Source: Paludibacter sp. (GTDB taxonomy: Bacteria > Bacteroidota > Bacteroidia > Bacteroidales > Paludibacteraceae). Taken from it: 64,000 nucleotides of DNA. The position numbers were made by a program, and so were the translations under genes. Position 1 is the stretch's first letter; every line of letters starts with the position of its first letter. The notes beneath the pieces were generated by a model. The model did no database searches. It worked only from the letters and a program-made list of their open reading frames with translations, and was not told the origin of the DNA. The stretch lies in contig JARLGX010000010.1 of NCBI GenBank assembly GCA_031292575.1, positions 1-64,000 of the forward strand. Direction: 5' to 3'. This document shows, one piece after another, positions 1-64,000 of the stretch.

Positions 1-136
1 AGTTTATTGCTGATAGGTTGCTCCTCAGCAGAGCCTATTTCCTCTTCAACTTCCTGATAGCAAAGATAATGAATTATTTTTCAAATATATAAAAAACAAT
101 AATAATACTCTTCAAATTTGGATTACAACATAGAAG
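1..136. repeat. 136-bp direct repeat, copy 1
   Basis: This stretch recurs, apparently base for base, at 227-362 (offset 226), and similarity stops at 137/363. The copy may extend left of the window. It has no convincing reading frame: the open stretches lack usable start codons. Short internal arms (TTGCTGATAG near the left, CTGATAGCAA near 54-63) form a small inverted repeat. It lies at the left of the mobile-element segment, upstream of its DNA-processing genes. Confidence 0.85.
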
Positions 137-165
137 AGATAGGTTTTTAAGCCATAATGCAATAC

Positions 166-214
166 CAGTAAAAAAGGGACAGTATTTAAAATACCATCCC
201 TCTCATTTTTACTG
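166..214. terminator. Imperfect hairpin, possible terminator
   Basis: Outer arms CAGTAAAAA (166-174) and TTTTTACTG (206-214) enclose GGGA/TCCC and GTATTT/AAATAC steps, with a 2-nt mismatch in the middle. The T-rich right arm could end transcription entering from the left. Which gene it would serve is outside the window. Confidence 0.4.
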
Positions 215-226
215 TATAATGCAGAA

Positions 227-362
227 AGTTTATTGCTGATAGGTTGCTCCTCAGCAGAGCCTATTTCCTCTTCAACTTCCTGATAGCAAAGATAATGAAT
301 TATTTTTCAAATATATAAAAAACAATAATAATACTCTTCAAATTTGGATTACAACATAGAAG
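227..362. repeat. 136-bp direct repeat, copy 2
   Basis: Second copy of the 1-136 repeat. The 90-bp spacer (137-226) contains an imperfect hairpin. The lack of visible divergence suggests a recent duplication or conversion. No coding function is apparent. Confidence 0.85.
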
Positions 363-1041
363 GTGGCTTAGTCGCTCCATTCCACAATCCGTGCAGTCAT
401 TCCATTTCGCTTTCCGGCTGTAATCCTCACACAAATAAATCCACACACAAACAGCCAGTAAAGCTCCATTTCATTCCCCAACGCCTGTTTCATTACACGC
501 CTAATCCACCCATGCCACTTTCCAACACTTTTCCAATGGTCTATTTTTCAAACTGCGACGAGTTTACCCCCATAAAGCACCTTAAGACAGATTGAAAAGT
601 AATTACACCTTTATCAGTGCGTTGTTCAGGCGTACAGCCAACCCGGGAACAAAGCCCCGAAAACCACCTATGATTTTCAGTGAAGGTCTGTTTTGTGTAG
701 CACTGAAAATCATAAAAGGTTTTCAAATGGGGACAGATGTCACAAAACATTTTTGGCCTCCAGGGGTTTTGGTGGACCCCATTCCCGTCCAAAAAAGATT
801 TGTGAACGATTTTTATAAAAACTGACGAATAAATTTGTTTTCTCCTAATTGAAAGAATCCTTTCAAATAGCAGAATCAATTCTTAAACTTCAAGTTTCCG
901 TGTCCAAAAGAATGCTCGTAAAGCCACTTTATGCCAGTCCGAGCCAAGTAAAGCCAATCCACCCAAATCCCTCTCATTGTTGTGTTTACATATATATCTT
1001 TGGCGAAAAATATAATTATTCACTTTTAAAATCCTATCGTT
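363..1041. other. Non-coding leader of the element operon
   Basis: About 680 bp with no convincing gene; the short open frames have no family resemblance and overlap on both strands. It contains a perfect 14-bp inverted repeat (669-682 and 701-714, TATGATTTTCAGTG) with an 18-nt loop, and a smaller one (849-855/860-866). This could be a regulatory leader or a transfer or replication site, but neither role can be shown from sequence alone. Confidence 0.5.
995..1002 (+). promoter_or_regulatory. Candidate -7 box before DUF4099/DUF3945 gene
   Basis: TATCTTTG matches the Bacteroidetes primary sigma -7 consensus TAnnTTTG and lies 40 bp before the ATG at 1042. No well-spaced TTTG -33 box is seen, so it may be weak or need an activator. 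Confidence 0.45.
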
Positions 1042-2427
1042 ATGGACGAAAATTTAAATGACCAAGATGTATTATTGGTTGCAGACAAGAAGAACAACAA
1101 ACTGGATGTTGTAGCAGGTATGGGCGAAGATGGTAAAATAAAGGCTGTAAGTCCGAAGTCTGAAAATGAACCTCTTTTTTTAAAGCTCGACAAGCACGGA
1201 AATGTATTGGAAAATTTCTTCACGAACTTCCATAGGCAGTACAAAGATCCGACTCATTTCCAATTTTTCAAGGCTCCGGCAAATCTGGTTGAGCACATTT
1301 CAACTGTTTTGCAAGAGATGCTTCAGCATCCGGAAGTCCCTTACAATAAGGAAACACTTGACATGCACAGGGTGTTGCCGGAGGACTTCTCAACAAAGCA
1401 GGCTTTTAAGCCTATTGATGAAAACCGTATTGACTGGAAACAGTTGGAACGACTTGGCGTAAATCGAGAAACCTTAGAGAAAACCGGGAGTCTTGAGCCG
1501 ATGCTTAACTGGGGAAAATCTCCGGTATTATTGTCTATTTCGCCAAAATTTGAGGATGTAATCCTGCATACCGATGCACGTTTGTCGTTTAGAGAAACAA
1601 CAGATGGCAAATTAACTGTGGCTATCCATGCCGTTCGTAAAGAGCCGGAATTGGATAAAGCGTACTATGGAGTCCATTTCACGGAGGAAGACAAAAAGAA
1701 TTTGCTTACAACGGGGAATGCCGGTCGACTATTCACCTTTGAACTTGCAGGGCAGAACCCTGCTCAAGCCTACATCTCGATCGATAAGATGACCAACGAA
1801 GTGGTTGCAGTCAGGGCTGATAGAATTCACATACCAAACGAAATAAAAGGAATAACACTGAACGAGAAACAAATGCAGGATTTGAAAGAAGGAAAAGGAA
1901 TTCATTTGGAAGATATGTTGTCCAAAAGTGGAAAATTATTCAATGCTACCATTCAAATTAATGCAGACAAACGGGGCATTGAGTTTCTTTTTGATAAAGA
2001 CCAAAAACATACGCAACAACAAAAGCAACCGAATGCTCCATCGGAAAATCAGGAATTTATAGTCCCCAAAAGACTGGGTGGGGTAGAATTGCCCGAACCG
2101 GATCAACAGAAACTTAAGGCCGGTGAGACTATCTACGTAAAAGGAATGAAAGACCGGGAAGGGCAGGAATACAGTGCTTATGTGAAGCTCAACCCGGAAG
2201 AAAATAAATTGAACTTCTATCGCTGGAATCCTGACAAAACCAATACAAAAGAAGTTACCCCCGACAATGCCAGTAAAACACAGGTTGACGTTAATTCCAA
2301 CGGAAAATCCAATGAAGCAACAAAGCATGTAAAAGAGCCTCTCAAACAAGGACAGGTCAACCCGACAGAAGTACAGGAAAAGAAGACCGAAGGTCAAAAA
2401 ACTTCTAAAGCAGGAATACATAGATAA
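1042..2427 (+). CDS. DUF4099/DUF3945 domain protein of conjugative elements
   Basis: A 461-residue soluble protein with no signal peptide. It resembles the DUF4099 (central part, about 125-210) plus DUF3945 (repeated units from about 215 to 410) proteins found in Bacteroidetes integrative elements beside topoisomerase III genes. Its biochemical role is unknown. The C-terminal 60 residues are low-complexity, rich in Lys, Gln, Asn and Thr. The ATG at 1042 follows a TATCTTTG box by 40 bp. The next gene, topB, starts 27 bp after the stop, so the two are probably co-transcribed and act together in element DNA processing or excision. The family assignment is from recognition of sequence style, not a search. 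Confidence 0.75.
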   Translation: MDENLNDQDVLLVADKKNNKLDVVAGMGEDGKIKAVSPKSENEPLFLKLDKHGNVLENFFTNFHRQYKDPTHFQFFKAPANLVEHISTVLQEMLQHPEVPYNKETLDMHRVLPEDFSTKQAFKPIDENRIDWKQLERLGVNRETLEKTGSLEPMLNWGKSPVLLSISPKFEDVILHTDARLSFRETTDGKLTVAIHAVRKEPELDKAYYGVHFTEEDKKNLLTTGNAGRLFTFELAGQNPAQAYISIDKMTNEVVAVRADRIHIPNEIKGITLNEKQMQDLKEGKGIHLEDMLSKSGKLFNATIQINADKRGIEFLFDKDQKHTQQQKQPNAPSENQEFIVPKRLGGVELPEPDQQKLKAGETIYVKGMKDREGQEYSAYVKLNPEENKLNFYRWNPDKTNTKEVTPDNASKTQVDVNSNGKSNEATKHVKEPLKQGQVNPTEVQEKKTEGQKTSKAGIHR

Positions 2428-2454
2428 TAGCATGTAATTTTAAAATTGGAGAAA

Positions 2455-4533
2455 ATGAAAATTGCAATATTAGCAGAGAAGCCCTCTGTAGGTCGTGAAA
2501 TAGCCCGAATTGTAGGAGCAACAGAAAAGAAGGATGGCTATATTCAAGGGAACGGATATCAGATTACCTGGGCATTCGGTCATTTGGTTGGATTAGCCAT
2601 GCCTTCAGCATACGGAATAAATAACTTCAATCAGGAACAGTTACCTGTTTTGCCCCAACCTTTCTTACTCACTGTTCGTCAAGTTAAAGTAGATAAAGCA
2701 TTCAAACCTGACACCGGAGCAATGAAACAATTGAAAATTATCAACAAAGTGTTTGATGAATGTGACAAGATCATAGTTGCCACCGATGCAGGACGTGAAG
2801 GAGAACTTATCTTCCGGTATATTTACAGTTATTTGGGTTGCACAAAACCTTTCGATCGACTTTGGATAAGCAGTTTAACCGATAAGGCCATTCAGGAAGG
2901 ATTACAAAAACTGAGATTGGGTAAGGAATATGATCTGTTATATACAGCTGCAAAAGCACGCAGTGAAGCCGATTGGTTGGTAGGGATTAATGCCAGTCAG
3001 GCACTTAGCATTGCAGTTGGAACCGGAACATTTTCGTTGGGAAGGGTGCAGACTCCGACACTAGCTATGATTTGCAGTCGTTTCCTCGAAAACAAACATT
3101 TCGTTTCGGAGAAGTATTGGCAATTAAGGCTGTATACAGAGAATAACAACATAGCTTTTATTGCTTTTACGCAAGAAAAGTTTGACAGCATGAAACAAGC
3201 AAGGGATACTTTTGAAAGGTTGAAGGATTTAAATAGTGTTCGTGTTCATTCTGTAGAAAGTAAAACCGCAAACCAGCATCCTCCGTTGCTCTTTGATCTG
3301 ACCAACTTGCAGAAAGATGCAAATAGCAGGTACGGTTTTTCGGCAGACAAAACACTTTCTATTGCCCAAAAGCTTTATGAAACAAAACTGATTACCTATC
3401 CCCGAACAGGCAGTCGCTACATTTCAGACGACGTTTTTGAAACAATTCCGGAATTATTAGGAAAACTGAAATTCCACCCTCATTTTGGCATCTATGCAAA
3501 TTTGCTCAACACACTGAATAAACAGTGTGTTGATGGCAAAAAAGTAACAGATCATCATGCCTTGCTGATTACGGAAAATAATCCGAAAAAATTATCCGAA
3601 GAGGAGCAGGTTATTTACGATATGATAGTCGGGCGAATGTTAGAAGCATTTTCGGAAAAATGTATCAAAGAGGTTACTACACTGGTTCTGGATTGTGATG
3701 AAGTAAAATTTGAGGAAAAAGGAGCTGTGACGATGCAAGCAGGTTGGAGAGCTGTATACAATGAAAAAGAAGATGCTGACGAAAATAACATTCTTCCAAT
3801 AGTCTCTGCGGATGAGACACTACCACTGAAAGGCATTGAATTGTTGGAAAATCATACAAGACCAAAGCCACTTCATACAGAAAGCACCCTGCTTGCTGCT
3901 ATGGAAAACGCAGGGAAAGAGCTGGAAAATGAAGAAGAAAGATTGGCTATGAAAGAAGCCGGCATTGGAACCCCAGCCACCCGAGCATCGATCATTGAAA
4001 CGCTATTCATTCGCGATTATATACGGCGGGATAAGAAATCATTGGTGCCGACCGATAAAGGAATGTTCGTCTACAATACCGTAAAAGAGAAACAAATTGC
4101 CGATGTTGGGATGACAGGTATGTGGGAAAATATGCTGTCTAAGATAGAGAAAGATGAAATGACTGTTGAAATTTTCAACAAGGCCATAACAGTTCATACC
4201 ATCCAAATAACAAAAGAGTTATTGAATTCGGCTGTTTCAATAGCTGAAAAACCCCAATGCAGTTGTCCTGACTGTAAATCGGGAAGGATGATTTTCTACG
4301 ACAAATTGGTCAAATGCAGTAATCCGGAATGTTCGGTTGCAGTTTTTCGCACTAAAAGCGAAAAAAAACTAACGGACAAACAAATTGTGGCATTGCTCAC
4401 GACAGGTAAAACGGAGATTATAAAAGGATTTCGAAGTAAAAACGGAAAATCCTTTGATGCTTCGCTGGCATTGGACAATCAGTTTCATGTAGTATTTGAA
4501 TTTGATAAACAGAAAAGTGTCGTTGCGGAATAA
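2455..4533 (+). CDS. topB: DNA topoisomerase III, type IA
   Basis: A 692-residue type IA topoisomerase, which breaks and rejoins single DNA strands through a 5'-phosphotyrosine. Residues 1-150 form the Toprim domain, with EKPSVG near the start and the acidic DAGREGE motif at about 111-117. The active-site Tyr is in ITYPRTGSRYI, about residue 315. A C-terminal zinc-ribbon-like segment carries CxCPDC and CSNPEC. I chose the ATG at 2455 because an upstream TTG (2446) adds only three residues before the conserved start. In CTnDOT-type elements a topoisomerase III (Exc) belongs to the excision module, so this copy is likely element-encoded rather than the housekeeping enzyme. Confidence 0.93.
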   Translation: MKIAILAEKPSVGREIARIVGATEKKDGYIQGNGYQITWAFGHLVGLAMPSAYGINNFNQEQLPVLPQPFLLTVRQVKVDKAFKPDTGAMKQLKIINKVFDECDKIIVATDAGREGELIFRYIYSYLGCTKPFDRLWISSLTDKAIQEGLQKLRLGKEYDLLYTAAKARSEADWLVGINASQALSIAVGTGTFSLGRVQTPTLAMICSRFLENKHFVSEKYWQLRLYTENNNIAFIAFTQEKFDSMKQARDTFERLKDLNSVRVHSVESKTANQHPPLLFDLTNLQKDANSRYGFSADKTLSIAQKLYETKLITYPRTGSRYISDDVFETIPELLGKLKFHPHFGIYANLLNTLNKQCVDGKKVTDHHALLITENNPKKLSEEEQVIYDMIVGRMLEAFSEKCIKEVTTLVLDCDEVKFEEKGAVTMQAGWRAVYNEKEDADENNILPIVSADETLPLKGIELLENHTRPKPLHTESTLLAAMENAGKELENEEERLAMKEAGIGTPATRASIIETLFIRDYIRRDKKSLVPTDKGMFVYNTVKEKQIADVGMTGMWENMLSKIEKDEMTVEIFNKAITVHTIQITKELLNSAVSIAEKPQCSCPDCKSGRMIFYDKLVKCSNPECSVAVFRTKSEKKLTDKQIVALLTTGKTEIIKGFRSKNGKSFDASLALDNQFHVVFEFDKQKSVVAE

Positions 4534-4551
4534 GTTGCTGACATTTTTCGT

Positions 4552-4585
4552 TTCCGTTATGCAGCCGATATCCTGCATAACGGAA
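4552..4585. terminator. Hairpin between topB and DUF1896 gene
   Basis: A perfect 13-bp inverted repeat (TTCCGTTATGCAG, 4552-4564, with its complement at 4573-4585) and an 8-nt loop, 18 bp after the topB stop. There is no long T-run after it, so it may be a partial terminator or an mRNA processing or stability element separating the two halves of the operon. Confidence 0.5.
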
Positions 4586-4647
4586 TTATACACTCTACAA
4601 AATAACCAATAGATTAAATTGATTCTAACAATAAAATTCCACGAAGT

Positions 4648-5091
4648 ATGAATAAAAATAATGAACAGGTTGAATTGTCGTACTATCAACTCACCTTACA
4701 GTCTTTTTTAGAAGAAAGTCATCCCGAATTATCCAACGATTCCGATTTAATTGTCAATCGAGGAAACCTCGCATCCCAGGCCTATTCTCAAGCAATAATA
4801 GATGGACAAACGCATTCACAAGCGGAAGAACTGGCTAACGAAGTGCTTTTTAAAAATCTGCATTTTTCAAAGCACGATACTCTTGTCAATGTGCTGTGGA
4901 ATGAATTTGCAGATGAAGTCCCGCAAGGCTCGGCCAAGGAACTGGCTCAAAAATTACTTCCACTTTGCGAAGAAGTCTTTGCAGGCTATCCACTTTCGGA
5001 TGACTTTGCTTTTGATCCACAATTTGATCAATTATACACTGAGTTAACCGGGACTATTGTTCGTTGGTTTGAAGAACATGAGCTACAATAA
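4648..5091 (+). CDS. DUF1896 family protein
   Basis: A 147-residue acidic, mostly helical protein resembling DUF1896, a family found almost only in Bacteroidetes mobile elements directly before the giant helicase/methylase gene. The N-terminal half reads as [17 protein letters not shown], followed by a helical section rich in Ala and Glu. No catalytic motif is visible. Its last 14 bases overlap the start of the next gene (ATG at 5078), which suggests translational coupling and a functional partnership. Its molecular role is unknown. Confidence 0.8.
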
Positions 5092-8000
5092 AAGAACACA
5101 TCTCCGTGCAAACATAGAGGCAATAAAACTCGCGTTTGCATTGGAGCAAGAGCATCGTGAACCAACAACAGAAGAGATCGCAGTTATTCAGCAATATGCT
5201 GGATTTGGAGGATTGAAATGCATTCTCAATCCGGCACAAACCCTCGCTGATAGTGCTCTTTGGTCGAAATCCGAATTAGAGCTTTTCCCCTTGGTCGCAG
5301 AACTGCATGCTATAATCAGAGAAAACAGCAATTCAGAGCAAGAATATAAGCAATATATCGGTAGTCTGAAAAACTCCATTCTCACCTCTTTTTATACTCC
5401 TTCAGAAGTCGTTTCTACACTAGCCGAAACGCTTCACAATAGCGGAATTACACCAGCCCGATTCCTTGATCCATCAGCCGGAATGGGAGCGTTTGTCTCT
5501 GCCTTTCAGCAGATAGCACAGGAAGATGCTTCTATAATGAGTTTTGAAAAAGATTTACTTACGGGCAAGTTGATTTCGAATTTGTATCCCAACAATAAAT
5601 TGACGATAAGCGGCTTTGAAGAAATCGAATCCCGCTATAACAATTATTTTGACGTGGTATCTTCCAACATCCCCTTCGGAGACGTTGCGGCCTTTGACCT
5701 CTCCTTTATCAAAAGTAAAGATAGAGCCAAGCAATTCTCAACCAGGGCAATTCATAATTACTTTTTTATGAAAGGTGTAGATACGCTTCGGGAAGGAGGT
5801 ATTCTGGCCTTTATCACTTCACAGGGCATGATGAATTCTGCACAGAATGAACCAATCCGGCAATGGTTGATGGATAATACAAACTTAATAGCGGCGGTTC
5901 GTTTGCCCAATAATCTTTTTATTGAGAGTGCTAATACCGAGGTAGGAAGCGATTTGATTGTTTTGCAAAAGAACACAGACAAAACAGAATTATCGAATGA
6001 TGAGAAGCTTTTTATACAAAGCACTCTACAGAGTAACGGCATTTTTACGAATCATTATTTTAAAGACACACAACGGGTAGTTCATACCAAAGGCTCTGTA
6101 GATACCGACCAATACGGCAAGCCTGCAATGGTCTTCGTGCATGAAGAAGGGATAAAAGGAATTGCTGCCGATTTGAAGAAAATGCTGTCGGATGATTGCT
6201 CGAAGCGACTGAATATAGAGCTGTATAATCAGCACAATCCGCAGTCGCAAATACAACAAAACTTTCAATCGTCAGATGCCTCTGCTTTGATTGAGTCAAT
6301 GAAAATGGGATCAGAAGCACCCATGACACTCTATGATCTTTTTGACATGAACGCAGAAGAACGATCACAGATAAATACGAATATAAAAAATAAGCGAAAC
6401 ATTCCTCGTCAATCTGCGAACCAGGTTTCACTGTTCAATCAATTTTTTGAATCGAACAAAGTAGAACGGAAGCTAATTCCCTTTTCCCCTGAATCCGAAG
6501 TAGCTATAAAACCTTTTCCTTTTACCGGACAGCGTGAACCTCATCATCAAGTAGGTTCGTTGGTGTCAATCAATTCGCAAATAGGATTTCTTTCAGAAGT
6601 ATATAAAGAGGAGGCAATTTTCACCCCAATGTCTGTTGCGAATCACCAAAAAGAAAAAGTTTTACTTTATATTGATTTACGGGATACGTATCAACGACTT
6701 TATACCTTTGAAGCGGAAAAAAGAGAAGAACATACTCCATATCGGTTACACTTAAACACCCTTTACGATCAATTTGTCAGTCGGTACGGATTATTGAATA
6801 GTCCTAAGAATCTTGATTTGATTAAGATGGACCCAAGTGGGAAAGAAATACTGTTTCTTGAACACTTTGTGGATGGTCAAATGATAAAAGCCGATATTTT
6901 CAACCAGCCGGTCTCTTTTAATCCCAATGAAATCACGCATGCTGATACTTCCCGGGAAGCGTTGGCAGCTTCACTGAATAAGTTTGGCGAAGTTAATATA
7001 GAATTTATGACTTCGCTATTGATGGATAAAAACAGGGACGAGGTATTGCAGGAGCTACATGGGAAAATCTATTTCAATCCACTGGTTGAAAATTACGAAA
7101 TCGCGGAGAAATTTATTGCCGGTAATGTGGTCGAGAAAGCTGAATCTATTGAACGCTATCTGACTCAACATCCCGAAGATGCACTATCACAACAATCTCT
7201 GGTAGTATTACAAGATGCAAAGCCACTCCCTATCCTTTTTGAAGAGCTGGATTTTAATTTTGGTGAACGCTGGATCCAGACGGGTATTTACAGCAAATAT
7301 GCGTCTTACCTGTTTGACACCGATGTAAACATTCATTTCTCGCCAGCCGCTGATGAATTTTCGGTGAATGCATCTACTCTCAATGCTAATATTTATGATA
7401 AATATGCCGTTAAATCCCAAAGCCGTAGTTTTAATGGATTGGCTTTAATGAAACATGCACTGCTCAACACTTCCCCGGATATTACCAAAACCATTCAAGT
7501 AGAAGATAAAGAAATTCGGATTCGGGATAGTGAGGCCATACAACTGGCAAATTCGAAGATCGATGAAATCCGAAATGGTTTTACCGAATGGCTGAACGAA
7601 CAGTCACCGGAGTTTAAAGATCGGTTGACCAATCTGTACAATCGGAAATTCAATTGTTTTGTTCGTCCGGACTATGATGGGTCACACCAAACCTTTCCAC
7701 AATTAAACCTTAAAAGGCTAGGAATAGCAGATCTTTACGGCAGTCAAAAAGATGCCATTTGGATGTTGTTGCAAAATGGAGGAGGCATCTGTGACCATGA
7801 GGTAGGAGCAGGGAAGACACTCATTATGTGCTGTGGGGCCTATGAAATGAAGCGGTTGGGATTGGCCAATAAACCAATGATAGTTGGATTAAAAGCGAAT
7901 GTACATGAAATTGCTCTTACTTTTCGCACGGCTTACCCGAATGCACGAATTTTGTATCCGGGGAAAGAAGATTTTACTCCCGATAGACGCATTAAGATTT

Positions 8001-10330
8001 TCAATGATATAAAGAACAATTCCTGGGATGCAGTTATCCTCACGCACGACCAGTTTGGTATGATACCCCAGTCGCCGGAGATACAGCAAAAAATTCTGCA
8101 AAAGGAGCTGGAAAGTGTGGAAGAAAACCTGGAAGTACTTAAACAACAAGGAAAAGAGGTTTCCCGTGGAATGCTTAAGGGAGTGATAAAAAGACAGCAA
8201 AATTTGGAAGTGAAATTAAAAATAATTACGTCTGAAATTGATTCACGGACAGACAACGTGGTTGACTTTAAAATGATGGGTATCGATCATTTGTTTGTGG
8301 ACGAAAGTCATCGCTTCAAAAATCTGATGTTCAATACCCGCCATGATAGGGTGGCCGGACTCGGAAACTCCGAAGGTAGTCAGCGAGCTCTGAATATGCT
8401 CTTTGCAATTCGTACCATTCAGGAACGAACAGGTAAAGATTTGGGTGCCACATTTCTCTCAGGAACGACAATCTCTAATTCTCTTACCGAGCTATATTTG
8501 ATATTTAAATACCTGCGTCCAAAAGAATTGGAGAGACAAAACATCAACAGCTTTGATGCCTGGGCAGCCATATTTGCCAAGAAAACCATTGATTTCGAGT
8601 TTTCGGTCACGAATCAGATTGTCCAAAAAGAACGTTTTCGTTATTTTATCAAAGTTCCCGAACTGGCAGCTTTTTATTCGGAAATTACAGACTATCGTAC
8701 GGCTAAAGATATTGGTATTGATCGCCCGGAAAAGAATGAAATTATGCACAATATTCCACCGACTCCCCAGCAGGAAGCTTTCATTGAAAAGTTAGTCCAA
8801 TTTGCACAAACAGGCAATGCAGAACTTTTGGGGAGAGCTCCACTTTCCGATACAGAAGAAAAAGCCAAGATGTTGATAGCAACGGATTATGCGCGTAAGA
8901 TGTCGTTGGATATGCGTATGATCAGCCCGGAATATGAAGACCATGTCGATAACAAAGCTTCACACTGTGCAGCTAAATTAGTCGAGTATTACCGGAAATA
9001 TCAAGTCCAAAAAGGGACACAGTTTGTGTTTTCAGACTTAGGTACCTATAAACCCGGGGAATGGAATCCTTACAGTGAGATTAAAAAAAAACTGGTAGAG
9101 GACTATCATATTCCTTCACAGGAAATCCGGTTTATTCAGGAAGCAAAAAATGACAAAGTTCGTAAAACTTTGATAGATGGAATGAACGAAGGTAAAATAC
9201 GCATCTTGTTTGGCTCAACCGAAATGTTAGGAACCGGAGTGAATGCTCAAAGACGTGCTGTTGCAGTCCACCATTTAGACACACCCTGGCGACCAAGTGA
9301 TCTGGAACAGCGTGATGGCAGAGCTGTTCGGAAAGGCAACGAAATTTCAAAACTCTATGCCGACAACAAAGTGGATGTGATTATCTATGCAGTTGAGAAA
9401 AGCCTGGACTCCTATAAATTTAACCTGCTTCATAACAAGCAACTATTCATTCAGCAGTTGAAAAATAATAATATGGGTAGCCGGACCATAGATGAAGGAA
9501 GTCTGGATGAGAAGTCGGGTATGAATTTTTCAGAATACGTAGCGATACTTTCCGGAAATACAGATTTATTGGAGAAAGCAAAGTTGGAAAAGAAAATTGC
9601 TTCTTTGGAGAGTGAAAGACATGCTTTTAATCGGAGTAAGTCCGGTTCCCTGTTCAAGCTGGAAGAAATTACACATACGATAGATGGGAACCAGGAAATG
9701 ATTGTCCGAATGAATAAAGACTGGAAGGACTTTGCAAATAAAGTGCAAACCGATAAAGAAGGAAATAAACTCAATCCGATTCAACTGGAGAATACACAAA
9801 GTTACGACCCGAAGATTATTGGGACAAAATTGAACGAAATAAATGAGAAAGCTCAAACCAACGGGGAGTATTTTAAGATAGGTAGCTTGTATGGGTTTAG
9901 TTTGTTGGTCAAAACGGAAGGGAGCCTGAAAGATGGATTTGATTTTCATGAGAATCGTTTTTTTGTTGAAGGAGACGGAAATATAAAATATAGCTACAAC
10001 AATGGTCGCATTGCTTCTGATCCAACACTGGCTGCTTTCAACTTTCTGAATGCATTGATTAGGATTCCTAAGTTAATTGAAAAATACGAGGATGAAACAA
10101 TAAAAATATCTAAAGACGTTTCTGTTTTACATGAAATCGTAAATGATGTTTGGAGAAAGGAAGAAGAACTTAAAGGACTCAAGTCCGAACTTTTTGCTTT
10201 AGACCGCAGGATACAACTTTCATTAAACCCAATTGACCAACACAAGGATAAAGCATATAGCAGTCAACAGAGTGATACACTACCCAAGCAACTACCTCAG
10301 CCTGTTTATACCCGTTCCACTTCCATTTAA
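5078..10330 (+). CDS. Giant N6-adenine methylase / SNF2-type helicase fusion
   Basis: A 1750-residue protein with two enzymatic regions. The N-terminal region has an adenine methyltransferase fold: SAM motif [10 protein letters not shown] (about 131-139) and a motif-IV equivalent NIPFGD (about 197-202) in place of NPPY/F. A middle linker of several hundred residues follows. The C-terminal half is an SF2/SNF2 helicase: Walker A EVGAGKT (about 908), DESH box (about 1074) and motif [12 protein letters not shown] (about 1410). A coiled-coil-rich tail follows. Related proteins occur in Bacteroidetes conjugative elements and resemble phage P1 DarB-type antirestriction proteins; a role in protecting or processing transferred DNA is inference. 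The ATG at 5078 overlaps DUF1896; an in-frame TTG at 5057 is less likely. Confidence 0.88.
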
Positions 10331-10778
10331 ATCTAAGCCGAATAGTTGTGTCTGCATTTATATACATAAAAAATACATAAATATAGATGGTCGAATGATT
10401 TGAAACTTCATTTCACCTTACAAATGCTATTTTTAATAATTGGTTTTTGTATTAACTGTAATATGTATTTATATATATATTTAAATATTCGTATAACTCA
10501 ATAATTCTAACGGAAAATAAATAATAATTAATTGTTAGTTGACTTATATTTTGAAGTTAACTAACAATATGATAAATAATTACATTTATTTAACTCAATA
10601 TTAAGTATATTAATTTATTTTAATTATTTAAATTTGTTTCATTGCTATATTTTTGCTAATTCTTTTATTTGGTATAATAATATATAAAAAAAGTATTTAT
10701 TTAGTTGCATATTTATTACTACAAGCGAATCAAATCTTGATTTGAAGCGAATATTTCTTATAGTTACTTTTCTTTTTC
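10331..10778. other. AT-rich intergenic region before rteC
   Basis: This 448-bp, very AT-rich gap holds two dyads. Arms 10531-10545 and 10554-10568 (ATTGTTAGTTGACTT, 14 of 15 paired) form a hairpin without a clear T-run. A compact TCAAATC-TT-GATTTGA dyad (10730-10745) sits about 33 bp before the rteC ATG, with GCGAAT repeated on both sides. The second is a reasonable operator candidate for rteC. No gene is seen. Confidence 0.45.
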
Positions 10779-11669
10779 ATGTCAATTAATCGTATAAAAT
10801 TACATGTTAAATCTAATTATATGAAACAATACACTCAAGGCCTCCAAAAAAGAATAAATTACGAGATTCAGAAAATTGAATTGGAAGAAGGCGATGTTTT
10901 TGATAAATTGGTTAGGATTTCAACCTTGTTAGAAAGCTCTTTTGATGAGCTCAAAACATTTATTTGTAAAAACTCATTTTGTGATGAGATGGAAGAAATT
11001 TGTTTTTTTAAAGAAATAAAACCTCAAATATTTAGTAAGTTGATTTACTACAGTAGTATTTATAAGTTCGAGATGAATCGCCCTACAGGGTGTGAAGCCT
11101 TACAAAAAGAATACACACTTCATCAATTTGAAAGGTTGAACGAATTCTTTATAAATAATATTGACTTCTATAAGTATTACCGTGCTCGAAGAACAGATCA
11201 AGACACACATTATTTCTTGAGAGGGAAACCGGATATTGAATTGTATTTTGATAATTTTTATTTTGAACGGGATCCTAATTTTTCAACAGGTTTTGATTTC
11301 AAGGTTGCAAGAATCATTGCAAACGATATGTTGAGTATATTTCTCAATGAAGAGTTATCTAAATTAGATCATACTGTAAATAAAGAAGTTGAAAGAACAA
11401 GTTTCCCAAAGACTAAAGAAACCTGGACGGACTCGAAAGTAGCCCTTGTAGAACTTATTTATGCAATTCATTCTACAGGGAGCATAAATTTTGGAAAATA
11501 CGATTTAAAAAGTTTGACTTCGTATTTTGAAAATGTATTCAATATTGAGTTGGGAGATATCTATCGGACATTCCTTGAAATTCGTGGACGTAAGGGCAGC
11601 AGGGTACAATATCTTGATCAACTCCGCAAAAATTTAATTGAACGAATGGATAAAGCAGATAGTCTGTAA
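10779..11669 (+). CDS. rteC: RteC-family regulator of element excision
   Basis: A 296-residue protein resembling RteC, the CTnDOT regulator that activates the excision operon. Visible family-like stretches are the helical N-terminal half (KLIYYSSIYKFEMNRPTG), HYFLRGKPDI in the middle, and a C-terminal winged-helix-like part ending in IRGRKGSRVQYLDQLR. The 5' region is AT-rich. An internal ATG at 10821 would give a shorter form beginning MKQYTQ, close to the length of shorter family members. Two small helix-turn-helix genes follow 290 bp downstream, matching the rteC-to-xis logic of CTnDOT. No two-component rteA/rteB genes are seen here, so the upstream signal is unknown. Confidence 0.85.
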   Translation: MSINRIKLHVKSNYMKQYTQGLQKRINYEIQKIELEEGDVFDKLVRISTLLESSFDELKTFICKNSFCDEMEEICFFKEIKPQIFSKLIYYSSIYKFEMNRPTGCEALQKEYTLHQFERLNEFFINNIDFYKYYRARRTDQDTHYFLRGKPDIELYFDNFYFERDPNFSTGFDFKVARIIANDMLSIFLNEELSKLDHTVNKEVERTSFPKTKETWTDSKVALVELIYAIHSTGSINFGKYDLKSLTSYFENVFNIELGDIYRTFLEIRGRKGSRVQYLDQLRKNLIERMDKADSL

Positions 11670-11862
11670 ATCAGTTATTTAATTGTAAATCATACTAGTA
11701 GATATTTCCCAAGTTGTTCCCAAGTTGGATTCTCTGATTAGCATTTAATTTCGAGTATAATATGCTTTGTTTCGTTTTAAAATGACCACTAATTTGTATT
11801 TTTTCTTGCTCTACCCAAGTTCCAATTTTCGTACTTAGAATATTTACTTCGCCAACTAGTTT

Positions 11863-11913
11863 ATTCACAAGCCATTCAATTTTTCTTTAAAAAAGTTTCC
11901 CCAGCTTGTGAAT
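11863..11913. promoter_or_regulatory. Inverted repeat upstream of xis-like gene, candidate RteC site
   Basis: Perfect 10-bp arms ATTCACAAGC (11863-11872) and GCTTGTGAAT (11904-11913) are separated by 31 bp. They lie just upstream of a degenerate -7 box (GACCTTTG, 11933-11940) that is 16 bp from the ATG at 11957. A dyad next to a poor promoter fits activator-dependent expression. Binding by RteC is inferred from CTnDOT. Confidence 0.45.
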
Positions 11914-11956
11914 TTTGTCTTTTTATAATCTTGACCTTTGTTGAAAAAATACTACT

Positions 11957-12316
11957 ATGGATGTAATAACTATTGAATCAAAGGCATTTAGGGAATTGGA
12001 AACAAAAATCGATTCGATTGCCAAATTTGTAACGGATTTTAAGCCTGCAACTGTTGAAAATCAGGACGAAACCTGGGTTGATAATTACGATGTGTGTTCC
12101 TTTTTAAAGATTAGCGAACGTACTTTACAACGGTTACGTACGAAAGGATTGATTTCCTATTCAATTATTTCAGGGAAATCGTATTATACTATCTCCGAAT
12201 TAAAAAGGGTGTTAAGTGAAAGACTTGTACGAAGGAATGAAGAATGTTTGCAAGAGCTAATCAAGAATCATAATTTGTATGCTGAGAAGCGTAGAATGAA
12301 TAAGGGGAAGAAATGA
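11957..12316 (+). CDS. Excisionase-like helix-turn-helix protein 1
   Basis: A 119-residue basic protein. A short N-terminal helix (about 1-30) precedes a MerR/excisionase-type winged helix (HTH_17-like, about 46-95): NYDVCSFLKISERTLQRLRTK, then GKSYYTISELKRVL. Such proteins occur in pairs downstream of rteC in Bacteroidetes elements, where the CTnDOT counterparts Xis2c and Xis2d help the integrase excise the element. The similar protein encoded 46 bp downstream suggests a duplicated pair. It is probably co-transcribed with that gene and positively controlled by RteC (inference). Transcription regulation rather than excision remains possible. Confidence 0.75.
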   Translation: MDVITIESKAFRELETKIDSIAKFVTDFKPATVENQDETWVDNYDVCSFLKISERTLQRLRTKGLISYSIISGKSYYTISELKRVLSERLVRRNEECLQELIKNHNLYAEKRRMNKGKK

Positions 12317-12362
12317 GATTCTGAACTTTGTTAACTGTTTATCATGTATTGAATTTTGGATT

Positions 12363-12650
12363 ATGGAAATCAATAAGGAAACATTTGAGGATTGGATGAA
12401 AAAGCTTTCCGAAAAACTCGAAACAACTGACAAGAAACTTGAGCGGTTACTTAACCATCAAGCCTGTTTGAATGGAGATGAACTGTTGGATAACCAAGAC
12501 CTGATTGGCATGCTTAAAGTGAGTCACCGTACACTACAGCGGTATCGCAGTAAAGGTAAATTGCCTTATTGCAATATGAACGGGAAGTCCTTTTATCGAT
12601 TAACTGATGTTCAGAAATTTATTAATGACCAATTTGAAGGAAATAAGTAA
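12363..12650 (+). CDS. Excisionase-like helix-turn-helix protein 2
   Basis: A 95-residue paralogue of the preceding protein. An N-terminal amphipathic helix (about 1-33, EDWMKKLSEKLETTDKKLER) is followed by the same HTH core: NQDLIGMLKVSHRTLQRYRSK, then GKSFYRLTDVQKFI. The shared pattern LKxSxRTLQRxRxKG...GKSxY supports common ancestry. It lacks the C-terminal basic extension of its partner. The operon position and rteC neighbour suggest an excision or regulatory role; no direct evidence is visible. Confidence 0.75.
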   Translation: MEINKETFEDWMKKLSEKLETTDKKLERLLNHQACLNGDELLDNQDLIGMLKVSHRTLQRYRSKGKLPYCNMNGKSFYRLTDVQKFINDQFEGNK

Positions 12651-12678
12651 ATGCATGTTCATTCTTGCAATAGAATGA

Positions 12679-13935
12679 TTAAACCCGAAAGGCTCTTGCT
12701 TTACGTTCTATTTCAGTGGGGGAAACCTTATACTTTGCAGCTGTTTTTCGCCAGTTGGAAACTGCTTTAATTACTTCTGTTTTAATTTCTGCAGCACGTT
12801 TGTCGGTTAGTAAATAATAAGGGGCAGTATTCATAACCAAATCAATATCTAAAGAATTGTCTGTTTCATCAATATTGAGTTTTAAGCCGGTTCCGGTTTC
12901 GTTTGCATTAATGTCAAATGCTGGTGATAAAGTCCAGCCGGATTCTGTGTAAAGAAATCCATGATTCCGTAAATGATCATCCGTATTGGAAATACAAACA
13001 GAAAAGAGCACTCTTCGGAAAAGCTCTTCCAAATTTGCTGTTGCATTAGCACATTCAGATTTAATGAATGAAACTACATCCAAATAACTAACACCACTAT
13101 CCGCATCGTCTCCGTCGGTTCGCTGAAGCAGTGTCATAGCTGAGGCAAAGTGGATCCGTTTATTATCTTCAGTTCTGTCAAAGCGTTGGGATAAATAAGT
13201 ATAATAGGGGGAGGCTAACTTTTTAATAAAGGCATTCGGAACCATAATTTTAGCCTGAATGGCTAGCTCATGGACAATCATTTCCCATAATCCTACATCT
13301 GAATCATCTTTTTTACTGGGAAATTTCGCAATCCATTGTTTCTCGTTTGTATCAACAACATCTGCTTTAGGACGAGCACCTCCCAATGAAGACCCGGGAG
13401 CAATAAGTTGATTAATCCATTTTAGAGAAGACTCATCTAACTCATCGGCGTTTTTTTCATATTGTTTTACTGCATATTCAAGATCCCTCAAAGAAGTCCA
13501 TGGTGGAGCAGCCAATTTTGCATCATTACTCATAAAATCTCCTTCTTCACTTTCTTTGAAACGAAGTCCACCCATGCGATGATTATCATGCACTCCCAAT
13601 AGAAAATCAATTCCAACTAAAGTTCGAGGGTCAGTTTTATCTATTTTAGATAAGAGAATTTCCCTGCGTTTCATCAATAATTGACCCCACCTGTCTGGGG
13701 ATGAATCTTTGAAAATACCAAAATTATCATTGGAGGAGGCATAGTGGATTCCGGAGAAAAGGGGTAATTCGGGATCAATAGAGATGCCGGTTTTTATCCA
13801 GTCGCTATCATATTCAAAGGAATAGATAGCCTTTCCACGAAGCGATAGAAAATATAATCTTCCTATCAATTGTGGGGAATCAAACATATACCAATCTGCA
13901 TACACCAGTATTTCTTTTTCCTTATTCTGTTTCAT
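12679..13935 (-). CDS. hipA: HipA-family serine/threonine kinase toxin
   Basis: A 418-residue HipA-like kinase, slightly shorter than E. coli HipA. Residues about 1-125 match the N-terminal HipA subdomain. The Gly-rich ATP loop is GSSLGGARPK at 181-190, a putative ATP-binding Lys is in WIAKFP (204), the catalytic loop is NTDDHLRNHGF (D319 and N324), and the metal-binding Asp is in FDIN (341). All kinase residues look intact, so the toxin could be active. Known HipA phosphorylates glutamyl-tRNA synthetase; related HipA proteins have other targets, so the substrate is uncertain. It lies 6 bp after hipB on the same strand, a standard antitoxin-first operon, within mobile-element cargo. Confidence 0.9.
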   Translation of the reverse strand: MKQNKEKEILVYADWYMFDSPQLIGRLYFLSLRGKAIYSFEYDSDWIKTGISIDPELPLFSGIHYASSNDNFGIFKDSSPDRWGQLLMKRREILLSKIDKTDPRTLVGIDFLLGVHDNHRMGGLRFKESEEGDFMSNDAKLAAPPWTSLRDLEYAVKQYEKNADELDESSLKWINQLIAPGSSLGGARPKADVVDTNEKQWIAKFPSKKDDSDVGLWEMIVHELAIQAKIMVPNAFIKKLASPYYTYLSQRFDRTEDNKRIHFASAMTLLQRTDGDDADSGVSYLDVVSFIKSECANATANLEELFRRVLFSVCISNTDDHLRNHGFLYTESGWTLSPAFDINANETGTGLKLNIDETDNSLDIDLVMNTAPYYLLTDKRAAEIKTEVIKAVSNWRKTAAKYKVSPTEIERKARAFRV

Positions 13936-13941
13936 AATAGA

Positions 13942-14319
13942 TTAATCAAATTTCGGCGTTTCAGAACTTCCCTTGTCAATTACATGATCAATCGCTGATA
14001 CGGTATTTTTCTTTTTCGGGGCTCTTTTTTTTACGATCAGCCCGGCATCCTGAATCTGTCTGCCTACCGGATCTTTATCTGCTATCAACAATAAATCTTC
14101 TTCAAGGCGTAAAATGGACAGCACTTGCAAATAGCTCCCCAGTGAAACTGATGGAGAACCATTCTCCAAATTTCCCAATGTGGATGTGGCAATACCGGCT
14201 CGCTCGGCCATGGAGCGTATGGATAGTTTCCGTCGCAAGCGGGCTAACTTAATATTCTCACCGATTGTAGTAAGGATATTCTTTTGTTTCTGAGTGTAAC
14301 TTGTTCCCTTTGATTTCAT
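13942..14319 (-). CDS. hipB: HipB-like XRE-family antitoxin/repressor
   Basis: A 125-residue DNA-binding protein. A Cro/C1-type helix-turn-helix spans about 15-75 (ENIKLARLRRKLSIRSMAERAG, then GIATSTLGNLENG). A basic tail rich in Lys, including KKRAPKKKNT, follows. It is the likely antitoxin of the downstream hipA and the operon repressor. A 10-bp direct repeat, TGATATTTCA, flanks the candidate promoter upstream, fitting autoregulation. The basic C-terminal extension is longer than in E. coli HipB and may mediate toxin contact or further DNA binding (inference). Confidence 0.85.
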   Translation of the reverse strand: MKSKGTSYTQKQKNILTTIGENIKLARLRRKLSIRSMAERAGIATSTLGNLENGSPSVSLGSYLQVLSILRLEEDLLLIADKDPVGRQIQDAGLIVKKRAPKKKNTVSAIDHVIDKGSSETPKFD

Positions 14320-14325
14320 AATATA

Positions 14326-14367
14326 TGATATTTCAATACAAAAGTATATATAATATTTGATATTTCA
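14326..14367 (-). promoter_or_regulatory. hipBA promoter with repeated operator candidate
   Basis: On the minus strand TACTTTTG (14339-14346) fits the TAnnTTTG -7 box, 20 bp before the hipB ATG. The 10-mer TGATATTTCA occurs on each side of it, at 14326-14335 and 14358-14367 (32-bp period). Such placement would let HipB cover the -7 and -33 regions. Confidence 0.45.
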
Positions 14368-14550
14368 TGTATTAGAATAATATGAGTAGAAAATAATTAA
14401 TAAAGTATCGCTGCAAATTTAATAGTTTAAGTAGTGATTTAAGAAAATTATTTTATTCCAAATGTATTGAATAATAGTAAAACGATGAATAAAATTCTTT
14501 TATTTGTTTTATGTTCTGCTACCTAACTGTATTCTCTGTCGATATTCTTT

Positions 14551-15114
14551 TTATATTTCTGTAGGGGGAGTATACCCGATTGGTCGGCGTGGTTTTTCTT
14601 TTTGTTTGTTTGCTTGCAATTCAACCAATGTTTGATTAATTATCTCTAACTGTATCCGCGTATCTTCATTTATGTCGTTTTGGTTTGTGAATATATCTTC
14701 AATAGACTGTTTGAGTTTCTGCATTTCGCTTTGAAGTTCTCCAATTCTATCAACAGATGGATTTAATACCAACTGACGTAGGGTTGTAAATGCCCGCATA
14801 ATACTTATATTGATTTGGATTGCTGTTTGAGAAGTAAGAATACTACTAAGCATTGCAACACCTAATTCTGTAAAGGCAAAAGGCAATTTTCTTATACCGC
14901 CCCAACTTGATATCACAATTTGTGACATCAAGATTTCGCTTTCATCTTCTGATAGTTGAAACATAAAGTCATTAGGAAATCTGTTAATGTTGCGTTTTAC
15001 AGCTTGGTTCAACGCTCGTGTTTCTACTCCGTACATCTCTGCTAAGTCACGGTCAAGCATTATCTTATAACCTCTTATCTCGTATATTTTGCTCAGAATA
15101 AGTTGTAATTCCAT
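14551..15114 (-). CDS. ORF6N domain DNA-binding protein
   Basis: A 187-residue protein. Residues 1-100 match the ORF6N domain of phage and mobile-element regulators: [41 protein letters not shown], and [17 protein letters not shown]. The C-terminal part (about 115-165) is a coiled coil, followed by a basic Pro-rich tail. The function is unknown; the fold suggests DNA binding. The gene is monocistronic within the cargo region. A 13-bp dyad occurs both just upstream of the start and inside the gene, which could reflect autoregulation. Confidence 0.85.
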
Positions 15115-15134
15115 AACAGTATATTTTATTGGTT

Positions 15135-15149
15135 ATCACAATTTGTGAT
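15135..15149. promoter_or_regulatory. Dyad upstream of ORF6N gene
   Basis: ATCACAATTTGTGAT is a perfect 7-bp dyad around a central T, 21 bp upstream of the ORF6N ATG. Its 13-bp core recurs at 14913-14925 inside the gene, in codons for SQIVIS. It is an operator candidate. Confidence 0.4.
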
Positions 15150-15492
15150 TTTCAGTATTAATTTTTTTGATTGTTCTTCTACATTTTATAGAAAGTTGAT
15201 ATAACAATTATTTGTAAAATATCCGTATGCGCTGATAAAGAATTATTATTTGCCTTTATTGATTTTATGCTTGCAATTTAGGATACTGTTACGTCAAAAA
15301 AACTGGGATATTTTAAATTTTCTTTTGAATTTTGAGAGGGCATAACAGAAGTCTTGTGAGCTTAAAGTCTGAGGATTTCTTCTTAAGTCGATGATACTTT
15401 ACATACACATCCTTTTTCAACGAGAAGATAGAATCAATTTGTTTCTTCTTCTCGTTGAAATCAATCCTTTGAGAACTTAATAATTAGCCATT
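15150..15492. other. Intergenic region between ORF6N gene and integrase
   Basis: No credible gene is seen. A hairpin with perfect 13-bp arms (TTTCAACGAGAAG, 15415-15427, complement 15448-15460) lies about 30 bp past the integrase stop and may end integrase transcription, although the T-tract is weak. An open minus-strand frame across it (about 50 codons, Lys-rich) has no start codon and is probably chance. Confidence 0.4.
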
Positions 15493-16719
15493 CTAAATCT
15501 TGAACATTTTCTCTATGCCTTCTAATTTTCCGGCAAGTGCCTGCATATCATTACTAATTTTACTGTCAGTGATTCGGGCATATATTTGTGTAGTACGAAT
15601 ATTGGTGTGTCCAAGCATTTTACTTACTGTCTCAATAGGAACACCTTTTGCTAAAGTTATTGTTGTGGCAAAAGTATGGCGAGCAATGTGAAAAGTCAGC
15701 TCTTTGTCTATTTCACACAAATCACCAATCTCTTTTAAATAGGCATTCATTTTTTGATTACTTAGAATAGGAAGTAATTTATTATTAGGCGATTTTCCTT
15801 TGTATTTATCTAAAATCATTTTTGGAACATTTAATAATAAGATATTAGATTGGATATTTGTCTTTTGTCGTTTAGCCATTACCCATAAATTTCCATCAAA
15901 GGACGTTCGAATATTTTTCTCAGTCAGATTATATACATCAATATAAGCAAGACCAGTGAAACATGAGAAAATAAATATATCGCGAACCAGCTCCAAGCGT
16001 TTGGTACTAAATTTTTTTTGCAAAATTTTTTCAATATCTTCCTGAGTTAGGTAACCTCGGTCAACTTTAGTCAACTTAATTTTGTAATTAGCAAAAGGAT
16101 CATGAATAATCAATCCATTATTACGTGCAATAAGTATAATCCGCTTGAGAAATTGCATGAATTTAGCTGTAGTGTTTGCATTACATCCTGCAGTGGTTAA
16201 AAGATATATTTCAAAATCGCACAAAAACATGTGTTTAATTTCTTTTAGAGATATATCTGTCAACTTATATTTGAGCAACAAAAAGTTTTGAAGATGTTTG
16301 AGAGTGACCTTATATTTTTGATAGGTTCCTGGTGATTTACTAATGCCTATAAGTTTAAAAACATCCTCATTGTGCTTTTGAAAGAGATTTATAAGTGTTT
16401 CATGATATTCACTTACTCCCAAAAAATCATTCTTCACCTTTTCGGCAGTTACATAATTATCTTTTTGTTGAATTTCGTGATAAATTTTATACAGCGATGC
16501 TTTGATTTCATTTAACATCCCATTGAATTGTTTATTTTCATAGGATTGTCCAATAGCTCTACCCATTTTTACACTCCAATTATTGGGTTTGATTTCCAAT
16601 TTGGTGTTAAACTGTGCGATGTGTCCATCGACGGTAATGCGTGCTACAATAGGCATTTTACCATCTTTTCGAGTTGCATTCCTTTTTACGTAAAAAAGGA
16701 CTTTAAATGTACTTTTCAT
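15493..16719 (-). CDS. int: Tyrosine integrase of the element
   Basis: A 408-residue phage-type tyrosine recombinase of the Bacteroidetes class. It has an N-terminal arm-binding/SAM-like region (about 1-100), a core-binding domain (about 105-210) and a catalytic domain (about 220-395). Visible catalytic residues are Lys in AKRQKT (283-286), H344 and R347 in HIARH, H371 in LGH, and nucleophile Y380 in TTQIYAR. The usual first Arg in the TGLR motif is Ala (FTGLAYIDV, A258), as reported for IntDOT, where Ser occupies the place. It lies with its 5' end about 270 bp from the 3' end of ssrA, consistent with element insertion there. A -7-like TATTTTTG (16740-16747, minus) is 20 bp upstream of the ATG. 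Confidence 0.9.
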   Translation of the reverse strand: MKSTFKVLFYVKRNATRKDGKMPIVARITVDGHIAQFNTKLEIKPNNWSVKMGRAIGQSYENKQFNGMLNEIKASLYKIYHEIQQKDNYVTAEKVKNDFLGVSEYHETLINLFQKHNEDVFKLIGISKSPGTYQKYKVTLKHLQNFLLLKYKLTDISLKEIKHMFLCDFEIYLLTTAGCNANTTAKFMQFLKRIILIARNNGLIIHDPFANYKIKLTKVDRGYLTQEDIEKILQKKFSTKRLELVRDIFIFSCFTGLAYIDVYNLTEKNIRTSFDGNLWVMAKRQKTNIQSNILLLNVPKMILDKYKGKSPNNKLLPILSNQKMNAYLKEIGDLCEIDKELTFHIARHTFATTITLAKGVPIETVSKMLGHTNIRTTQIYARITDSKISNDMQALAGKLEGIEKMFKI

Positions 16720-16739
16720 ACCTTCATTTTTAATAGTTA

Positions 16740-16747
16740 CAAAAATA
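16740..16747 (-). promoter_or_regulatory. Candidate -7 box of integrase gene
   Basis: TATTTTTG on the minus strand fits TAnnTTTG. No TTG box is found 19-21 bp upstream of it. Confidence 0.35.
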
Positions 16748-16810
16748 GTTTACTAATTGAAAATGAAATAATTGCAACTAAGAAAAAGGAAGACAAAGTG
16801 GTGTCAAAAG

Positions 16811-16871
16811 AGTATTTTTTGTGACCTATTTTTAACGATTCCAAAATTGGTACGATTTAGTCACAAATACT
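16811..16871. repeat. Inverted repeat near presumed att end
   Basis: AGTATTTTTTGTGAC (16811-16825) faces GTCACAAATACT (16860-16871): 12 paired bases with a bulge in the left arm. It lies between the integrase ATG and ssrA. It could be an integrase arm-binding site or an integrase-gene operator. Confidence 0.35.
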
Positions 16872-16917
16872 TGTCATTATATGACCTTAAAACTCATAAA
16901 AAATGGAACAAAAAATT

Positions 16918-16961
16918 AAAGACAAACCCTACAAAGTATTGATTTTGTAGGGTTTGTCTTT
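16918..16961 (-). terminator. Terminator of ssrA
   Basis: A perfect 18-bp stem (16918-16935 with 16944-16961) and an 8-nt loop lie 31 bp beyond the 3' end of ssrA. On the minus strand it is followed by a T-rich tract. It may act in both directions. Confidence 0.8.
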
Positions 16962-16991
16962 TGGTTGTTGCCTAGTGGCTAAACCTTTCAG

Positions 16992-17385
16992 TGGAGCTGG
17001 AGGGAGTCGAACCCTCGTCCAAACAAGGAAATAATATGCTTTCTACATGTTTATCTTCGCTTAGGTTTTCGTGCGCGGGCAAGACCGAAGCCACCAACCT
17101 GCGCCTTATCCTTTTTATTTCATCGCGCCTCCAAGGCTAAGCGTGACTATCCTCGATTTAGCTGCATCTCCATATCAAATAGCCTCGAGGCGACGGCATT
17201 TGGGAAATGTCCCGTTCCAGCACCTAGTACCGGAATTAAGCCTAATCTACTCTATTCGATTAAGCAGCAAGAGCGTAGTTATTTTCGCCAGTTATAGTTG
17301 TGAGATCCGAGATTTACGAGCCGTTTTCTCAATGCTCGACATGCTTACATACCCTTTCTACCTGCTGTCAAAACCAAACAGCCCC
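16992..17385 (-). ncRNA. ssrA: Transfer-messenger RNA (tmRNA)
   Basis: One-piece tmRNA of about 394 nt. The 5' end GGGGCUG pairs with CAGCUCC near the 3' end to form the acceptor stem, and the T-arm carries GGTTCGACTCC. CCA is not encoded (genomic bases after the discriminator A are CTG). The tag reading frame (17260-17289) reads GENNYALAA then TAA, the known Bacteroides-type tag; the first Ala comes from charged tmRNA. tmRNA with SmpB rescues stalled ribosomes and tags products for proteolysis. It lies downstream of rny on the same strand. Its 3' end faces the integrase, making it the likely attachment gene of the element. Confidence 0.97.
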
Positions 17386-17401
17386 TTTTTCTTAGTTTTT
17401 A

Positions 17402-17475
17402 GTTGATTTGTTAACTGGTTAATTAGTTCATTAAGTTTTAAACCAATCAACTAATCAACCACTTAACTATTCAAC
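17402..17475. repeat. GTTnATT-type imperfect palindrome between ssrA and rny
   Basis: Arms 17402-17428 and 17449-17475 pair at 23 of 27 positions and have a GTTGATT/GTTAATT texture. The repeat fills the whole rny-ssrA gap. No TAnnTTTG box is found just upstream of ssrA, so ssrA may depend on read-through from rny or on an atypical promoter. Confidence 0.6.
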
Positions 17476-18996
17476 TTATTTCGCATAACTTACCGCTCTC
17501 GTCTCTCTGATAACGGTAATTTTTACCTGACCCGGATAGGTCATTTCATCTTGCACTTTTTTGGCAATATCAAATGATAACAATTCTGTTTCTTTATCAT
17601 CTAATTTATCTGCACCCACTATTACCCGTAATTCTCTACCAGCCTGAATGGCATAGGTTTTAAGAACTCCCGGATAGGATAACGCTAATGCTTCCAGATC
17701 GTTCAAGCGTTTAACGTAAGCTTCAACAATTTCACGACGCGCTCCCGGACGTGCTCCCGAAATAGCATCACAAACCTGTACAATCGGAGCAATCAGTGTT
17801 TCCATTTCAACTTCGTCGTGGTGTGCACCGATAGCATTACAAATATCCGGTTTTTCTTTGTACTTTTCTGCAAGACGCATGCCAAGAATTGCATGTGGCA
17901 ATTCCGGTTCATCATCGGGCACCTTTCCAATATCATGTAACAGTCCTGCACGTTTGGCTTTTTTGGGATTAAGACCTAATTCAGCAGCCATTGTTGCACA
18001 AAGATTAGCTGTTTCACGTGAATGCTGGAGTAAATTTTGTCCGTATGATGAGCGGTATTTCATTTTACCAACTAGACGAATTAGTTCCGGATGTAACCCG
18101 TGAATCCCCAAATCGATGGTGGTACGTTTTCCTATTTCCACAATTTCTTCTTCCACTTGTTTGCGAACCTTGTTCACCACTTCTTCAATACGAGCGGGAT
18201 GAATACGACCGTCGGTAACCAATTGGTGTAATGACAACCTGGCAATCTCACGGCGAACAGGATCGAATGCAGAAAGAACAATGGCTTCAGGAGTATCGTC
18301 CACTATAATTTCTACACCGGTGGCGGCCTCTAAAGCCCGAATATTCCTCCCTTCACGTCCAATAATGCGTCCTTTTATTTCGTCCGATTCTATGTGAAAA
18401 ACTGTAACAGAATTTTCTATAGCGGTTTCAGTGGCAACACGTTGAATACTTTGAACAATAATTTTCTTTGCTTCCTTGTTAGCAGTCATTTTTGCTTCTT
18501 CCATAATATCGTTTACATACGACATTGCTTCGGTTTTTGCCTCTTCTTTTAAAGCTTCAATTAAGCGTTCTTTGGCTTGATCTGCAGATAAACCTGAAAT
18601 TGTTTCAAGTTCGGTTTGAGCCTGATGATGTAAATGTTCAAGGTCTTTTTTCTTAATTTCCAAACTGCTTAATTGCTGTTCAAAATGTTCTTTTTGTCCT
18701 TCAACTTCATTGATTTTTCGTTGCACATCACCTTGTTTTTGGTTCAGTTGCATTTCTTTTTGCTGAAGTCTGACTTCTACTGCCTGAATTTTGGCATTTC
18801 GCTCCTGAACTTGTTGTTCGTGTTCTACTTTTAGTGCAATAAATTTTTCTTTTGCCTCAATAAGTTTGTTTTTCTTAAGAAGCTCTGCTTCAGCAGCGGC
18901 TTCTTCAATTGCGCGTTTATTAACAAAGCGTAGAAGAACAAACGTTCCCCCAGCTCCTGCAATAAGTGCAATTAGTCCGATTATAATGTTTTCCAT
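17476..18996 (-). CDS. rny: Ribonuclease Y
   Basis: A 506-residue membrane-anchored endoribonuclease that starts mRNA decay. It has one N-terminal transmembrane helix (about 4-24), a long coiled coil (about 30-195), a KH RNA-binding domain (about 205-260, [15 protein letters not shown]), and an HD domain (about 325-415). HD metal ligands are visible in QHSRETA, LLHDIGK and GAHHDEVE. The length is typical of the family. The start ATG gives the expected anchor sequence [14 protein letters not shown]. It lies downstream of zapA on the same strand but is separated by a strong terminator, so it probably has its own promoter. Confidence 0.96.
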
Positions 18997-19063
18997 TTTG
19001 TAAGTTTATAGTAGATAATTTGTTAGAATATAATTAAGTTATTTTTATTTTTGATCTATATGA

Positions 19064-19133
19064 ATAAAAAAACGCATTGCATTGAAAGAATAATATTCCT
19101 TCATTGAAGGAATATTATAACCAATGTAATGCG
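19064..19133 (-). terminator. Long hairpin terminator after zapA
   Basis: On the minus strand, outer arms (19073-19084 with 19122-19133, one mismatch) enclose an inner perfect 13-bp stem TAATATTCCTTCA, followed by seven T residues. It is a strong intrinsic terminator for the zapB-zapA transcript. A long rod between zapA and the next gene also recalls 6S RNA, but it is too short and too regular for that. Confidence 0.8.
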
Positions 19134-19156
19134 GAATACAATGTTTAAATAAGACT

Positions 19157-19453
19157 TTAATCTATTGATAATAATGATTTTAACTCATTATCTAAGGATT
19201 GAATTTTTTCGGCTAAAGGAGCTATGTCATCAGCAAATTCTTGCTTCGATAACATAACTGCTAATTGATATGCAACCAAAATTAGAATTTCTTCAGAAGG
19301 TCGTTGACTGAACTTTTGATGGTAATCATCCAAATATTTTACCAGTAACTTTTCAGCTTTACGATACAGTTCCTCGTCTTTACGAGCAACACGTAAGGGC
19401 AATCTTAAGCCCGCAATTTGCACATTTATTAAAAAAATATCGTCTTCTTTCAT
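19157..19453 (-). CDS. zapA: Cell division protein ZapA
   Basis: A 98-residue ZapA-family protein, which bundles FtsZ filaments at the division ring. The N-terminal part (about 1-40, VQIAGLRLPLRVARKDEELYRKAEKLL) forms the globular domain and the rest is a coiled-coil helix. It follows the coiled-coil gene at 19459-19752 with a 5-bp gap, the usual Bacteroidetes zap arrangement, and is followed by a strong terminator. Confidence 0.88.
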   Translation of the reverse strand: MKEDDIFLINVQIAGLRLPLRVARKDEELYRKAEKLLVKYLDDYHQKFSQRPSEEILILVAYQLAVMLSKQEFADDIAPLAEKIQSLDNELKSLLSID

Positions 19454-19458
19454 AAGCT

Positions 19459-19752
19459 CTATTCATCCAAAAGAGCTAAACATTTATCAATTTCCCGCAC
19501 CATTTTGGTAATTTGTTGTCTGGATTCGGCTTTCTCTGTTTCCGTTGAACCCAGGTTTTTTGCAATCTGTAAATGGTCGTAATTTTTTCGAAGTTCCAAA
19601 ACTTCCTGATGAGCAAGCATTAAATCGGTTTGTTTGCGGTCTAAATCAGCTTTCAGTTGAGCGTTTTGAACTTGCAATGACTTATACTCCGAAATTAATT
19701 TTCGCAGTTTTATTTCAAATGCGGTTATAAGATCTTCGTAGCGGTTTGTCAT
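19459..19752 (-). CDS. Coiled-coil protein, ZapB-like
   Basis: A 97-residue, almost entirely coiled-coil protein (heptads from about 8 to 75). The start is placed at the ATG at 19752 (MTNRYEDLITAFEIKLRKLI), because a longer frame back to 19833 adds an unlikely Phe/Lys-rich lead. Its position directly before zapA suggests a division-ring partner comparable to ZapB, but there is no diagnostic motif, so the role is inferred from context. Confidence 0.7.
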   Translation of the reverse strand: MTNRYEDLITAFEIKLRKLISEYKSLQVQNAQLKADLDRKQTDLMLAHQEVLELRKNYDHLQIAKNLGSTETEKAESRQQITKMVREIDKCLALLDE

Positions 19753-19891
19753 TTTCAAAAAAAATCTATACAAAAATACGCTTTTGGATTGAAATAATAA
19801 AATATTTTTTACTTTTTTCAACAAAATCGACATTTATAGTTCTAAAACATCCTCTCTTTGACAAATAATTGACCTTAAAACGACTTTTGAT

Positions 19892-20644
19892 TTATTTTAA
19901 TTTTCGGGTTAAATCCAACAATCCATTGATAATACTAAGAGGATGAGCCGGATTACCAGGAATATAAAGGTCGACAGAATACTTTTCAAGAAAACTACGG
20001 TCGATAGCCGGACTATCAGCAAACATTCCACCACTTATTGCATCAGTTCCTACTAATACAATTATTTTAGGTTCAGGCGTTGCATCGTAACATATTTGTA
20101 CTGCTTTGGCCATGTTTTGCGTGATAGGACCTGTGATAACAATTCCATCCGCATGTCTGGGTGAAGCTACAAAATCAATCCCATAACGACTCATATCGAA
20201 CTGCACATTGTTGGCGGCATTGAGTTCCATTTCGCAGCTATTATCGCCACCAGCCGAGATTTGACGCAGTTTAAGTGACCATCCAAAAACTTTGTGAATT
20301 TCTTTGCGTACAATGTCAGGGTTCACTTCCACGGGTTTATCTTCACCTTCTTTTATAATTAAATTTTCTAATACGTTGCTGGCTAACTTATAATCTTTAG
20401 TAAAAGTGATTTTTTCGGGGAACTGTTTGGAACATTCTCCACAAAAAGTACATTTTCCTAAATCAATACGTATTGGATTATTCAATATTGCTTTTGTCGG
20501 GCACAAATCTGTCAATTCTTTTTCGTTCACTTTCTCAAGGCTAATAACGGGACGGCCTCGGAAAATTCCAGGAACTTCAACTTTTGTTGGGTTTGGAATG
20601 TATTGTTTACCTTGATGGTATACTATTTTGATGTTGTCTAACAT
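19892..20644 (-). CDS. Ehr-like complex: ferredoxin plus NuoB/HycG-like small subunit, N2 site degenerate
   Basis: A 250-residue fusion. Residues about 40-80 hold one ferredoxin-type [4Fe-4S] site (C48 in LCPTKAI plus C65, C68 and C71). Residues about 120-245 match the small subunit of group 4 [NiFe] hydrogenases and complex I NuoB (SPRHADGIVITGPIT, then ISGG, then PLSIINGLL). Of the four Cys that bind the proximal/N2 cluster in that family, only C137 remains; the other positions read D134, D201 (GTDA) and N231 (PGNP). The protein may therefore lack the normal terminal cluster. It is the last gene of the seven-gene operon, following the large subunit after a 125-bp repeat-bearing gap. Confidence 0.88.
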   Translation of the reverse strand: MLDNIKIVYHQGKQYIPNPTKVEVPGIFRGRPVISLEKVNEKELTDLCPTKAILNNPIRIDLGKCTFCGECSKQFPEKITFTKDYKLASNVLENLIIKEGEDKPVEVNPDIVRKEIHKVFGWSLKLRQISAGGDNSCEMELNAANNVQFDMSRYGIDFVASPRHADGIVITGPITQNMAKAVQICYDATPEPKIIVLVGTDAISGGMFADSPAIDRSFLEKYSVDLYIPGNPAHPLSIINGLLDLTRKLK

Positions 20645-20665
20645 AAGATAATTGTTTAAGAACCT

Positions 20666-20769
20666 GACCCCTAGAGGGGAACTAAGTTAGTTCTGTTTAT
20701 TGATATTTTTTTTCTTTGCATATACAAGTAAACTTAGTCTTTGAGTCCCCTTTAGGGGATTCAGGGGTC
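20666..20769. repeat. CCCCT-type inverted repeat inside the Ehr-like operon
   Basis: The left part GACCCCTAGAGGGGA (20666-20680) and a longer right part (20732-20769, with TCCCC TTTA GGGGA and AGGGGTC) are inverted relatives; the right part also folds on itself. They occupy the gap between large- and small-subunit genes and may set relative expression or RNA processing. Confidence 0.65.
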
Positions 20770-22269
20770 TTATAAATCGTGTCCTGAATAAGATAGATTA
20801 AAGCTTTTATTGCAAATAGGAAAATCAGATATTTCGTTATTTCTGACTGATAAAGCCAATGCCAGCCAATTATGAAACGAAGGATCTTTGATTTTATACA
20901 TCATTAATTCTCCTTTTTTGTCGGTCAAACCACAATGGCAAATTTCTCCACGCCATCCTTCTACCAACGAAATACAAAAGGAACTTGGTTGAGGAGGATT
21001 AAAATTTTTAATTTCAGAAACTTGAGCCGGAACTTCGGCTATTAATTTTCGGATATAGTTGAGAGATTGTTCCACTTCTTCTTTTCGCAATTGGATACGA
21101 GAATAAACATCGCCGTGGCGTTTTAAAATGGGGTTATGATTTAATTCCGAATAAAGTGCGTAAGAATGCGATACGCGAACATCCCGATTCAAGCCAGTCA
21201 TGCGGGCAGCCATTCCCACCGCGCCAATATTTACAGCATCGGCGTTAGTAACTACTCCGGTTCGTTCAAAGCGTGATAAGGCACTGGATAGGTGAAACAA
21301 TTTATCTGCCATTTCAATAAATTCAGGTTCAAAAATATCCAATATTTGTTTTAATCTCACGGCTAAAGCCGGAGTAAAAGGAAATTGATTTTGTCCCGGT
21401 CTTATTAATCCTTTTGCCAATCGATTGCCACCCCATTCCTGTAAAAAATTAATAATCGGTGTTCGAAGCCGGCCAAAAACAGAACTGCCTAACTGATAAG
21501 CAATGTCGGTGCAAGCTCCACTTAAATCGCCAACATGAACTGCAATTCTTTCCAGTTCCAGAGCCATTGTGCGTGAGAACTCAATGTCTTTTGTTGCTTC
21601 AAAGCCACATAAACTTTCCCAAACATGAGCAAACGTTGTGCCGTGACCAACAACAGTATCTCCGGTAATATCTTCTGCCAATGTGGCTCGTTGAAGCAAA
21701 TTCTTTTTTTCAATAAAAAGTTGTTCAATGCCACGGTGTTGATACCCCAACTGAATTTCCAAATGCAGAATCTGCTCACCGTTACAAATAAATCTGAAAT
21801 GTCCGGGCTCAATAATTCCGGCATGAATAGGTCCTACACCAACTTCATGAAGTTCTTCACTATCAATGGCAAAAAATGGATAATTGTCCATGATTTGTGA
21901 TTTATCCTCTCTGTTGAAAGCATAACGAACCGGTTTGAGCCAGGGATGATCGATATAGTTTATGCCAAAGTTTTCGTGGATTTCGCGTTCAAACTTTTCA
22001 AAACACAATAGTTTAGCACTTAGGGATTCCAAATCGTGAGCTTTGTGAACCAAACAGGTTGAAATCATTATTTCGTGTGTTATATCATCGGCAATACAGC
22101 TAATTAGTTTTACGTTGTTTCCCACTTTATAACCAAAATAATTCACGCAATGTCTTTCAATATGGCCCGACACTAAATCAAGGTTCATGTCATAAAATGC
22201 TTCATAGTTACTTTCAGGAATATCCGAAAGCAAAATAGTCTGGTTATTTTTTATGCTGATATAGTTCAT
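20770..22269 (-). CDS. Ehr-like complex: HycE/NuoCD-like large subunit without Ni-site cysteines
   Basis: A 499-residue protein. Residues about 1-130 match the NuoC (30 kDa) domain and about 145-490 the NuoD/hydrogenase large-subunit domain (LGYQHRGIEQL, then ALELERIAVHVGDLSG). In HycE-type hydrogenases the first Ni-binding motif is CGIC; here the aligned stretch reads TGDT (about 202-205). The C-terminal DPCxxC is replaced by FNLSYSGHDL, with no Cys. The [NiFe] site therefore cannot form in the usual way, as described for energy-converting hydrogenase-related (Ehr) complexes. The ATG at 22269 is preferred over TTG at 22275. It is the sixth gene of the operon. The reaction catalysed is unknown. 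Confidence 0.9.
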   Translation of the reverse strand: MNYISIKNNQTILLSDIPESNYEAFYDMNLDLVSGHIERHCVNYFGYKVGNNVKLISCIADDITHEIMISTCLVHKAHDLESLSAKLLCFEKFEREIHENFGINYIDHPWLKPVRYAFNREDKSQIMDNYPFFAIDSEELHEVGVGPIHAGIIEPGHFRFICNGEQILHLEIQLGYQHRGIEQLFIEKKNLLQRATLAEDITGDTVVGHGTTFAHVWESLCGFEATKDIEFSRTMALELERIAVHVGDLSGACTDIAYQLGSSVFGRLRTPIINFLQEWGGNRLAKGLIRPGQNQFPFTPALAVRLKQILDIFEPEFIEMADKLFHLSSALSRFERTGVVTNADAVNIGAVGMAARMTGLNRDVRVSHSYALYSELNHNPILKRHGDVYSRIQLRKEEVEQSLNYIRKLIAEVPAQVSEIKNFNPPQPSSFCISLVEGWRGEICHCGLTDKKGELMMYKIKDPSFHNWLALALSVRNNEISDFPICNKSFNLSYSGHDL

Positions 22270-22314
22270 AATCAATTAATAATTTACAATTATCTTTGAC
22301 TTTTTACCTCTGAA

Positions 22315-23745
22315 TCAATGAGGTAAAAGTGAAATACTATTTTTTATTAAATCTACAAAAATCAACGGAGGATTTAATCCCAAATAAGCAGCCCCACCGA
22401 TAAGAATAAACTGCGAAACAGAACGCCAGGCACTTATAACCGGAACTGTAGTTTCATCAAAATTGACAGGGGGAATAAATAATAATTTGAAAATATTTTT
22501 AGCAAATGCCCAAATTATAAGAGTAAGTAATAAAAGCACTACCAGTAATAAAATCAGTTGGTTCGATTCGAACATGGAGCGGAAAATCAAAAATTCGCTC
22601 ACAAACATTCCAGAAGGTGGCATGGCTGTTACACTTATAAATGCAAGTAGTACAACTATTGCTCCTGTGGTATTATATTTGAAATAATTACCTAATTGAT
22701 AAATATTTTTATTTTTATAGACCCTGTAAATTTGATTATATTGAAAAAATAGACTCGACTTAACAAAAGAGTGCAATACAATATGCAAAATGGCAGCGTA
22801 ATAACCAATTCCACCAGCTGCAATTCCTAACATAACCAATCCCATGTGCTCAACACTCGAATAGGCCATCATACGTTTGATATTTTTTACTTTTATCATG
22901 TAAACAGCTGCAATAAACAAGGATATAAACGCCGCAATGCCTACAACCAAACTTGCCCAATGAAGTAAAGGCGTGTTTGCTACCACAATATAAAAACGAA
23001 AAATACCTACAAAACCCATACACATAACAATACTCGAAAGCAAAGCTGCAGCTGGTCCGGGAGCTTTATCCTTAGCATCAACACCGGCAGTGAACATGGG
23101 GAAAAGTCCTAACTTTGCAGTAAATCCGGTAAAAATAAACAAAAATGCCAACCGCAGCCAAGATAGATTTAAAAAAGACTTGTGAATTAATAAGTTTTTG
23201 AATGATAAATCGTCCGAACCACCCTTGGCAAAAGAAAGGCTTAGAAACAAAATACCGATAAACACAAAAGTAATACTGATTGCGCATATAAAAACATATT
23301 TCCAGGTACCTTCCAATGCTAATTTATTACGGTGATGATAAATTAGAGCAGAAGCACTTAACGTAGTTATTTCAGTAAAAATCCAAACCACTGCAATATG
23401 ATTGGCCAGATAGGCTGCACTTACAGCAGTTATTAAAAGGACTAAAGCACCAAAGTAAGTTGCTCTGGAGCGAGGAGTTTTTTCTTCACTTTCTTCGATG
23501 TAAATCCAACTGTGTATTACTGCCGGAATGGAAATGATGGTGGCAGTCAACAGCATGATAATTCCCAACGAATCGAAAGTGAAATAGATTGATTCGGTTT
23601 GGTTGTAATTCATACAGGCATAGATGGCAAATGTGCACTGTAAGGCAATAAACAACCAAATTAAACCATAATTCAACACTTTCCCACGATTAAAAAAAAG
23701 AATAGTTCCGATTAAGGCTGATCCTGCTAAATATATTTCTATCAT
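22315..23745 (-). CDS. Ehr-like complex: HyfF/NuoN-like antiporter-type subunit
   Basis: A 476-residue membrane protein with about 13-14 transmembrane helices, of the Mrp/NuoL-M-N antiporter-like family and closest in style to HyfF. It keeps the TM5 Glu (VVWIFTEITTLSA), the TM7 Lys (FTAKLGLFPM) and the His-rich TM11 region (ILHIVLHSFVKSSLFF), residues tied to proton movement in relatives. It is the fifth gene of the operon and the third antiporter-like subunit of the complex. Confidence 0.88.
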   Translation of the reverse strand: MIEIYLAGSALIGTILFFNRGKVLNYGLIWLFIALQCTFAIYACMNYNQTESIYFTFDSLGIIMLLTATIISIPAVIHSWIYIEESEEKTPRSRATYFGALVLLITAVSAAYLANHIAVVWIFTEITTLSASALIYHHRNKLALEGTWKYVFICAISITFVFIGILFLSLSFAKGGSDDLSFKNLLIHKSFLNLSWLRLAFLFIFTGFTAKLGLFPMFTAGVDAKDKAPGPAAALLSSIVMCMGFVGIFRFYIVVANTPLLHWASLVVGIAAFISLFIAAVYMIKVKNIKRMMAYSSVEHMGLVMLGIAAGGIGYYAAILHIVLHSFVKSSLFFQYNQIYRVYKNKNIYQLGNYFKYNTTGAIVVLLAFISVTAMPPSGMFVSEFLIFRSMFESNQLILLLVVLLLLTLIIWAFAKNIFKLLFIPPVNFDETTVPVISAWRSVSQFILIGGAAYLGLNPPLIFVDLIKNSISLLPH

Positions 23746-23783
23746 AAGCGTAAATTTACTTTTTACTATAAACTATCAAGTAT

Positions 23784-24416
23784 TTAATAGTCTTTTAAAT
23801 TGGTGAGTTGATTCACATCTATGTCTTTGAATACATCTCCTATTTTATTCAAAAAGAGACCTAAAATCAAAACGCTGGCAAAAATATCCAACATTATTCC
23901 CAAATTCACTAACATGGGCATTTCGTTTCCAACTGCCAACGACAACACAAAAACGCCATTTTCAATAATCAAATAACCCATGACATGAGTAATGATTTTT
24001 CGGCGGGATGCAATGAAATAGAGTCCGGTGAAAAGTGTGGAAAGTGCCACCACGAAGAACATTTTGTCTAAATAGCTTTCTTCCATCGTATTTGAAAGCA
24101 AAATAGTAGTAATCACAATAAAGGTAGTAATTATCAACGACACAAAATTTGGCACATAAGGTTCCGCTTCACGTGTGATATGATTTCGCTTGAGCACATA
24201 TTTTAAAAACGCAGGAACTGCAATCGATTTGATTATAATCGTTTCAAGCAGGATAAATATCAGATTGAGAGTATTTATGCTTTTCAGTTCTAAAAATGCT
24301 ACAAAAAAGAGCAAGATCCCCTGCAAAGCCAGCACGTTTACATAAGTCGACATGCGATTGGCAATAGACATGTAAAACAGTGAAATAAGAAAAACAATTA
24401 ACAGTACGTGTAACAT
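23784..24416 (-). CDS. Ehr-like complex: HyfE-like membrane subunit
   Basis: A 210-residue membrane protein with about six to seven transmembrane helices, like HyfE of hydrogenase-4, which combines NuoK-like features in one chain. Membrane Glu residues are present (LLETIIIKS in TM3 and YLIIENGVFVL in TM6), equivalent to conserved carboxylates of NuoK-type subunits. It lies between the HyfC-like and HyfF-like genes, the same order as E. coli hyf without hyfD. Confidence 0.85.
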   Translation of the reverse strand: MLHVLLIVFLISLFYMSIANRMSTYVNVLALQGILLFFVAFLELKSINTLNLIFILLETIIIKSIAVPAFLKYVLKRNHITREAEPYVPNFVSLIITTFIVITTILLSNTMEESYLDKMFFVVALSTLFTGLYFIASRRKIITHVMGYLIIENGVFVLSLAVGNEMPMLVNLGIMLDIFASVLILGLFLNKIGDVFKDIDVNQLTNLKDY

Positions 24417-24434
24417 ATTATCTAAATTTTCAAA

Positions 24435-25340
24435 TTAAATAAATTTTCCGGAAACAAGTAAAGCCCCGAAAAATATCAGCAGAGATACCGACGAGAGCAC
24501 AACAATAAACTGGGCATTGTGATTCATTCTGAACCTTGCCATAAAAGATTCGATCATCCCTACGCAAAAAGCAAGGAAAATCTGCATCGCAATAAACATA
24601 GGTATGGCATACTCGTAAGCTATAGTACCACTAAAAAGATTAAAAATTATGGCTCCATAAATTGCAAATTTCAGGTAACCGGCTGTTAAAATCAATCCCA
24701 GATCAAATCCGCTATTGTCAAGAATCATTACTTCGTGAACCATTGTAAGTTCAAGGTGTGTTTTCGGGTCATCGAGCGGCATGCGGCTGTTTTCAATCAT
24801 GGCAATCATTAGAAATACAACTCCGGCCAAAACGCCCAATGCATAGGTAATGGACGAACCGAGATGCAAGGTCGAAAATATTTCTTGAAAAGAAGTATGA
24901 CCGGTCATTAAAGCCAGTGAACCCATTAAAATAAAAAAAGCAGGTTCAACAAACATGGAGTAAAGCGCTTCGCGGCTTGCACCCATTCCCTCAAAACTGC
25001 TGCCCGTATCCATTGCTCCTATGATGCTGAAAAACTTTCCAAGCCCCAACACGTATGCAAAGAATATAAAATCGCCATTGAAGCTGATTAATCCTTTCGA
25101 TTGCCCAAAAGGAACAACCAACATAGCTACAAATACCGACGAGAAGTAAATGGTGGGGGCTATTTGAAACACAAAGCTGGATGTTTCGCTGTAAACCGCA
25201 CCTTTTTTGAAAAGGCGGATAACATCCTTAATCGGCTGAAATATACCCGGTCCCTTTCGCCCTGAAGCAATACTTTTTGTACGGATAATTATTCCGGTAA
25301 AAAAAGTTGCGGCTAAGATGATTAATAAAAAACTCAGCAT
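24435..25340 (-). CDS. Ehr-like complex: HyfC/NuoH-like membrane subunit
   Basis: A 301-residue integral membrane protein with about eight helices, resembling HyfC/HycD/NuoH, which links the soluble redox arm to the membrane arm. Family-like features include the cytoplasmic loop GRKGPGIFQPIKDVIRLFKK, ENSRMPLDDPKTHLELTMVHE and several buried acidic residues. The charged loop facing the redox arm is intact, suggesting that the complex still assembles. Confidence 0.9.
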   Translation of the reverse strand: MLSFLLIILAATFFTGIIIRTKSIASGRKGPGIFQPIKDVIRLFKKGAVYSETSSFVFQIAPTIYFSSVFVAMLVVPFGQSKGLISFNGDFIFFAYVLGLGKFFSIIGAMDTGSSFEGMGASREALYSMFVEPAFFILMGSLALMTGHTSFQEIFSTLHLGSSITYALGVLAGVVFLMIAMIENSRMPLDDPKTHLELTMVHEVMILDNSGFDLGLILTAGYLKFAIYGAIIFNLFSGTIAYEYAIPMFIAMQIFLAFCVGMIESFMARFRMNHNAQFIVVLSSVSLLIFFGALLVSGKFI

Positions 25341-25374
25341 AATATTGTTGTTTAATGGTTGATTTGTTAATTTT

Positions 25375-27402
25375 TTATAGTTGCTTTAAAAATTCAAGAA
25401 ACAGAATTATTTTGTCGTACAAAATAGGAATACTGATAATTAGAATAATAAAGGTAATTCCGTATAAAATATAAAATTGCAATTTGCCGTTTTGAAAGAA
25501 ACGAAACCGACCCATAAAGGTTTTAAAATTAACAACCGGGTAATCGATTAACCATTTTTCAATTTTATCATATGGATGTGTTTCGAGATGCGCATCAGTT
25601 GGAAAAATCCCTTGAACTTCTTTTTCTCTTTTTGAAATTAAAAAGAACATTCCCAATAATTTACTATAAGTTTTTACAAAGGAACTTGCTGTATATTGAA
25701 TTTTTGATGTTGGTGCAGTGTATCCGCAAGCCCAGGTTGGCAAAACAGTGACGGTTCGATTATTTAACGCCCATTTTCTAATACCCAAAAGGAGTAAAAC
25801 TAATAATATCAAATACCAACTTGCATGACTGACCGATACCAATGCATCGATATCATTCCCCTGAAAACTTACAAATTGAAGTTGTTTCAAATTGGTAAAT
25901 AAATGAACTGGTTGTATCAATACATCCAGGAATAGTCTGGGAAACAGTCCAATACATATTATAACTGCCGCAATTGCATACAGTGGCATTAATTGAAAAA
26001 AAGAAACTTCTTTTATTTCATGTTGAAAAGAGTGCCGGGTATTTCCCAAAAAAACGACTCCGAAAGCTTTGGTAAAACACATCAAAGCCAATCCGCCAAT
26101 CATTGCCAATCCCATGACGGTAAAAATAATGAAAATTAAAGAACCCATTTGCGCATTCTGAATCCAATGATAAAGACCCGTATAAAGAATGAACTCAGAA
26201 ATAAAACCGTTAAATGGTGGTAAACCACAAATCGCAAGTGCTGCAATTAGAAATAATATGCTTGTTTGTGGCATTTTTTTTACAATTCCTCCTAGTTTTT
26301 CAATATCAAGCGTATGTGTTGCCTGATAAACATTGCCGGTAGTAAAAAACAGGAGCGATTTGAAAAGCGAATGATTGAGCGTGTGTAGCAAAGCTCCTGC
26401 AAACCCCAGCGAACTAAGTACCGGATTATTGATTCCCAACCCAATGCATCCCAATCCAATTCCGATTCCTATAATTCCAATATTCTCAATACTATGATAA
26501 GCAAGCAATTTCTTCAGGTTATGTTGCAGAATAGCCAGCATCACACCATAAATTCCCGAGATAATTGATATTACCAAAATCAGGTTTCCAACAGTTATAT
26601 AATTTACCTGTATTAGTAAAAGCATTCGGAGTATACCAAAAATCCCGATTTTAATCAGTATTCCTGACATAATACCCGAAATATGTGCCGGTGCAGCAGG
26701 ATGTGCATAAGGCAACCATGTATGAAAAGGTACAAAACCTGCTTTGATGGCAAATCCGTTAAAAAAGAACAAAAATAACATTAACGAAAGTGCACCCGAA
26801 TGTGCCATCGAATAACGGTGAATGGCACTGAAATCATAACTGCCTGTTTGACTGGCTACCCAGATAAATCCAATCGTTAAAAAAAGGATGGAGATGTGCG
26901 ACTGAATCAAATAGTTAATTCCAGCTCTGATAGTTGCAACTTTTTCATGTTCAAAGATAATACTCAAAAAAGCTGAGAGTGCCATAATTTCCCATGCAAC
27001 CAGAAAAGCTATACTGTTTTGAATGGCACACAAACTTATCAACGAAGCATGAAGTAATACAAACAGGATTCCGTGCAAATTTAAATTCTTTGGCTGATTC
27101 ACATAGGCTTTCATATAGAATAAACCATAGAAACCGCCCGTAATAAATCCAAAATTGATAATCAGCATAAACCAGGCAGAAAGGGAATCTATTTCTAGAT
27201 TAATGGGACCACTTAAATAACTTCCCGGCAAAGTGATGATGAAATTTTGTCCATTCAGTACCTGAATAGCAAGATAACTGGTAATAAAAGCAATAACACT
27301 TACAGCACAATAAACAGCAATTGCTTTCCCTTTCATTTTCAGAAAAGGGATAAGGCATATTGCTACGAATGGAATAAGTATAAAGCTCCAAACCAGGGTC
27401 AT
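25375..27402 (-). CDS. Ehr-like complex: HyfB-like antiporter-type subunit 2
   Basis: A 675-residue HyfB/HycC/NuoL-type protein with about 15-16 transmembrane helices. It keeps the TM5 Glu (FLVAWEIMALS), the TM7 Lys and nearby His (FAIKAGFVPFHTWLPYAHPAAP), SLFKSLLFF and a late Lys (MCFTKAFG). The C-terminal segment CGYTAPTSKIQYTASSF is typical of HyfB/HycC. Its ATG overlaps the stop of the preceding paralogue as ATGA (27399-27402), implying coupled translation. Confidence 0.88.
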   Translation of the reverse strand: MTLVWSFILIPFVAICLIPFLKMKGKAIAVYCAVSVIAFITSYLAIQVLNGQNFIITLPGSYLSGPINLEIDSLSAWFMLIINFGFITGGFYGLFYMKAYVNQPKNLNLHGILFVLLHASLISLCAIQNSIAFLVAWEIMALSAFLSIIFEHEKVATIRAGINYLIQSHISILFLTIGFIWVASQTGSYDFSAIHRYSMAHSGALSLMLFLFFFNGFAIKAGFVPFHTWLPYAHPAAPAHISGIMSGILIKIGIFGILRMLLLIQVNYITVGNLILVISIISGIYGVMLAILQHNLKKLLAYHSIENIGIIGIGIGLGCIGLGINNPVLSSLGFAGALLHTLNHSLFKSLLFFTTGNVYQATHTLDIEKLGGIVKKMPQTSILFLIAALAICGLPPFNGFISEFILYTGLYHWIQNAQMGSLIFIIFTVMGLAMIGGLALMCFTKAFGVVFLGNTRHSFQHEIKEVSFFQLMPLYAIAAVIICIGLFPRLFLDVLIQPVHLFTNLKQLQFVSFQGNDIDALVSVSHASWYLILLVLLLLGIRKWALNNRTVTVLPTWACGYTAPTSKIQYTASSFVKTYSKLLGMFFLISKREKEVQGIFPTDAHLETHPYDKIEKWLIDYPVVNFKTFMGRFRFFQNGKLQFYILYGITFIILIISIPILYDKIILFLEFLKQL

Positions 27403-29396
27403 GGTACGATATTAAAAAATGTCAGAATAAAAATAGCAACAATAAACACAATGCCGTAAAGTACATATGATTGAATACGTCCGTTTTGAATAAACTTAAA
27501 ATAATTTGCACTATAAATCAGTCGGTTGGTTGCAATGCGTATAAACCTGAATTCAAAGAAGTCGTGATAATGCGACGTATATTTTTTGTCTTTTGGAAAA
27601 ATTTCACCCGCTTGTAACTCTTCATATTGCTTCCGCTCGATAACTATAAAGTTAAACGTTTTGCTCAGCGATTTGGAAAATGATTTGGCTGTATATTGTA
27701 TTTTGCTGGTTCCTGCAGTATAACCACAACCCCAGGTTGCACCTACAACTTGCGATTTTCCGCGCAAAGCCAATACTCTTATTCCCCAAAAACAAATAAT
27801 TACTCCAACTAAAAGCATTGAATACAAGCTGATGCTTCGCATGATAGAAATGTAATTTGCAAATTCAGTTGGTTGTGGAATCACAACGCTTTTGGTTAGC
27901 CCAGATAATATATTGCCGATAACCTGTAAATAAACTTGCGGAAAAATAGCTACACTGAGCATAGCCACAATAATTATGTATTGAGGAACCAGCATCTGAA
28001 TCGACACTTCGTGAGGTTTAAGAGCTAAAGGCTGCCGTTGAGTTCCTAGGAAAATTGTGCTGAAAGTCTTTGTAAATGCCAGTATCGAAAGTCCTCCAAT
28101 GATACTTAAACCGGCAAATGTCAGTACCATTAGAATTATTTGAGTCATGTCATGCAATTGGATTCCTTGTATCAATCCGCTGTAAATCAAAAATTCAGAG
28201 ATAAATCCATTAAAAGGTGGCATTCCGCCTATCGCAATAGCTCCAATTAAAAAAATAACCGCCGTGCGGGGCATGCTTTTAATCAGTCCGCCAAGCTTTT
28301 CCATGTCACGCGTGTGTGTTTGCTGATAAACCGATCCTGCCGAATAAAACAATAATGATTTGAAAAGTGAGTGGTTTAATACATGTAACAATGCACCACC
28401 AAATCCCAGATAATATAAAATAGGACTATTATTACCTAATCCAATTAATCCGATGCCAATGCCAATGCCAATAATACCAATGTTTTCGATAGTGCAATAA
28501 GCCAGCATTCTTTTGAAATCGCGATGAACAGCTGCATTTAGAATTCCGTATAAGCCCGTCAAAACTGAAATACTGATAAGTATTTCGCCTAACAGCAGAT
28601 AATCACTTTTAAGATAAGATATTATTCGAAAAATACCGTAAATGCCCAATTTCACAATAACGCCTGACATAACGCCTGAAACATGCGAAGGTGCTGCAGG
28701 ATGTGCATGAGGCAACCAACTATGAAAAGGTATAAATCCGGCCTTCAACCCAAAACCTACAAAGAAAACCAAAAATAGCCAGATATTACTGTTTGATCCA
28801 AAGTAGGTTGTAAAAGTATCGAAACTAAATGAACCTGTTTGAAAATAGACCCAGATAAAACCAATGGTCAAAAACACCACGCTGATATGCATTTGAACCA
28901 GGTAATTTATCCCGGCTTTTAAAGTTTTGGGATTATGAGTATCAAAAATAACCAGCATCATCGAAGACAGAGACATGATTTCCCAGGCAATCAGAAAGGC
29001 AAAGCCATTTTGAATCATACACACCCAAACCATCGACAACTGGAAAAGTACAAATAAAATCCAATGCAAACTGAGCTTTTTGGCAGAATTGTCATACGCT
29101 TTCAAATATCCTGAACCATAAAAAACTCCGGTAATGCAGGTGAAGTTGATTATCAGAATAAACCAGGCCGACAGCTGATCAATCCGTATGATAATGTCGC
29201 CAAAAATCTCTCCACCATAAAACGTGAAACTTATTATTTGCCCACTCAATGCAAATATTGCCAACCAGCTGGTAACTATCGAGTTGGCTACAACCGCAAT
29301 GGCAGCCACGTTTGCTTTGAAGTTTGCCGGAACAAAACGCAAAGTTACAATTGCCAAAAGGGCAATTATCCAACTCAAATTTATCAATTCAACCAT
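27399..29396 (-). CDS. Ehr-like complex: HyfB-like antiporter-type subunit 1
   Basis: The first gene of the operon: a 665-residue paralogue of the next gene, with the same layout of about 15-16 transmembrane helices. It shows FLIAWEIMSLS (TM5 Glu), FGLKAGFIPFHSWLPHAHPAAP (TM7 Lys and His), HSLFKSLLF and AFTKTFS, plus the HyfB-type tail CGYTAGTSKIQYTAKSF. Two tandem HyfB-like subunits plus HyfF-like give three candidate ion-translocating units, as in complex I. A -7-like TAATTTTG on the minus strand (29420-29427) is 24 bp upstream. Confidence 0.88.
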   Translation of the reverse strand: MVELINLSWIIALLAIVTLRFVPANFKANVAAIAVVANSIVTSWLAIFALSGQIISFTFYGGEIFGDIIIRIDQLSAWFILIINFTCITGVFYGSGYLKAYDNSAKKLSLHWILFVLFQLSMVWVCMIQNGFAFLIAWEIMSLSSMMLVIFDTHNPKTLKAGINYLVQMHISVVFLTIGFIWVYFQTGSFSFDTFTTYFGSNSNIWLFLVFFVGFGLKAGFIPFHSWLPHAHPAAPSHVSGVMSGVIVKLGIYGIFRIISYLKSDYLLLGEILISISVLTGLYGILNAAVHRDFKRMLAYCTIENIGIIGIGIGIGLIGLGNNSPILYYLGFGGALLHVLNHSLFKSLLFYSAGSVYQQTHTRDMEKLGGLIKSMPRTAVIFLIGAIAIGGMPPFNGFISEFLIYSGLIQGIQLHDMTQIILMVLTFAGLSIIGGLSILAFTKTFSTIFLGTQRQPLALKPHEVSIQMLVPQYIIIVAMLSVAIFPQVYLQVIGNILSGLTKSVVIPQPTEFANYISIMRSISLYSMLLVGVIICFWGIRVLALRGKSQVVGATWGCGYTAGTSKIQYTAKSFSKSLSKTFNFIVIERKQYEELQAGEIFPKDKKYTSHYHDFFEFRFIRIATNRLIYSANYFKFIQNGRIQSYVLYGIVFIVAIFILTFFNIVP

Positions 29397-29745
29397 GAAA
29401 TATAATATTGTTTGAAATACAAAATTACTAAAAAATAAGAATTATTGTTCTGATTGAAATTAATTTGTCGATTTATAAATTTCAAATTACTGTTTATAAA
29501 TTAATTATGATAGTTTAAGAATGAATTTTAGATTTCATTTTGGTGCCTTTAACCAACACCTTTTTTGTCACTTTTTGTTTGTGCCGAAAACAATCCTATT
29601 GAAAATCCGTTTACTTTCTGATTACTTCTTTAGTTATGACTTCTCTGTTAAGGCTAAAAAGAGTATTTTTGCACTTAATTTTACCTGTCATCAATCAGGA
29701 AATTATTTTTGTAACTTGTAACTAAATATCTTGTAACTTTTTATT
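29397..29745. other. Divergent intergenic region, Ehr-like operon / ispG
   Basis: A 349-bp gap without a gene. On the minus strand TAATTTTG (29420-29427) is a candidate -7 for the Ehr-like operon. On the plus strand TATTTTTG (29664-29671) is a candidate -7 for ispG. Just before ispG the word CTTGTAACT occurs twice (about 29714-29739), resembling the right arm of the palindrome at 50139-50211. Confidence 0.5.
29664..29671 (+). promoter_or_regulatory. Candidate -7 box of ispG
   Basis: TATTTTTG matches TAnnTTTG, about 75 bp upstream of the ispG ATG. A clear -33 TTTG is not seen at 19-21 bp. Confidence 0.45.
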
Positions 29746-31530
29746 ATGTGGAAACTCAATCAATTTAATTATAGTCGCCGTCCGTCGGATACAATTCAAA
29801 TAGGAAAACTTTTAGTTGGCGGAAACCATCCGGTTCGTGTACAGTCTATGGCCAATACCGATACGAATGATATTCAAAATTCTGTGGCTCAATGCTTGCG
29901 CATCGTGGAAGCAGGAGGTGAAATTGTCCGTTTTACAACTCAGGGCATTCGCGAAGCCGAAAGTATTGGTAAAATTCATGCTGCATTGCGCGAACAAGGT
30001 TGTGATGTGCCTTTGATAGCCGATATTCATTTCAATGCCAATGCAGCCGACGTGGCTGCAACTCAAGTGGAAAAAGTCCGCATCAATCCGGGAAATTATG
30101 TGGGAAGTATTAAAATTGGCGACCCTTCCGATTATACCGACGAAGAATTTGAAACTGAATATCAAAAAATCAGGGCGCGTTTTATACCTTTTTTGAATAT
30201 TTGCAAGGAACACAAAACAGCCATTCGATTGGGGATAAATCATGGCTCGTTAAGTGAGCGAATGATGAACCGCTATGGCGATACATCACGGGGAATGGTG
30301 GAATCGTGCATGGAATTTCTGCGGATTTGTAACGAAGAAAATTTTACAAATGTGGTTATCTCTATGAAAACATCCAACACGGTAATGATGGTTCAAACTG
30401 TTCGCTTACTCGTAGACGAAATGCAAGCCGAAAACCTTCATTTTCCTTTGCATCTAGGTGTTACCGAAGCCGGTGATGGCGAAGATGGACGAATAAAGTC
30501 GGCTGTAGGCATTGGTGCTTTACTAGCAGACGGTATTGGCGATACCATTCGTGTTTCGTTGAGTGAAGAACCTGAACTTGAAATTCCGGTTGGTCGGTTG
30601 CTTGTTTCCTATATTTCACAACGCACCAATCATGAAGCAATTGTAGGAATAGAAAATATTTTACATTCACATTATGAATACAGCCGCCGGAAAACACGGG
30701 CAATAGGAAATATCGGGGGAGACAATGTGCCTGTGGTTATTGCCACTGCAGATGGTGGTTTTACTACTATTCCCGATTTTATTTTAGCCAATGGCAATGT
30801 ATTGAATACTGCCGGAGATGTTTATCCTGTCTATACGGTTGACAAAATTCAGGCACTTCAACAGGATACTGCTGATATTAAATTTTTGAAAATGAAATAT
30901 GCCGATTTGACTCCACAATTACTTAGACTTTTGAAAGAAAGTGATAATTTGATTGTTATGCTCCAAACCAGTCATAAAAATGGAGTTGGAGAACAACGGG
31001 CATTTTTCCATACCTTATTAAATATTGATTGTACGATACCTGTCATTCTTTGTCGTAATTATACCGAAAATGATCTTGAACAGTTGCAAATAAAATCGGC
31101 TGCCGATTTGGGTGTTCTGTTTATTGATGGATTTGGCGATGGGTTGCTTCTCGAGAATGAAGGTCGTATTTCTGTTGAAGAAATTAATTCGGTAGCTTTT
31201 GGAATTTTACAAGCCTCGAGAGTGCGTGTTACTAAAACCGAGTTTATTTCCTGCCCAAGTTGTGGACGAACAATGTTTAATCTACAAACAGTTGTTGCAC
31301 GGGTAAAAGCGCGAACTTCACATCTTACAGGATTAAAAATAGGCATCATGGGTTGTATTGTAAATGGTCCGGGCGAAATGGCGGATTCCGATTATGGTTA
31401 CGTTGGTGCAGGCCGCGGAAAAGTAAGCCTTTATAAGAAAAAAGAATGCTTCGAACGCAATATCCCCGAAGATGAAGCCGTTGATAAGTTAATTGGGCTC
31501 ATAAAACTGCATGGTGATTGGCACGATTGA
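29746..31530 (+). CDS. ispG: 4-hydroxy-3-methylbut-2-enyl-diphosphate synthase, long form
   Basis: A 594-residue IspG (GcpE), the [4Fe-4S] enzyme that converts MEcPP to HMBPP in the methylerythritol phosphate route to isoprenoids. The N-terminal TIM-barrel part starts with VRVQSMANTDTNDI. The C-terminal reductase-like domain carries cluster Cys in CPSCGRT and GCIVNGPGEMAD. It is about 200 residues longer than E. coli IspG because of the central insert typical of Bacteroidetes and plant enzymes. The next enzyme of the route, ispH, is also in this window at 48225. Confidence 0.96.
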   Translation: MWKLNQFNYSRRPSDTIQIGKLLVGGNHPVRVQSMANTDTNDIQNSVAQCLRIVEAGGEIVRFTTQGIREAESIGKIHAALREQGCDVPLIADIHFNANAADVAATQVEKVRINPGNYVGSIKIGDPSDYTDEEFETEYQKIRARFIPFLNICKEHKTAIRLGINHGSLSERMMNRYGDTSRGMVESCMEFLRICNEENFTNVVISMKTSNTVMMVQTVRLLVDEMQAENLHFPLHLGVTEAGDGEDGRIKSAVGIGALLADGIGDTIRVSLSEEPELEIPVGRLLVSYISQRTNHEAIVGIENILHSHYEYSRRKTRAIGNIGGDNVPVVIATADGGFTTIPDFILANGNVLNTAGDVYPVYTVDKIQALQQDTADIKFLKMKYADLTPQLLRLLKESDNLIVMLQTSHKNGVGEQRAFFHTLLNIDCTIPVILCRNYTENDLEQLQIKSAADLGVLFIDGFGDGLLLENEGRISVEEINSVAFGILQASRVRVTKTEFISCPSCGRTMFNLQTVVARVKARTSHLTGLKIGIMGCIVNGPGEMADSDYGYVGAGRGKVSLYKKKECFERNIPEDEAVDKLIGLIKLHGDWHD

Positions 31531-31613
31531 AAAATCCACCGAGTTTAGTTTAGTATGTTTGTTCTTATTAGATGAAATTAACTATTTATGTGTTACACAA
31601 AAACAAAAAAAAT

Positions 31614-32078
31614 ATGAAAAGAATTATTTTTACATTTGCATTGGTAGTTGTTGCAGTAAGTGCATTAAGTGCGCAAGACATGACAAAAGCAATCGGTCTC
31701 CGGTTTGGTGGTTTTTCGGGTTATGGAGGTGAAATTACCTATCAAAATCCGCTTGGAAATGCTAATCGCTTGGAATTAGATTTAGGACTTAATCATTATG
31801 GATTCGGTTTAAATGGTGTTTATCAATGGGTTTGGGATTTGTCAGAACTGGCAGACGGTTTTAAGTGGTATGCAGGTGTTGGAGGTGGAATTGGGTCGTA
31901 TGATTTTAATAACACTAATTCTGGTTTTGGAATTGGTGTATTAGGTCAGGTTGGTATTGAATACAATTTCAATATTCCATTGCAACTTTCATTCGATTAT
32001 CGTCCAGGAATTTATGTTGTTCCAACGGTTTATGGCTCTTACGATGGCATTTGTTTAAGTGTCAGATATAAATTCTGA
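31614..32078 (+). CDS. Small outer-membrane beta-barrel protein, paralogue A
   Basis: A 154-residue protein with a signal peptide (MKRIIFTFALVVVAVSALSA, cleaved before QD). Alternating aromatic/Gly strands typical of an 8-stranded barrel follow, ending in RYKF with the terminal Phe used by BAM. The ATG at 31614 is chosen because it begins the signal peptide. It is clearly paralogous to the protein at 32858-33340: both share NANRLELDLGLN, YQWVW and FKWY. The function is unknown. Confidence 0.8.
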   Translation: MKRIIFTFALVVVAVSALSAQDMTKAIGLRFGGFSGYGGEITYQNPLGNANRLELDLGLNHYGFGLNGVYQWVWDLSELADGFKWYAGVGGGIGSYDFNNTNSGFGIGVLGQVGIEYNFNIPLQLSFDYRPGIYVVPTVYGSYDGICLSVRYKF

Positions 32079-32098
32079 GGAAAATTTATCAGTTTAAT

Positions 32099-32148
32099 AA
32101 AACAGTACAGTCCGGTAGATTTTTATATCTACCGGACTGTACTGTTTT
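32099..32148. terminator. Bidirectional terminator
   Basis: A perfect 22-bp stem (32099-32120 with 32127-32148) and 6-nt loop, with A-rich and T-rich flanks, lie between two convergent genes and can serve both. Confidence 0.88.
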
Positions 32149-32180
32149 ATTGATTACTCAATTTCTGAATTAAATACTCA

Positions 32181-32636
32181 TTAATCATCTTCTTCTCTGT
32201 CATGTCCATGTCTATGACCTCTGTCATGATCTCTTTCATTATAATCGTTTCTTCTTCGGTCATCATCTCTATACCTGTTACCTTCATAATATTCTCCTCG
32301 ATTCCTAATTCTGTACATCTCGATATGTCTCCGATTATCACAGTATGGATAATCGGTATTTACCCGTAATTCTACTTTTGGTGCCGTAAATAAATTTATT
32401 GCAGCAAAAATGCCAGGGAGATGTATGCTCGTAACCCATCTGCCTCTATCGGGATAAATATACACATTCCGATAGGTATCATAATAAAAATTTTGTTGAG
32501 GAAAATAAATGTGACGGGCTCTGACTCTGTATCCTTGCGCCCAACGTGGTGGGTCAGCTTTGAGTGTTTCAAACGGAACTGTTAAACTAAGCGTTAACAA
32601 AGCCATTGCAACAACTATAAATGATTTTGTTTTCAT
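32181..32636 (-). CDS. Secreted protein with charged His/Asp/Arg-rich tail
   Basis: A 151-residue protein with a signal peptide (about 1-27, ending before DPPRW). A Tyr-rich middle part (FPQQNFYYDTYRNVYIYPDRG) follows, then a C-terminal tail from about 115 dense in Arg, Asp, Glu and His (RGHRHGHDREEDD). No family is recognised. The tail could bind metal or polyanions, but this is only a compositional hint. It lies between the two barrel paralogues. Confidence 0.6.
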   Translation of the reverse strand: MKTKSFIVVAMALLTLSLTVPFETLKADPPRWAQGYRVRARHIYFPQQNFYYDTYRNVYIYPDRGRWVTSIHLPGIFAAINLFTAPKVELRVNTDYPYCDNRRHIEMYRIRNRGEYYEGNRYRDDDRRRNDYNERDHDRGHRHGHDREEDD

Positions 32637-32804
32637 AATTTTTTACTTTAAAAGTGAATAAACTAATTTCTATGTAAGTAGTAGTGCAAATACAATACCA
32701 AAAGAACTTTTTAAACGAAACTTTTGGAGCAAAATTTTTATTACGAATGAACAAATAAGATATTTTTTATTTTATAATAAATAATTTGTAATTGCTAATA
32801 ATAA

Positions 32805-32836
32805 AAAAGGAGCTCTCTTAAAAGAAAGCTCCTTTT
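32805..32836 (-). terminator. Terminator of barrel paralogue B
   Basis: Stem AAAAGGAGCT (32805-32814) with AGCTCCTTTT (32827-32836), 22 bp past the stop, followed by T residues on the minus strand. Confidence 0.8.
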
Positions 32837-32857
32837 GTTAATAGTATTGTTCTGTTT

Positions 32858-33340
32858 CTAGAATTTGTAACGAATGCCCAATGCTATACCATCATAGGCA
32901 CCTCCATAACTGTTCGGCAAAATATACCAACTGGGGCGATAATCCAGTGAAAATTGCAATGGGATATTAAGATTAAATTCCACTCCAATTTGACCTGCCA
33001 GACCAAGTGCAAATCCATGATAATAAGAGTTGTAGTCTCCATACCAAGATCCTAACTGAGGACCTAAACCTAAGTACCATTTAAATCCTGGGGCTAACTC
33101 GTTCAATTTCCATACCCATTGGTAAATCCCGGATAATCCAAATCCTGAATAACCGTAATTATTACTCCAGCTATTCAATCCCAGATCCAATTCCAACCGA
33201 TTAGCATTTCCAAGTGCCGATTGAAATGAAATTTCACCTCCATTTCCAAAACGTAAACCAATAGCATTTCTACCGGATTGTGCACTTAATGCACCTGACA
33301 TACTTACTAACAGAGCAAGTATAAAAACCACTTTTTTCAT
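32858..33340 (-). CDS. Small outer-membrane beta-barrel protein, paralogue B
   Basis: A 160-residue paralogue of the protein at 31614-32078. It has a signal peptide (MKKVVFILALLVSMSGALSA), the shared core SALGNANRLELDLGLNSW, YQWVWKLNELAPGFKWYLG, and a C-terminal RYKF. The ATG at 33340 begins the signal peptide; a longer frame to 33364 adds eight residues ahead of it. It differs from paralogue A mostly in a Tyr/Asn/Ser-rich loop. Its function is unknown. Confidence 0.8.
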   Translation of the reverse strand: MKKVVFILALLVSMSGALSAQSGRNAIGLRFGNGGEISFQSALGNANRLELDLGLNSWSNNYGYSGFGLSGIYQWVWKLNELAPGFKWYLGLGPQLGSWYGDYNSYYHGFALGLAGQIGVEFNLNIPLQFSLDYRPSWYILPNSYGGAYDGIALGIRYKF

Positions 33341-33540
33341 ATTTATTTTTGTTTGTTGATACATGTCACGATATTAATCAATATGATAAAATATAACAAG
33401 CCTAAGCACTGATTGTTTGTTTTTGTACAAAATTTATAGCTATATTCAAGGGTATGAATGTTTCTTCTTTTCTATAGCTGTGGATTTATCTTTAATTTTT
33501 AAAACGAATACTCTTGCTATATGTTGTATTGTAAATTAAA

Positions 33541-33571
33541 AAAGGCACTCACATTTATTGTAAGTGCCTTT
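33541..33571 (-). terminator. Terminator of S46 peptidase gene
   Basis: Stem AAAGGCACT (33541-33549) with AGTGCCTTT (33563-33571), followed on the minus strand by T residues, 23 bp past the peptidase stop. Confidence 0.82.
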
Positions 33572-33593
33572 TTTACTAAATACTTGTCCTATT

Positions 33594-35717
33594 TTATTTT
33601 ATGTCTAATTCATTAATGAGTCTTTGTGCACCCCCAATTTTATCCATTACAAAAAGAATATAACGAACATCTACGTTAATTGTCCGTTGAAGATTAGGTT
33701 CAAAAATGATATCACCACTCATTGCTTCCCAATTACCATCGAAAGCTAAACCAAGTAATTCTCCTTTTGCATTGAAAATAGGACTACCCGAGTTTCCACC
33801 TGTAATGTCATTGTTACTCAGAAATGCTACGTGCATCTCACCAGTTTTTTGATCTATATAAGCTCCGTAATTTTTATCGAGAATGGCTTTTTTAAGTTTT
33901 GGCGAAACATCAAATTCTTCATCTCCGGGAATTTCCTTTTCAAGAATACCTTTGGTGGTAGTATAGTATTTATACTCAACTGCATCAGCAGGGTTATAAC
34001 CTCCAACTTTGCCATAAGTTAAACGCATGGTGAAATTTGCATCGGGATACATTGCCTTCCCTTTTTCAGCATCCATTTCTTTTATCCCATTTTCGTAAAC
34101 ACGTTCAGCATCTTTTATTTTTTCAAGATTTTTGGTGTAATCGTCTGCTCGCATTTCTTCCATTGTTTTTCTTATTTCTTGCGAAAAAACGATGGCAGGA
34201 TCTTTTGAAAAGTCAGTTCTTTTATTTTTTATTGCTTTAGTGATTTTTTCTAACGAAGTAAAATCTGATTTGTTAAACAGATATTTTGCATACTTCGAAT
34301 AATCACCTTTATATTTTTTTTGAATTAAATTATAAACTTCTGGCAATGCATCTGCATCGACCGATTTTTTATAAACATCTAACATGGCAACTAAAGTGGC
34401 TTGATCTACAGTTGGATAATAATCTTTGTAAATTTCCTTTAGTTGGCTCAATAAACTGTCTTGAGGAATATCTTTTTTGACAAGTCTATCCACCTGAGAG
34501 GCAATACGAGGCATTTCAACTCCGCTCAATAGCGATTCCATAAGATAATTCAGAGCGCGGCTGTATGGATAGATTTTGGCATAACCATCTTCAAGAGATT
34601 TCAGGACGTTTTGGTATTTAATCTGACGTTCATGAGTTGCATTTAACCAAGTGGTGAAAATTTGTTCTTGTTTTTGCTTTTCAGCAATAACGTCTAATTT
34701 AATAATAGCTTTATTCATTCCAATGCTGTTTTTCCAGTAATTGGAACTTCGGGCAAATTTGCTTGAATAAGCTAAATTGATAGCATCGTCTACACGCATA
34801 AATGAATGCCATACATCTTGCTTTGCTCCTCGAACATCAATGCGAGCCTGATTAGTTGCTTTCATACGATTGGTTACACCCCACGATGATAAATAACGGG
34901 TAGTCATTCCGGGGTTTCCTAAAATCATGGTAAAATCACCCGATTCATATCCTTTGTTGGAAATGACCGCAAAACGTCTTGGAGAATATGGAACATTGTC
35001 TTTTGAGTATTTTGCAGGTTTTCCATCGGGAGAACAATACACACGAAAAACGGAAAAATCGCCTGTATGCCGGGGCCACATCCAATTGTCGGTCTCACCA
35101 CCGAATTTTCCAATGGAAATAGGTGGGGCAAACGCAAAACGTATATCAGTGAATTCCTGATAAACGAACAAATAAAATTCGTTTCCAGCATAAAATGGTA
35201 CTACGCGTGCAGAGTAATCTGTTCCTTTTTCGGCTTCCTTTTTAATTACAGTTGTTAAAGAATCCTGTTTTTCAATCCTCTTTTTACCAAGTAATGTGTC
35301 AGGCAATTGAGAAATAACTCTTTCAGTCACATCTTGAATTTTTACCAAAAATCGTACTGAAAGTCCGGGAGAAGGAATTTCGTCACTTAGTTTTTCTGCC
35401 GCAAATCCATCGCGCAAATAATTATGTTCCACTGTACTGCTCTGTTGAATAGCATCATATCCACAATGATGATTGGTGAAAACCAACCCCTGATTGGAAA
35501 CCATAACTCCGGTGCATCCGTTTCCAAAAATTACGACAGCATCTTTCAAACTCGCGTTTTTATCGCTGTAAATGTCTTCGGCAGTAAGAGTCAAGCCCAT
35601 GCCATTCATTTTTTGGATGTTGAGTTTCTCAATTAAAGGCAGCATCCACATGCCTTCGTCAGCTTTTAACCCTGCAAATAAGCTGAGTGAAAGCAATACA
35701 ATGAATAGTTTTTTCAT
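33594..35717 (-). CDS. S46 family dipeptidyl-peptidase (DPP7/DPP11 type)
   Basis: A 707-residue exported serine peptidase that removes dipeptides from peptide N-termini, as in asaccharolytic and peptide-using Bacteroidetes. The signal peptide spans about 1-19. The catalytic His lies in VFTNHHCGYDAI (about 84-86) and the catalytic Ser in TGGNSGSP near the C-terminus (about 650). The length fits DPP7 and DPP11, both about 700 residues. Whether it prefers hydrophobic (DPP7) or acidic (DPP11) residues depends on a single site after FDGNWEAMSGD that I cannot assign confidently. It stands alone with its own terminator. Confidence 0.93.
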   Translation of the reverse strand: MKKLFIVLLSLSLFAGLKADEGMWMLPLIEKLNIQKMNGMGLTLTAEDIYSDKNASLKDAVVIFGNGCTGVMVSNQGLVFTNHHCGYDAIQQSSTVEHNYLRDGFAAEKLSDEIPSPGLSVRFLVKIQDVTERVISQLPDTLLGKKRIEKQDSLTTVIKKEAEKGTDYSARVVPFYAGNEFYLFVYQEFTDIRFAFAPPISIGKFGGETDNWMWPRHTGDFSVFRVYCSPDGKPAKYSKDNVPYSPRRFAVISNKGYESGDFTMILGNPGMTTRYLSSWGVTNRMKATNQARIDVRGAKQDVWHSFMRVDDAINLAYSSKFARSSNYWKNSIGMNKAIIKLDVIAEKQKQEQIFTTWLNATHERQIKYQNVLKSLEDGYAKIYPYSRALNYLMESLLSGVEMPRIASQVDRLVKKDIPQDSLLSQLKEIYKDYYPTVDQATLVAMLDVYKKSVDADALPEVYNLIQKKYKGDYSKYAKYLFNKSDFTSLEKITKAIKNKRTDFSKDPAIVFSQEIRKTMEEMRADDYTKNLEKIKDAERVYENGIKEMDAEKGKAMYPDANFTMRLTYGKVGGYNPADAVEYKYYTTTKGILEKEIPGDEEFDVSPKLKKAILDKNYGAYIDQKTGEMHVAFLSNNDITGGNSGSPIFNAKGELLGLAFDGNWEAMSGDIIFEPNLQRTINVDVRYILFVMDKIGGAQRLINELDIK

Positions 35718-35930
35718 TAAAAATAGAATTGAGTATTTAGTATTTAGTTATTTCCAAATAATTCAGGTGATTAATTCAAGAAATACGGCATGGTATTTTT
35801 TGTATATTAATGCAGTACAAATGTATGAAATAATTTTTATATTTTAATAATTTGAGGTATATTTTAATGAACTAACTTTGAGATGTGAATTCTTATGATT
35901 GAAATGGGGTAACGACTATTTTTTCAAATA

Positions 35931-35960
35931 AAAAAAGCAATCCCGAAGGACTGCTTTTTT
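35931..35960 (-). terminator. Terminator of ABC-F gene
   Basis: Stem AAAAAAGCA with TGCTTTTTT, plus TCC-CGAA-GGA in the loop region, 23 bp past the ABC-F stop; T-rich on the minus strand. Confidence 0.8.
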
Positions 35961-35982
35961 TTAATGGGTTCAAAATGGAAGA

Positions 35983-37599
<1,617 letters not shown>

Positions 37600-37749
37600 T
37601 TAAAAAAAAAGGTTTGAAAAGGTTTGAAAAGTTTTGCATTTTGCATAGCTTTTCCTATTATATTATAAAACAAAGAATAGAACCAGCTTGTTTTCCAAAC
37701 CCGTTCTATTCATTTTTGTTGAATTCAATTATGAATTATGAATTGCAAA

Positions 37750-38937
37750 TTATTTAATTATTCCCAATGCACGTGCATCTCTCGATATTTTCTCAATTGA
37801 TTCATCAATCTGATCGAAAGTGTGAGTTGCCATCAATGAATAACGAATCAATGAATCTTCCGAACGAACTGCCGGCGAAACAACCGGATTGACAAACACC
37901 CCATCGTCCATCAACATACGAGTCAATTTAAATGTATTTGTATTGTCGCGTACATAAAGAGGAATAATCGGCGTTTCGGTAGGCCCGATTTCAAATCCGG
38001 CTTTCAGAAATCCGTTTTTAGCACGAGCTGTATTTGCCCACAGTGCGTCTTTACGCCATGTTTCTTCGGCCATTACATCCAGTGCTGCTAATACACATCC
38101 AGTTGATGCCGGAGTGATAGAAGCACTAAAAATAAGTGTACGTGAATTATGTTTTAAATAATTAATGATATTATTGTCTGAAGCAACAAATCCACCAATG
38201 GTTCCAAGCGATTTGCTAAATGTACCCATGATTAAATCTACATCTTTCGATACTCCAAAATGTTCGCAAATCCCTGCTCCGGTTTTTCCAAAAACACCTA
38301 ATGAGTGCGCTTCATCAACATAAATTGATGCGTTGTATTTTTTTGAAAGTTCTACAATTTCAGGTAATTTAGCAACATCCCCTTCCATACTGAAAACGCC
38401 GTCAACTACGATAAGTTTAAGTTTGTCTGGTTCGCATTTTTGAAGCAATTTTTCCAAAGCATCCATATCGTTGTGACGATATTTCAGTTGTTTTGAAAAA
38501 GATAAACGTTTTCCTTCAATGATTGAAGCATGATCGAACTCATCAAAAATTAAATAATCTTCGCGTCCGGTAATGCATGGTACTACGCCTGAATTAACAG
38601 TAAAGCCTGTTGCATAAACTAATGCTGCTTCTTTGTGAACCAATTTTGCCAAACGTTCTTCCAGTTCAAGATGTATATCCAACGTTCCGTTCAAAAAACG
38701 TGAGCCGGCACAACCGGTTCCATATTTTTCAATGGCTTTTATCGAAGCTTCTTTTAATCGAGGGTGATTGGTAAGTCCCAAATAGCTATTTGAACCAAAC
38801 ATTAAAACCCGTTTACCATCAATTGTTACAACGGTATCCTGGTCTGATTCTATGGGACGAAAATACGGATAAACGCCCATTGCTTTTGCTTGCTGGGGCG
38901 CATCATACTGTCCCAACACATCACTTAGTTGACTCAT
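37750..38937 (-). CDS. spt: Alpha-oxoamine synthase, probable serine palmitoyltransferase
   Basis: A 395-residue PLP enzyme of the fold-type I alpha-oxoamine synthase group. Features are NSYLGLTNHPRL, YGTGCAGSRFLNGT, the Asp/His pair in VDEAHSLGVFG and the PLP Lys in GTFSKSLG. The family also includes 2-amino-3-ketobutyrate CoA ligase and AONS. In Bacteroidetes this sequence type is typically serine palmitoyltransferase, which condenses Ser and palmitoyl-CoA to start sphingolipid synthesis. I start it at the ATG at 38937 because a promoter (-7 at 38969-38976) overlaps the longer frame. Confidence 0.85.
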   Translation of the reverse strand: MSQLSDVLGQYDAPQQAKAMGVYPYFRPIESDQDTVVTIDGKRVLMFGSNSYLGLTNHPRLKEASIKAIEKYGTGCAGSRFLNGTLDIHLELEERLAKLVHKEAALVYATGFTVNSGVVPCITGREDYLIFDEFDHASIIEGKRLSFSKQLKYRHNDMDALEKLLQKCEPDKLKLIVVDGVFSMEGDVAKLPEIVELSKKYNASIYVDEAHSLGVFGKTGAGICEHFGVSKDVDLIMGTFSKSLGTIGGFVASDNNIINYLKHNSRTLIFSASITPASTGCVLAALDVMAEETWRKDALWANTARAKNGFLKAGFEIGPTETPIIPLYVRDNTNTFKLTRMLMDDGVFVNPVVSPAVRSEDSLIRYSLMATHTFDQIDESIEKISRDARALGIIK

Positions 38938-38968
38938 AAATTTATGTGTTTGTAAATAAAAACGGCTG

Positions 38969-38997
38969 CAAAGATACAAAATATTTTATTGAAACAA
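38969..38997 (-). promoter_or_regulatory. Promoter of serine palmitoyltransferase gene
   Basis: Minus strand: TTG (38995-38997), 18 bp, then TATCTTTG (38969-38976). It fits the Bacteroidetes sigma pattern and rules out the upstream start at 38979. Confidence 0.6.
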
Positions 38998-39005
38998 GCA
39001 TTTAT

Positions 39006-39037
39006 TTTGATTCCTAAACTATAAATGGATACATTTG
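39006..39037 (+). promoter_or_regulatory. Promoter of YkgJ-family gene
   Basis: TTTG (39006-39009), 20 bp, TACATTTG (39030-39037): a full match to the TTTG-N19-21-TAnnTTTG pattern. It is divergent from the adjacent serine palmitoyltransferase promoter and supports the GTG start 28 bp downstream. Confidence 0.7.
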
Positions 39038-39065
39038 TACCCTAAAAAAACACAATAAACTACAC

Positions 39066-39563
39066 GTGAGTAAACAAATAGATTACAAATTATTGCCGGT
39101 GTTAGCAGCAAAATCAGAACCCGAATGGAAGCGTTATTTTCTAAAAAACAAGAAGAAACTGGAAGGAATGGACTTGCAGGTTCAAGCACTGCACACAAAA
39201 ATAACGGAACGAACTGACTGTTTGCGCTGTGGAAACTGCTGTCGCTCGTTGGGTCCACGTATTACAGATAAGGATGTAGACCGAATGGCTAAAGCCCTGC
39301 GAATGAAAGCAACAGATGTTATTTCTAAATACTTAAAAATAGACGAAGATGGCGATACGGTTTTTCAAACCATGCCTTGTCCGTTTTTGGGTGATGATAA
39401 TTATTGTGCCATTTACGAATCGCGTCCAAAGGCTTGTCGTGAATATCCGCACACCGATCGCAAACGATTCTATCAGATTTATAATTTATCTGTAAAAAAT
39501 GCATATACTTGCCCGATAGTGTATGAAGTGCTTCAACAATTAACAGTGAACAGTAATCTGTGA
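39066..39563 (+). CDS. YkgJ-family cysteine cluster protein
   Basis: A 165-residue cytosolic protein of the YkgJ/UPF0153 group, proposed to bind Zn or Fe-S. Cysteines occur in CLRCGNCCRSLG (about 53-60), MPCPFLG, YCAIY and ACREYP, then YTCPI. The start is GTG at 39066, supported by the promoter just upstream. The last residues (VNSNL) and the stop lie within a CAGT-rich palindromic repeat shared with the convergent aroA end. The exact role is unknown. Confidence 0.82.
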   Translation: MSKQIDYKLLPVLAAKSEPEWKRYFLKNKKKLEGMDLQVQALHTKITERTDCLRCGNCCRSLGPRITDKDVDRMAKALRMKATDVISKYLKIDEDGDTVFQTMPCPFLGDDNYCAIYESRPKACREYPHTDRKRFYQIYNLSVKNAYTCPIVYEVLQQLTVNSNL

Positions 39564-39617
39564 ACCGTTTGTATTTGTAAATGTGTAATCACTGATTACC
39601 GTTTACTGCCAACTGTT
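39542..39617. repeat. CAGT-type palindrome at the convergent ykgJ/aroA ends
   Basis: Left arm AACAGTGAACAGTAA (39542-39556) and right arm, read on the minus strand, AACAGTTGGCAGTAAACGG (ending at 39617) are inverted relatives. They contain the last codons and stops of both genes. The sequence is related to the repeats around 61247-61311 and 61702-61717. Confidence 0.6.
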
Positions 39618-40815
39618 CCAAGTCTTCCCAAAAGTTAGGGTATGATTTACTTACAACCTCAGGGTTCTCAATTGTAATGGGGCACTTTAAAGCTGCAGGT
39701 GCGAAAGCCATAGCCATTCGATGATCTTCGTAAGTAGAAATGCTGATTTCTTTAAACGGTTCACAGCGTTCACCTGTCCATGCTAACTGTCCTTCAGTAG
39801 GTTCAAAAAGCAGATAGCCAAGTTTCGCTAATTCATTTATTAATGCCTCAATACGGTTTGTTTCTTTAATTTTAAGGCTTTGAACGCCTTTAAAATTGAA
39901 CTGAATATTTTTCAAACAACAAGTTACAGCAAAAGTCTGTGCCAAATCGGGTTGGTCTATAAAGTCATACTCAAATTTCAGGACATTGTTCTTTGTAGCA
40001 GTAAGTAAAACTCCTTCGGACGTATATTCTGTTTTTACTCCCAATTGTTCGAAAAGGTCAGCTACTTTGCTGTCGCCCTGATAACTATGTTGGTTCAATC
40101 CTTTCAAGAAAATTTTACCTTTCTCGGCAACCGACAAGATTTCATACCAATACGAAGCAGCAGACCAGTCGGATTCTATTTTATATTGAACAGGTTTATA
40201 AGTTTGAGGTTTTATTTCAACAACATTTTTCTCAAACGAAACGTCAACTCCAAACTCATTCATCATGCTCATAGTCATGTTAATGTATGGAATTGAAATA
40301 ATATTTCCTTCGAGTATGATTTTTAATCCATTTTGCATATAAGGTGCAATCATCATTAACGCTGAAATATACTGGCTGCTTACTCCACCATTCAATCTGA
40401 TCTCACCACCCATAAGTGCACTCCCAAAAATACGTAAAGGCGGAAAGCCATCATTTTCAATGTATTCTATTCGTGCTCCCAAGCTATTGAGCGCATCGAC
40501 CAATAACTTAATCGGACGTTGTTTCATGCGTTCACTGCCAGTAATCACCCATTCACCTACAGTTTTAGATAAAAAGGCAGTCAGAAACCGCATGGCAGTC
40601 CCAGCCGCACCAATATTAAAAGTTGTGTCGTTTGAGTCAAGAACTCTTACAGTTACCCGTGTATCGTCACAGTCCGACAAGTTTTGAATGTCGTATGGAC
40701 TATAAGACAAGGCATTTAAAATCAAAGCTCTATTGCTGATGCTTTTAGATGCTGGGAGCGAAATTTGTAGATTTATATTGGTTGAAGTGATTTGTAGTCG
40801 TTTGTTATGAGTCAT
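39589..40815 (-). CDS. aroA: 3-phosphoshikimate 1-carboxyvinyltransferase (EPSP synthase)
   Basis: A 408-residue EPSP synthase that joins shikimate-3-phosphate and PEP in the chorismate pathway. Motifs are LPASKSISNRALILNAL near the N-terminus, FNIGAAGTAMRFLTAFL (about 70-86), KQRPIK and EDHRMAMAFAP near the C-terminus. It is slightly shorter than the E. coli enzyme. The final residues AVNGNQ come from a CAGT-type repeat. Shikimate dehydrogenase (aroE) of the same pathway is at 50726 but not linked. Confidence 0.95.
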   Translation of the reverse strand: MTHNKRLQITSTNINLQISLPASKSISNRALILNALSYSPYDIQNLSDCDDTRVTVRVLDSNDTTFNIGAAGTAMRFLTAFLSKTVGEWVITGSERMKQRPIKLLVDALNSLGARIEYIENDGFPPLRIFGSALMGGEIRLNGGVSSQYISALMMIAPYMQNGLKIILEGNIISIPYINMTMSMMNEFGVDVSFEKNVVEIKPQTYKPVQYKIESDWSAASYWYEILSVAEKGKIFLKGLNQHSYQGDSKVADLFEQLGVKTEYTSEGVLLTATKNNVLKFEYDFIDQPDLAQTFAVTCCLKNIQFNFKGVQSLKIKETNRIEALINELAKLGYLLFEPTEGQLAWTGERCEPFKEISISTYEDHRMAMAFAPAALKCPITIENPEVVSKSYPNFWEDLEQLAVNGNQ

Positions 40816-40899
40816 ATAAACTAATTATTCTGTTGATTCTTGATGCAAATTGTCTGATTATGCAACTCTATTTGAAAAGCTAAGTGGAGAGTATTTTTT

Positions 40900-41415
40900 T
40901 TATTTGTTTGTGCAGACAATGATTTTTCTGTAATACCAATTTTCTTTTATTTTACTGTAATACCTTAATTCGTCATCTAATGAGGCTTGGGTAGCTGAAT
41001 CACATTTAATAACAGGATTCACATACGAAATCAGCTCTGTATCATTTATCCAAAAATTTAGAACTTTCCCTGTCCATTGTGTTTGTGTGATAAGTACTAT
41101 GTTTGTTGATTTTATTTTATTTCTTAACGATTCCATGAACTGTTGGGGATCAGTTGTAAATGCCTTCATTTTGGTTTTGTTAAAGTTTTCAAAACACTTC
41201 TTGATAAGATTATAATCCCAACTTGTAACTAAACTATCTCCACGAAAATAATTATATTTTTCTGTTTTTTCAGTTGGGCTATATTCAATATTTAAAAAAT
41301 TATTTAAGCCGACATTTTCGATTGTAGTCACAATCTTCTCGTTTTGCTTATCCTTGTCACTCTTGCAAGCAACAAAGAAAGCAAGTAAAGTAAACAGGAG
41401 AAGTGATTTTTTCAT
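40900..41415 (-). CDS. Predicted lipoprotein of unknown function
   Basis: A 171-residue protein with a lipoprotein signal (MKKSLLLFTLLAFFVACKS, Cys about residue 17-18), so it is probably anchored in the outer membrane. The mature part is a mixed alpha/beta sequence rich in Lys and Asn (FNKTKMKAFTTDPQQFMESL). No family is recognised. The ATG at 41415 is chosen to place the signal peptide at the N-terminus; a frame to 41442 adds nine residues. Confidence 0.7.
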   Translation of the reverse strand: MKKSLLLFTLLAFFVACKSDKDKQNEKIVTTIENVGLNNFLNIEYSPTEKTEKYNYFRGDSLVTSWDYNLIKKCFENFNKTKMKAFTTDPQQFMESLRNKIKSTNIVLITQTQWTGKVLNFWINDTELISYVNPVIKCDSATQASLDDELRYYSKIKENWYYRKIIVCTNK

Positions 41416-41509
41416 TGAATAATACTTAGAATGCAATCTCATATTTTAACTATAATTTTAAAACGTGAGGACAATTTTTCCGCTAACTAACTTATTTACA
41501 ACCATCCTT

Positions 41510-42676
41510 TCAAACGGCCAATTCATAAATCTTTCTTACATCTTCTTCTGTTAATTTAACAAAACTTCCCAAGGTGCGATTTCCCAATTGCATAGTTTTT
41601 ACCAACGTTGGAATGTCTTCCGCTTTGGCTCCAAGTTCAGAGAACCGAATTGGCATTCCTATAGAAGTCATAAATTGTTCGTAACGTTCAATGCCTTGAA
41701 TTGCCGTTTTTTCAGGGCTCTGGAAATCCATTTCGCAGCCCCATACCCGAACGGCAAATTGAGCAAAACGCATAACATTATGGTTCATTACGTATTTCAT
41801 CCAAGCCGGAAATATCACAGCCAATCCCGCACCGTGAGCTACATCGTAAAGCCCTGATAATTCGTGCTCCATTTGGTGCGAAGACCAGTCTTGGTCTCGT
41901 CCAACACCACAAATATCATTATGTGCTACCATGCCTGCCCACATAATATTTGCCCTCGACTCATAATTTGTTGAATCAGCCAATGCTTTTGGAGTTTCCT
42001 TAATTACTGTCAATAAAATTCCTTCACAAAGGCGGTCGGTAATTTCTACATTTTGCGTATTTGTAAAATAACGTTCCATTACATGAGCCATCATATCAGT
42101 AGCTCCACAGGCTGTCTGGTAGTTTGGTAATGTGCAAGTCAGTTCGGGATTCAGAACTGAAAAAACCGGACGTAGAGCGTCGCTGTTTGCTGCACGTTTC
42201 AACATGCCGTTTTCATGTGTAATTACTGAACCTGTTGACCCTTCACTTCCAGCAGCTGAAATGGTTAAAATCGTCGCAACGGGTAAGGCTTTTTCAACAA
42301 GTTTACCCATATAAAAATCCCAAAAATCACCATCATACAAAGCTCCAAGGGCAATAGCTTTGGATGAATCAATCACACTCCCTCCTCCAACTGCCAAAAT
42401 AAAATCAATATTTTCTTGTTTGCAAATTTCTATTCCTTTGTAAACCAATCCGCTGCGTGGATTTGGAAGAACTCCACCCAACTCGGTGAAATAGATATTT
42501 TCTGCAGCCAGCGAAGTTTTTACTCGGTTCAGTAAGCCGCTTTTAACAACAGAACCACCACCAAAATGGATAAGCACTCTTGTTCCTCCAAAACGTTTTA
42601 CAAATGTTCCTACTTCGTTCTCACGATTTTTACCAAATACGAAATGTGTTGGACTATAAAAATTAAAATTATTCAT
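41510..42676 (-). CDS. Iron-containing alcohol dehydrogenase, YqhD/BdhA-like
   Basis: A 388-residue group III metal-dependent alcohol dehydrogenase. The nucleotide-binding stretch is AVGGGSVIDSSKAIALG (about 95-111). Metal ligands lie in TDMMAHVMERY, DWSSHQMEHELSG and YDVAHGAGLAVIFP. This subgroup (butanol dehydrogenases, YqhD) reduces aldehydes using NADPH, either in fermentation or in detoxifying reactive aldehydes. The substrate cannot be read from sequence. It lies 13 bp downstream of the DUF4954 gene stop on the same strand. Confidence 0.93.
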   Translation of the reverse strand: MNNFNFYSPTHFVFGKNRENEVGTFVKRFGGTRVLIHFGGGSVVKSGLLNRVKTSLAAENIYFTELGGVLPNPRSGLVYKGIEICKQENIDFILAVGGGSVIDSSKAIALGALYDGDFWDFYMGKLVEKALPVATILTISAAGSEGSTGSVITHENGMLKRAANSDALRPVFSVLNPELTCTLPNYQTACGATDMMAHVMERYFTNTQNVEITDRLCEGILLTVIKETPKALADSTNYESRANIMWAGMVAHNDICGVGRDQDWSSHQMEHELSGLYDVAHGAGLAVIFPAWMKYVMNHNVMRFAQFAVRVWGCEMDFQSPEKTAIQGIERYEQFMTSIGMPIRFSELGAKAEDIPTLVKTMQLGNRTLGSFVKLTEEDVRKIYELAV

Positions 42677-42689
42677 GTTTAGTTGATTT

Positions 42690-44669
42690 TTATGTTAATA
42701 GTTTTATTAGTTTATCTGCCATTTCAATTGTTTTATTCAGTTGATTATTAATATCTTTTACGAATAAATTATCGTCAAATATGCCACGTACAGTTTCAAA
42801 ATCAAGCTGTTTGTCGGTTTCATTGCCATCAATTCCATAACCGGTTCTGGAAATTGTGTTAAATTCTTTTTTTGCATCGCGAAGAATTAAGTCATTGAAA
42901 GTCATTACGGATTTTTTCCAATTTTCAATTATCAAAATAATATCCTCAATTTCAAATAAATTTAACGCTTTGCCGAATTGCTTTTCTAATATATCTTTTG
43001 CCCAATTCCAAGAATATTCAGCATAATTGTTGTGTAAATTGTTCAATTGTGATTGAATATGCGCAAGTGTCTCAAACTCGTTGGTAGAGATTTGATTCAA
43101 CAGATTTTCTATTTCCGATTTAGGAGCAATTAATCCTGCCATATCCACCCAACCGCCTATGCCAGTTTCGGATTTGGTTGATAACAATTCTATTATGTTT
43201 GCCGTAGAATCAAATTTCTGATTTTCAAGTTTTTCAACAACTTTTTGACCAATAAATTGTTGGATGGCCATTTCATAAAGTTCAATGCCTTTTTTGATTG
43301 ATGAACGTTTAATTTTACAATTTTGATACCAAATGAATGATGCTTTATCATCTATCGTTTGCAATAATTCTTTCAGAATTTCTATTCCCTTTAATGTTTT
43401 TGATAAAGTATAAGGCGATAGAAAATCGAAATTGATAGAGTCAGTTTTAATAGAATCTGTGCGGTTGTCGCGTTTCGGCCATTTTTGTACATCCCGAATA
43501 GTTCCAGCACTGTGAAGATTAACCCCGGGTAGTAAATGACTTTCACCATCACTTTCTATCAAATATGAGAATGGCAATTCTGAAATATCAGGATTACCTT
43601 TGTGTCGACCTAGAACGACCGTGAATGCACCAATTTTTGCAGGCCACATGATATATGCATCGCTCGAAGTTTTTACACCACGTTCTGTAATTCCCTCATG
43701 AACCGGACCAAGTTTGTACATGTGATTGCTAAAGTTTGTTCCGCTACCGGCATTCATAAACGAGTATAAAGCAGTCAGCATTAAAGTCGATTTGTGATGT
43801 GTAACCGTGTACGGACCGGCAAAAATAGAAACTGCTTCACCATGCAATCCTTGAAAATTTGCAAAAAATAAGGAGTCTATTCCCGAAAACTGTTTGCCGA
43901 TTAAACACCCCTGACCAACGAAACAATTGGAAATTATAGCTGATTCAGAAATGATTGTACCCGAATTTACTATGAAATTCTTGCATTGAACATCATGACC
44001 TACAAAAACAGGAGCTTTTTCGTTACTAATAATGGATCCGTTTTCGAGCAAGGTGGTTCCTTCCAGAACTGCAGAATCGCCAATGCGGACATTTTTTATA
44101 CTACCGCAATTTAAAATACGGACATTTTCTCCAATATTTCCTTTTTCAGATTGTTGTTTAATAGTATATTCTTCAACCAGATTTTGAAGCTTTTGAGTCA
44201 ATTCAGTGCGATGTCGGTAAAAAGTAAATAAGTAGGCAAACGGAGCAGACAATTTATTGAACATTGGAATTTCCCGACCGCCGACTTCGTTCATTACCGA
44301 AACTTTCACACCATTTCCAAATGAAGATAAATGATCAACAACCATTAAATCAACATTTTCAATATATGAGCCTTCACGAATAACATAATTCGCGATATGG
44401 TTATGAATTTTATCAATAAAAACATCATTTTTTATTACACAATTGTGCAATACACAATTGAAAATGCCAGAATGTTTTTTTACACCTCCGGGCAGTTCAA
44501 AAATTTTATTGTAAGTGCCTAAAAATACTTCTCCTGAGAAATGAACATTGTAGAAAAAAGCGGGCGAAAAATCTTCTGCCACCTTAACTGTTTGCCAGTT
44601 TTCGGCAGAGCAACTATAAACCGTTAATGTTGCAATTTCCTTGTCGCTTAGGTTGCGAAATTTATTCAT
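42690..44669 (-). CDS. DUF4954 protein with left-handed beta-helix repeats
   Basis: A 659-residue cytosolic protein resembling DUF4954. The N-terminal 350 residues contain many hexapeptide-like turns (IGDSAVLEGTTLLENGSII, VGQGCLIGK) as in acyl- and nucleotidyl-transferases. The C-terminal 250 residues are mainly helical. No nucleotidyltransferase signature is visible, so the substrate is unknown. It is probably co-transcribed with hflX upstream and the alcohol dehydrogenase downstream; gaps are 27 and 13 bp. Confidence 0.8.
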   Translation of the reverse strand: MNKFRNLSDKEIATLTVYSCSAENWQTVKVAEDFSPAFFYNVHFSGEVFLGTYNKIFELPGGVKKHSGIFNCVLHNCVIKNDVFIDKIHNHIANYVIREGSYIENVDLMVVDHLSSFGNGVKVSVMNEVGGREIPMFNKLSAPFAYLFTFYRHRTELTQKLQNLVEEYTIKQQSEKGNIGENVRILNCGSIKNVRIGDSAVLEGTTLLENGSIISNEKAPVFVGHDVQCKNFIVNSGTIISESAIISNCFVGQGCLIGKQFSGIDSLFFANFQGLHGEAVSIFAGPYTVTHHKSTLMLTALYSFMNAGSGTNFSNHMYKLGPVHEGITERGVKTSSDAYIMWPAKIGAFTVVLGRHKGNPDISELPFSYLIESDGESHLLPGVNLHSAGTIRDVQKWPKRDNRTDSIKTDSINFDFLSPYTLSKTLKGIEILKELLQTIDDKASFIWYQNCKIKRSSIKKGIELYEMAIQQFIGQKVVEKLENQKFDSTANIIELLSTKSETGIGGWVDMAGLIAPKSEIENLLNQISTNEFETLAHIQSQLNNLHNNYAEYSWNWAKDILEKQFGKALNLFEIEDIILIIENWKKSVMTFNDLILRDAKKEFNTISRTGYGIDGNETDKQLDFETVRGIFDDNLFVKDINNQLNKTIEMADKLIKLLT

Positions 44670-44696
44670 TAAGTTTTTTGATAAAATTGGTTGAAA

Positions 44697-45914
44697 TCAT
44701 TGTTTAATATCACTTTCTATATCTTCGTAATTCTGAAATAAAAAGTCGTTGTATGGATAGCGTTCTACGTGAATGGCTTTAATTTTTTCGTACAATAATT
44801 CTTTCAAATTATCAATATTTTGCTTCTCGCGAGCCGAAATAAAGATACAATTATCGTGCATTTTTGCTATCCATGTTTTTTTTAATTCATCCAAACTTAC
44901 ATTTTCACGTTTTGATGGAGCTAAATCGTCAAATTCTTTTGGAGTATACGAAAATGTATCTATTTTATTAAATATGAGAATCATAGGTTTTTGTTGAGGA
45001 TCAATTTCCTTTAAAGTTTCATTTACAACTTCTAATTGTTCTTCAAAATTTGCATGCGAAACATCTACCACATGAAGCAATAAATCCGCTTCCCGAACTT
45101 CGTCCAAGGTTGATTTGAAGGATTGAACCAAATGATGTGGCAGTTTACGGATAAAGCCAACTGTATCAGAAAGTAAAAAAGGTAAATTGTCAATTATTAC
45201 TTTGCGAACAGTGGTATCCAGAGTGGCAAAAAGTTTGTTTTCAGCAAAAATATCGGATTTGCTAATCAAATTCATCAGGGTTGATTTGCCTACATTGGTA
45301 TAGCCCACTAAGGCAACACGTACCATTTTACCACGATTTTTTCGTTGCGTAGACATTTGCTGGTCAATATCTTTCAGGTTTTGTTTCAATAATGAAATTT
45401 TGGTCAGTATTATTCGGCGGTCTGTTTCAATTTGGGTTTCACCGGGTCCGCGCATTCCTATACCACCTTGTTGGCGCTCAAGGTGTGTCCATAAGCGTGT
45501 TAACCGAGGCAAAGTGTATTGCAGTTGGGCTAATTCCACTTGTGTTTTGGCACTGGCAGTTTGAGCTCGTTTAGCAAAAATATCTAATATCAAACTAGTT
45601 CTATCCAAAATCAACACCTTTAATTCAGCTTCAATATTACGAAGTTGCTTGGGCGATAATTCGTCATCAAAAATAACAACTCCAATGTCATTTTCATCTA
45701 CAAATGTCTTAATTTCAATTAATTTGCCCGGTCCGACATAAGTTTTTGGATTTGGATATTCGAGTCGTTGAAAAAAAAGTTTTTCAGGCGAAGCACCTGC
45801 AGTTTCTGCCAGAAAGGCTAATTCATCCAAATATTCTCGGGCTTTATCTTCGTTTTGGGTTTGAGTAATGACTCCCACTAAAACGGCTCTTTCTTCGTAT
45901 ATTTCTGTTTTCAT
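44697..45914 (-). CDS. hflX: GTPase HflX
   Basis: A 405-residue GTPase that binds the large ribosomal subunit and splits stalled 70S ribosomes under stress. The N-terminal HflX domain spans about 1-170, with Gly-rich GPGETQIETDRR. The G domain shows G1 VGYTNVGKST, G3 SDTVGFIRKLPHHLVQSFKSTL and G4 FNKID. The length is within the family range. It is the first gene of a three-gene minus-strand group with the DUF4954 and alcohol dehydrogenase genes. Confidence 0.95.
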   Translation of the reverse strand: MKTEIYEERAVLVGVITQTQNEDKAREYLDELAFLAETAGASPEKLFFQRLEYPNPKTYVGPGKLIEIKTFVDENDIGVVIFDDELSPKQLRNIEAELKVLILDRTSLILDIFAKRAQTASAKTQVELAQLQYTLPRLTRLWTHLERQQGGIGMRGPGETQIETDRRIILTKISLLKQNLKDIDQQMSTQRKNRGKMVRVALVGYTNVGKSTLMNLISKSDIFAENKLFATLDTTVRKVIIDNLPFLLSDTVGFIRKLPHHLVQSFKSTLDEVREADLLLHVVDVSHANFEEQLEVVNETLKEIDPQQKPMILIFNKIDTFSYTPKEFDDLAPSKRENVSLDELKKTWIAKMHDNCIFISAREKQNIDNLKELLYEKIKAIHVERYPYNDFLFQNYEDIESDIKQ

Positions 45915-46366
45915 AGTTGAATTTTCATAAAATTAATTGTTTCAGAAACTCTTTCCACTGTGTGCTTTTAATTGTCTATAGACCAACGATTAATGATTCT
46001 GCTAAATCCTCAAAAAAATAATTTATCACTAAGTTCACTTTATAAAAACAATTATACAACAATGTTAATGAACTTGTTGTTTTGTACTGTTTGCCCCTAA
46101 AATTTGTATCAAGCAAATGTACTATATATTTTTTAAAGTTCATTTTAAACAGTTCAACTTTTTCTAATCTTTGTCAATTGGGCATTACTAATGATTGATT
46201 TTTTCCGGCTTTAGGATATTATTTTTACTTTTTTCCCGTTAAGTGGGATAGAATTTTTAGTTCGAAATTTTAAGCTCACAAAAATAGTGTATCTTTGGCT
46301 GTTTTTTTGAAAATTGGGCTTATTTCATTTCTCAAAATTCTCTGAGACAACAATAATTAAGACTTA
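45915..46366. other. Divergent intergenic region hflX/porQ
   Basis: A 452-bp AT-rich gap with no gene seen. A TATCTTTG -7 box at 46290-46297 is 69 bp before porQ. No strong hairpin was noted. Confidence 0.4.
46290..46297 (+). promoter_or_regulatory. Candidate -7 box of porQ-cmk group
   Basis: TATCTTTG matches TAnnTTTG; no clear -33 TTTG is seen at the usual spacing. Confidence 0.45.
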
Positions 46367-47419
46367 ATGATAAGAAAATTATTTATATTAATTTTACTTG
46401 TAATATTTACATTTCAGGCTTATTCGCAAGCTGGAACAGGTGTATATAAATTTTTAGATTTACCCGTTTCCTCGCGCTTAGCAGCGCTTGGGAGTGCCAA
46501 TGTATCTTTGCACGACAATGATATAAATTTTGCTTTTCAAAATCCTGCATTGTTAACTTCCGAAACAAACAATACGATTGGGCTTAATATGGCTAATTAT
46601 TTGGCAGACATAAAGTTTGGTACGGCAGTTTACGGAATGACGTACAAAAATAACAATTACCTTGCTTTTGGAATTCAGTATATTGATTACGGCACTTTTC
46701 AGGAGGCAACTGATTTAAACGTTCTTACTGGTCAAACTTTTACTGCAAAAGATATGGCTTTATACATTATGTATGCCCGACCATTAACAAATAAAATTAC
46801 TGTTGGAGCTACACTTAAACCTGTATATTCAGTGTATGAAACTTATACAAGTTATGGAGTTGCAATGGATGCAGGCGTAAGTTATAATGATTCTGCAAAT
46901 CTTTTTTCGGCAGGTTTTGTTTTGAAGAATATAGGAACACAATTCAAAGGGTATTATTCTGATCAAAGTGGCCAACATCTTGAACCACTCCCTTTTAATA
47001 TAGAGTTGGGAGTTTCAAAGAAATTAGAACATGCACCGCTGCGGTTTTCATTAACGCTTCAAAACCTGCAACAATGGGACTTGAGCTATGAATCAACAAA
47101 TCAAACAACTAATAGCACTTCAACTACTACAACAATTCAAACCACAAAAAGTATCGGATTTCTTGATATGGCTTTCAGGCATACTATTTTGGCTGCAGAA
47201 TTTGTTCCTTCCAAAAACTTTTATATTACAGCGGCTTATAACGATCGCCGAGCGCAGGAAATGAGTATGACAGGTTTCAAAAGTTCAGCGGGATTTTCTT
47301 TCGGAGGGGGAATTAAATTGTATAAATTTCAGGTTGGATTTGGGATGACACAATTCCAGGTTGGAAACTATTCGTATCAATTTTCAATCAGTACTTCATT
47401 GAACGAGTTTAGGTTGTAA
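46367..47419 (+). CDS. porQ: Type IX secretion system protein PorQ
   Basis: A 350-residue outer-membrane barrel of the PorV/FadL-like group matching PorQ, which works with PorV, PorU and PorZ in attaching type IX secretion cargo at the cell surface. The signal peptide spans about 1-20. Features typical of PorQ are FLDLPVSSRLAALGSANVSL, DINFAFQNPALL and NYLADIKFG near the N-terminus. A Thr/Ser/Asn-rich loop (about 243-262) is probably extracellular. The protein suggests that this organism has a T9SS. cmk follows 31 bp downstream. Confidence 0.88.
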   Translation: MIRKLFILILLVIFTFQAYSQAGTGVYKFLDLPVSSRLAALGSANVSLHDNDINFAFQNPALLTSETNNTIGLNMANYLADIKFGTAVYGMTYKNNNYLAFGIQYIDYGTFQEATDLNVLTGQTFTAKDMALYIMYARPLTNKITVGATLKPVYSVYETYTSYGVAMDAGVSYNDSANLFSAGFVLKNIGTQFKGYYSDQSGQHLEPLPFNIELGVSKKLEHAPLRFSLTLQNLQQWDLSYESTNQTTNSTSTTTTIQTTKSIGFLDMAFRHTILAAEFVPSKNFYITAAYNDRRAQEMSMTGFKSSAGFSFGGGIKLYKFQVGFGMTQFQVGNYSYQFSISTSLNEFRL

Positions 47420-47450
47420 GTGTCATAAATTGAATAATATAATATCAATA

Positions 47451-48137
47451 ATGAGTAAAATAATTGTCGCAATTGACGGTTTTTCTTCGTGTGGTAAAAG
47501 TACCATGGCGAAAGAATTGGCAAGTGAAGTTGGCTATATTTATGTAGACTCGGGCGCTATGTATCGCGCAGTGTCACTTTTTTGTATTCAAAATGGTTGG
47601 ATGACTCAAACTGTAATCAACACCGATGAGCTCGAGAAAAATATAAAATCCATTCATATTGAATTTAAAACCAATGCTGAAGGCAAATCCGAGACCTATT
47701 TAAATGGAAAGAATGTGGAAACTGAAATTAGAACACTTGAAGTCGCAAATGGTGCAAGCAGGGTTAGCACTATTGGTTTTGTTCGACATGAATTAGTTCG
47801 GCAACAGCAACTTATGGGCACTAAAAAGGGAATTGTAATGGATGGAAGGGATATTGGAACGGTGGTTTTTCCACAAGCTGAATTGAAGATTTTCGTGACT
47901 GCATCACCCGAAACCCGTGCTCAACGACGATTGGATGAAATGACGGGTAAAGGTGAAAAAGCAAATTTTGAAGAAGTTTTAGCAAATGTGAAAGAAAGAG
48001 ACGACCGCGATCAGAACAGAACTGAAAGCCCACTGCGTAAAGCTGAAGATGCAATTGTAATTGATAATTCTAACCTGACGCGGGAAGAACAACGCCAAAT
48101 TCTGCGAACTTTGTTTGACGAAAAAACGTTTAGTTGA
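47451..48137 (+). CDS. cmk: Cytidylate kinase
   Basis: A 228-residue CMP/dCMP kinase. The P-loop is DGFSSCGKSTMA at the N-terminus, followed by YVDSGAMYRAVSLF; MDGRDIGTVVFP and the LID-region Arg residues in DDRDQNRTESPLR are also present. The ATG at 47451 is preferred to a TTG at 47430, which would add NNIISI ahead of the conserved start. It lies between porQ and ispH, a common Bacteroidetes arrangement with ispH. Confidence 0.95.
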   Translation: MSKIIVAIDGFSSCGKSTMAKELASEVGYIYVDSGAMYRAVSLFCIQNGWMTQTVINTDELEKNIKSIHIEFKTNAEGKSETYLNGKNVETEIRTLEVANGASRVSTIGFVRHELVRQQQLMGTKKGIVMDGRDIGTVVFPQAELKIFVTASPETRAQRRLDEMTGKGEKANFEEVLANVKERDDRDQNRTESPLRKAEDAIVIDNSNLTREEQRQILRTLFDEKTFS

Positions 48138-48224
48138 TTTGCACTTTGGCCTTTTACATTTTGTTTGTTCCGAATGTTATTTGCCAATTGTGGATCGTAA
48201 ATGTTTAATTAGCAAATAAATAGT

Positions 48225-49106
48225 ATGCTTAATATAGAAATTGATAAAAAATCAGGTTTTTGTTTTGGTGTAGTAAAGGCCATTTCAAAAGCAGAAGAAG
48301 AATTAGCCAAAGGTGAAATTCTTTATTGTTTAGGTGATATTGTTCATAACGGACAAGAAGTAGAACGACTCTCACGGATGGGACTTAAAACGATTGATCA
48401 TGAACAGTTTGCACAACTTCATGATGCGAAAGTTTTATTGCGTGCGCACGGTGAACCGCCTCGTACTTACGAAATTGCGAAAGAAAATAATTTAACTCTT
48501 ATAGATGCATCATGTCCCGTTGTTCTGAAACTGCAAACACGAATTAAAAATGCTTACCGAGATGCCGCATCGCCCGACACTCAAATTGTTATTTATGGAG
48601 AAAAAGGTCATGCCGAAGTAAATGGTTTAGTAGGACAAACTGACGAAAAAGCAATCGTAATTGAAAGTGAAGCAGATATTAATAAATTGGATTTTAATAG
48701 AAAAATTCAATTATTTTCTCAAACAACAAAGTCGTTGGATGGATTTAATCACTTGGTAACAACTTTATCAAAAAAGGTCGAGAATAATGATAATTTCGAA
48801 TATTTTGATACAATTTGCAGACAAGTTGCAAACAGAATCCCAAATATTACTACCTTTGCAGAACAAAATGACATAATAATTTTTGTAAGTGGAAAAAAGA
48901 GTTCCAACGGCAAAGTTTTGTATGAGCATAGTAAAAAAATTAATCCAAATACTTATCTTGTGACTGAAGCAAATGAAGTTACTGAGTTAAATTTGAATTT
49001 GGAAAAGAAAATTGGTATTTGCGGAGCAACATCTACTCCGCGATGGTTGATGGAAGAAATTGCTGAAAAATTAAATGAACTTGCATTAAGTCAACAAATT
49101 AAATAA
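48225..49106 (+). CDS. ispH: 4-hydroxy-3-methylbut-2-enyl diphosphate reductase
   Basis: A 293-residue IspH (LytB), the last enzyme of the methylerythritol phosphate pathway, forming IPP and DMAPP. The three cluster-binding Cys lie in SGFCFGV (about 13), DASCPVV and DTICRQ. HNGQEVERL and RAHGEPPRTY carry the substrate His residues. It complements ispG at 29746. It lies 87 bp after cmk and 42 bp before pfkA, all on the same strand. Confidence 0.96.
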   Translation: MLNIEIDKKSGFCFGVVKAISKAEEELAKGEILYCLGDIVHNGQEVERLSRMGLKTIDHEQFAQLHDAKVLLRAHGEPPRTYEIAKENNLTLIDASCPVVLKLQTRIKNAYRDAASPDTQIVIYGEKGHAEVNGLVGQTDEKAIVIESEADINKLDFNRKIQLFSQTTKSLDGFNHLVTTLSKKVENNDNFEYFDTICRQVANRIPNITTFAEQNDIIIFVSGKKSSNGKVLYEHSKKINPNTYLVTEANEVTELNLNLEKKIGICGATSTPRWLMEEIAEKLNELALSQQIK

Positions 49107-49148
49107 GAAAACAAATAACGTTTTAAATATATATTTTTTAGCTTAGAA

Positions 49149-50132
49149 ATGAAATACGAAATTAAATGTATTGGTGTATTGACATCTGGAGGTGATTCTC
49201 CCGGAATGAATGCCGCAATTCGCTCGGTAACACGTGCAGCAATTTTTAATGGCATCCGGGTAAAAGCCATTTACAGGGGGTATAAAGGTTTAATTACGAA
49301 TGAAATCATAGAATTTCAAACTCAAAATGTAAGTAATATTATTCAGCAAGGAGGCACAATTTTAAAAAGTGCGCGCTGTGCCGAATTTAGAACGCCTGAA
49401 GGACGAAAACAGGCATATGAAAATATGAAAGCCGCCGAAATAGATGCATTGATTGTAATTGGTGGTGATGGTACTTTTACTGGTGCACGCATTTTTGCTC
49501 AAGAATACAATGTACCAATTGTAGGTCTTCCCGGAACAATTGATAACGACTTGTACGGAACTGATTCGACTATTGGTTACGATACGGCCTTGAATACAAT
49601 TATTGATGCGGTGGATAAAATTCGTGACACAGCTTCGTCGCACGAACGGCTGTTTTTTATTGAGGTGATGGGACGTGATGCAGGATTTCTGGCCTTAAAC
49701 AGTGCTTTGGCCTCGGGTGCGGAAGCAGCAATTATTCCCGAACGTGAAACCAAGGAAGACCAATTGGAAGAACTTATAAAAAATGGTTTCCGTAAATCAA
49801 AAAACAGCAGTATTGTCATTGTTGCCGAAAGCGATGTTACGGGAGGTGCTGCTGGATTAGCTGAACGTATGCGTGTTGAACATCCCGAATATGATGTAAG
49901 AGTAACGATTTTGGGTCATATCCAGCGCGGAGGTTCTCCTTCGGCATATGATCGGATTTTGGCCAGTAGAATGGGCGTTGCAGCTATCGATGCATTGTTA
50001 GACGAACAACGGAGTATAATGATTGGAATTGTGAATGATGTAATTGTTCATATCCCTTTCACTAAAGCAATTAAGGATGATAAACCAGTAAACGAAAATC
50101 TACTTGGCGTAATTCAGATATTGTCTATTTAA
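49149..50132 (+). CDS. pfkA: 6-phosphofructokinase
   Basis: A 327-residue PfkA-type kinase of glycolysis. Motifs include [44 protein letters not shown] (catalytic Asp in TIDND) and [11 protein letters not shown]. The Gly in GGDGT argues for ATP rather than pyrophosphate as donor, since pyrophosphate forms carry Asp there. It follows ispH by 42 bp. A 19-bp-arm palindrome lies between it and the next gene. Confidence 0.95.
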
Positions 50133-50138
50133 TTATTT

Positions 50139-50211
50139 AAGTTACGGGTTACAAGTTGGCAAAAGAGATGAATTCTAAATCTCAAAAAGTTAAACTTGTA
50201 ACCCGTAACTT
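50139..50211. repeat. Palindromic repeat AAGTTACGGGTTACAAGTT
   Basis: Perfect 19-bp arms (50139-50157 and 50193-50211) with a 35-nt loop lie between pfkA and the phosphatase gene. The right arm is followed by a T-run, so it could terminate pfkA transcription. Related words occur before ispG (about 29714-29739). Confidence 0.75.
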
Positions 50212-50229
50212 TTTAATTTATAACTAACC

Positions 50230-50706
50230 ATGAAACAAACATCAATTCTTTTCGTTTGTCTCGGCAATATTTGTCGCTCACCTATGGCAGAGGGTGTTTT
50301 TCTGAGAATTCTTGAGAGGCAAAATGCTACTAAGTTTTTCAATATCGATTCTGCTGGATTGCTTGCGTTTCATCGAGGTGAATTGCCAGATAGTAGAATG
50401 CGTTATCATGCCGGAAAGCGTGGATATGAATTAATTCACCGTTCCAGACCATTTGGCAGAGATGATTTTGATCGCTTTGACATGATTATTGGCATGGACG
50501 AGCAGAATATTGACGGTTTGAAGCAAAAAGCCGAGACATTGGAGGAAGTAGCAAAAATTCACCGAATGACTGATTTTTGCATAAAAGTTCAGGCAACTCA
50601 CGTTCCCGATCCTTATTATGGTGGTGATCAGGGATTTGAAAATGTGATTGATTTGCTGGAGGATGCTTGCGAGGGTCTTTATGTGGCAATAAAAAATGAG
50701 GATTAA
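50230..50706 (+). CDS. Low-molecular-weight protein-tyrosine phosphatase
   Basis: A 158-residue LMW-PTP. The P-loop is VCLGNICRSP (nucleophile Cys about 10, second Cys about 15, Arg about 16). The general-acid loop is VPDPYYGGDQGF (Asp about 128). The length matches the family. Substrates may be tyrosine-phosphorylated kinases of exopolysaccharide systems or free phosphotyrosine; none is encoded nearby. It ends convergent to aroE. Confidence 0.93.
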   Translation: MKQTSILFVCLGNICRSPMAEGVFLRILERQNATKFFNIDSAGLLAFHRGELPDSRMRYHAGKRGYELIHRSRPFGRDDFDRFDMIIGMDEQNIDGLKQKAETLEEVAKIHRMTDFCIKVQATHVPDPYYGGDQGFENVIDLLEDACEGLYVAIKNED

Positions 50707-50725
50707 CAGGCATTTACTGCAACTC

Positions 50726-51472
50726 TCAATTTTTTTCAGAATTCCATATTTCCCATGCAGCCACAGCTTGACCAACCAACATTCCTTCTCCATTTATTGC
50801 TTGAGCTCCTTGCTCTTTGCCTTTTTTTAGGAATAAGGTTTCTGCAGGATTGTAAACCACATCGAAAAGAAGATGATTTTCGGTAAGAAATTGATATGGA
50901 ATATCAGGACATTCGGCCGAATGAGGAAAAGTTCCGACAGGCGATGCATTAATAATAACTAAATTTTCAGTTATTATTTCTTTGTTTAATTCACTGTAAA
51001 CCAATGTTTCTGATTTCTTTGTTCGAGAAACAAAAGTAGTTTCAATTCCATTTTTATGTAAAATATAATCAATGGCTTTTGAAGCTCCACCTGTTCCCAG
51101 AATTAGGGCTTTTGTGTGGTAGGCTTTCAAAAAAGGTTTAAGCGAATGTTCAAATCCTATCGCGTCGGAATTGTATCCTTTCAATTTCAATTTACCATCC
51201 TGTCGAATAAATTTGATAACATTTACAGCCCCGATTTTTGTTGCAGTTTCGTCCAATTCGTCCAGATAGTTTATAACTTTTTCTTTATATGGAATTGTTA
51301 CGTTTAACCCGCTAAGTTCGTGTTTTTTAATTAATAATTCAAATTCAGAGATGGTTGGAAGCTCAAATAAATCATATCTTGCATCGATTTTTTCCAATTC
51401 AAATTTTTCAGTGAAATATTTTTTTGAAAATGAATGTCCCAATGGGAAACCGATTAAACCAAACTGTTTCAT
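50726..51472 (-). CDS. aroE: Shikimate dehydrogenase
   Basis: A 248-residue AroE, NADP-dependent, making shikimate. The N-terminal substrate motif is PLGHSFSKKYF, followed by NVTIPYKE with the catalytic Lys. The nucleotide-binding loop is LGTGGASKAIDYIL, and EGMLVGQA lies near the C-terminus. It is slightly shorter than the E. coli enzyme. Its ATG overlaps the stop of the dedA gene as ATGA, so the two are translationally coupled. Confidence 0.95.
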   Translation of the reverse strand: MKQFGLIGFPLGHSFSKKYFTEKFELEKIDARYDLFELPTISEFELLIKKHELSGLNVTIPYKEKVINYLDELDETATKIGAVNVIKFIRQDGKLKLKGYNSDAIGFEHSLKPFLKAYHTKALILGTGGASKAIDYILHKNGIETTFVSRTKKSETLVYSELNKEIITENLVIINASPVGTFPHSAECPDIPYQFLTENHLLFDVVYNPAETLFLKKGKEQGAQAINGEGMLVGQAVAAWEIWNSEKN

Positions 51473-52197
51473 TTGCTTATCGTTTTTTTACGGGTTGTTT
51501 TAAATATAAGCCAACCAAGTAAGATAACTCCAATTCCCAAAAACAAATAAGACAATTCGTGGCTATATTTATTGATGATATTTTGTTGTCCGTGTGCCAA
51601 ATAACCAAGCAAAGCCAACGCGCAATTCCAAAGTCCGGCTCCCAATGCAGTATAAAGAATGAAGTTGAAATAATTCATTTTGGCTAAACCGGCTGGGATG
51701 GAAATCAGGTGGCGAATAACCGGAATAAATCGTCCCACAAAGGTTGAAGTTTTACCATGTTCATTGAAAAAGGTTTCAGCATTTTTAATTTTATCACTGC
51801 TTAGTAAGAATAATTTGCCTATTCTGCTATCTGCAAATTTGTAAACTACAAACCGACCCAACCACATTGACATAAAATAGTTAAAAGATGCGCCAATCAA
51901 CGCTCCAATTGTTCCGAAAAGTATAATTAAAAAGATATTTAAATGGCTGTCGGGTTCTAAAGCTACAAACACGGCTGGTGGAATCACAATTTCAGAAGGG
52001 AGTGGAAGTATTGAACTTTCGCAAGCCATCAATGCTGTGATACTGTAATAATTAGTATTGTCTTTGTACCAAATTTCTATCCGTTGTATAATAGAAAGCG
52101 AATCAGTTGGAGTAGTTACAGGTTGAATGGCTGAGTTTGCTTTTAAAGCACTTATTGAAAATACGAGTAGTAATAAGATTATAATTTTTTTTGTCAT
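51469..52197 (-). CDS. DedA-family membrane protein
   Basis: A 242-residue membrane protein of the DedA group, linked to undecaprenyl phosphate or phospholipid flipping. A signal-like N-terminal helix (about 1-20) is unusual and precedes the DedA core: ESSILPLPSEIVIPPA, then SMWLGRFVVYKF and FVGRFIPVIRHLISIPAGLAKM with the conserved Arg residues. About five hydrophobic segments are seen. It lies 16 bp after the TPR gene on the same strand and overlaps aroE. Confidence 0.88.
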   Translation of the reverse strand: MTKKIIILLLLVFSISALKANSAIQPVTTPTDSLSIIQRIEIWYKDNTNYYSITALMACESSILPLPSEIVIPPAVFVALEPDSHLNIFLIILFGTIGALIGASFNYFMSMWLGRFVVYKFADSRIGKLFLLSSDKIKNAETFFNEHGKTSTFVGRFIPVIRHLISIPAGLAKMNYFNFILYTALGAGLWNCALALLGYLAHGQQNIINKYSHELSYLFLGIGVILLGWLIFKTTRKKTISK

Positions 52198-52213
52198 TTT
52201 TTCTATATTCTGT

Positions 52214-53602
52214 TTATTTATCTAGTAAATTTAAATCAATGGCTTCGGGACATAGTTCAAAAAATAATGGAGAGGCAGTTTCATTTTCATCAATGGCAAC
52301 TTGAAGATAGGTTTTTGCCTTTGTCAAATCTCCAATTTTGAAATAGGATACCGCAATAAACATATTCACAAATTCCAGGTTATTGTCCAAATCTTCGGCA
52401 GCAAGGTAGTATTTAATTGCCAGCTCATATTCCGCTTTTTCCAAACATATATTTGCAATTGCCATTAACGTATCAGGTTGATCGGGATCAATTGTAATTG
52501 CTTTTATATAAGCCATCATTGCGTTGTCAATATCTTCCAATCCGATATAAGCTTCGGCCAGATAAACCCAGGCATCAGAAGTCTCTTTGTTAATTTCTAA
52601 AGCTTGTTTGATATAAACCATACTTTCGGCAAATTTTTCTTGTTCCAAAAAACAAATGCCTAGGCCTGTTAATGCATCGTAATTTTCGGAATGTGCACTC
52701 AGCGATTGCTTGTAATATAAAATTGATTCTTCATACCTTTCTAATTTTTCGTAACATTCTGCTATGAAAATATCGGTTTGCCAATTGTACGAAGTCATTT
52801 TTTTGTAATCCTGATAAGCCTCAATAGCTTGTTCAAATTGGTCGAGTTGAAAAAGTACATGCGCCTTTTGGAGACAAGTTAATGAATCATTTTCGTCAAT
52901 TGCTAAGGCAAAATCATACGCTTCAAGTGCATTCGGAAATTCTTGCCGGGCGAAGTAAAGTTGTCCGAGATTAAACCACGCTTCACTTGCAAACGGGTCA
53001 ATTGTGACTATTTTGTTATTGATAATAATAGCTTTGTTAAACTCATCATTCTGCTCATAACAAAAAGCCAGTTCGTAGAGTAAATCAATATTTTTAGGGT
53101 TATATTTATAACCTCTTTCGAGCAATTCCAAAGCTACATTATATTCACCCTGACCGAGATATATGAAAGCAATATCCAAACAAACATTATCCAAATCATC
53201 CGATTCGTCCGAAACTAATTTGTCGGAAAGAATACGTGCTTCTTTTTGGCGCTCAAGTTTTAATAATACTTCGATTTTCAAAAGTATCACTTCGTAATCT
53301 GTTGACTCAGCGAGGGAGTCGAGCATTCGAAATGCTTTTAAATCGTCGCCGGTTGCAAGGTATATTTTTGCACGTTTGGTTTTCAGTGCGGTGTTGTTTG
53401 GATGTAATTGCAATCCCAGTTCGAGTGCTTTAGTGCAATCTTTGGTTCGTCCATGGCGCAGATAATATTCCACAATATTTTCCAGCTCTTCCACATCGAA
53501 ATATCCTGTGGCAGTTCCCGATAAAAATTGTTCGTATCGTTTTACTATATCGCTGGATTCATCATCCACCGGAAAAGATAATTTTCGGCTCATATCTTTC
53601 AT
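52214..53602 (-). CDS. Tetratricopeptide repeat protein
   Basis: A protein of about 462 residues composed almost wholly of TPR units (about ten), for example AWFNLGQLYFARQEFPNALE and DALTGLGICFLEQEKFAES. There is no signal peptide, so it is probably cytosolic and acts as a protein-binding scaffold. I place the start at the ATG at 53602 (MKDMSRKLSF); ATG 53593 is equally possible, and the longer frame to 53632 is less likely. It is co-directional with dedA and aroE. No partner is evident. Confidence 0.85.
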   Translation of the reverse strand: MKDMSRKLSFPVDDESSDIVKRYEQFLSGTATGYFDVEELENIVEYYLRHGRTKDCTKALELGLQLHPNNTALKTKRAKIYLATGDDLKAFRMLDSLAESTDYEVILLKIEVLLKLERQKEARILSDKLVSDESDDLDNVCLDIAFIYLGQGEYNVALELLERGYKYNPKNIDLLYELAFCYEQNDEFNKAIIINNKIVTIDPFASEAWFNLGQLYFARQEFPNALEAYDFALAIDENDSLTCLQKAHVLFQLDQFEQAIEAYQDYKKMTSYNWQTDIFIAECYEKLERYEESILYYKQSLSAHSENYDALTGLGICFLEQEKFAESMVYIKQALEINKETSDAWVYLAEAYIGLEDIDNAMMAYIKAITIDPDQPDTLMAIANICLEKAEYELAIKYYLAAEDLDNNLEFVNMFIAVSYFKIGDLTKAKTYLQVAIDENETASPLFFELCPEAIDLNLLDK

Positions 53603-53832
53603 TTTTCTGCAAAAATAGTGTATTAAATGCAATTGAGTAAATCGTTCACATAAAAGTTATTAACAACGAATGCTAATTGAATGTAAAATCTACATACCAA
53701 CATCTGTTTTTTTACGTTTTAGGAATGATATTTGATAAAGCTCAAGAGTCAACGAAAAAAGTGAAAGTTATTACAATTAGGTTTCTTCTTACTTTGAACT
53801 TTCTTCCTTTTTACTTTCAAACTAATTATTCG

Positions 53833-53840
53833 TATCTTTG
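53833..53840 (+). promoter_or_regulatory. Candidate -7 box of Nudix gene
   Basis: TATCTTTG matches TAnnTTTG, 28 bp before the Nudix ATG. Confidence 0.5.
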
Positions 53841-53868
53841 TGTCATATCCTAACCAATTTTTATTCTT

Positions 53869-54384
53869 ATGCATTTTTCAGCATTATTCACACACTGTCC
53901 GGTTTGCGGATCAGAAAAATTCAGTCAGAACAACATAAAATCAAAACATTGCGAGTCGTGTGGTTTTGTTTTTTATATGAACGCATCCGCATCTGTGGCA
54001 GCTTTTATAGAGAACAACTCAGGGGAATTATTGGTTTGCCTGCGTGGTAAAGAACCCGAAAAAGGCACATTTGATTTGCCGGGTGGGTTTGTTGACGATG
54101 ATGAAACTGCCGAAGATGCTGTAAGTCGCGAAATTGCCGAAGAGTTACATGCGAAAGTAATTAAGTCGGATTACCTATTCTCATTACCAAATCTGTATGA
54201 ATACAGCGGATTAACCGTTCCAACGTTGGATATGTTTTTTGGATGTAAATTAGAAGACATGACAAATTTACACCCTTCTGACGATGTCGCCGATTGTTTC
54301 TTTGTTCCGCTGAATGAACTGAACCCTGAACTTTTTGGTTTAAAGTCAATAAAAAAAGCCGTGTCGATGTATTTAAATAAATAA
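53869..54384 (+). CDS. Nudix hydrolase with N-terminal zinc ribbon
   Basis: A 171-residue Nudix enzyme. A zinc-ribbon motif CPVC-x19-CESC (about 10-36) precedes the catalytic domain. The Nudix box is GGFVDDDETAEDAVSREIAEEL (about 72-93), with all catalytic Glu residues. The zinc ribbon recalls NudC-type NADH pyrophosphatases, but the protein is shorter and the substrate is uncertain. It is followed by the large TPR gene after 24 bp, probably one transcript. Confidence 0.9.
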   Translation: MHFSALFTHCPVCGSEKFSQNNIKSKHCESCGFVFYMNASASVAAFIENNSGELLVCLRGKEPEKGTFDLPGGFVDDDETAEDAVSREIAEELHAKVIKSDYLFSLPNLYEYSGLTVPTLDMFFGCKLEDMTNLHPSDDVADCFFVPLNELNPELFGLKSIKKAVSMYLNK

Positions 54385-54408
54385 CACGCATTTCAATCAA
54401 ATGTAAAT

Positions 54409-57400
54409 ATGAAAAATATTAGCAGCATGACAAAAAAAATTATTGTTTTAAGTTTACTCATAAATCTAAGTTTTGTTGCGTTGAAGGCCCAGCAAACACT
54501 GATATTTTCTAATTCCGATGCACAATTCAATCAAGGAAAAGAACTTTTCGTTGAGCGTAAATTTGCTGCTTCCTACCGGAGTTTTGAAGACTTTCTGAAA
54601 ACGGCAGGTACCAATGAAGTGGGTCAAATTCAGGAGGCACAATACTATTTAGCTGCAAATGCTTTCGAACTGCGCCAGCAAAATGCAGAAGATTTGTTGA
54701 AAAATCATTTGACAATATATCCTTACACGCCATTCTTAGATCCAATAAACGATATGCTTGGAATTCTTGAATTTGAAAAAAAGAATTTTAAACAAGCGAT
54801 GGTTTATTTTAATCAGGTGAATGAAGATCATCTGGGTGAGTCTGAAACCGCTGAATTTTTATTTTCGAAGGGTTATGCTTGCATTGAAACTAAAAACTAT
54901 GTATTGGCATTGTCAACTTTTAAGAATTTGAAAGAAATGAACACCCGTTATAATTTGTCGTCAACTTATTATTACGCTTACACACAATACTGCCTCGGAA
55001 ATTACAAAGAAGCTTTGCCTGATTTTTTGAAATTAGAAAACAATCCGGCTTATAAAAGTATTGTGCCATATTACATAGTGCAGATTTACTATGCTCAGAA
55101 AGATTATGACCAACTCAATGATCGGGCAGAACAAATACTCAAGGACAATCCTGATAATAAAAATAATGCCGAAATTTATCGCATTGCAGGGCAAATAGCT
55201 TACCGGAAAGGCGATTACAGCAAAGCTATCGGTTATTTGAAAAGTTATGAGAAATTGTTCCCAAAAGTGTTGCGCAGCGATATGTATTTGTTAGGCTTGT
55301 CCTATTATGAAACAAAAGATTATGCCAATGCAGTTCAGTATTTGTCAAAGGCTACTACCGAAAAAGATGAAATGACCGAAAACGCCTATTTGCACCTGGG
55401 TAATTCGTACATAAAACTGAAAGATTATACTAACGCCAAACTGGCATACGAAGCAGCTTTGCGTACCAATTTTAATAAAACCGTACGGGAAGAAGCCATG
55501 TTTAATTATGCGCTTACTTCGTATGAAAGCACATCAGCATTTGGAGAATCTATTTCGGCATTTGAACAGTTTTTGACTGAATTTCCCGATTCGAAATATG
55601 TGGATAGAGCCTATGATTATTTGTCGTCGGTGTATATGACTACAAGAAATTACGATGCGGCTTATCAATCTATTTTAAAAATAAAATCGCCCAATGCTAA
55701 ACTGCTTGAAACAAAGCAATACTTGTTATATCAGTTGGGAACAGAGGCGTTTGTACAAAATAATCTGAATAAAGCCATCGAAAACTTCTCACTTTCCTTG
55801 CAAAGTTCATCTACCGGAAAGTATTCGGCCGAATGCTTTTATTGGCGAGCCGAGAGTTATTATCGTACCAACAGGTTGGATTTAGCTATTCACGATTTAA
55901 AAGCATTTTTCAATGACCGGTATTCAAAAACGAGCGAAAACAGAGCTGCTGCAAATTATTCGTTGGCCTATGTTTATTTTTCAAAGAAGAATTACGCCGA
56001 ATCGCTCACCTGGTTTTTGAAATACCTGGAGGCTGAAACAAATCAGAATGCAAATACAGTTCCCGATGCATTGAATCGGATTGGTGACTGCTATTTTAAC
56101 TCCCGAAATCTAACTAAAGCACAAGCTTATTACAATAAAGCCGCTGCCGAAAGTCCGAATACTGCTGACTATGCCTTGTTTCAATCGGCTTATGTTTCTG
56201 GTTTGCAGAAAAACTATACTGAAAAAATTGATAAACTGGAAAGCTTGATAAGTCAATATCCAAAATCGGAATATACTGCTGAAGCAATGTATGAAATTGG
56301 TCGTTCGTATTTAATGATGAATAACAATACGAAAACCATTGCCACTTATCAAAGGCTTCTCAATAGTCAGCCGAAAAGCGACATGGCACGCAAGGCTGCC
56401 CTTGAAATAGGTATGATTTATTACAACGAAAAACAAAACGATCAGGCCATTGCTGCTTACAAAAATGTCATTGCGCAATATCCTGGAACTGACGAAGCAA
56501 ACACGGCTATGGAAAGCCTGCAAACTGCTTACATCGAAACTAACAATGTAGCATCGTATCTTGCATATACCAAAACGCTGGGGCATGGAGTAAAGTCTAT
56601 TACAGCCAATTTGGAGGACTCCATATCTTATCTTGCCTCTGAAAAACAATATATGAATGCCGGTTACGATCAAGCCATTATTGGTATGCAGAACTATCTG
56701 AACAAATTCTGCCCCGGAGGCAAGTATTGTACCATTGCTCAGTATTATCTGGCTGACAGTTATTACCGCACAAATGATAAAGCCAATGCAATGAAAGCAT
56801 ATCAGGCACTTTTGAAAATCGAAGGAAATCAATATATTGAAGAAGCAACACTTCGTTGTGCCGGAATTGCCTACGATCAGAAGGATTATGCCACCGCGTT
56901 GAATTATTTTAAACAATTGCAAACAGTGGCTCAAACCGCCGATAATAAAAATGTAGGACGACTGGGTGTATTGCGATGCAGCTATTTCCTTAATGATTAT
57001 CAGACTACAATAAGCATTGTTAATGATATTATGGCCGATCCGCATTCGAGTGACGAATTGAAGTCGGAAGCACTGTACAACCGTGCTAAAGCCTATTTGG
57101 CTTTGAAACAACAACCTGAAGCTGAAGCCGATTTGAAAGTACTGGCTGCCGATACACGAACTTCAACCGGTGCGGAAGCGAAGTATTTATTGGCAAATTT
57201 ATATTTCGACCAGGGTAAAATGGACGAAGCCGAAGCCGAAGTACTCGACTTTGCCAAAAAGAATACACCGTATCAATTCTGGTTAGCACGTAGTTTCGTT
57301 TTGTTGGCTGATGTGTATATCAAACAAAATAACGATTTTCAGGCAAAACAATACCTGCTTAGTTTGCAACGAAACTATAAAACGGCCGATGAAATTCAGA

Positions 57401-57462
57401 CTTTGATTACCGATAGGTTGAATGGTATTACCCTGCGTGAAAAGAATACAATTATTAATTAA
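54409..57462 (+). CDS. Large exported tetratricopeptide repeat protein
   Basis: A 1017-residue protein with an N-terminal signal peptide (cleaved near ALKAQQ, about residue 28) and then about 20 or more TPR units across the whole chain, for example QAMVYFNQV and KAIGYLKSYEKLFP. It is predicted periplasmic or attached to the outer membrane. The ATG at 54409 is used; ATG 54427 (MTKK) would give a more standard signal peptide. A beta-barrel gene follows after 153 bp, and such TPR/barrel pairs recur in Bacteroidetes envelopes. Its role is unknown. Confidence 0.85.
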   Translation: MKNISSMTKKIIVLSLLINLSFVALKAQQTLIFSNSDAQFNQGKELFVERKFAASYRSFEDFLKTAGTNEVGQIQEAQYYLAANAFELRQQNAEDLLKNHLTIYPYTPFLDPINDMLGILEFEKKNFKQAMVYFNQVNEDHLGESETAEFLFSKGYACIETKNYVLALSTFKNLKEMNTRYNLSSTYYYAYTQYCLGNYKEALPDFLKLENNPAYKSIVPYYIVQIYYAQKDYDQLNDRAEQILKDNPDNKNNAEIYRIAGQIAYRKGDYSKAIGYLKSYEKLFPKVLRSDMYLLGLSYYETKDYANAVQYLSKATTEKDEMTENAYLHLGNSYIKLKDYTNAKLAYEAALRTNFNKTVREEAMFNYALTSYESTSAFGESISAFEQFLTEFPDSKYVDRAYDYLSSVYMTTRNYDAAYQSILKIKSPNAKLLETKQYLLYQLGTEAFVQNNLNKAIENFSLSLQSSSTGKYSAECFYWRAESYYRTNRLDLAIHDLKAFFNDRYSKTSENRAAANYSLAYVYFSKKNYAESLTWFLKYLEAETNQNANTVPDALNRIGDCYFNSRNLTKAQAYYNKAAAESPNTADYALFQSAYVSGLQKNYTEKIDKLESLISQYPKSEYTAEAMYEIGRSYLMMNNNTKTIATYQRLLNSQPKSDMARKAALEIGMIYYNEKQNDQAIAAYKNVIAQYPGTDEANTAMESLQTAYIETNNVASYLAYTKTLGHGVKSITANLEDSISYLASEKQYMNAGYDQAIIGMQNYLNKFCPGGKYCTIAQYYLADSYYRTNDKANAMKAYQALLKIEGNQYIEEATLRCAGIAYDQKDYATALNYFKQLQTVAQTADNKNVGRLGVLRCSYFLNDYQTTISIVNDIMADPHSSDELKSEALYNRAKAYLALKQQPEAEADLKVLAADTRTSTGAEAKYLLANLYFDQGKMDEAEAEVLDFAKKNTPYQFWLARSFVLLADVYIKQNNDFQAKQYLLSLQRNYKTADEIQTLITDRLNGITLREKNTIIN

Positions 57463-57615
57463 TAACGATTGGTCAACACTAATCAGTTTTTTCGATTCAA
57501 AAACTCAATGATTCAAAAATTCTTATGAAACGAGCATGAATAAGGAGATTCACCAAGAGGTATGAAAATCCGACATGTGAGTTCCATGCGACAACTAAAA
57601 AACAATTATTTACGC

Positions 57616-59397
57616 ATGAAAACATTAAAATATATAGCAACCGGTCTTTTGTTTATGCTTCTAGGTTCTGTCAGTTTGATTCAGGCTCAGGATACTATTG
57701 TTAACCGAAGTGTATCGGTGGAACGTGAGTACCGGCCTGTAATTCAGGATGCGGGCAAAATAAATTCTACACCACAAGTGCTTGAACCCACTACGGATAA
57801 AGCCCCTGCAGTGTTTAGCGATTTTAATTTGCCATTGGATGCCGGTTTTAATATTCATACGCTACCGGCAGCAGAAGTCATAACCGAAAAACCTACTAAC
57901 AAAGAAGGTTATGCCCGAATTGGAATTGGCAGCTATTCCAATACCTTGATTGATTTTGCCTATCCGCTGATTAATCAACCGGATATGCGAATGGATTTTA
58001 CGCTGAATCAGTTGGGAACTTTTGAATCGAAAAGAACACATTCAACCACTAAAGCAGCATTAGAGTTCGATAAAATCTTCTCGACTTTCGATTTATATGC
58101 CGGAATAGGTGGCGGTCATGAATATTTTAAATATTACGGAAATAATCTCAATCGGGCTGACAGCGTAGTGGATTTAAATGCAATGACATCGAAGTATAAT
58201 AACCCCATATATACCGAAGTTAACCGGGCAGGAGTTAGCACCACGCCACGGTTATTCAATCTGAATAAGCTGGCAAACGATTCGCTTGATAACACCTTTT
58301 GGCGATTCAATGCTCATTTTGGTGTGCGGTCATTGCCCCTGACCAACGATTTGCGTTATATGGCCGAAATGAACTATAATTCATTCAATTCGCACAACGG
58401 GATAAATGAAAAAGTGGTTCACACCGCGGCAAAGTTTAATTCACCCAATGATGATAACAGAATGGGGATTGATTTTGATATGTACAATATGATGTATAAT
58501 TCCACTGCCATTCCGGCGTTTAATTTTTGGAAAAATTATACTGTTGTAACGCTGAATCCGTATTACAGCATAGAACATCCAACTTGGAATTTGCGTATAG
58601 GTGTGAGAGCAAGTTTTTCATTTGTGCATGCTAATTCAATCAATCCTTCGCCCGACGTACGTGCTGAATGGAAAGTTGCTCCGGAGTATCTTTCGTTGTA
58701 TGGAGGCATTACCGGCAATTACGAAGTGAATACGCTGGATAAAATTTCAGGCGAAAACCCTTATTTGTTTTCCGATTTGCGGGTGAAAGATACCAATACT
58801 CCGTATAATTTATATGCAGGAATTAAGTTGAAACCGCTCTATAACCTGATGTTGAATGCTTACCTGGACTTGCAGCAAATAGACAATCAGTATTTCTTTG
58901 TGAATAAAGAATACAAATTGGTTAATGCTCCTTTATCCATGCCAACGGCTGATTCAACTTTGTACACTAACCGTTTTAATGTTATCTACAGCGGTGCCAT
59001 GGTGACTAAAATGGGGGTGCGCGCCAATTACAACTTGCAAAATTTTTTGAATGTGGAACTGAAGTGGGCTTATAACAATTGGTCGGTGGACACGCAGCAA
59101 TATGCGTGGAACCAGCCAAAATATGAAGGTGAAATGAATACCAGTGTGCGAATTAATCCCGATTTTAGCGTGTCGGCCAATGTGTTTTACCAGGGCGACC
59201 GCTATGCCAAACTTGGCAACACGGCAATTAAGATGAATGATAAAGTGGATGTAAACCTGGGTGTAACGTACACTTATTTAAACTGGTTCACAGCTTTTGC
59301 TAAAATAAATAATATCATAAACAGTCAATATCAGGATTACTACGGCTACGATGTTCAGGGTGCGAATGTGATGGTGGGCGCAGCGTTTTCGTTTTAA
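57616..59397 (+). CDS. Outer-membrane beta-barrel protein paired with TPR protein
   Basis: A 593-residue protein with a signal peptide (MKTLKYIATGLLFMLLGSVS, cleavage near IQAQD). A short periplasmic stretch with VEREYRPVIQDAGKIN precedes many amphipathic strands, ending in AFSF with the BAM-type terminal Phe. It looks like a TonB-receptor-type barrel without a plug domain. I place the start at the ATG at 57616, because the longer frame from 57562 puts 18 polar residues before the signal peptide. It is adjacent to the large TPR protein, suggesting a shared envelope function. Confidence 0.8.
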   Translation: MKTLKYIATGLLFMLLGSVSLIQAQDTIVNRSVSVEREYRPVIQDAGKINSTPQVLEPTTDKAPAVFSDFNLPLDAGFNIHTLPAAEVITEKPTNKEGYARIGIGSYSNTLIDFAYPLINQPDMRMDFTLNQLGTFESKRTHSTTKAALEFDKIFSTFDLYAGIGGGHEYFKYYGNNLNRADSVVDLNAMTSKYNNPIYTEVNRAGVSTTPRLFNLNKLANDSLDNTFWRFNAHFGVRSLPLTNDLRYMAEMNYNSFNSHNGINEKVVHTAAKFNSPNDDNRMGIDFDMYNMMYNSTAIPAFNFWKNYTVVTLNPYYSIEHPTWNLRIGVRASFSFVHANSINPSPDVRAEWKVAPEYLSLYGGITGNYEVNTLDKISGENPYLFSDLRVKDTNTPYNLYAGIKLKPLYNLMLNAYLDLQQIDNQYFFVNKEYKLVNAPLSMPTADSTLYTNRFNVIYSGAMVTKMGVRANYNLQNFLNVELKWAYNNWSVDTQQYAWNQPKYEGEMNTSVRINPDFSVSANVFYQGDRYAKLGNTAIKMNDKVDVNLGVTYTYLNWFTAFAKINNIINSQYQDYYGYDVQGANVMVGAAFSF

Positions 59398-59435
59398 GGT
59401 TTCGGAAATAAATTCATCTCTAATACGATAATATT

Positions 59436-59654
59436 ATGAACGACGAAAAAGACTACATTTCTAAAGACAGAAATCATCATTATCATCAGTCTACAGCCTC
59501 GGGCGGTGCAGTGTATGGTTTAGGCGTTATTGGCGCAGCTGTTTATTTTCTTTATCAGGCTACTTCGTTCTGGTTAGGCGTGCTTGCCATTCTCAAAGCC
59601 TTAGTTTGGCCGGCTATTTTGGTGTTTTATGCCTTGAGGTCGTTGGGAGCATAG
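59436..59654 (+). CDS. Small membrane protein
   Basis: A 72-residue protein: a polar, His-rich N-terminus (DRNHHYHQSTASGG, about 11-24), then two close hydrophobic segments (about 26-45 and 47-69). No family is recognised. It lies 38 bp downstream of the barrel gene and before a strong terminator, so it is probably the last gene of that transcript. Confidence 0.65.
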   Translation: MNDEKDYISKDRNHHYHQSTASGGAVYGLGVIGAAVYFLYQATSFWLGVLAILKALVWPAILVFYALRSLGA

Positions 59655-59670
59655 ATAGTAACAATAATAA

Positions 59671-59707
59671 AAATGCGCTTTCCGAATTTTCCGGAAAGCG
59701 CATTTTT
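59671..59707. terminator. Bidirectional terminator
   Basis: A perfect 14-bp stem AAATGCGCTTTCCG (59671-59684, complement 59692-59705) with flanking A and T runs, between the small membrane protein gene and the convergent NfnB-like gene. Confidence 0.88.
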
Positions 59708-59767
59708 TGATTGTCTTTGGCAGTGAAAATAAATATCCCAATTTGGCGGGACTTCTTCCTGTCAATA

Positions 59768-61225
59768 CTATTTTTTAATCCATTCGTCCATAGCTGCGGC
59801 TGCTTTGCGTCCGTCGCCCATGGCCAGAATAACTGTTGCGCCACCACGTACAATATCGCCTCCGGCAAAAATAATTGGCACGGCCGATTGCATGGTGTCA
59901 TTATTCACCACTACAGTTCCCCATTTGGTTACTTCCAGTCCTTCTACCGACTGTGGGATCAGCGGATTTGGCGAAACACCCACACTTACTACTACTTCGT
60001 CAACTTCAATCAATTCTGTTTTTCCCGGTATTTCAACCGGCGACCGACGGCCTGATGCATCAGGTTCTCCAAGTTTCATCACTTGAAGCAACATGTGAGT
60101 AACACGTCCTTGTTCATTGCCAATATATTCGATTGGGTTGTGCAAAGTCATAAAGTCAATGCCTTCTTCCTTGGCATGTTTTACTTCTTCGAGACGAGCA
60201 GGCATTTCTTCCTCCGAACGGCGATAAACAATTATTGCGCGTTCGGCACCAAGGCGGCGAGCTGTACGAACCGAGTCCATGGCAGTATTGCCACCACCAA
60301 TCACAGCCACTTTTTTGCCTTTAAACACTGGAGTGTCCGAATCGGGATTGGCGGCATCCATTAGGTTTACGCGGGTCAAATATTCGTTGGATGACATTAC
60401 GCCAACTAAATTTTCACCTTTGATGTTCATAAAACGGGGAAGACCGGCTCCACTGGCAACAAAAATTCCTTTGAAACCATCATCTTCCAAATCTTTTATG
60501 GAAATAGTTTTACCTACCACGCAGTTGGTTACAAAATGAACACCCATTGCTTGCAGGTTTTGGATTTCTACATCCACGATGTCATTCGGCAAACGAAACT
60601 CAGGAATACCATATTTCAATACGCCGCCAATTTCGTGTAAAGCTTCAAAAACCACAACTTCATAACCCAGTTTTGCCATATCGCCTGCAAAAGCCAATCC
60701 GGCAGGACCGGAGCCAACGGCTGCAATTTTTATATTATTCGCAGGAGCAACTGTTGGTACGGATATATTCCCGCTTTCGCGTTCGTAGTCGGCCGCAAAG
60801 CGTTCTAAATGTCCTACAGCAACTGCTTCTTTTTTCATTTTTAAATGGATACATTGACTTTCGCACTGTTTCTCTTGAGGACAAACGCGTCCGCAAACAG
60901 CGGGTAGGGCAGAGGTTTCTTTCAATGCTTTGGCTGCTTCCAAAAATTCGCCACGTTCAATGTTTTTTACAAAACGCGGAATATCAATTCCCACTGGGCA
61001 ACCTAGCATACAGGTGGGGTTGGCACAGTCGAGGCAGCGTTTGGCTTCCTGCATAGCCATTTCGGCAGTAAGTCCCAGGTTTACTTCTTCCAGTCGGCTA
61101 TGGCTGCGGTATTCAGCATCGAGCTCAGGCATGTGAACACGAGGGATATCGGTACGTTCTTTGGCTTTCATTCCTTTGCGTAATACTTCACGCCAGGCTT
61201 GGGCTCTTTCTTCACTATGATTCAT
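59768..61225 (-). CDS. nfnB: NfnB/GltD-like flavin oxidoreductase subunit
   Basis: A 485-residue GltD-type protein. The N-terminal two-cluster Fe-S domain shows CLDCANPTCMLGCPVGIDIP and CGRVCPQEKQCESQC (about 63-130). Two Rossmann domains follow: GSGPAGLAFAGDMAK for FAD and IGGGNTAMDSVRTARR for NADP(H). No glutamate synthase large subunit is nearby. Instead an NfnA-like gene lies upstream on the same strand, so the pair probably forms NADH-dependent ferredoxin:NADP+ oxidoreductase (electron bifurcation) or sulfide dehydrogenase. The usually adjacent pair is split here by a four-helix-bundle gene and repeats. Confidence 0.88.
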   Translation of the reverse strand: MNHSEERAQAWREVLRKGMKAKERTDIPRVHMPELDAEYRSHSRLEEVNLGLTAEMAMQEAKRCLDCANPTCMLGCPVGIDIPRFVKNIERGEFLEAAKALKETSALPAVCGRVCPQEKQCESQCIHLKMKKEAVAVGHLERFAADYERESGNISVPTVAPANNIKIAAVGSGPAGLAFAGDMAKLGYEVVVFEALHEIGGVLKYGIPEFRLPNDIVDVEIQNLQAMGVHFVTNCVVGKTISIKDLEDDGFKGIFVASGAGLPRFMNIKGENLVGVMSSNEYLTRVNLMDAANPDSDTPVFKGKKVAVIGGGNTAMDSVRTARRLGAERAIIVYRRSEEEMPARLEEVKHAKEEGIDFMTLHNPIEYIGNEQGRVTHMLLQVMKLGEPDASGRRSPVEIPGKTELIEVDEVVVSVGVSPNPLIPQSVEGLEVTKWGTVVVNNDTMQSAVPIIFAGGDIVRGGATVILAMGDGRKAAAAMDEWIKK

Positions 61226-61246
61226 AATATTTTTTCAGTTATCAGT

Positions 61247-61311
61247 AACAGTTATCAGTTAACAGTAAACAGTGATCAGTCATTGCTGTTTACTGTTAAC
61301 TGATAACTGTT
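61247..61311. repeat. CAGT-type palindrome with perfect 26-bp arms
   Basis: Arms 61247-61272 and 61286-61311 are exactly complementary with a 13-nt loop, in the gap between nfnB and the four-helix-bundle gene. It contains the 16-mer CAGTAAACAGTGATCA (61263-61278), which recurs inverted at 61702-61717 on the other side of that gene. Confidence 0.9.
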
Positions 61312-61355
61312 CACTGTTTATTGTTGTTAGTTGTTTGTTTATTCTTGTAGTTTTT

Positions 61356-61685
61356 TTAAATAGAAAAAAGTATTTTCGAAATTTCGTCAACTTCAGTATG
61401 CATTGACAGAAAAGAAGTCTCATTAATATAATCAGTATCTTTCAGCAATGAAAGCCAGTATTTTGTTTCCAGCGATTCTTTATAAGCAATGCTTATTTTT
61501 GATGAAAAATCTCTTTTCGAAATTGCCCCGATTGCTTCAGCTATGTTTGCTCCTATGGAAGTTCCACTGCATAATAATTGTTTGGATAATATAAACTCTT
61601 TCTTTTCTGTTTGTAAAAATTGGAATGCTTTGACTATCCGAATTGCAAAAGAATAAGCTTTATTGTAGACAATACTATCTTTCAT
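61356..61685 (-). CDS. Four-helix-bundle protein (S23/IVP-like)
   Basis: A 109-residue helical protein of the four-helix-bundle family that includes proteins encoded in 23S rRNA intervening sequences and diversity-generating-element Avd proteins. Typical features are YNKAYSFAIRIVKAFQFL, SKQLLCSGTSIGANIAEAIGA, KRDFSSKISIAYKESLETKYWL, and a final helix. No enzymatic function is known for the family. It sits between nfnA and nfnB on the same strand, bounded by inverted CAGT repeats, and looks like an insertion into that operon. No reverse transcriptase is in the window, so a DGR role is unlikely. Confidence 0.88.
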   Translation of the reverse strand: MKDSIVYNKAYSFAIRIVKAFQFLQTEKKEFILSKQLLCSGTSIGANIAEAIGAISKRDFSSKISIAYKESLETKYWLSLLKDTDYINETSFLSMHTEVDEISKILFSI

Positions 61686-61701
61686 ATCGCATGCAGTTTG
61701 T

Positions 61702-61717
61702 TGATCACTGTTTACTG
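61702..61717 (-). repeat. CAGT-type repeat unit at the nfnA 3' end
   Basis: CAGTAAACAGTGATCA on the minus strand, an exact inverted match to 61263-61278. A further CAGTAAACAATGATCA-like word directly precedes it on the minus strand and supplies the nfnA codons for SKQ and the stop. Confidence 0.8.
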
Positions 61718-61718
61718 A

Positions 61719-62540
61719 TCATTGTTTACTGAAATTTGCCATTTCTTCCCGTTCAATGTCTCTGTATCCACCAAGACGCATCAGCATTTCATCGAAATCG
61801 ACTAAGTGTGCATCGAATTCAGGACCGTCAACGCAAACAAATTTGGTTTTTCCACCCACGCTAACTCGACATGCTCCGCACATTCCGGTTCCATCAACCA
61901 TAATGGTGTTTAGGGAAGCAAGTGTTGGTACTTCGTATTTTTTTGTAAGCATGCTCACAAATTTCATCATGATAGCCGGGCCAATGGTTACGCACAAATC
62001 AACTTTCTCACGATTTATAACCGACTCTATTCCGTTTGTTACCAATCCTTTTGTGCCATACGAACCATCGTCGGTCATTACAATTACTTCGTCGGAGTTA
62101 ACCCGCATTTGATCTTCGAGAATAATTAAATCTTTTGAGCGGGCAGCCAGCACCGTGATAACTTTATTGCCGGCGGCTTTCAATGCAGCTACAATTGGCA
62201 TCATGGGAGCGGTTCCAACGCCTCCGCAGGCACAAACTACCGTTCCGAATTTTTCAATATGAGTAGCTCTTCCCAGTGGTCCTACCATATCAGTAATGTA
62301 ATCGCCAACTTCCAGGGCGCAAAGTTTGGTGGATGAAACACCCATTTTTTGCACAACAAGGGTTATAGTTCCTTTTTGCAAATCGGCATCTGCAATAGTT
62401 AATGGAATGCGCTCGCCTTTCAATCCCACTTTCACCATTACAAAGTGACCGGCTTTTCTTGATTTGGCAATTAACGGAGCTTCCACCTCAAACTTAATAA
62501 CGTTTGCCGAGAAATACTCCTTACTGATAATTTTATTCAT
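61719..62540 (-). CDS. nfnA: NfnA-like FAD/NAD-binding subunit
   Basis: A 273-residue protein of the ferredoxin-NADP reductase/dihydroorotate dehydrogenase electron-transfer (PyrK-like) group. It has an N-terminal FAD barrel (RIPLTIAD), a nucleotide-binding part (VCACGGVGTAPMMPIV), and a C-terminal [2Fe-2S] site (DGTGMCGACRV and KFVCVDGPEFDAH). These match NfnA/SudB. With NfnB it would bifurcate electrons between ferredoxin, NADH and NADPH. The last residues FSKQ are encoded by a CAGT-type repeat, so the natural C-terminus has been altered or extended. Confidence 0.88.
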   Translation of the reverse strand: MNKIISKEYFSANVIKFEVEAPLIAKSRKAGHFVMVKVGLKGERIPLTIADADLQKGTITLVVQKMGVSSTKLCALEVGDYITDMVGPLGRATHIEKFGTVVCACGGVGTAPMMPIVAALKAAGNKVITVLAARSKDLIILEDQMRVNSDEVIVMTDDGSYGTKGLVTNGIESVINREKVDLCVTIGPAIMMKFVSMLTKKYEVPTLASLNTIMVDGTGMCGACRVSVGGKTKFVCVDGPEFDAHLVDFDEMLMRLGGYRDIEREEMANFSKQ

Positions 62541-62722
62541 TTTGATAGATTTTTTTTATTAAGGACGCAAAATTACAAAATAAATGCCTTAATGCAAATC
62601 ATTTTGTAATAATAAACTACAATAAGATTTCGGTTTTATATTAAAATGACAAAAATAATATGTGGTATTTGCATAAAAACTACATTCAAGTAGGAAAGTA
62701 GAGTTGAATTCGATTTTAATTC

Positions 62723-62752
62723 TTGCTTAGTAATATAATTTGGGTATTTTTG
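62723..62752 (+). promoter_or_regulatory. Promoter of TonB-dependent receptor gene
   Basis: TTG (62723-62725), 19 bp, TATTTTTG (62745-62752): a good match to the Bacteroidetes promoter pattern, with about 38 bp to the ATG. Confidence 0.65.
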
Positions 62753-62790
62753 CAGCCTGTTTTTTAATTTAAAGTATAATTCAAAACCTC

Positions 62791-64000
62791 ATGTTTAAAG
62801 ACTTTCCAACAAACAAAAAGAATTTTATTCTTTTCTTGTCAGCATTCTTTCTAATCCAATTAAGTTATTCTCAAACAACCAAAAAGGATAGCGTCAAACT
62901 CGATGATATTATTGTTACAGGTTCAAAAATTGATATTTCCCGAAAAATAGTTCCATTGTCAGTTTCGCAAATTTCTAAACAGGACATCGAAAATAGTGGT
63001 GAAACTAATATCCTCCCTGCTCTGAATGATTATGTCCCCGGTATTTTTGTAACCCAACGAAATATATTGGGCTTTGGCGTTTCAAATACCGGTGCCGGTT
63101 CTATTACCATGCGGGGCGTTAGCAGCTCGCCCAATACGGATGTTTTAATGTTGATTGATGGAAATCCTCAATATCAGGGAATTTTCGGACATCCACTTGC
63201 CGATGCTTATGTGGCTTCGGACGTAGAGAAAGTGGAAATAATTCGCGGTCCGGCTTCCATATTGTATGGTTCTAACGCCATGGCCGGCGTAATTAATATC
63301 ATTACAAAGAAACAACATGAAGATGGATTTAAAATAAATCTTGGTGCATCTTATGGTTCTTACAATACCCAGAAATACGATGGAAACATTGGATTTAGAA
63401 AGGATAAACTAAGTCTTTTTGCATCCTTAAATCACGATCAGACTGATGGAATTCGTGCTAACACTGATTTTCATATCGACAACGGCTATGTGAAAGTGGG
63501 ATATGAATTGGATAAACATTTCGACATTACTGCTGATTTTAGCCTTGCAAAGTATAATGCTAACGATAATGGTCCGGTAAATCAACCACCGGTACCTTTT
63601 AGTATTGATATTTCTCGCGGAAAAACATCGCTGTCAATCGATGATAAATTCAATAATGCCGAAGGCGGTTTTAAATTCTATCATAACTTTGGAACACACA
63701 ATACGTACGATCCGGTCAGCGGGAAATTTCATTCTACCGATAGAAATAGTGGGATAATGCTGTTTCAAACTTTTAAATTAGCAACAAATACTAATATTAC
63801 AGTAGGCTCGGATTTAAAACAATATGGCGGTATATCCAATCAGGGATTTAAACATGATTCGTTGATTACCGTAAACGAATTGGCCGTTTATGCCTATGCT
63901 CAACAAAAATTATTCGACAAAATGACTGTGAGCGCCGGTTTAAGACTCGAAAACAATTCCAAGTTTGGCAATGTACTTGTTCCACTGGGAGGATTAACCT
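62791..64000 (+). CDS. TonB-dependent outer-membrane receptor, N-terminal part
   Basis: An open frame from the ATG at 62791 to the window end, 403 residues seen. The signal peptide ends near LSYSQ (about 27). The TonB box/plug follows: DDIIVTGSKIDISRK, DVLMLIDGNPQYQG, EKVEIIRGPASILYGSNAMAGVINIITKK. Barrel strands then begin. There is no SusC-type carboxypeptidase-like extension, so it resembles siderophore, cobalamin or metal receptors rather than SusC. The substrate is unknown, and the C-terminal barrel lies beyond the window. Confidence 0.93.
   Translation, partial: MFKDFPTNKKNFILFLSAFFLIQLSYSQTTKKDSVKLDDIIVTGSKIDISRKIVPLSVSQISKQDIENSGETNILPALNDYVPGIFVTQRNILGFGVSNTGAGSITMRGVSSSPNTDVLMLIDGNPQYQGIFGHPLADAYVASDVEKVEIIRGPASILYGSNAMAGVINIITKKQHEDGFKINLGASYGSYNTQKYDGNIGFRKDKLSLFASLNHDQTDGIRANTDFHIDNGYVKVGYELDKHFDITADFSLAKYNANDNGPVNQPPVPFSIDISRGKTSLSIDDKFNNAEGGFKFYHNFGTHNTYDPVSGKFHSTDRNSGIMLFQTFKLATNTNITVGSDLKQYGGISNQGFKHDSLITVNELAVYAYAQQKLFDKMTVSAGLRLENNSKFGNVLVPLGGLT

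Follow-up and report, generated by a model that had tools for sequence, protein, structure and literature searches.

Operon organization

ORF coordinates and family profiles place seven genes on the minus strand at positions 19892-29396 of the window (the whole 64,000-nucleotide stretch of DNA that was analysed), transcribed in the order HyfB-HyfB-HyfC-HyfE-HyfF-large subunit-small subunit. The host is a member of the Bacteroidota with a 3.46 Mb genome that is 99.59% complete, and its nearest named relatives are Paludibacter sp. MAGs. The seven Hyf-like minus-strand genes proposed in the initial annotation were all recovered as ORFs and matched to their families by profiles:

27399..29396, minus strand: HyfB-like antiporter subunit B1, 665 aa (NCBIfam hydrogenase 4 subunit B, 5.2e-146, below curated cut-off)
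25375..27402, minus strand: HyfB-like antiporter subunit B2, 675 aa (NCBIfam hydrogenase 4 subunit B, 1.1e-141, below curated cut-off)
24435..25340, minus strand: HyfC/NuoH-like subunit, 301 aa (Pfam NADHdh, 5.5e-37)
23784..24416, minus strand: HyfE-like subunit, 210 aa (NCBIfam hydrogenase 4 membrane subunit, 5.3e-20)
22315..23745, minus strand: HyfF-like antiporter subunit, 476 aa (Pfam Proton_antipo_M, 2.9e-40)
20770..22275, minus strand: large subunit, NuoC-like plus NuoD/HycE-like, 501 aa (Pfam Complex1_49kDa; best PDB profile HycE, 3.9e-58)
19892..20644, minus strand: small subunit, ferredoxin plus NuoB/HycG-like domain, 250 aa (Pfam Oxidored_q6, 1.2e-22; best PDB profile MbhJ, 2.5e-39)

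The 501 aa length of the large subunit assumes a TTG start; codon 3 is ATG.

The order B-(B)-C-E-F-G-I recurs in the named loci, which are the best 80 of 571 relatives. Two HyfB copies are present in 46 of these 80 and a single copy in nine, each of the latter with 2.8 kb or more visible upstream; the remaining 25 end before the operon start. The nine single-HyfB loci rule out that every operon of this type holds seven genes. We take the neighbors of the window's operon to be ispG/gcpE-like at one end and zapA-like and rny-like at the other. Because the gene order is recurrent and the flanks are variable, we regard this six- or seven-gene operon as self-contained.

The large subunit and its NiFe site

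Both NiFe-binding motifs of the large subunit have been replaced:

21655..21666, minus strand: TGDT, residues 204-207, in place of the first NiFe CxxC (alignment with E. coli HyfG/HycE)
20773..20799, minus strand: NLSYSGHDL, residues 493-501, in place of the second NiFe CxxC (alignment with E. coli HyfG/HycE)

The initial reading of CGIC as TGDT and of DPCxxC as FNLSYSGHDL is thus borne out by alignment with the E. coli references (loci L143 and L144, which supplied HyfG/HycE and HyfI/HycG). The C-terminus reads FNLSYSG, versus LDPCYSC in E. coli HyfG/HycE, and has no C-terminal extension. The protein therefore lacks the four NiFe-ligating Cys of a group 4 [NiFe] hydrogenase (Hyf/Hyc) and has the character of an Ehr protein, a group 4-like large subunit without NiFe-binding CxxC motifs. 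G205 aligns with Nqo4 Tyr87, the quinone-site Tyr of complex I, which is absent here, and D257 aligns with Nqo4 D139. D206 and D257 are both kept, as counted in 79 small and 75 large subunits (the window's and those recovered from the 80 loci, the best 80 of 571 relatives). The roles we give to Nqo4 Tyr87 and to the residues aligned with D206 and D257 are assumed. In the AF2 model (pLDDT 89.1), the best Foldseek match was HycE, at a TM score of 0.85 by query length.

The small subunit and its clusters

By alignment, the four N2-cluster ligand positions, all Cys in E. coli HyfI/HycG, are D134, C137, D201, and N231. The ferredoxin domain retains one complete ligand set. Counts below refer to the 120 related small subunits lacking N2 ligands ("N2-less") and the 28 that retain them ("N2-bearing"):

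20234..20245, minus strand: D134 and C137, first and second N2 ligand positions (D134 in 120/120, C137 in 109/120)
20042..20044, minus strand: D201, third N2 ligand position (D in 118/120, Glu in 2)
19952..19954, minus strand: N231, fourth N2 ligand position (N in 119/120, Tyr in 1)
20432..20503, minus strand: C48, C65, C68, and C71, ligands of the remaining [4Fe-4S] cluster, the N6b equivalent (120/120 N2-less and 28/28 N2-bearing)

The initial annotation had seen the N2 Cys replaced by D134, D201, and N231, and this held. Its view of C137 as the remaining ligand held for the window, yet this Cys is replaced by A in six, N in three, and G in two of the 120 N2-less sequences. We consider an Fe-S cluster at the old N2 site unlikely because one ligand position is Asn, a poor cluster ligand, and because C137 is replaceable in those 11 sequences. 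Some metal may still be bound there through O/N ligands, as the initial annotation had suggested. H234 is rejected as a newly gained ligand, since it occurs in 25 of the 28 N2-bearing sequences.

The ferredoxin Cys 48/65/68/71, described at the outset as intact, are so throughout the family. They align with E. coli NuoI C70, C99, C102, and C105, while counterparts of NuoI C60, C63, C66, and C109, which would bind the second ferredoxin cluster (N6a equivalent), are absent from the alignment. We take the kept cluster to be N6b and the lost one N6a, assuming the ligand assignment of the Thermus structure. On that assignment, the ligands of the entry (N6a) and exit (N2) clusters are both gone and the middle cluster (N6b) is the sole survivor of three ancestral ones; the initial annotation had overlooked the loss of N6a. 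The small-subunit AF2 model (pLDDT 93.3) superposes on MbhJ with an rmsd of 1.7 over 126 columns and on HycG with 1.6 over 138. These confident NuoB-like and HycE-like predictions suggest that the folds outlast cluster loss.

The membrane arm

The TM5 Glu and TM7 Lys that mark an ion-translocating arm are present in every antiporter-like subunit, as the initial annotation had noted for all three. Aligned relatives carry E139/K218 in B1 (44/44), E138/K220 in B2 (44/44), and E125/K211 in HyfF (65/65). The HyfC acids E183, D190, D191, E197, and E203 were each found in 61 of 61 sequences. All three antiporter-like subunits match Proton_antipo_M (Pfam), so the operon also has the antiporter-like membrane subunits expected of an Ehr complex.

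Conservation, distribution, and selection

Among 149 unique related small subunits (unique meaning that the last 200 residues differ), 120 were N2-less with the window's pattern, 28 had Cys at all four positions (CCCC), one read D/C/D/D, and none was intermediate. Because these were gathered with this family as the query, 120/149 is not a frequency in nature. Sequencing error is nonetheless excluded, as the same substitutions are shared by 120 of the 149 unique relatives, which stem from many assemblies. The initial annotation had called for a Bacteroidota survey and had stated that close homologs with all four Cys would make this a decayed single copy; instead, close homologs share the loss, and four Cys appear only in more distant relatives with the same operon type. 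Restriction to the window's genus is rejected as well; two carriers are the named strains Niastella vici DJ57 and Chryseolinea serpens DSM 24574.

Counting the window's own genome, matches were found in 22 of 100 relatives (E <= 1e-30), 17 of 395 genomes of the phylum (1e-25), and 12 of 295 of the class (1e-30). The class of genome G421 gave 21/149 at 1e-30 and that of G196 gave 14/100 at 1e-25, the latter two being largely the same genomes. A search with the D/C/D/D small subunit (L157, from genome G071 of the same order) gave matches at 1e-25 in 88 of the 344 sampled genomes of the window's order. About 12 of these look like ordinary NuoB when E-value and frame length are considered, and ~75 family-like matches remain besides G071. 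The N2 state was read at 32 loci fetched from this survey and a related search: 30 were N2-less of the window type, one was CCCC, and one was D/C/D/D.

Both peripheral subunits are under purifying selection. Pairs with dS <1.4 gave Nei-Gojobori dN/dS values of 0.047-0.125 (small subunit) and 0.039-0.127 (large subunit), similarly low in N2-less and N2-bearing pairs. These values come from the 14 least diverged pairs per gene of a hand-picked subset, and rose to as much as 0.34 at dS >1.8, near saturation.

Order and number of cluster losses

Bacteroidota relatives with the same operon type show two N2-bearing states, with either two ferredoxin clusters or N6b only. The NiFe Cys are absent in all same-type relatives whose large subunit was read. 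As this includes the N2-bearing ones, loss of the NiFe site, the Ehr character, is older. The main tree (59 sequences, with E. coli NuoB, L117, and near-duplicates dropped and the set thinned further) was supplemented by a quick tree of 88 sequences, in which large subunits <330 aa were dropped and ordinary N2-less sequences thinned by about half. With both subunits included and the four ligand columns omitted, the N2-less sequences formed one clade (UFBoot/SH-aLRT 98/95), and 96% of the 200 bootstrap trees gave this state a single origin. L027, which has N2 and both ferredoxin clusters, is sister to this clade (joint branch 100/100), and the sequences with N2 and N6b only form a separate clade (100/100). 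Read from these sequences, the ancestor had already lost its NiFe site and carried ligands for three [4Fe-4S] clusters (N6a, N6b, and N2). The simplest history would then involve two losses of N6a and one loss of N2 within this family.

A second case of N2 loss comes from L157, which lies on an 8,370-base contig with the gene order I-B-C-E-F-G. Its 175 aa small subunit has D/C/D/D at the N2 site and no visible ferredoxin domain. The contig extends 538 bases past the large-subunit gene at one end and 618 bases past the small-subunit gene at the other, and a ferredoxin encoded by its own gene could be located outside these limits. In a tree of 30 chosen sequences, L157 grouped with the CCCC rhizobial plasmid complexes L193 and L194 (87/84), and well-supported branches running through N2-bearing sequences parted it from the window's clade, although L157 sits on a long branch and its placement was flagged by the tool. 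Because L157 falls outside the window's clade, the combination of Asp at ligands 1 and 3 with Cys at ligand 2 seems to have arisen twice, the second time in this one sequence.

Residues specific to the N2-less clade

Comparison of N2-less and N2-bearing sequences, from which L067 and L117 (internal stops) and the N2-bearing L040, L041, L140, L141, and L142 were omitted, identified two large-subunit sites at which Cys is specific to the N2-less clade:

21511..21513, minus strand: C255, specific to the N2-less clade (row comparison)
20932..20940, minus strand: C446-H447-C448, Cys specific to the N2-less clade (row comparison)

C255 is Cys in 97 of 98 N2-less sequences, C446 in 97 of 99, and C448 in 96 of 99; none of the three is Cys in any of the 21 N2-bearing sequences, the sister L027 included. 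C255 is two residues ahead of D257, and C446/C448 follow an EGWRGE motif; both sites presumably lie near the chamber. H42, C43, Q279, W281, and R364 also mark the N2-less clade. All five are present in the N2-bearing L027 and are therefore older than N2 loss, so we rejected H42, C43, W281, and R364 as changes accompanying it. We also rejected a pairing of C137 loss with C446/C448 loss, which was seen only in L021 and L130 among the eight C137-less sequences whose large subunit was read.

Genomic context

Across 539 neighboring ORFs at the 80 named loci (the best 80 of 571 relatives), only three clusters recurred in at least four loci: by our reading, a gene resembling rny (in close relatives), one resembling a sigma factor gene, and a short ORF lying upstream. 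No recurring redox partner was found among these ORFs, and we rejected the idea that one is encoded beside the operon; a soluble partner may be encoded elsewhere. HypD, part of the [NiFe] hydrogenase maturation machinery, had no match in the window's own genome and was positive in four of 14 control genomes. The same genome holds two ordinary complex I (NuoB/NuoD) loci with intact N2 Cys, so the organism is able to make N2.

Neighbors of the N2-bearing relatives hint at ion homeostasis. A gene with HTH and PTS_EIIA_2 domains lies directly upstream at L151, L152, L155, and L160, and at L153, the locus of L027, the small-subunit gene is followed by a SulP gene, with kdpA adjacent to the operon in divergent orientation. 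None of these recurred as neighbors in the window's clade.

Comparison with known complexes

The Ehr type was reportedly defined by Marreiros et al. in 2013. We take N2 [4Fe-4S] ligands in the small subunit to be a trait of Ehr complexes. The present complex departs from this trait (D134/C137/D201/N231), while 28 of the 149 relatives are CCCC. Ehr complexes are described as group 4 hydrogenase kin whose large subunit lacks the NiFe-binding CxxC (PMC6349859, PMC10284858). Such complexes are known from Geobacter sulfurreducens (GSU0739-45; PMC7894505), Margulisbacteria (PMC6349859), and comammox Nitrospira (PMC10284858), and their function is described as unknown or hypothetical (PMC6349859, PMC10284858, PMC7894505, PMC5037454). 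Our complex resembles them in its group-4-like subunits, missing NiFe ligands, antiporter-like membrane arm, and unknown function. It differs in having lost the N2 and N6a ligands, a comparison that takes Ehr by description and N2 from Bacteroidota and rhizobial-plasmid relatives. The initial proposal of an Ehr-type complex that additionally lost its terminal cluster agrees with the absence of NiFe and N2 Cys in our alignments. Among the open-access literature matches listed, N2-less Ehr complexes are not described, and by its sequence the complex appears to be an Ehr variant new to the open-access literature searched.

E. coli Hyf/Hyc (7z0s) shares the gene order and folds, HycE being the best structural match of the large subunit, but here there are no NiFe ligands and no N2, the ferredoxin is fused to the small subunit, and the operon lacks HyfA/D/H/J/R. 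The small subunit is closest to MbhJ of Pyrococcus MBH (6cfw). Like complex I (Nuo), the complex has NuoB, NuoC/D, NuoH, and NuoL/M-type folds and the Asp aligned with Nqo4 D139, but unlike complex I it has no NADH module, no N2, and G205 in place of Nqo4 Y87. MBS has also lost its NiFe ligands, but it keeps three clusters, the proximal one being catalytic, bound by three Cys, and reducing polysulfide (PMC7684303). At most C137 is left of those proximal-cluster Cys here, which sets the complex apart from MBS.

Interpretation

We favor, at a probability of roughly 0.45, a membrane ion translocator whose peripheral arm lacks electron through-flow and acts as a gate or sensor. Electrons would no longer reach the chamber between the small and large subunits, which we take to lie more than 20 Angstrom from N6b. 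The HyfB and HyfF subunits would conduct ions along an H+/cation path that is antiporter-like or regulated, with the peripheral arm serving as a conformational gate. D134 and D201 might supply a fixed negative charge at the old cluster site or coordinate a metal ion that is redox-inert; N6b, now isolated, could be structural or could sense the redox state of the ferredoxin pool. We base this reading on the loss of N2 and N6a alongside conserved N6b and membrane path, purifying selection, and a single clade with an N2-bearing sister. The lack of a recurring redox partner and of HypD, the confident folds, the second loss in L157, and the ion-related neighbors point the same way. Other observations speak against it: N6b is kept in all 120 N2-less sequences, which is more than a useless cluster needs, and the clade gained conserved large-subunit Cys (C255, C446, and C448) that possibly form a new center. 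The initial annotation had proposed a redox arm ending at the ferredoxin domain. Terminal loss stands, but a simple chain end does not, as the entry cluster N6a is lost too; with one isolated cluster left, electron conduction along the arm is less probable than that proposal implied.

The gained Cys are the best evidence for the main rival, in which electron transfer continues through a relocated or substituted center, with C255/C446/C448 or a metal at D134/C137/D201/N231 linking N6b to the chamber. We consider this rather unlikely. The near invariance of D134, D201, and N231 would suit a substituted site, as would the twofold origin of Asp at ligands 1 and 3 with Cys at 2, but the replaceable C137 and the Asn ligand argue against one. 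A relocated center must also contend with L021, which lacks both C446 and C448, with L130, which lacks C448, and with the earlier presence of H42, C43, W281, and R364 in L027. The chamber could instead host non-redox chemistry, such as the ion-gradient-driven CO2/bicarbonate conversion proposed for DabAB, in which a Zn enzyme is coupled to a NuoL-like subunit. Retention of D206 and D257 (roles assumed) where the NiFe ligands and the Tyr87 equivalent are absent would fit this idea, as would the SulP anion transporter gene at L153; still, the SulP link is from one genome and no carbonic-anhydrase-like partner recurs beside the operon in the best 80 of 571 relatives, making this an improbable reading. 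At first glance, losing two sets of ligands resembles decay, and there are internal stops in L067 and L117 and a TAA inside two order-survey matches (G905 and G825). However, 120 unique sequences share one state without intermediates, gene order is kept, and dN/dS is 0.04-0.13 (dS <1.4), so a decaying relict or sequencing error is rejected as having a negligible chance.

Returning to the gated ion translocator, we extend it to the whole family only with greater hesitation: this may be a widespread branch of the complex I superfamily that passes no electrons through its peripheral arm, having made the switch at least twice, with the Asp pair under selection. Since ligands 1 and 3 became Asp with Cys at 2 in each switch, the pair may have a selected role, perhaps as a mimic of the cluster's charge or as a redox-inert metal site. 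A central question in bioenergetics is whether complex I-type ion pumping needs electrons arriving at N2 and the quinone chamber. Removal of N2 by evolution from an otherwise intact, selected complex across the Bacteroidota would offer a natural test of ion movement without electron passage, and the N2-bearing sisters of the same operon type make a direct comparison possible.

Variants of the Ehr operon among relatives

Among the named loci, which are the best 80 of 571 relatives, the operon whose small subunit lacks N2-cluster ligands (N2-less) occurs with one copy of the antiporter-like subunit HyfB at L108, L121, L083, L080, L075, L087, L089, L097, and L109. A second N2-less operon, unrelated to the window type, was found in one Bacteroidales genome (L157:539-7752). 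Its small subunit has no ferredoxin domain, and the complex is possibly an Ehr devoid of any Fe-S cluster.

On plasmids of Rhizobium (L193:1239-8405 and L194:1367-8534), an Ehr-like operon comprises six genes, with a single HyfB, no ferredoxin domain, and all N2 Cys kept; a DUF4365 gene comes after it at both loci. One solitary small-subunit gene (L131) lies among unrelated genes at L158:9214-10005 in genome G646; its product has all four N2-cluster Cys and two ferredoxin clusters. Directly upstream of four N2-bearing Ehr operons, we observed an EIIA-Ntr-like gene encoding HTH and PTS_EIIA_2 domains:

L151:2645-3316
L152:17014-17700
L155:2900-3568
L160:16198-16863

Other genes in the window

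At 15493-17385 an integrase gene adjoins the tmRNA gene, an arrangement resembling that of an integrative element inserted at ssrA, and 1042-15114 is probably the cargo of this putative element.

within 1042-15114, DUF4099/DUF3945 protein (candidate cargo)
within 1042-15114, N6-methylase and helicase protein, 1757 aa (candidate cargo)
12679-13935, HipA_C protein (candidate cargo)
14551-15114, ORF6N protein (candidate cargo)
15493-16719, tyrosine-recombinase integrase gene (Pfam Phage_integrase)
16989-17385, tmRNA gene

Two further genes, both of redox type, appear to encode the pair of subunits that make up an Nfn-type NADH:ferredoxin:NADP oxidoreductase:

59768-61225, Fer4_20 and Pyr_redox gene
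61719-62540, DHODB_Fe-S_bind protein gene
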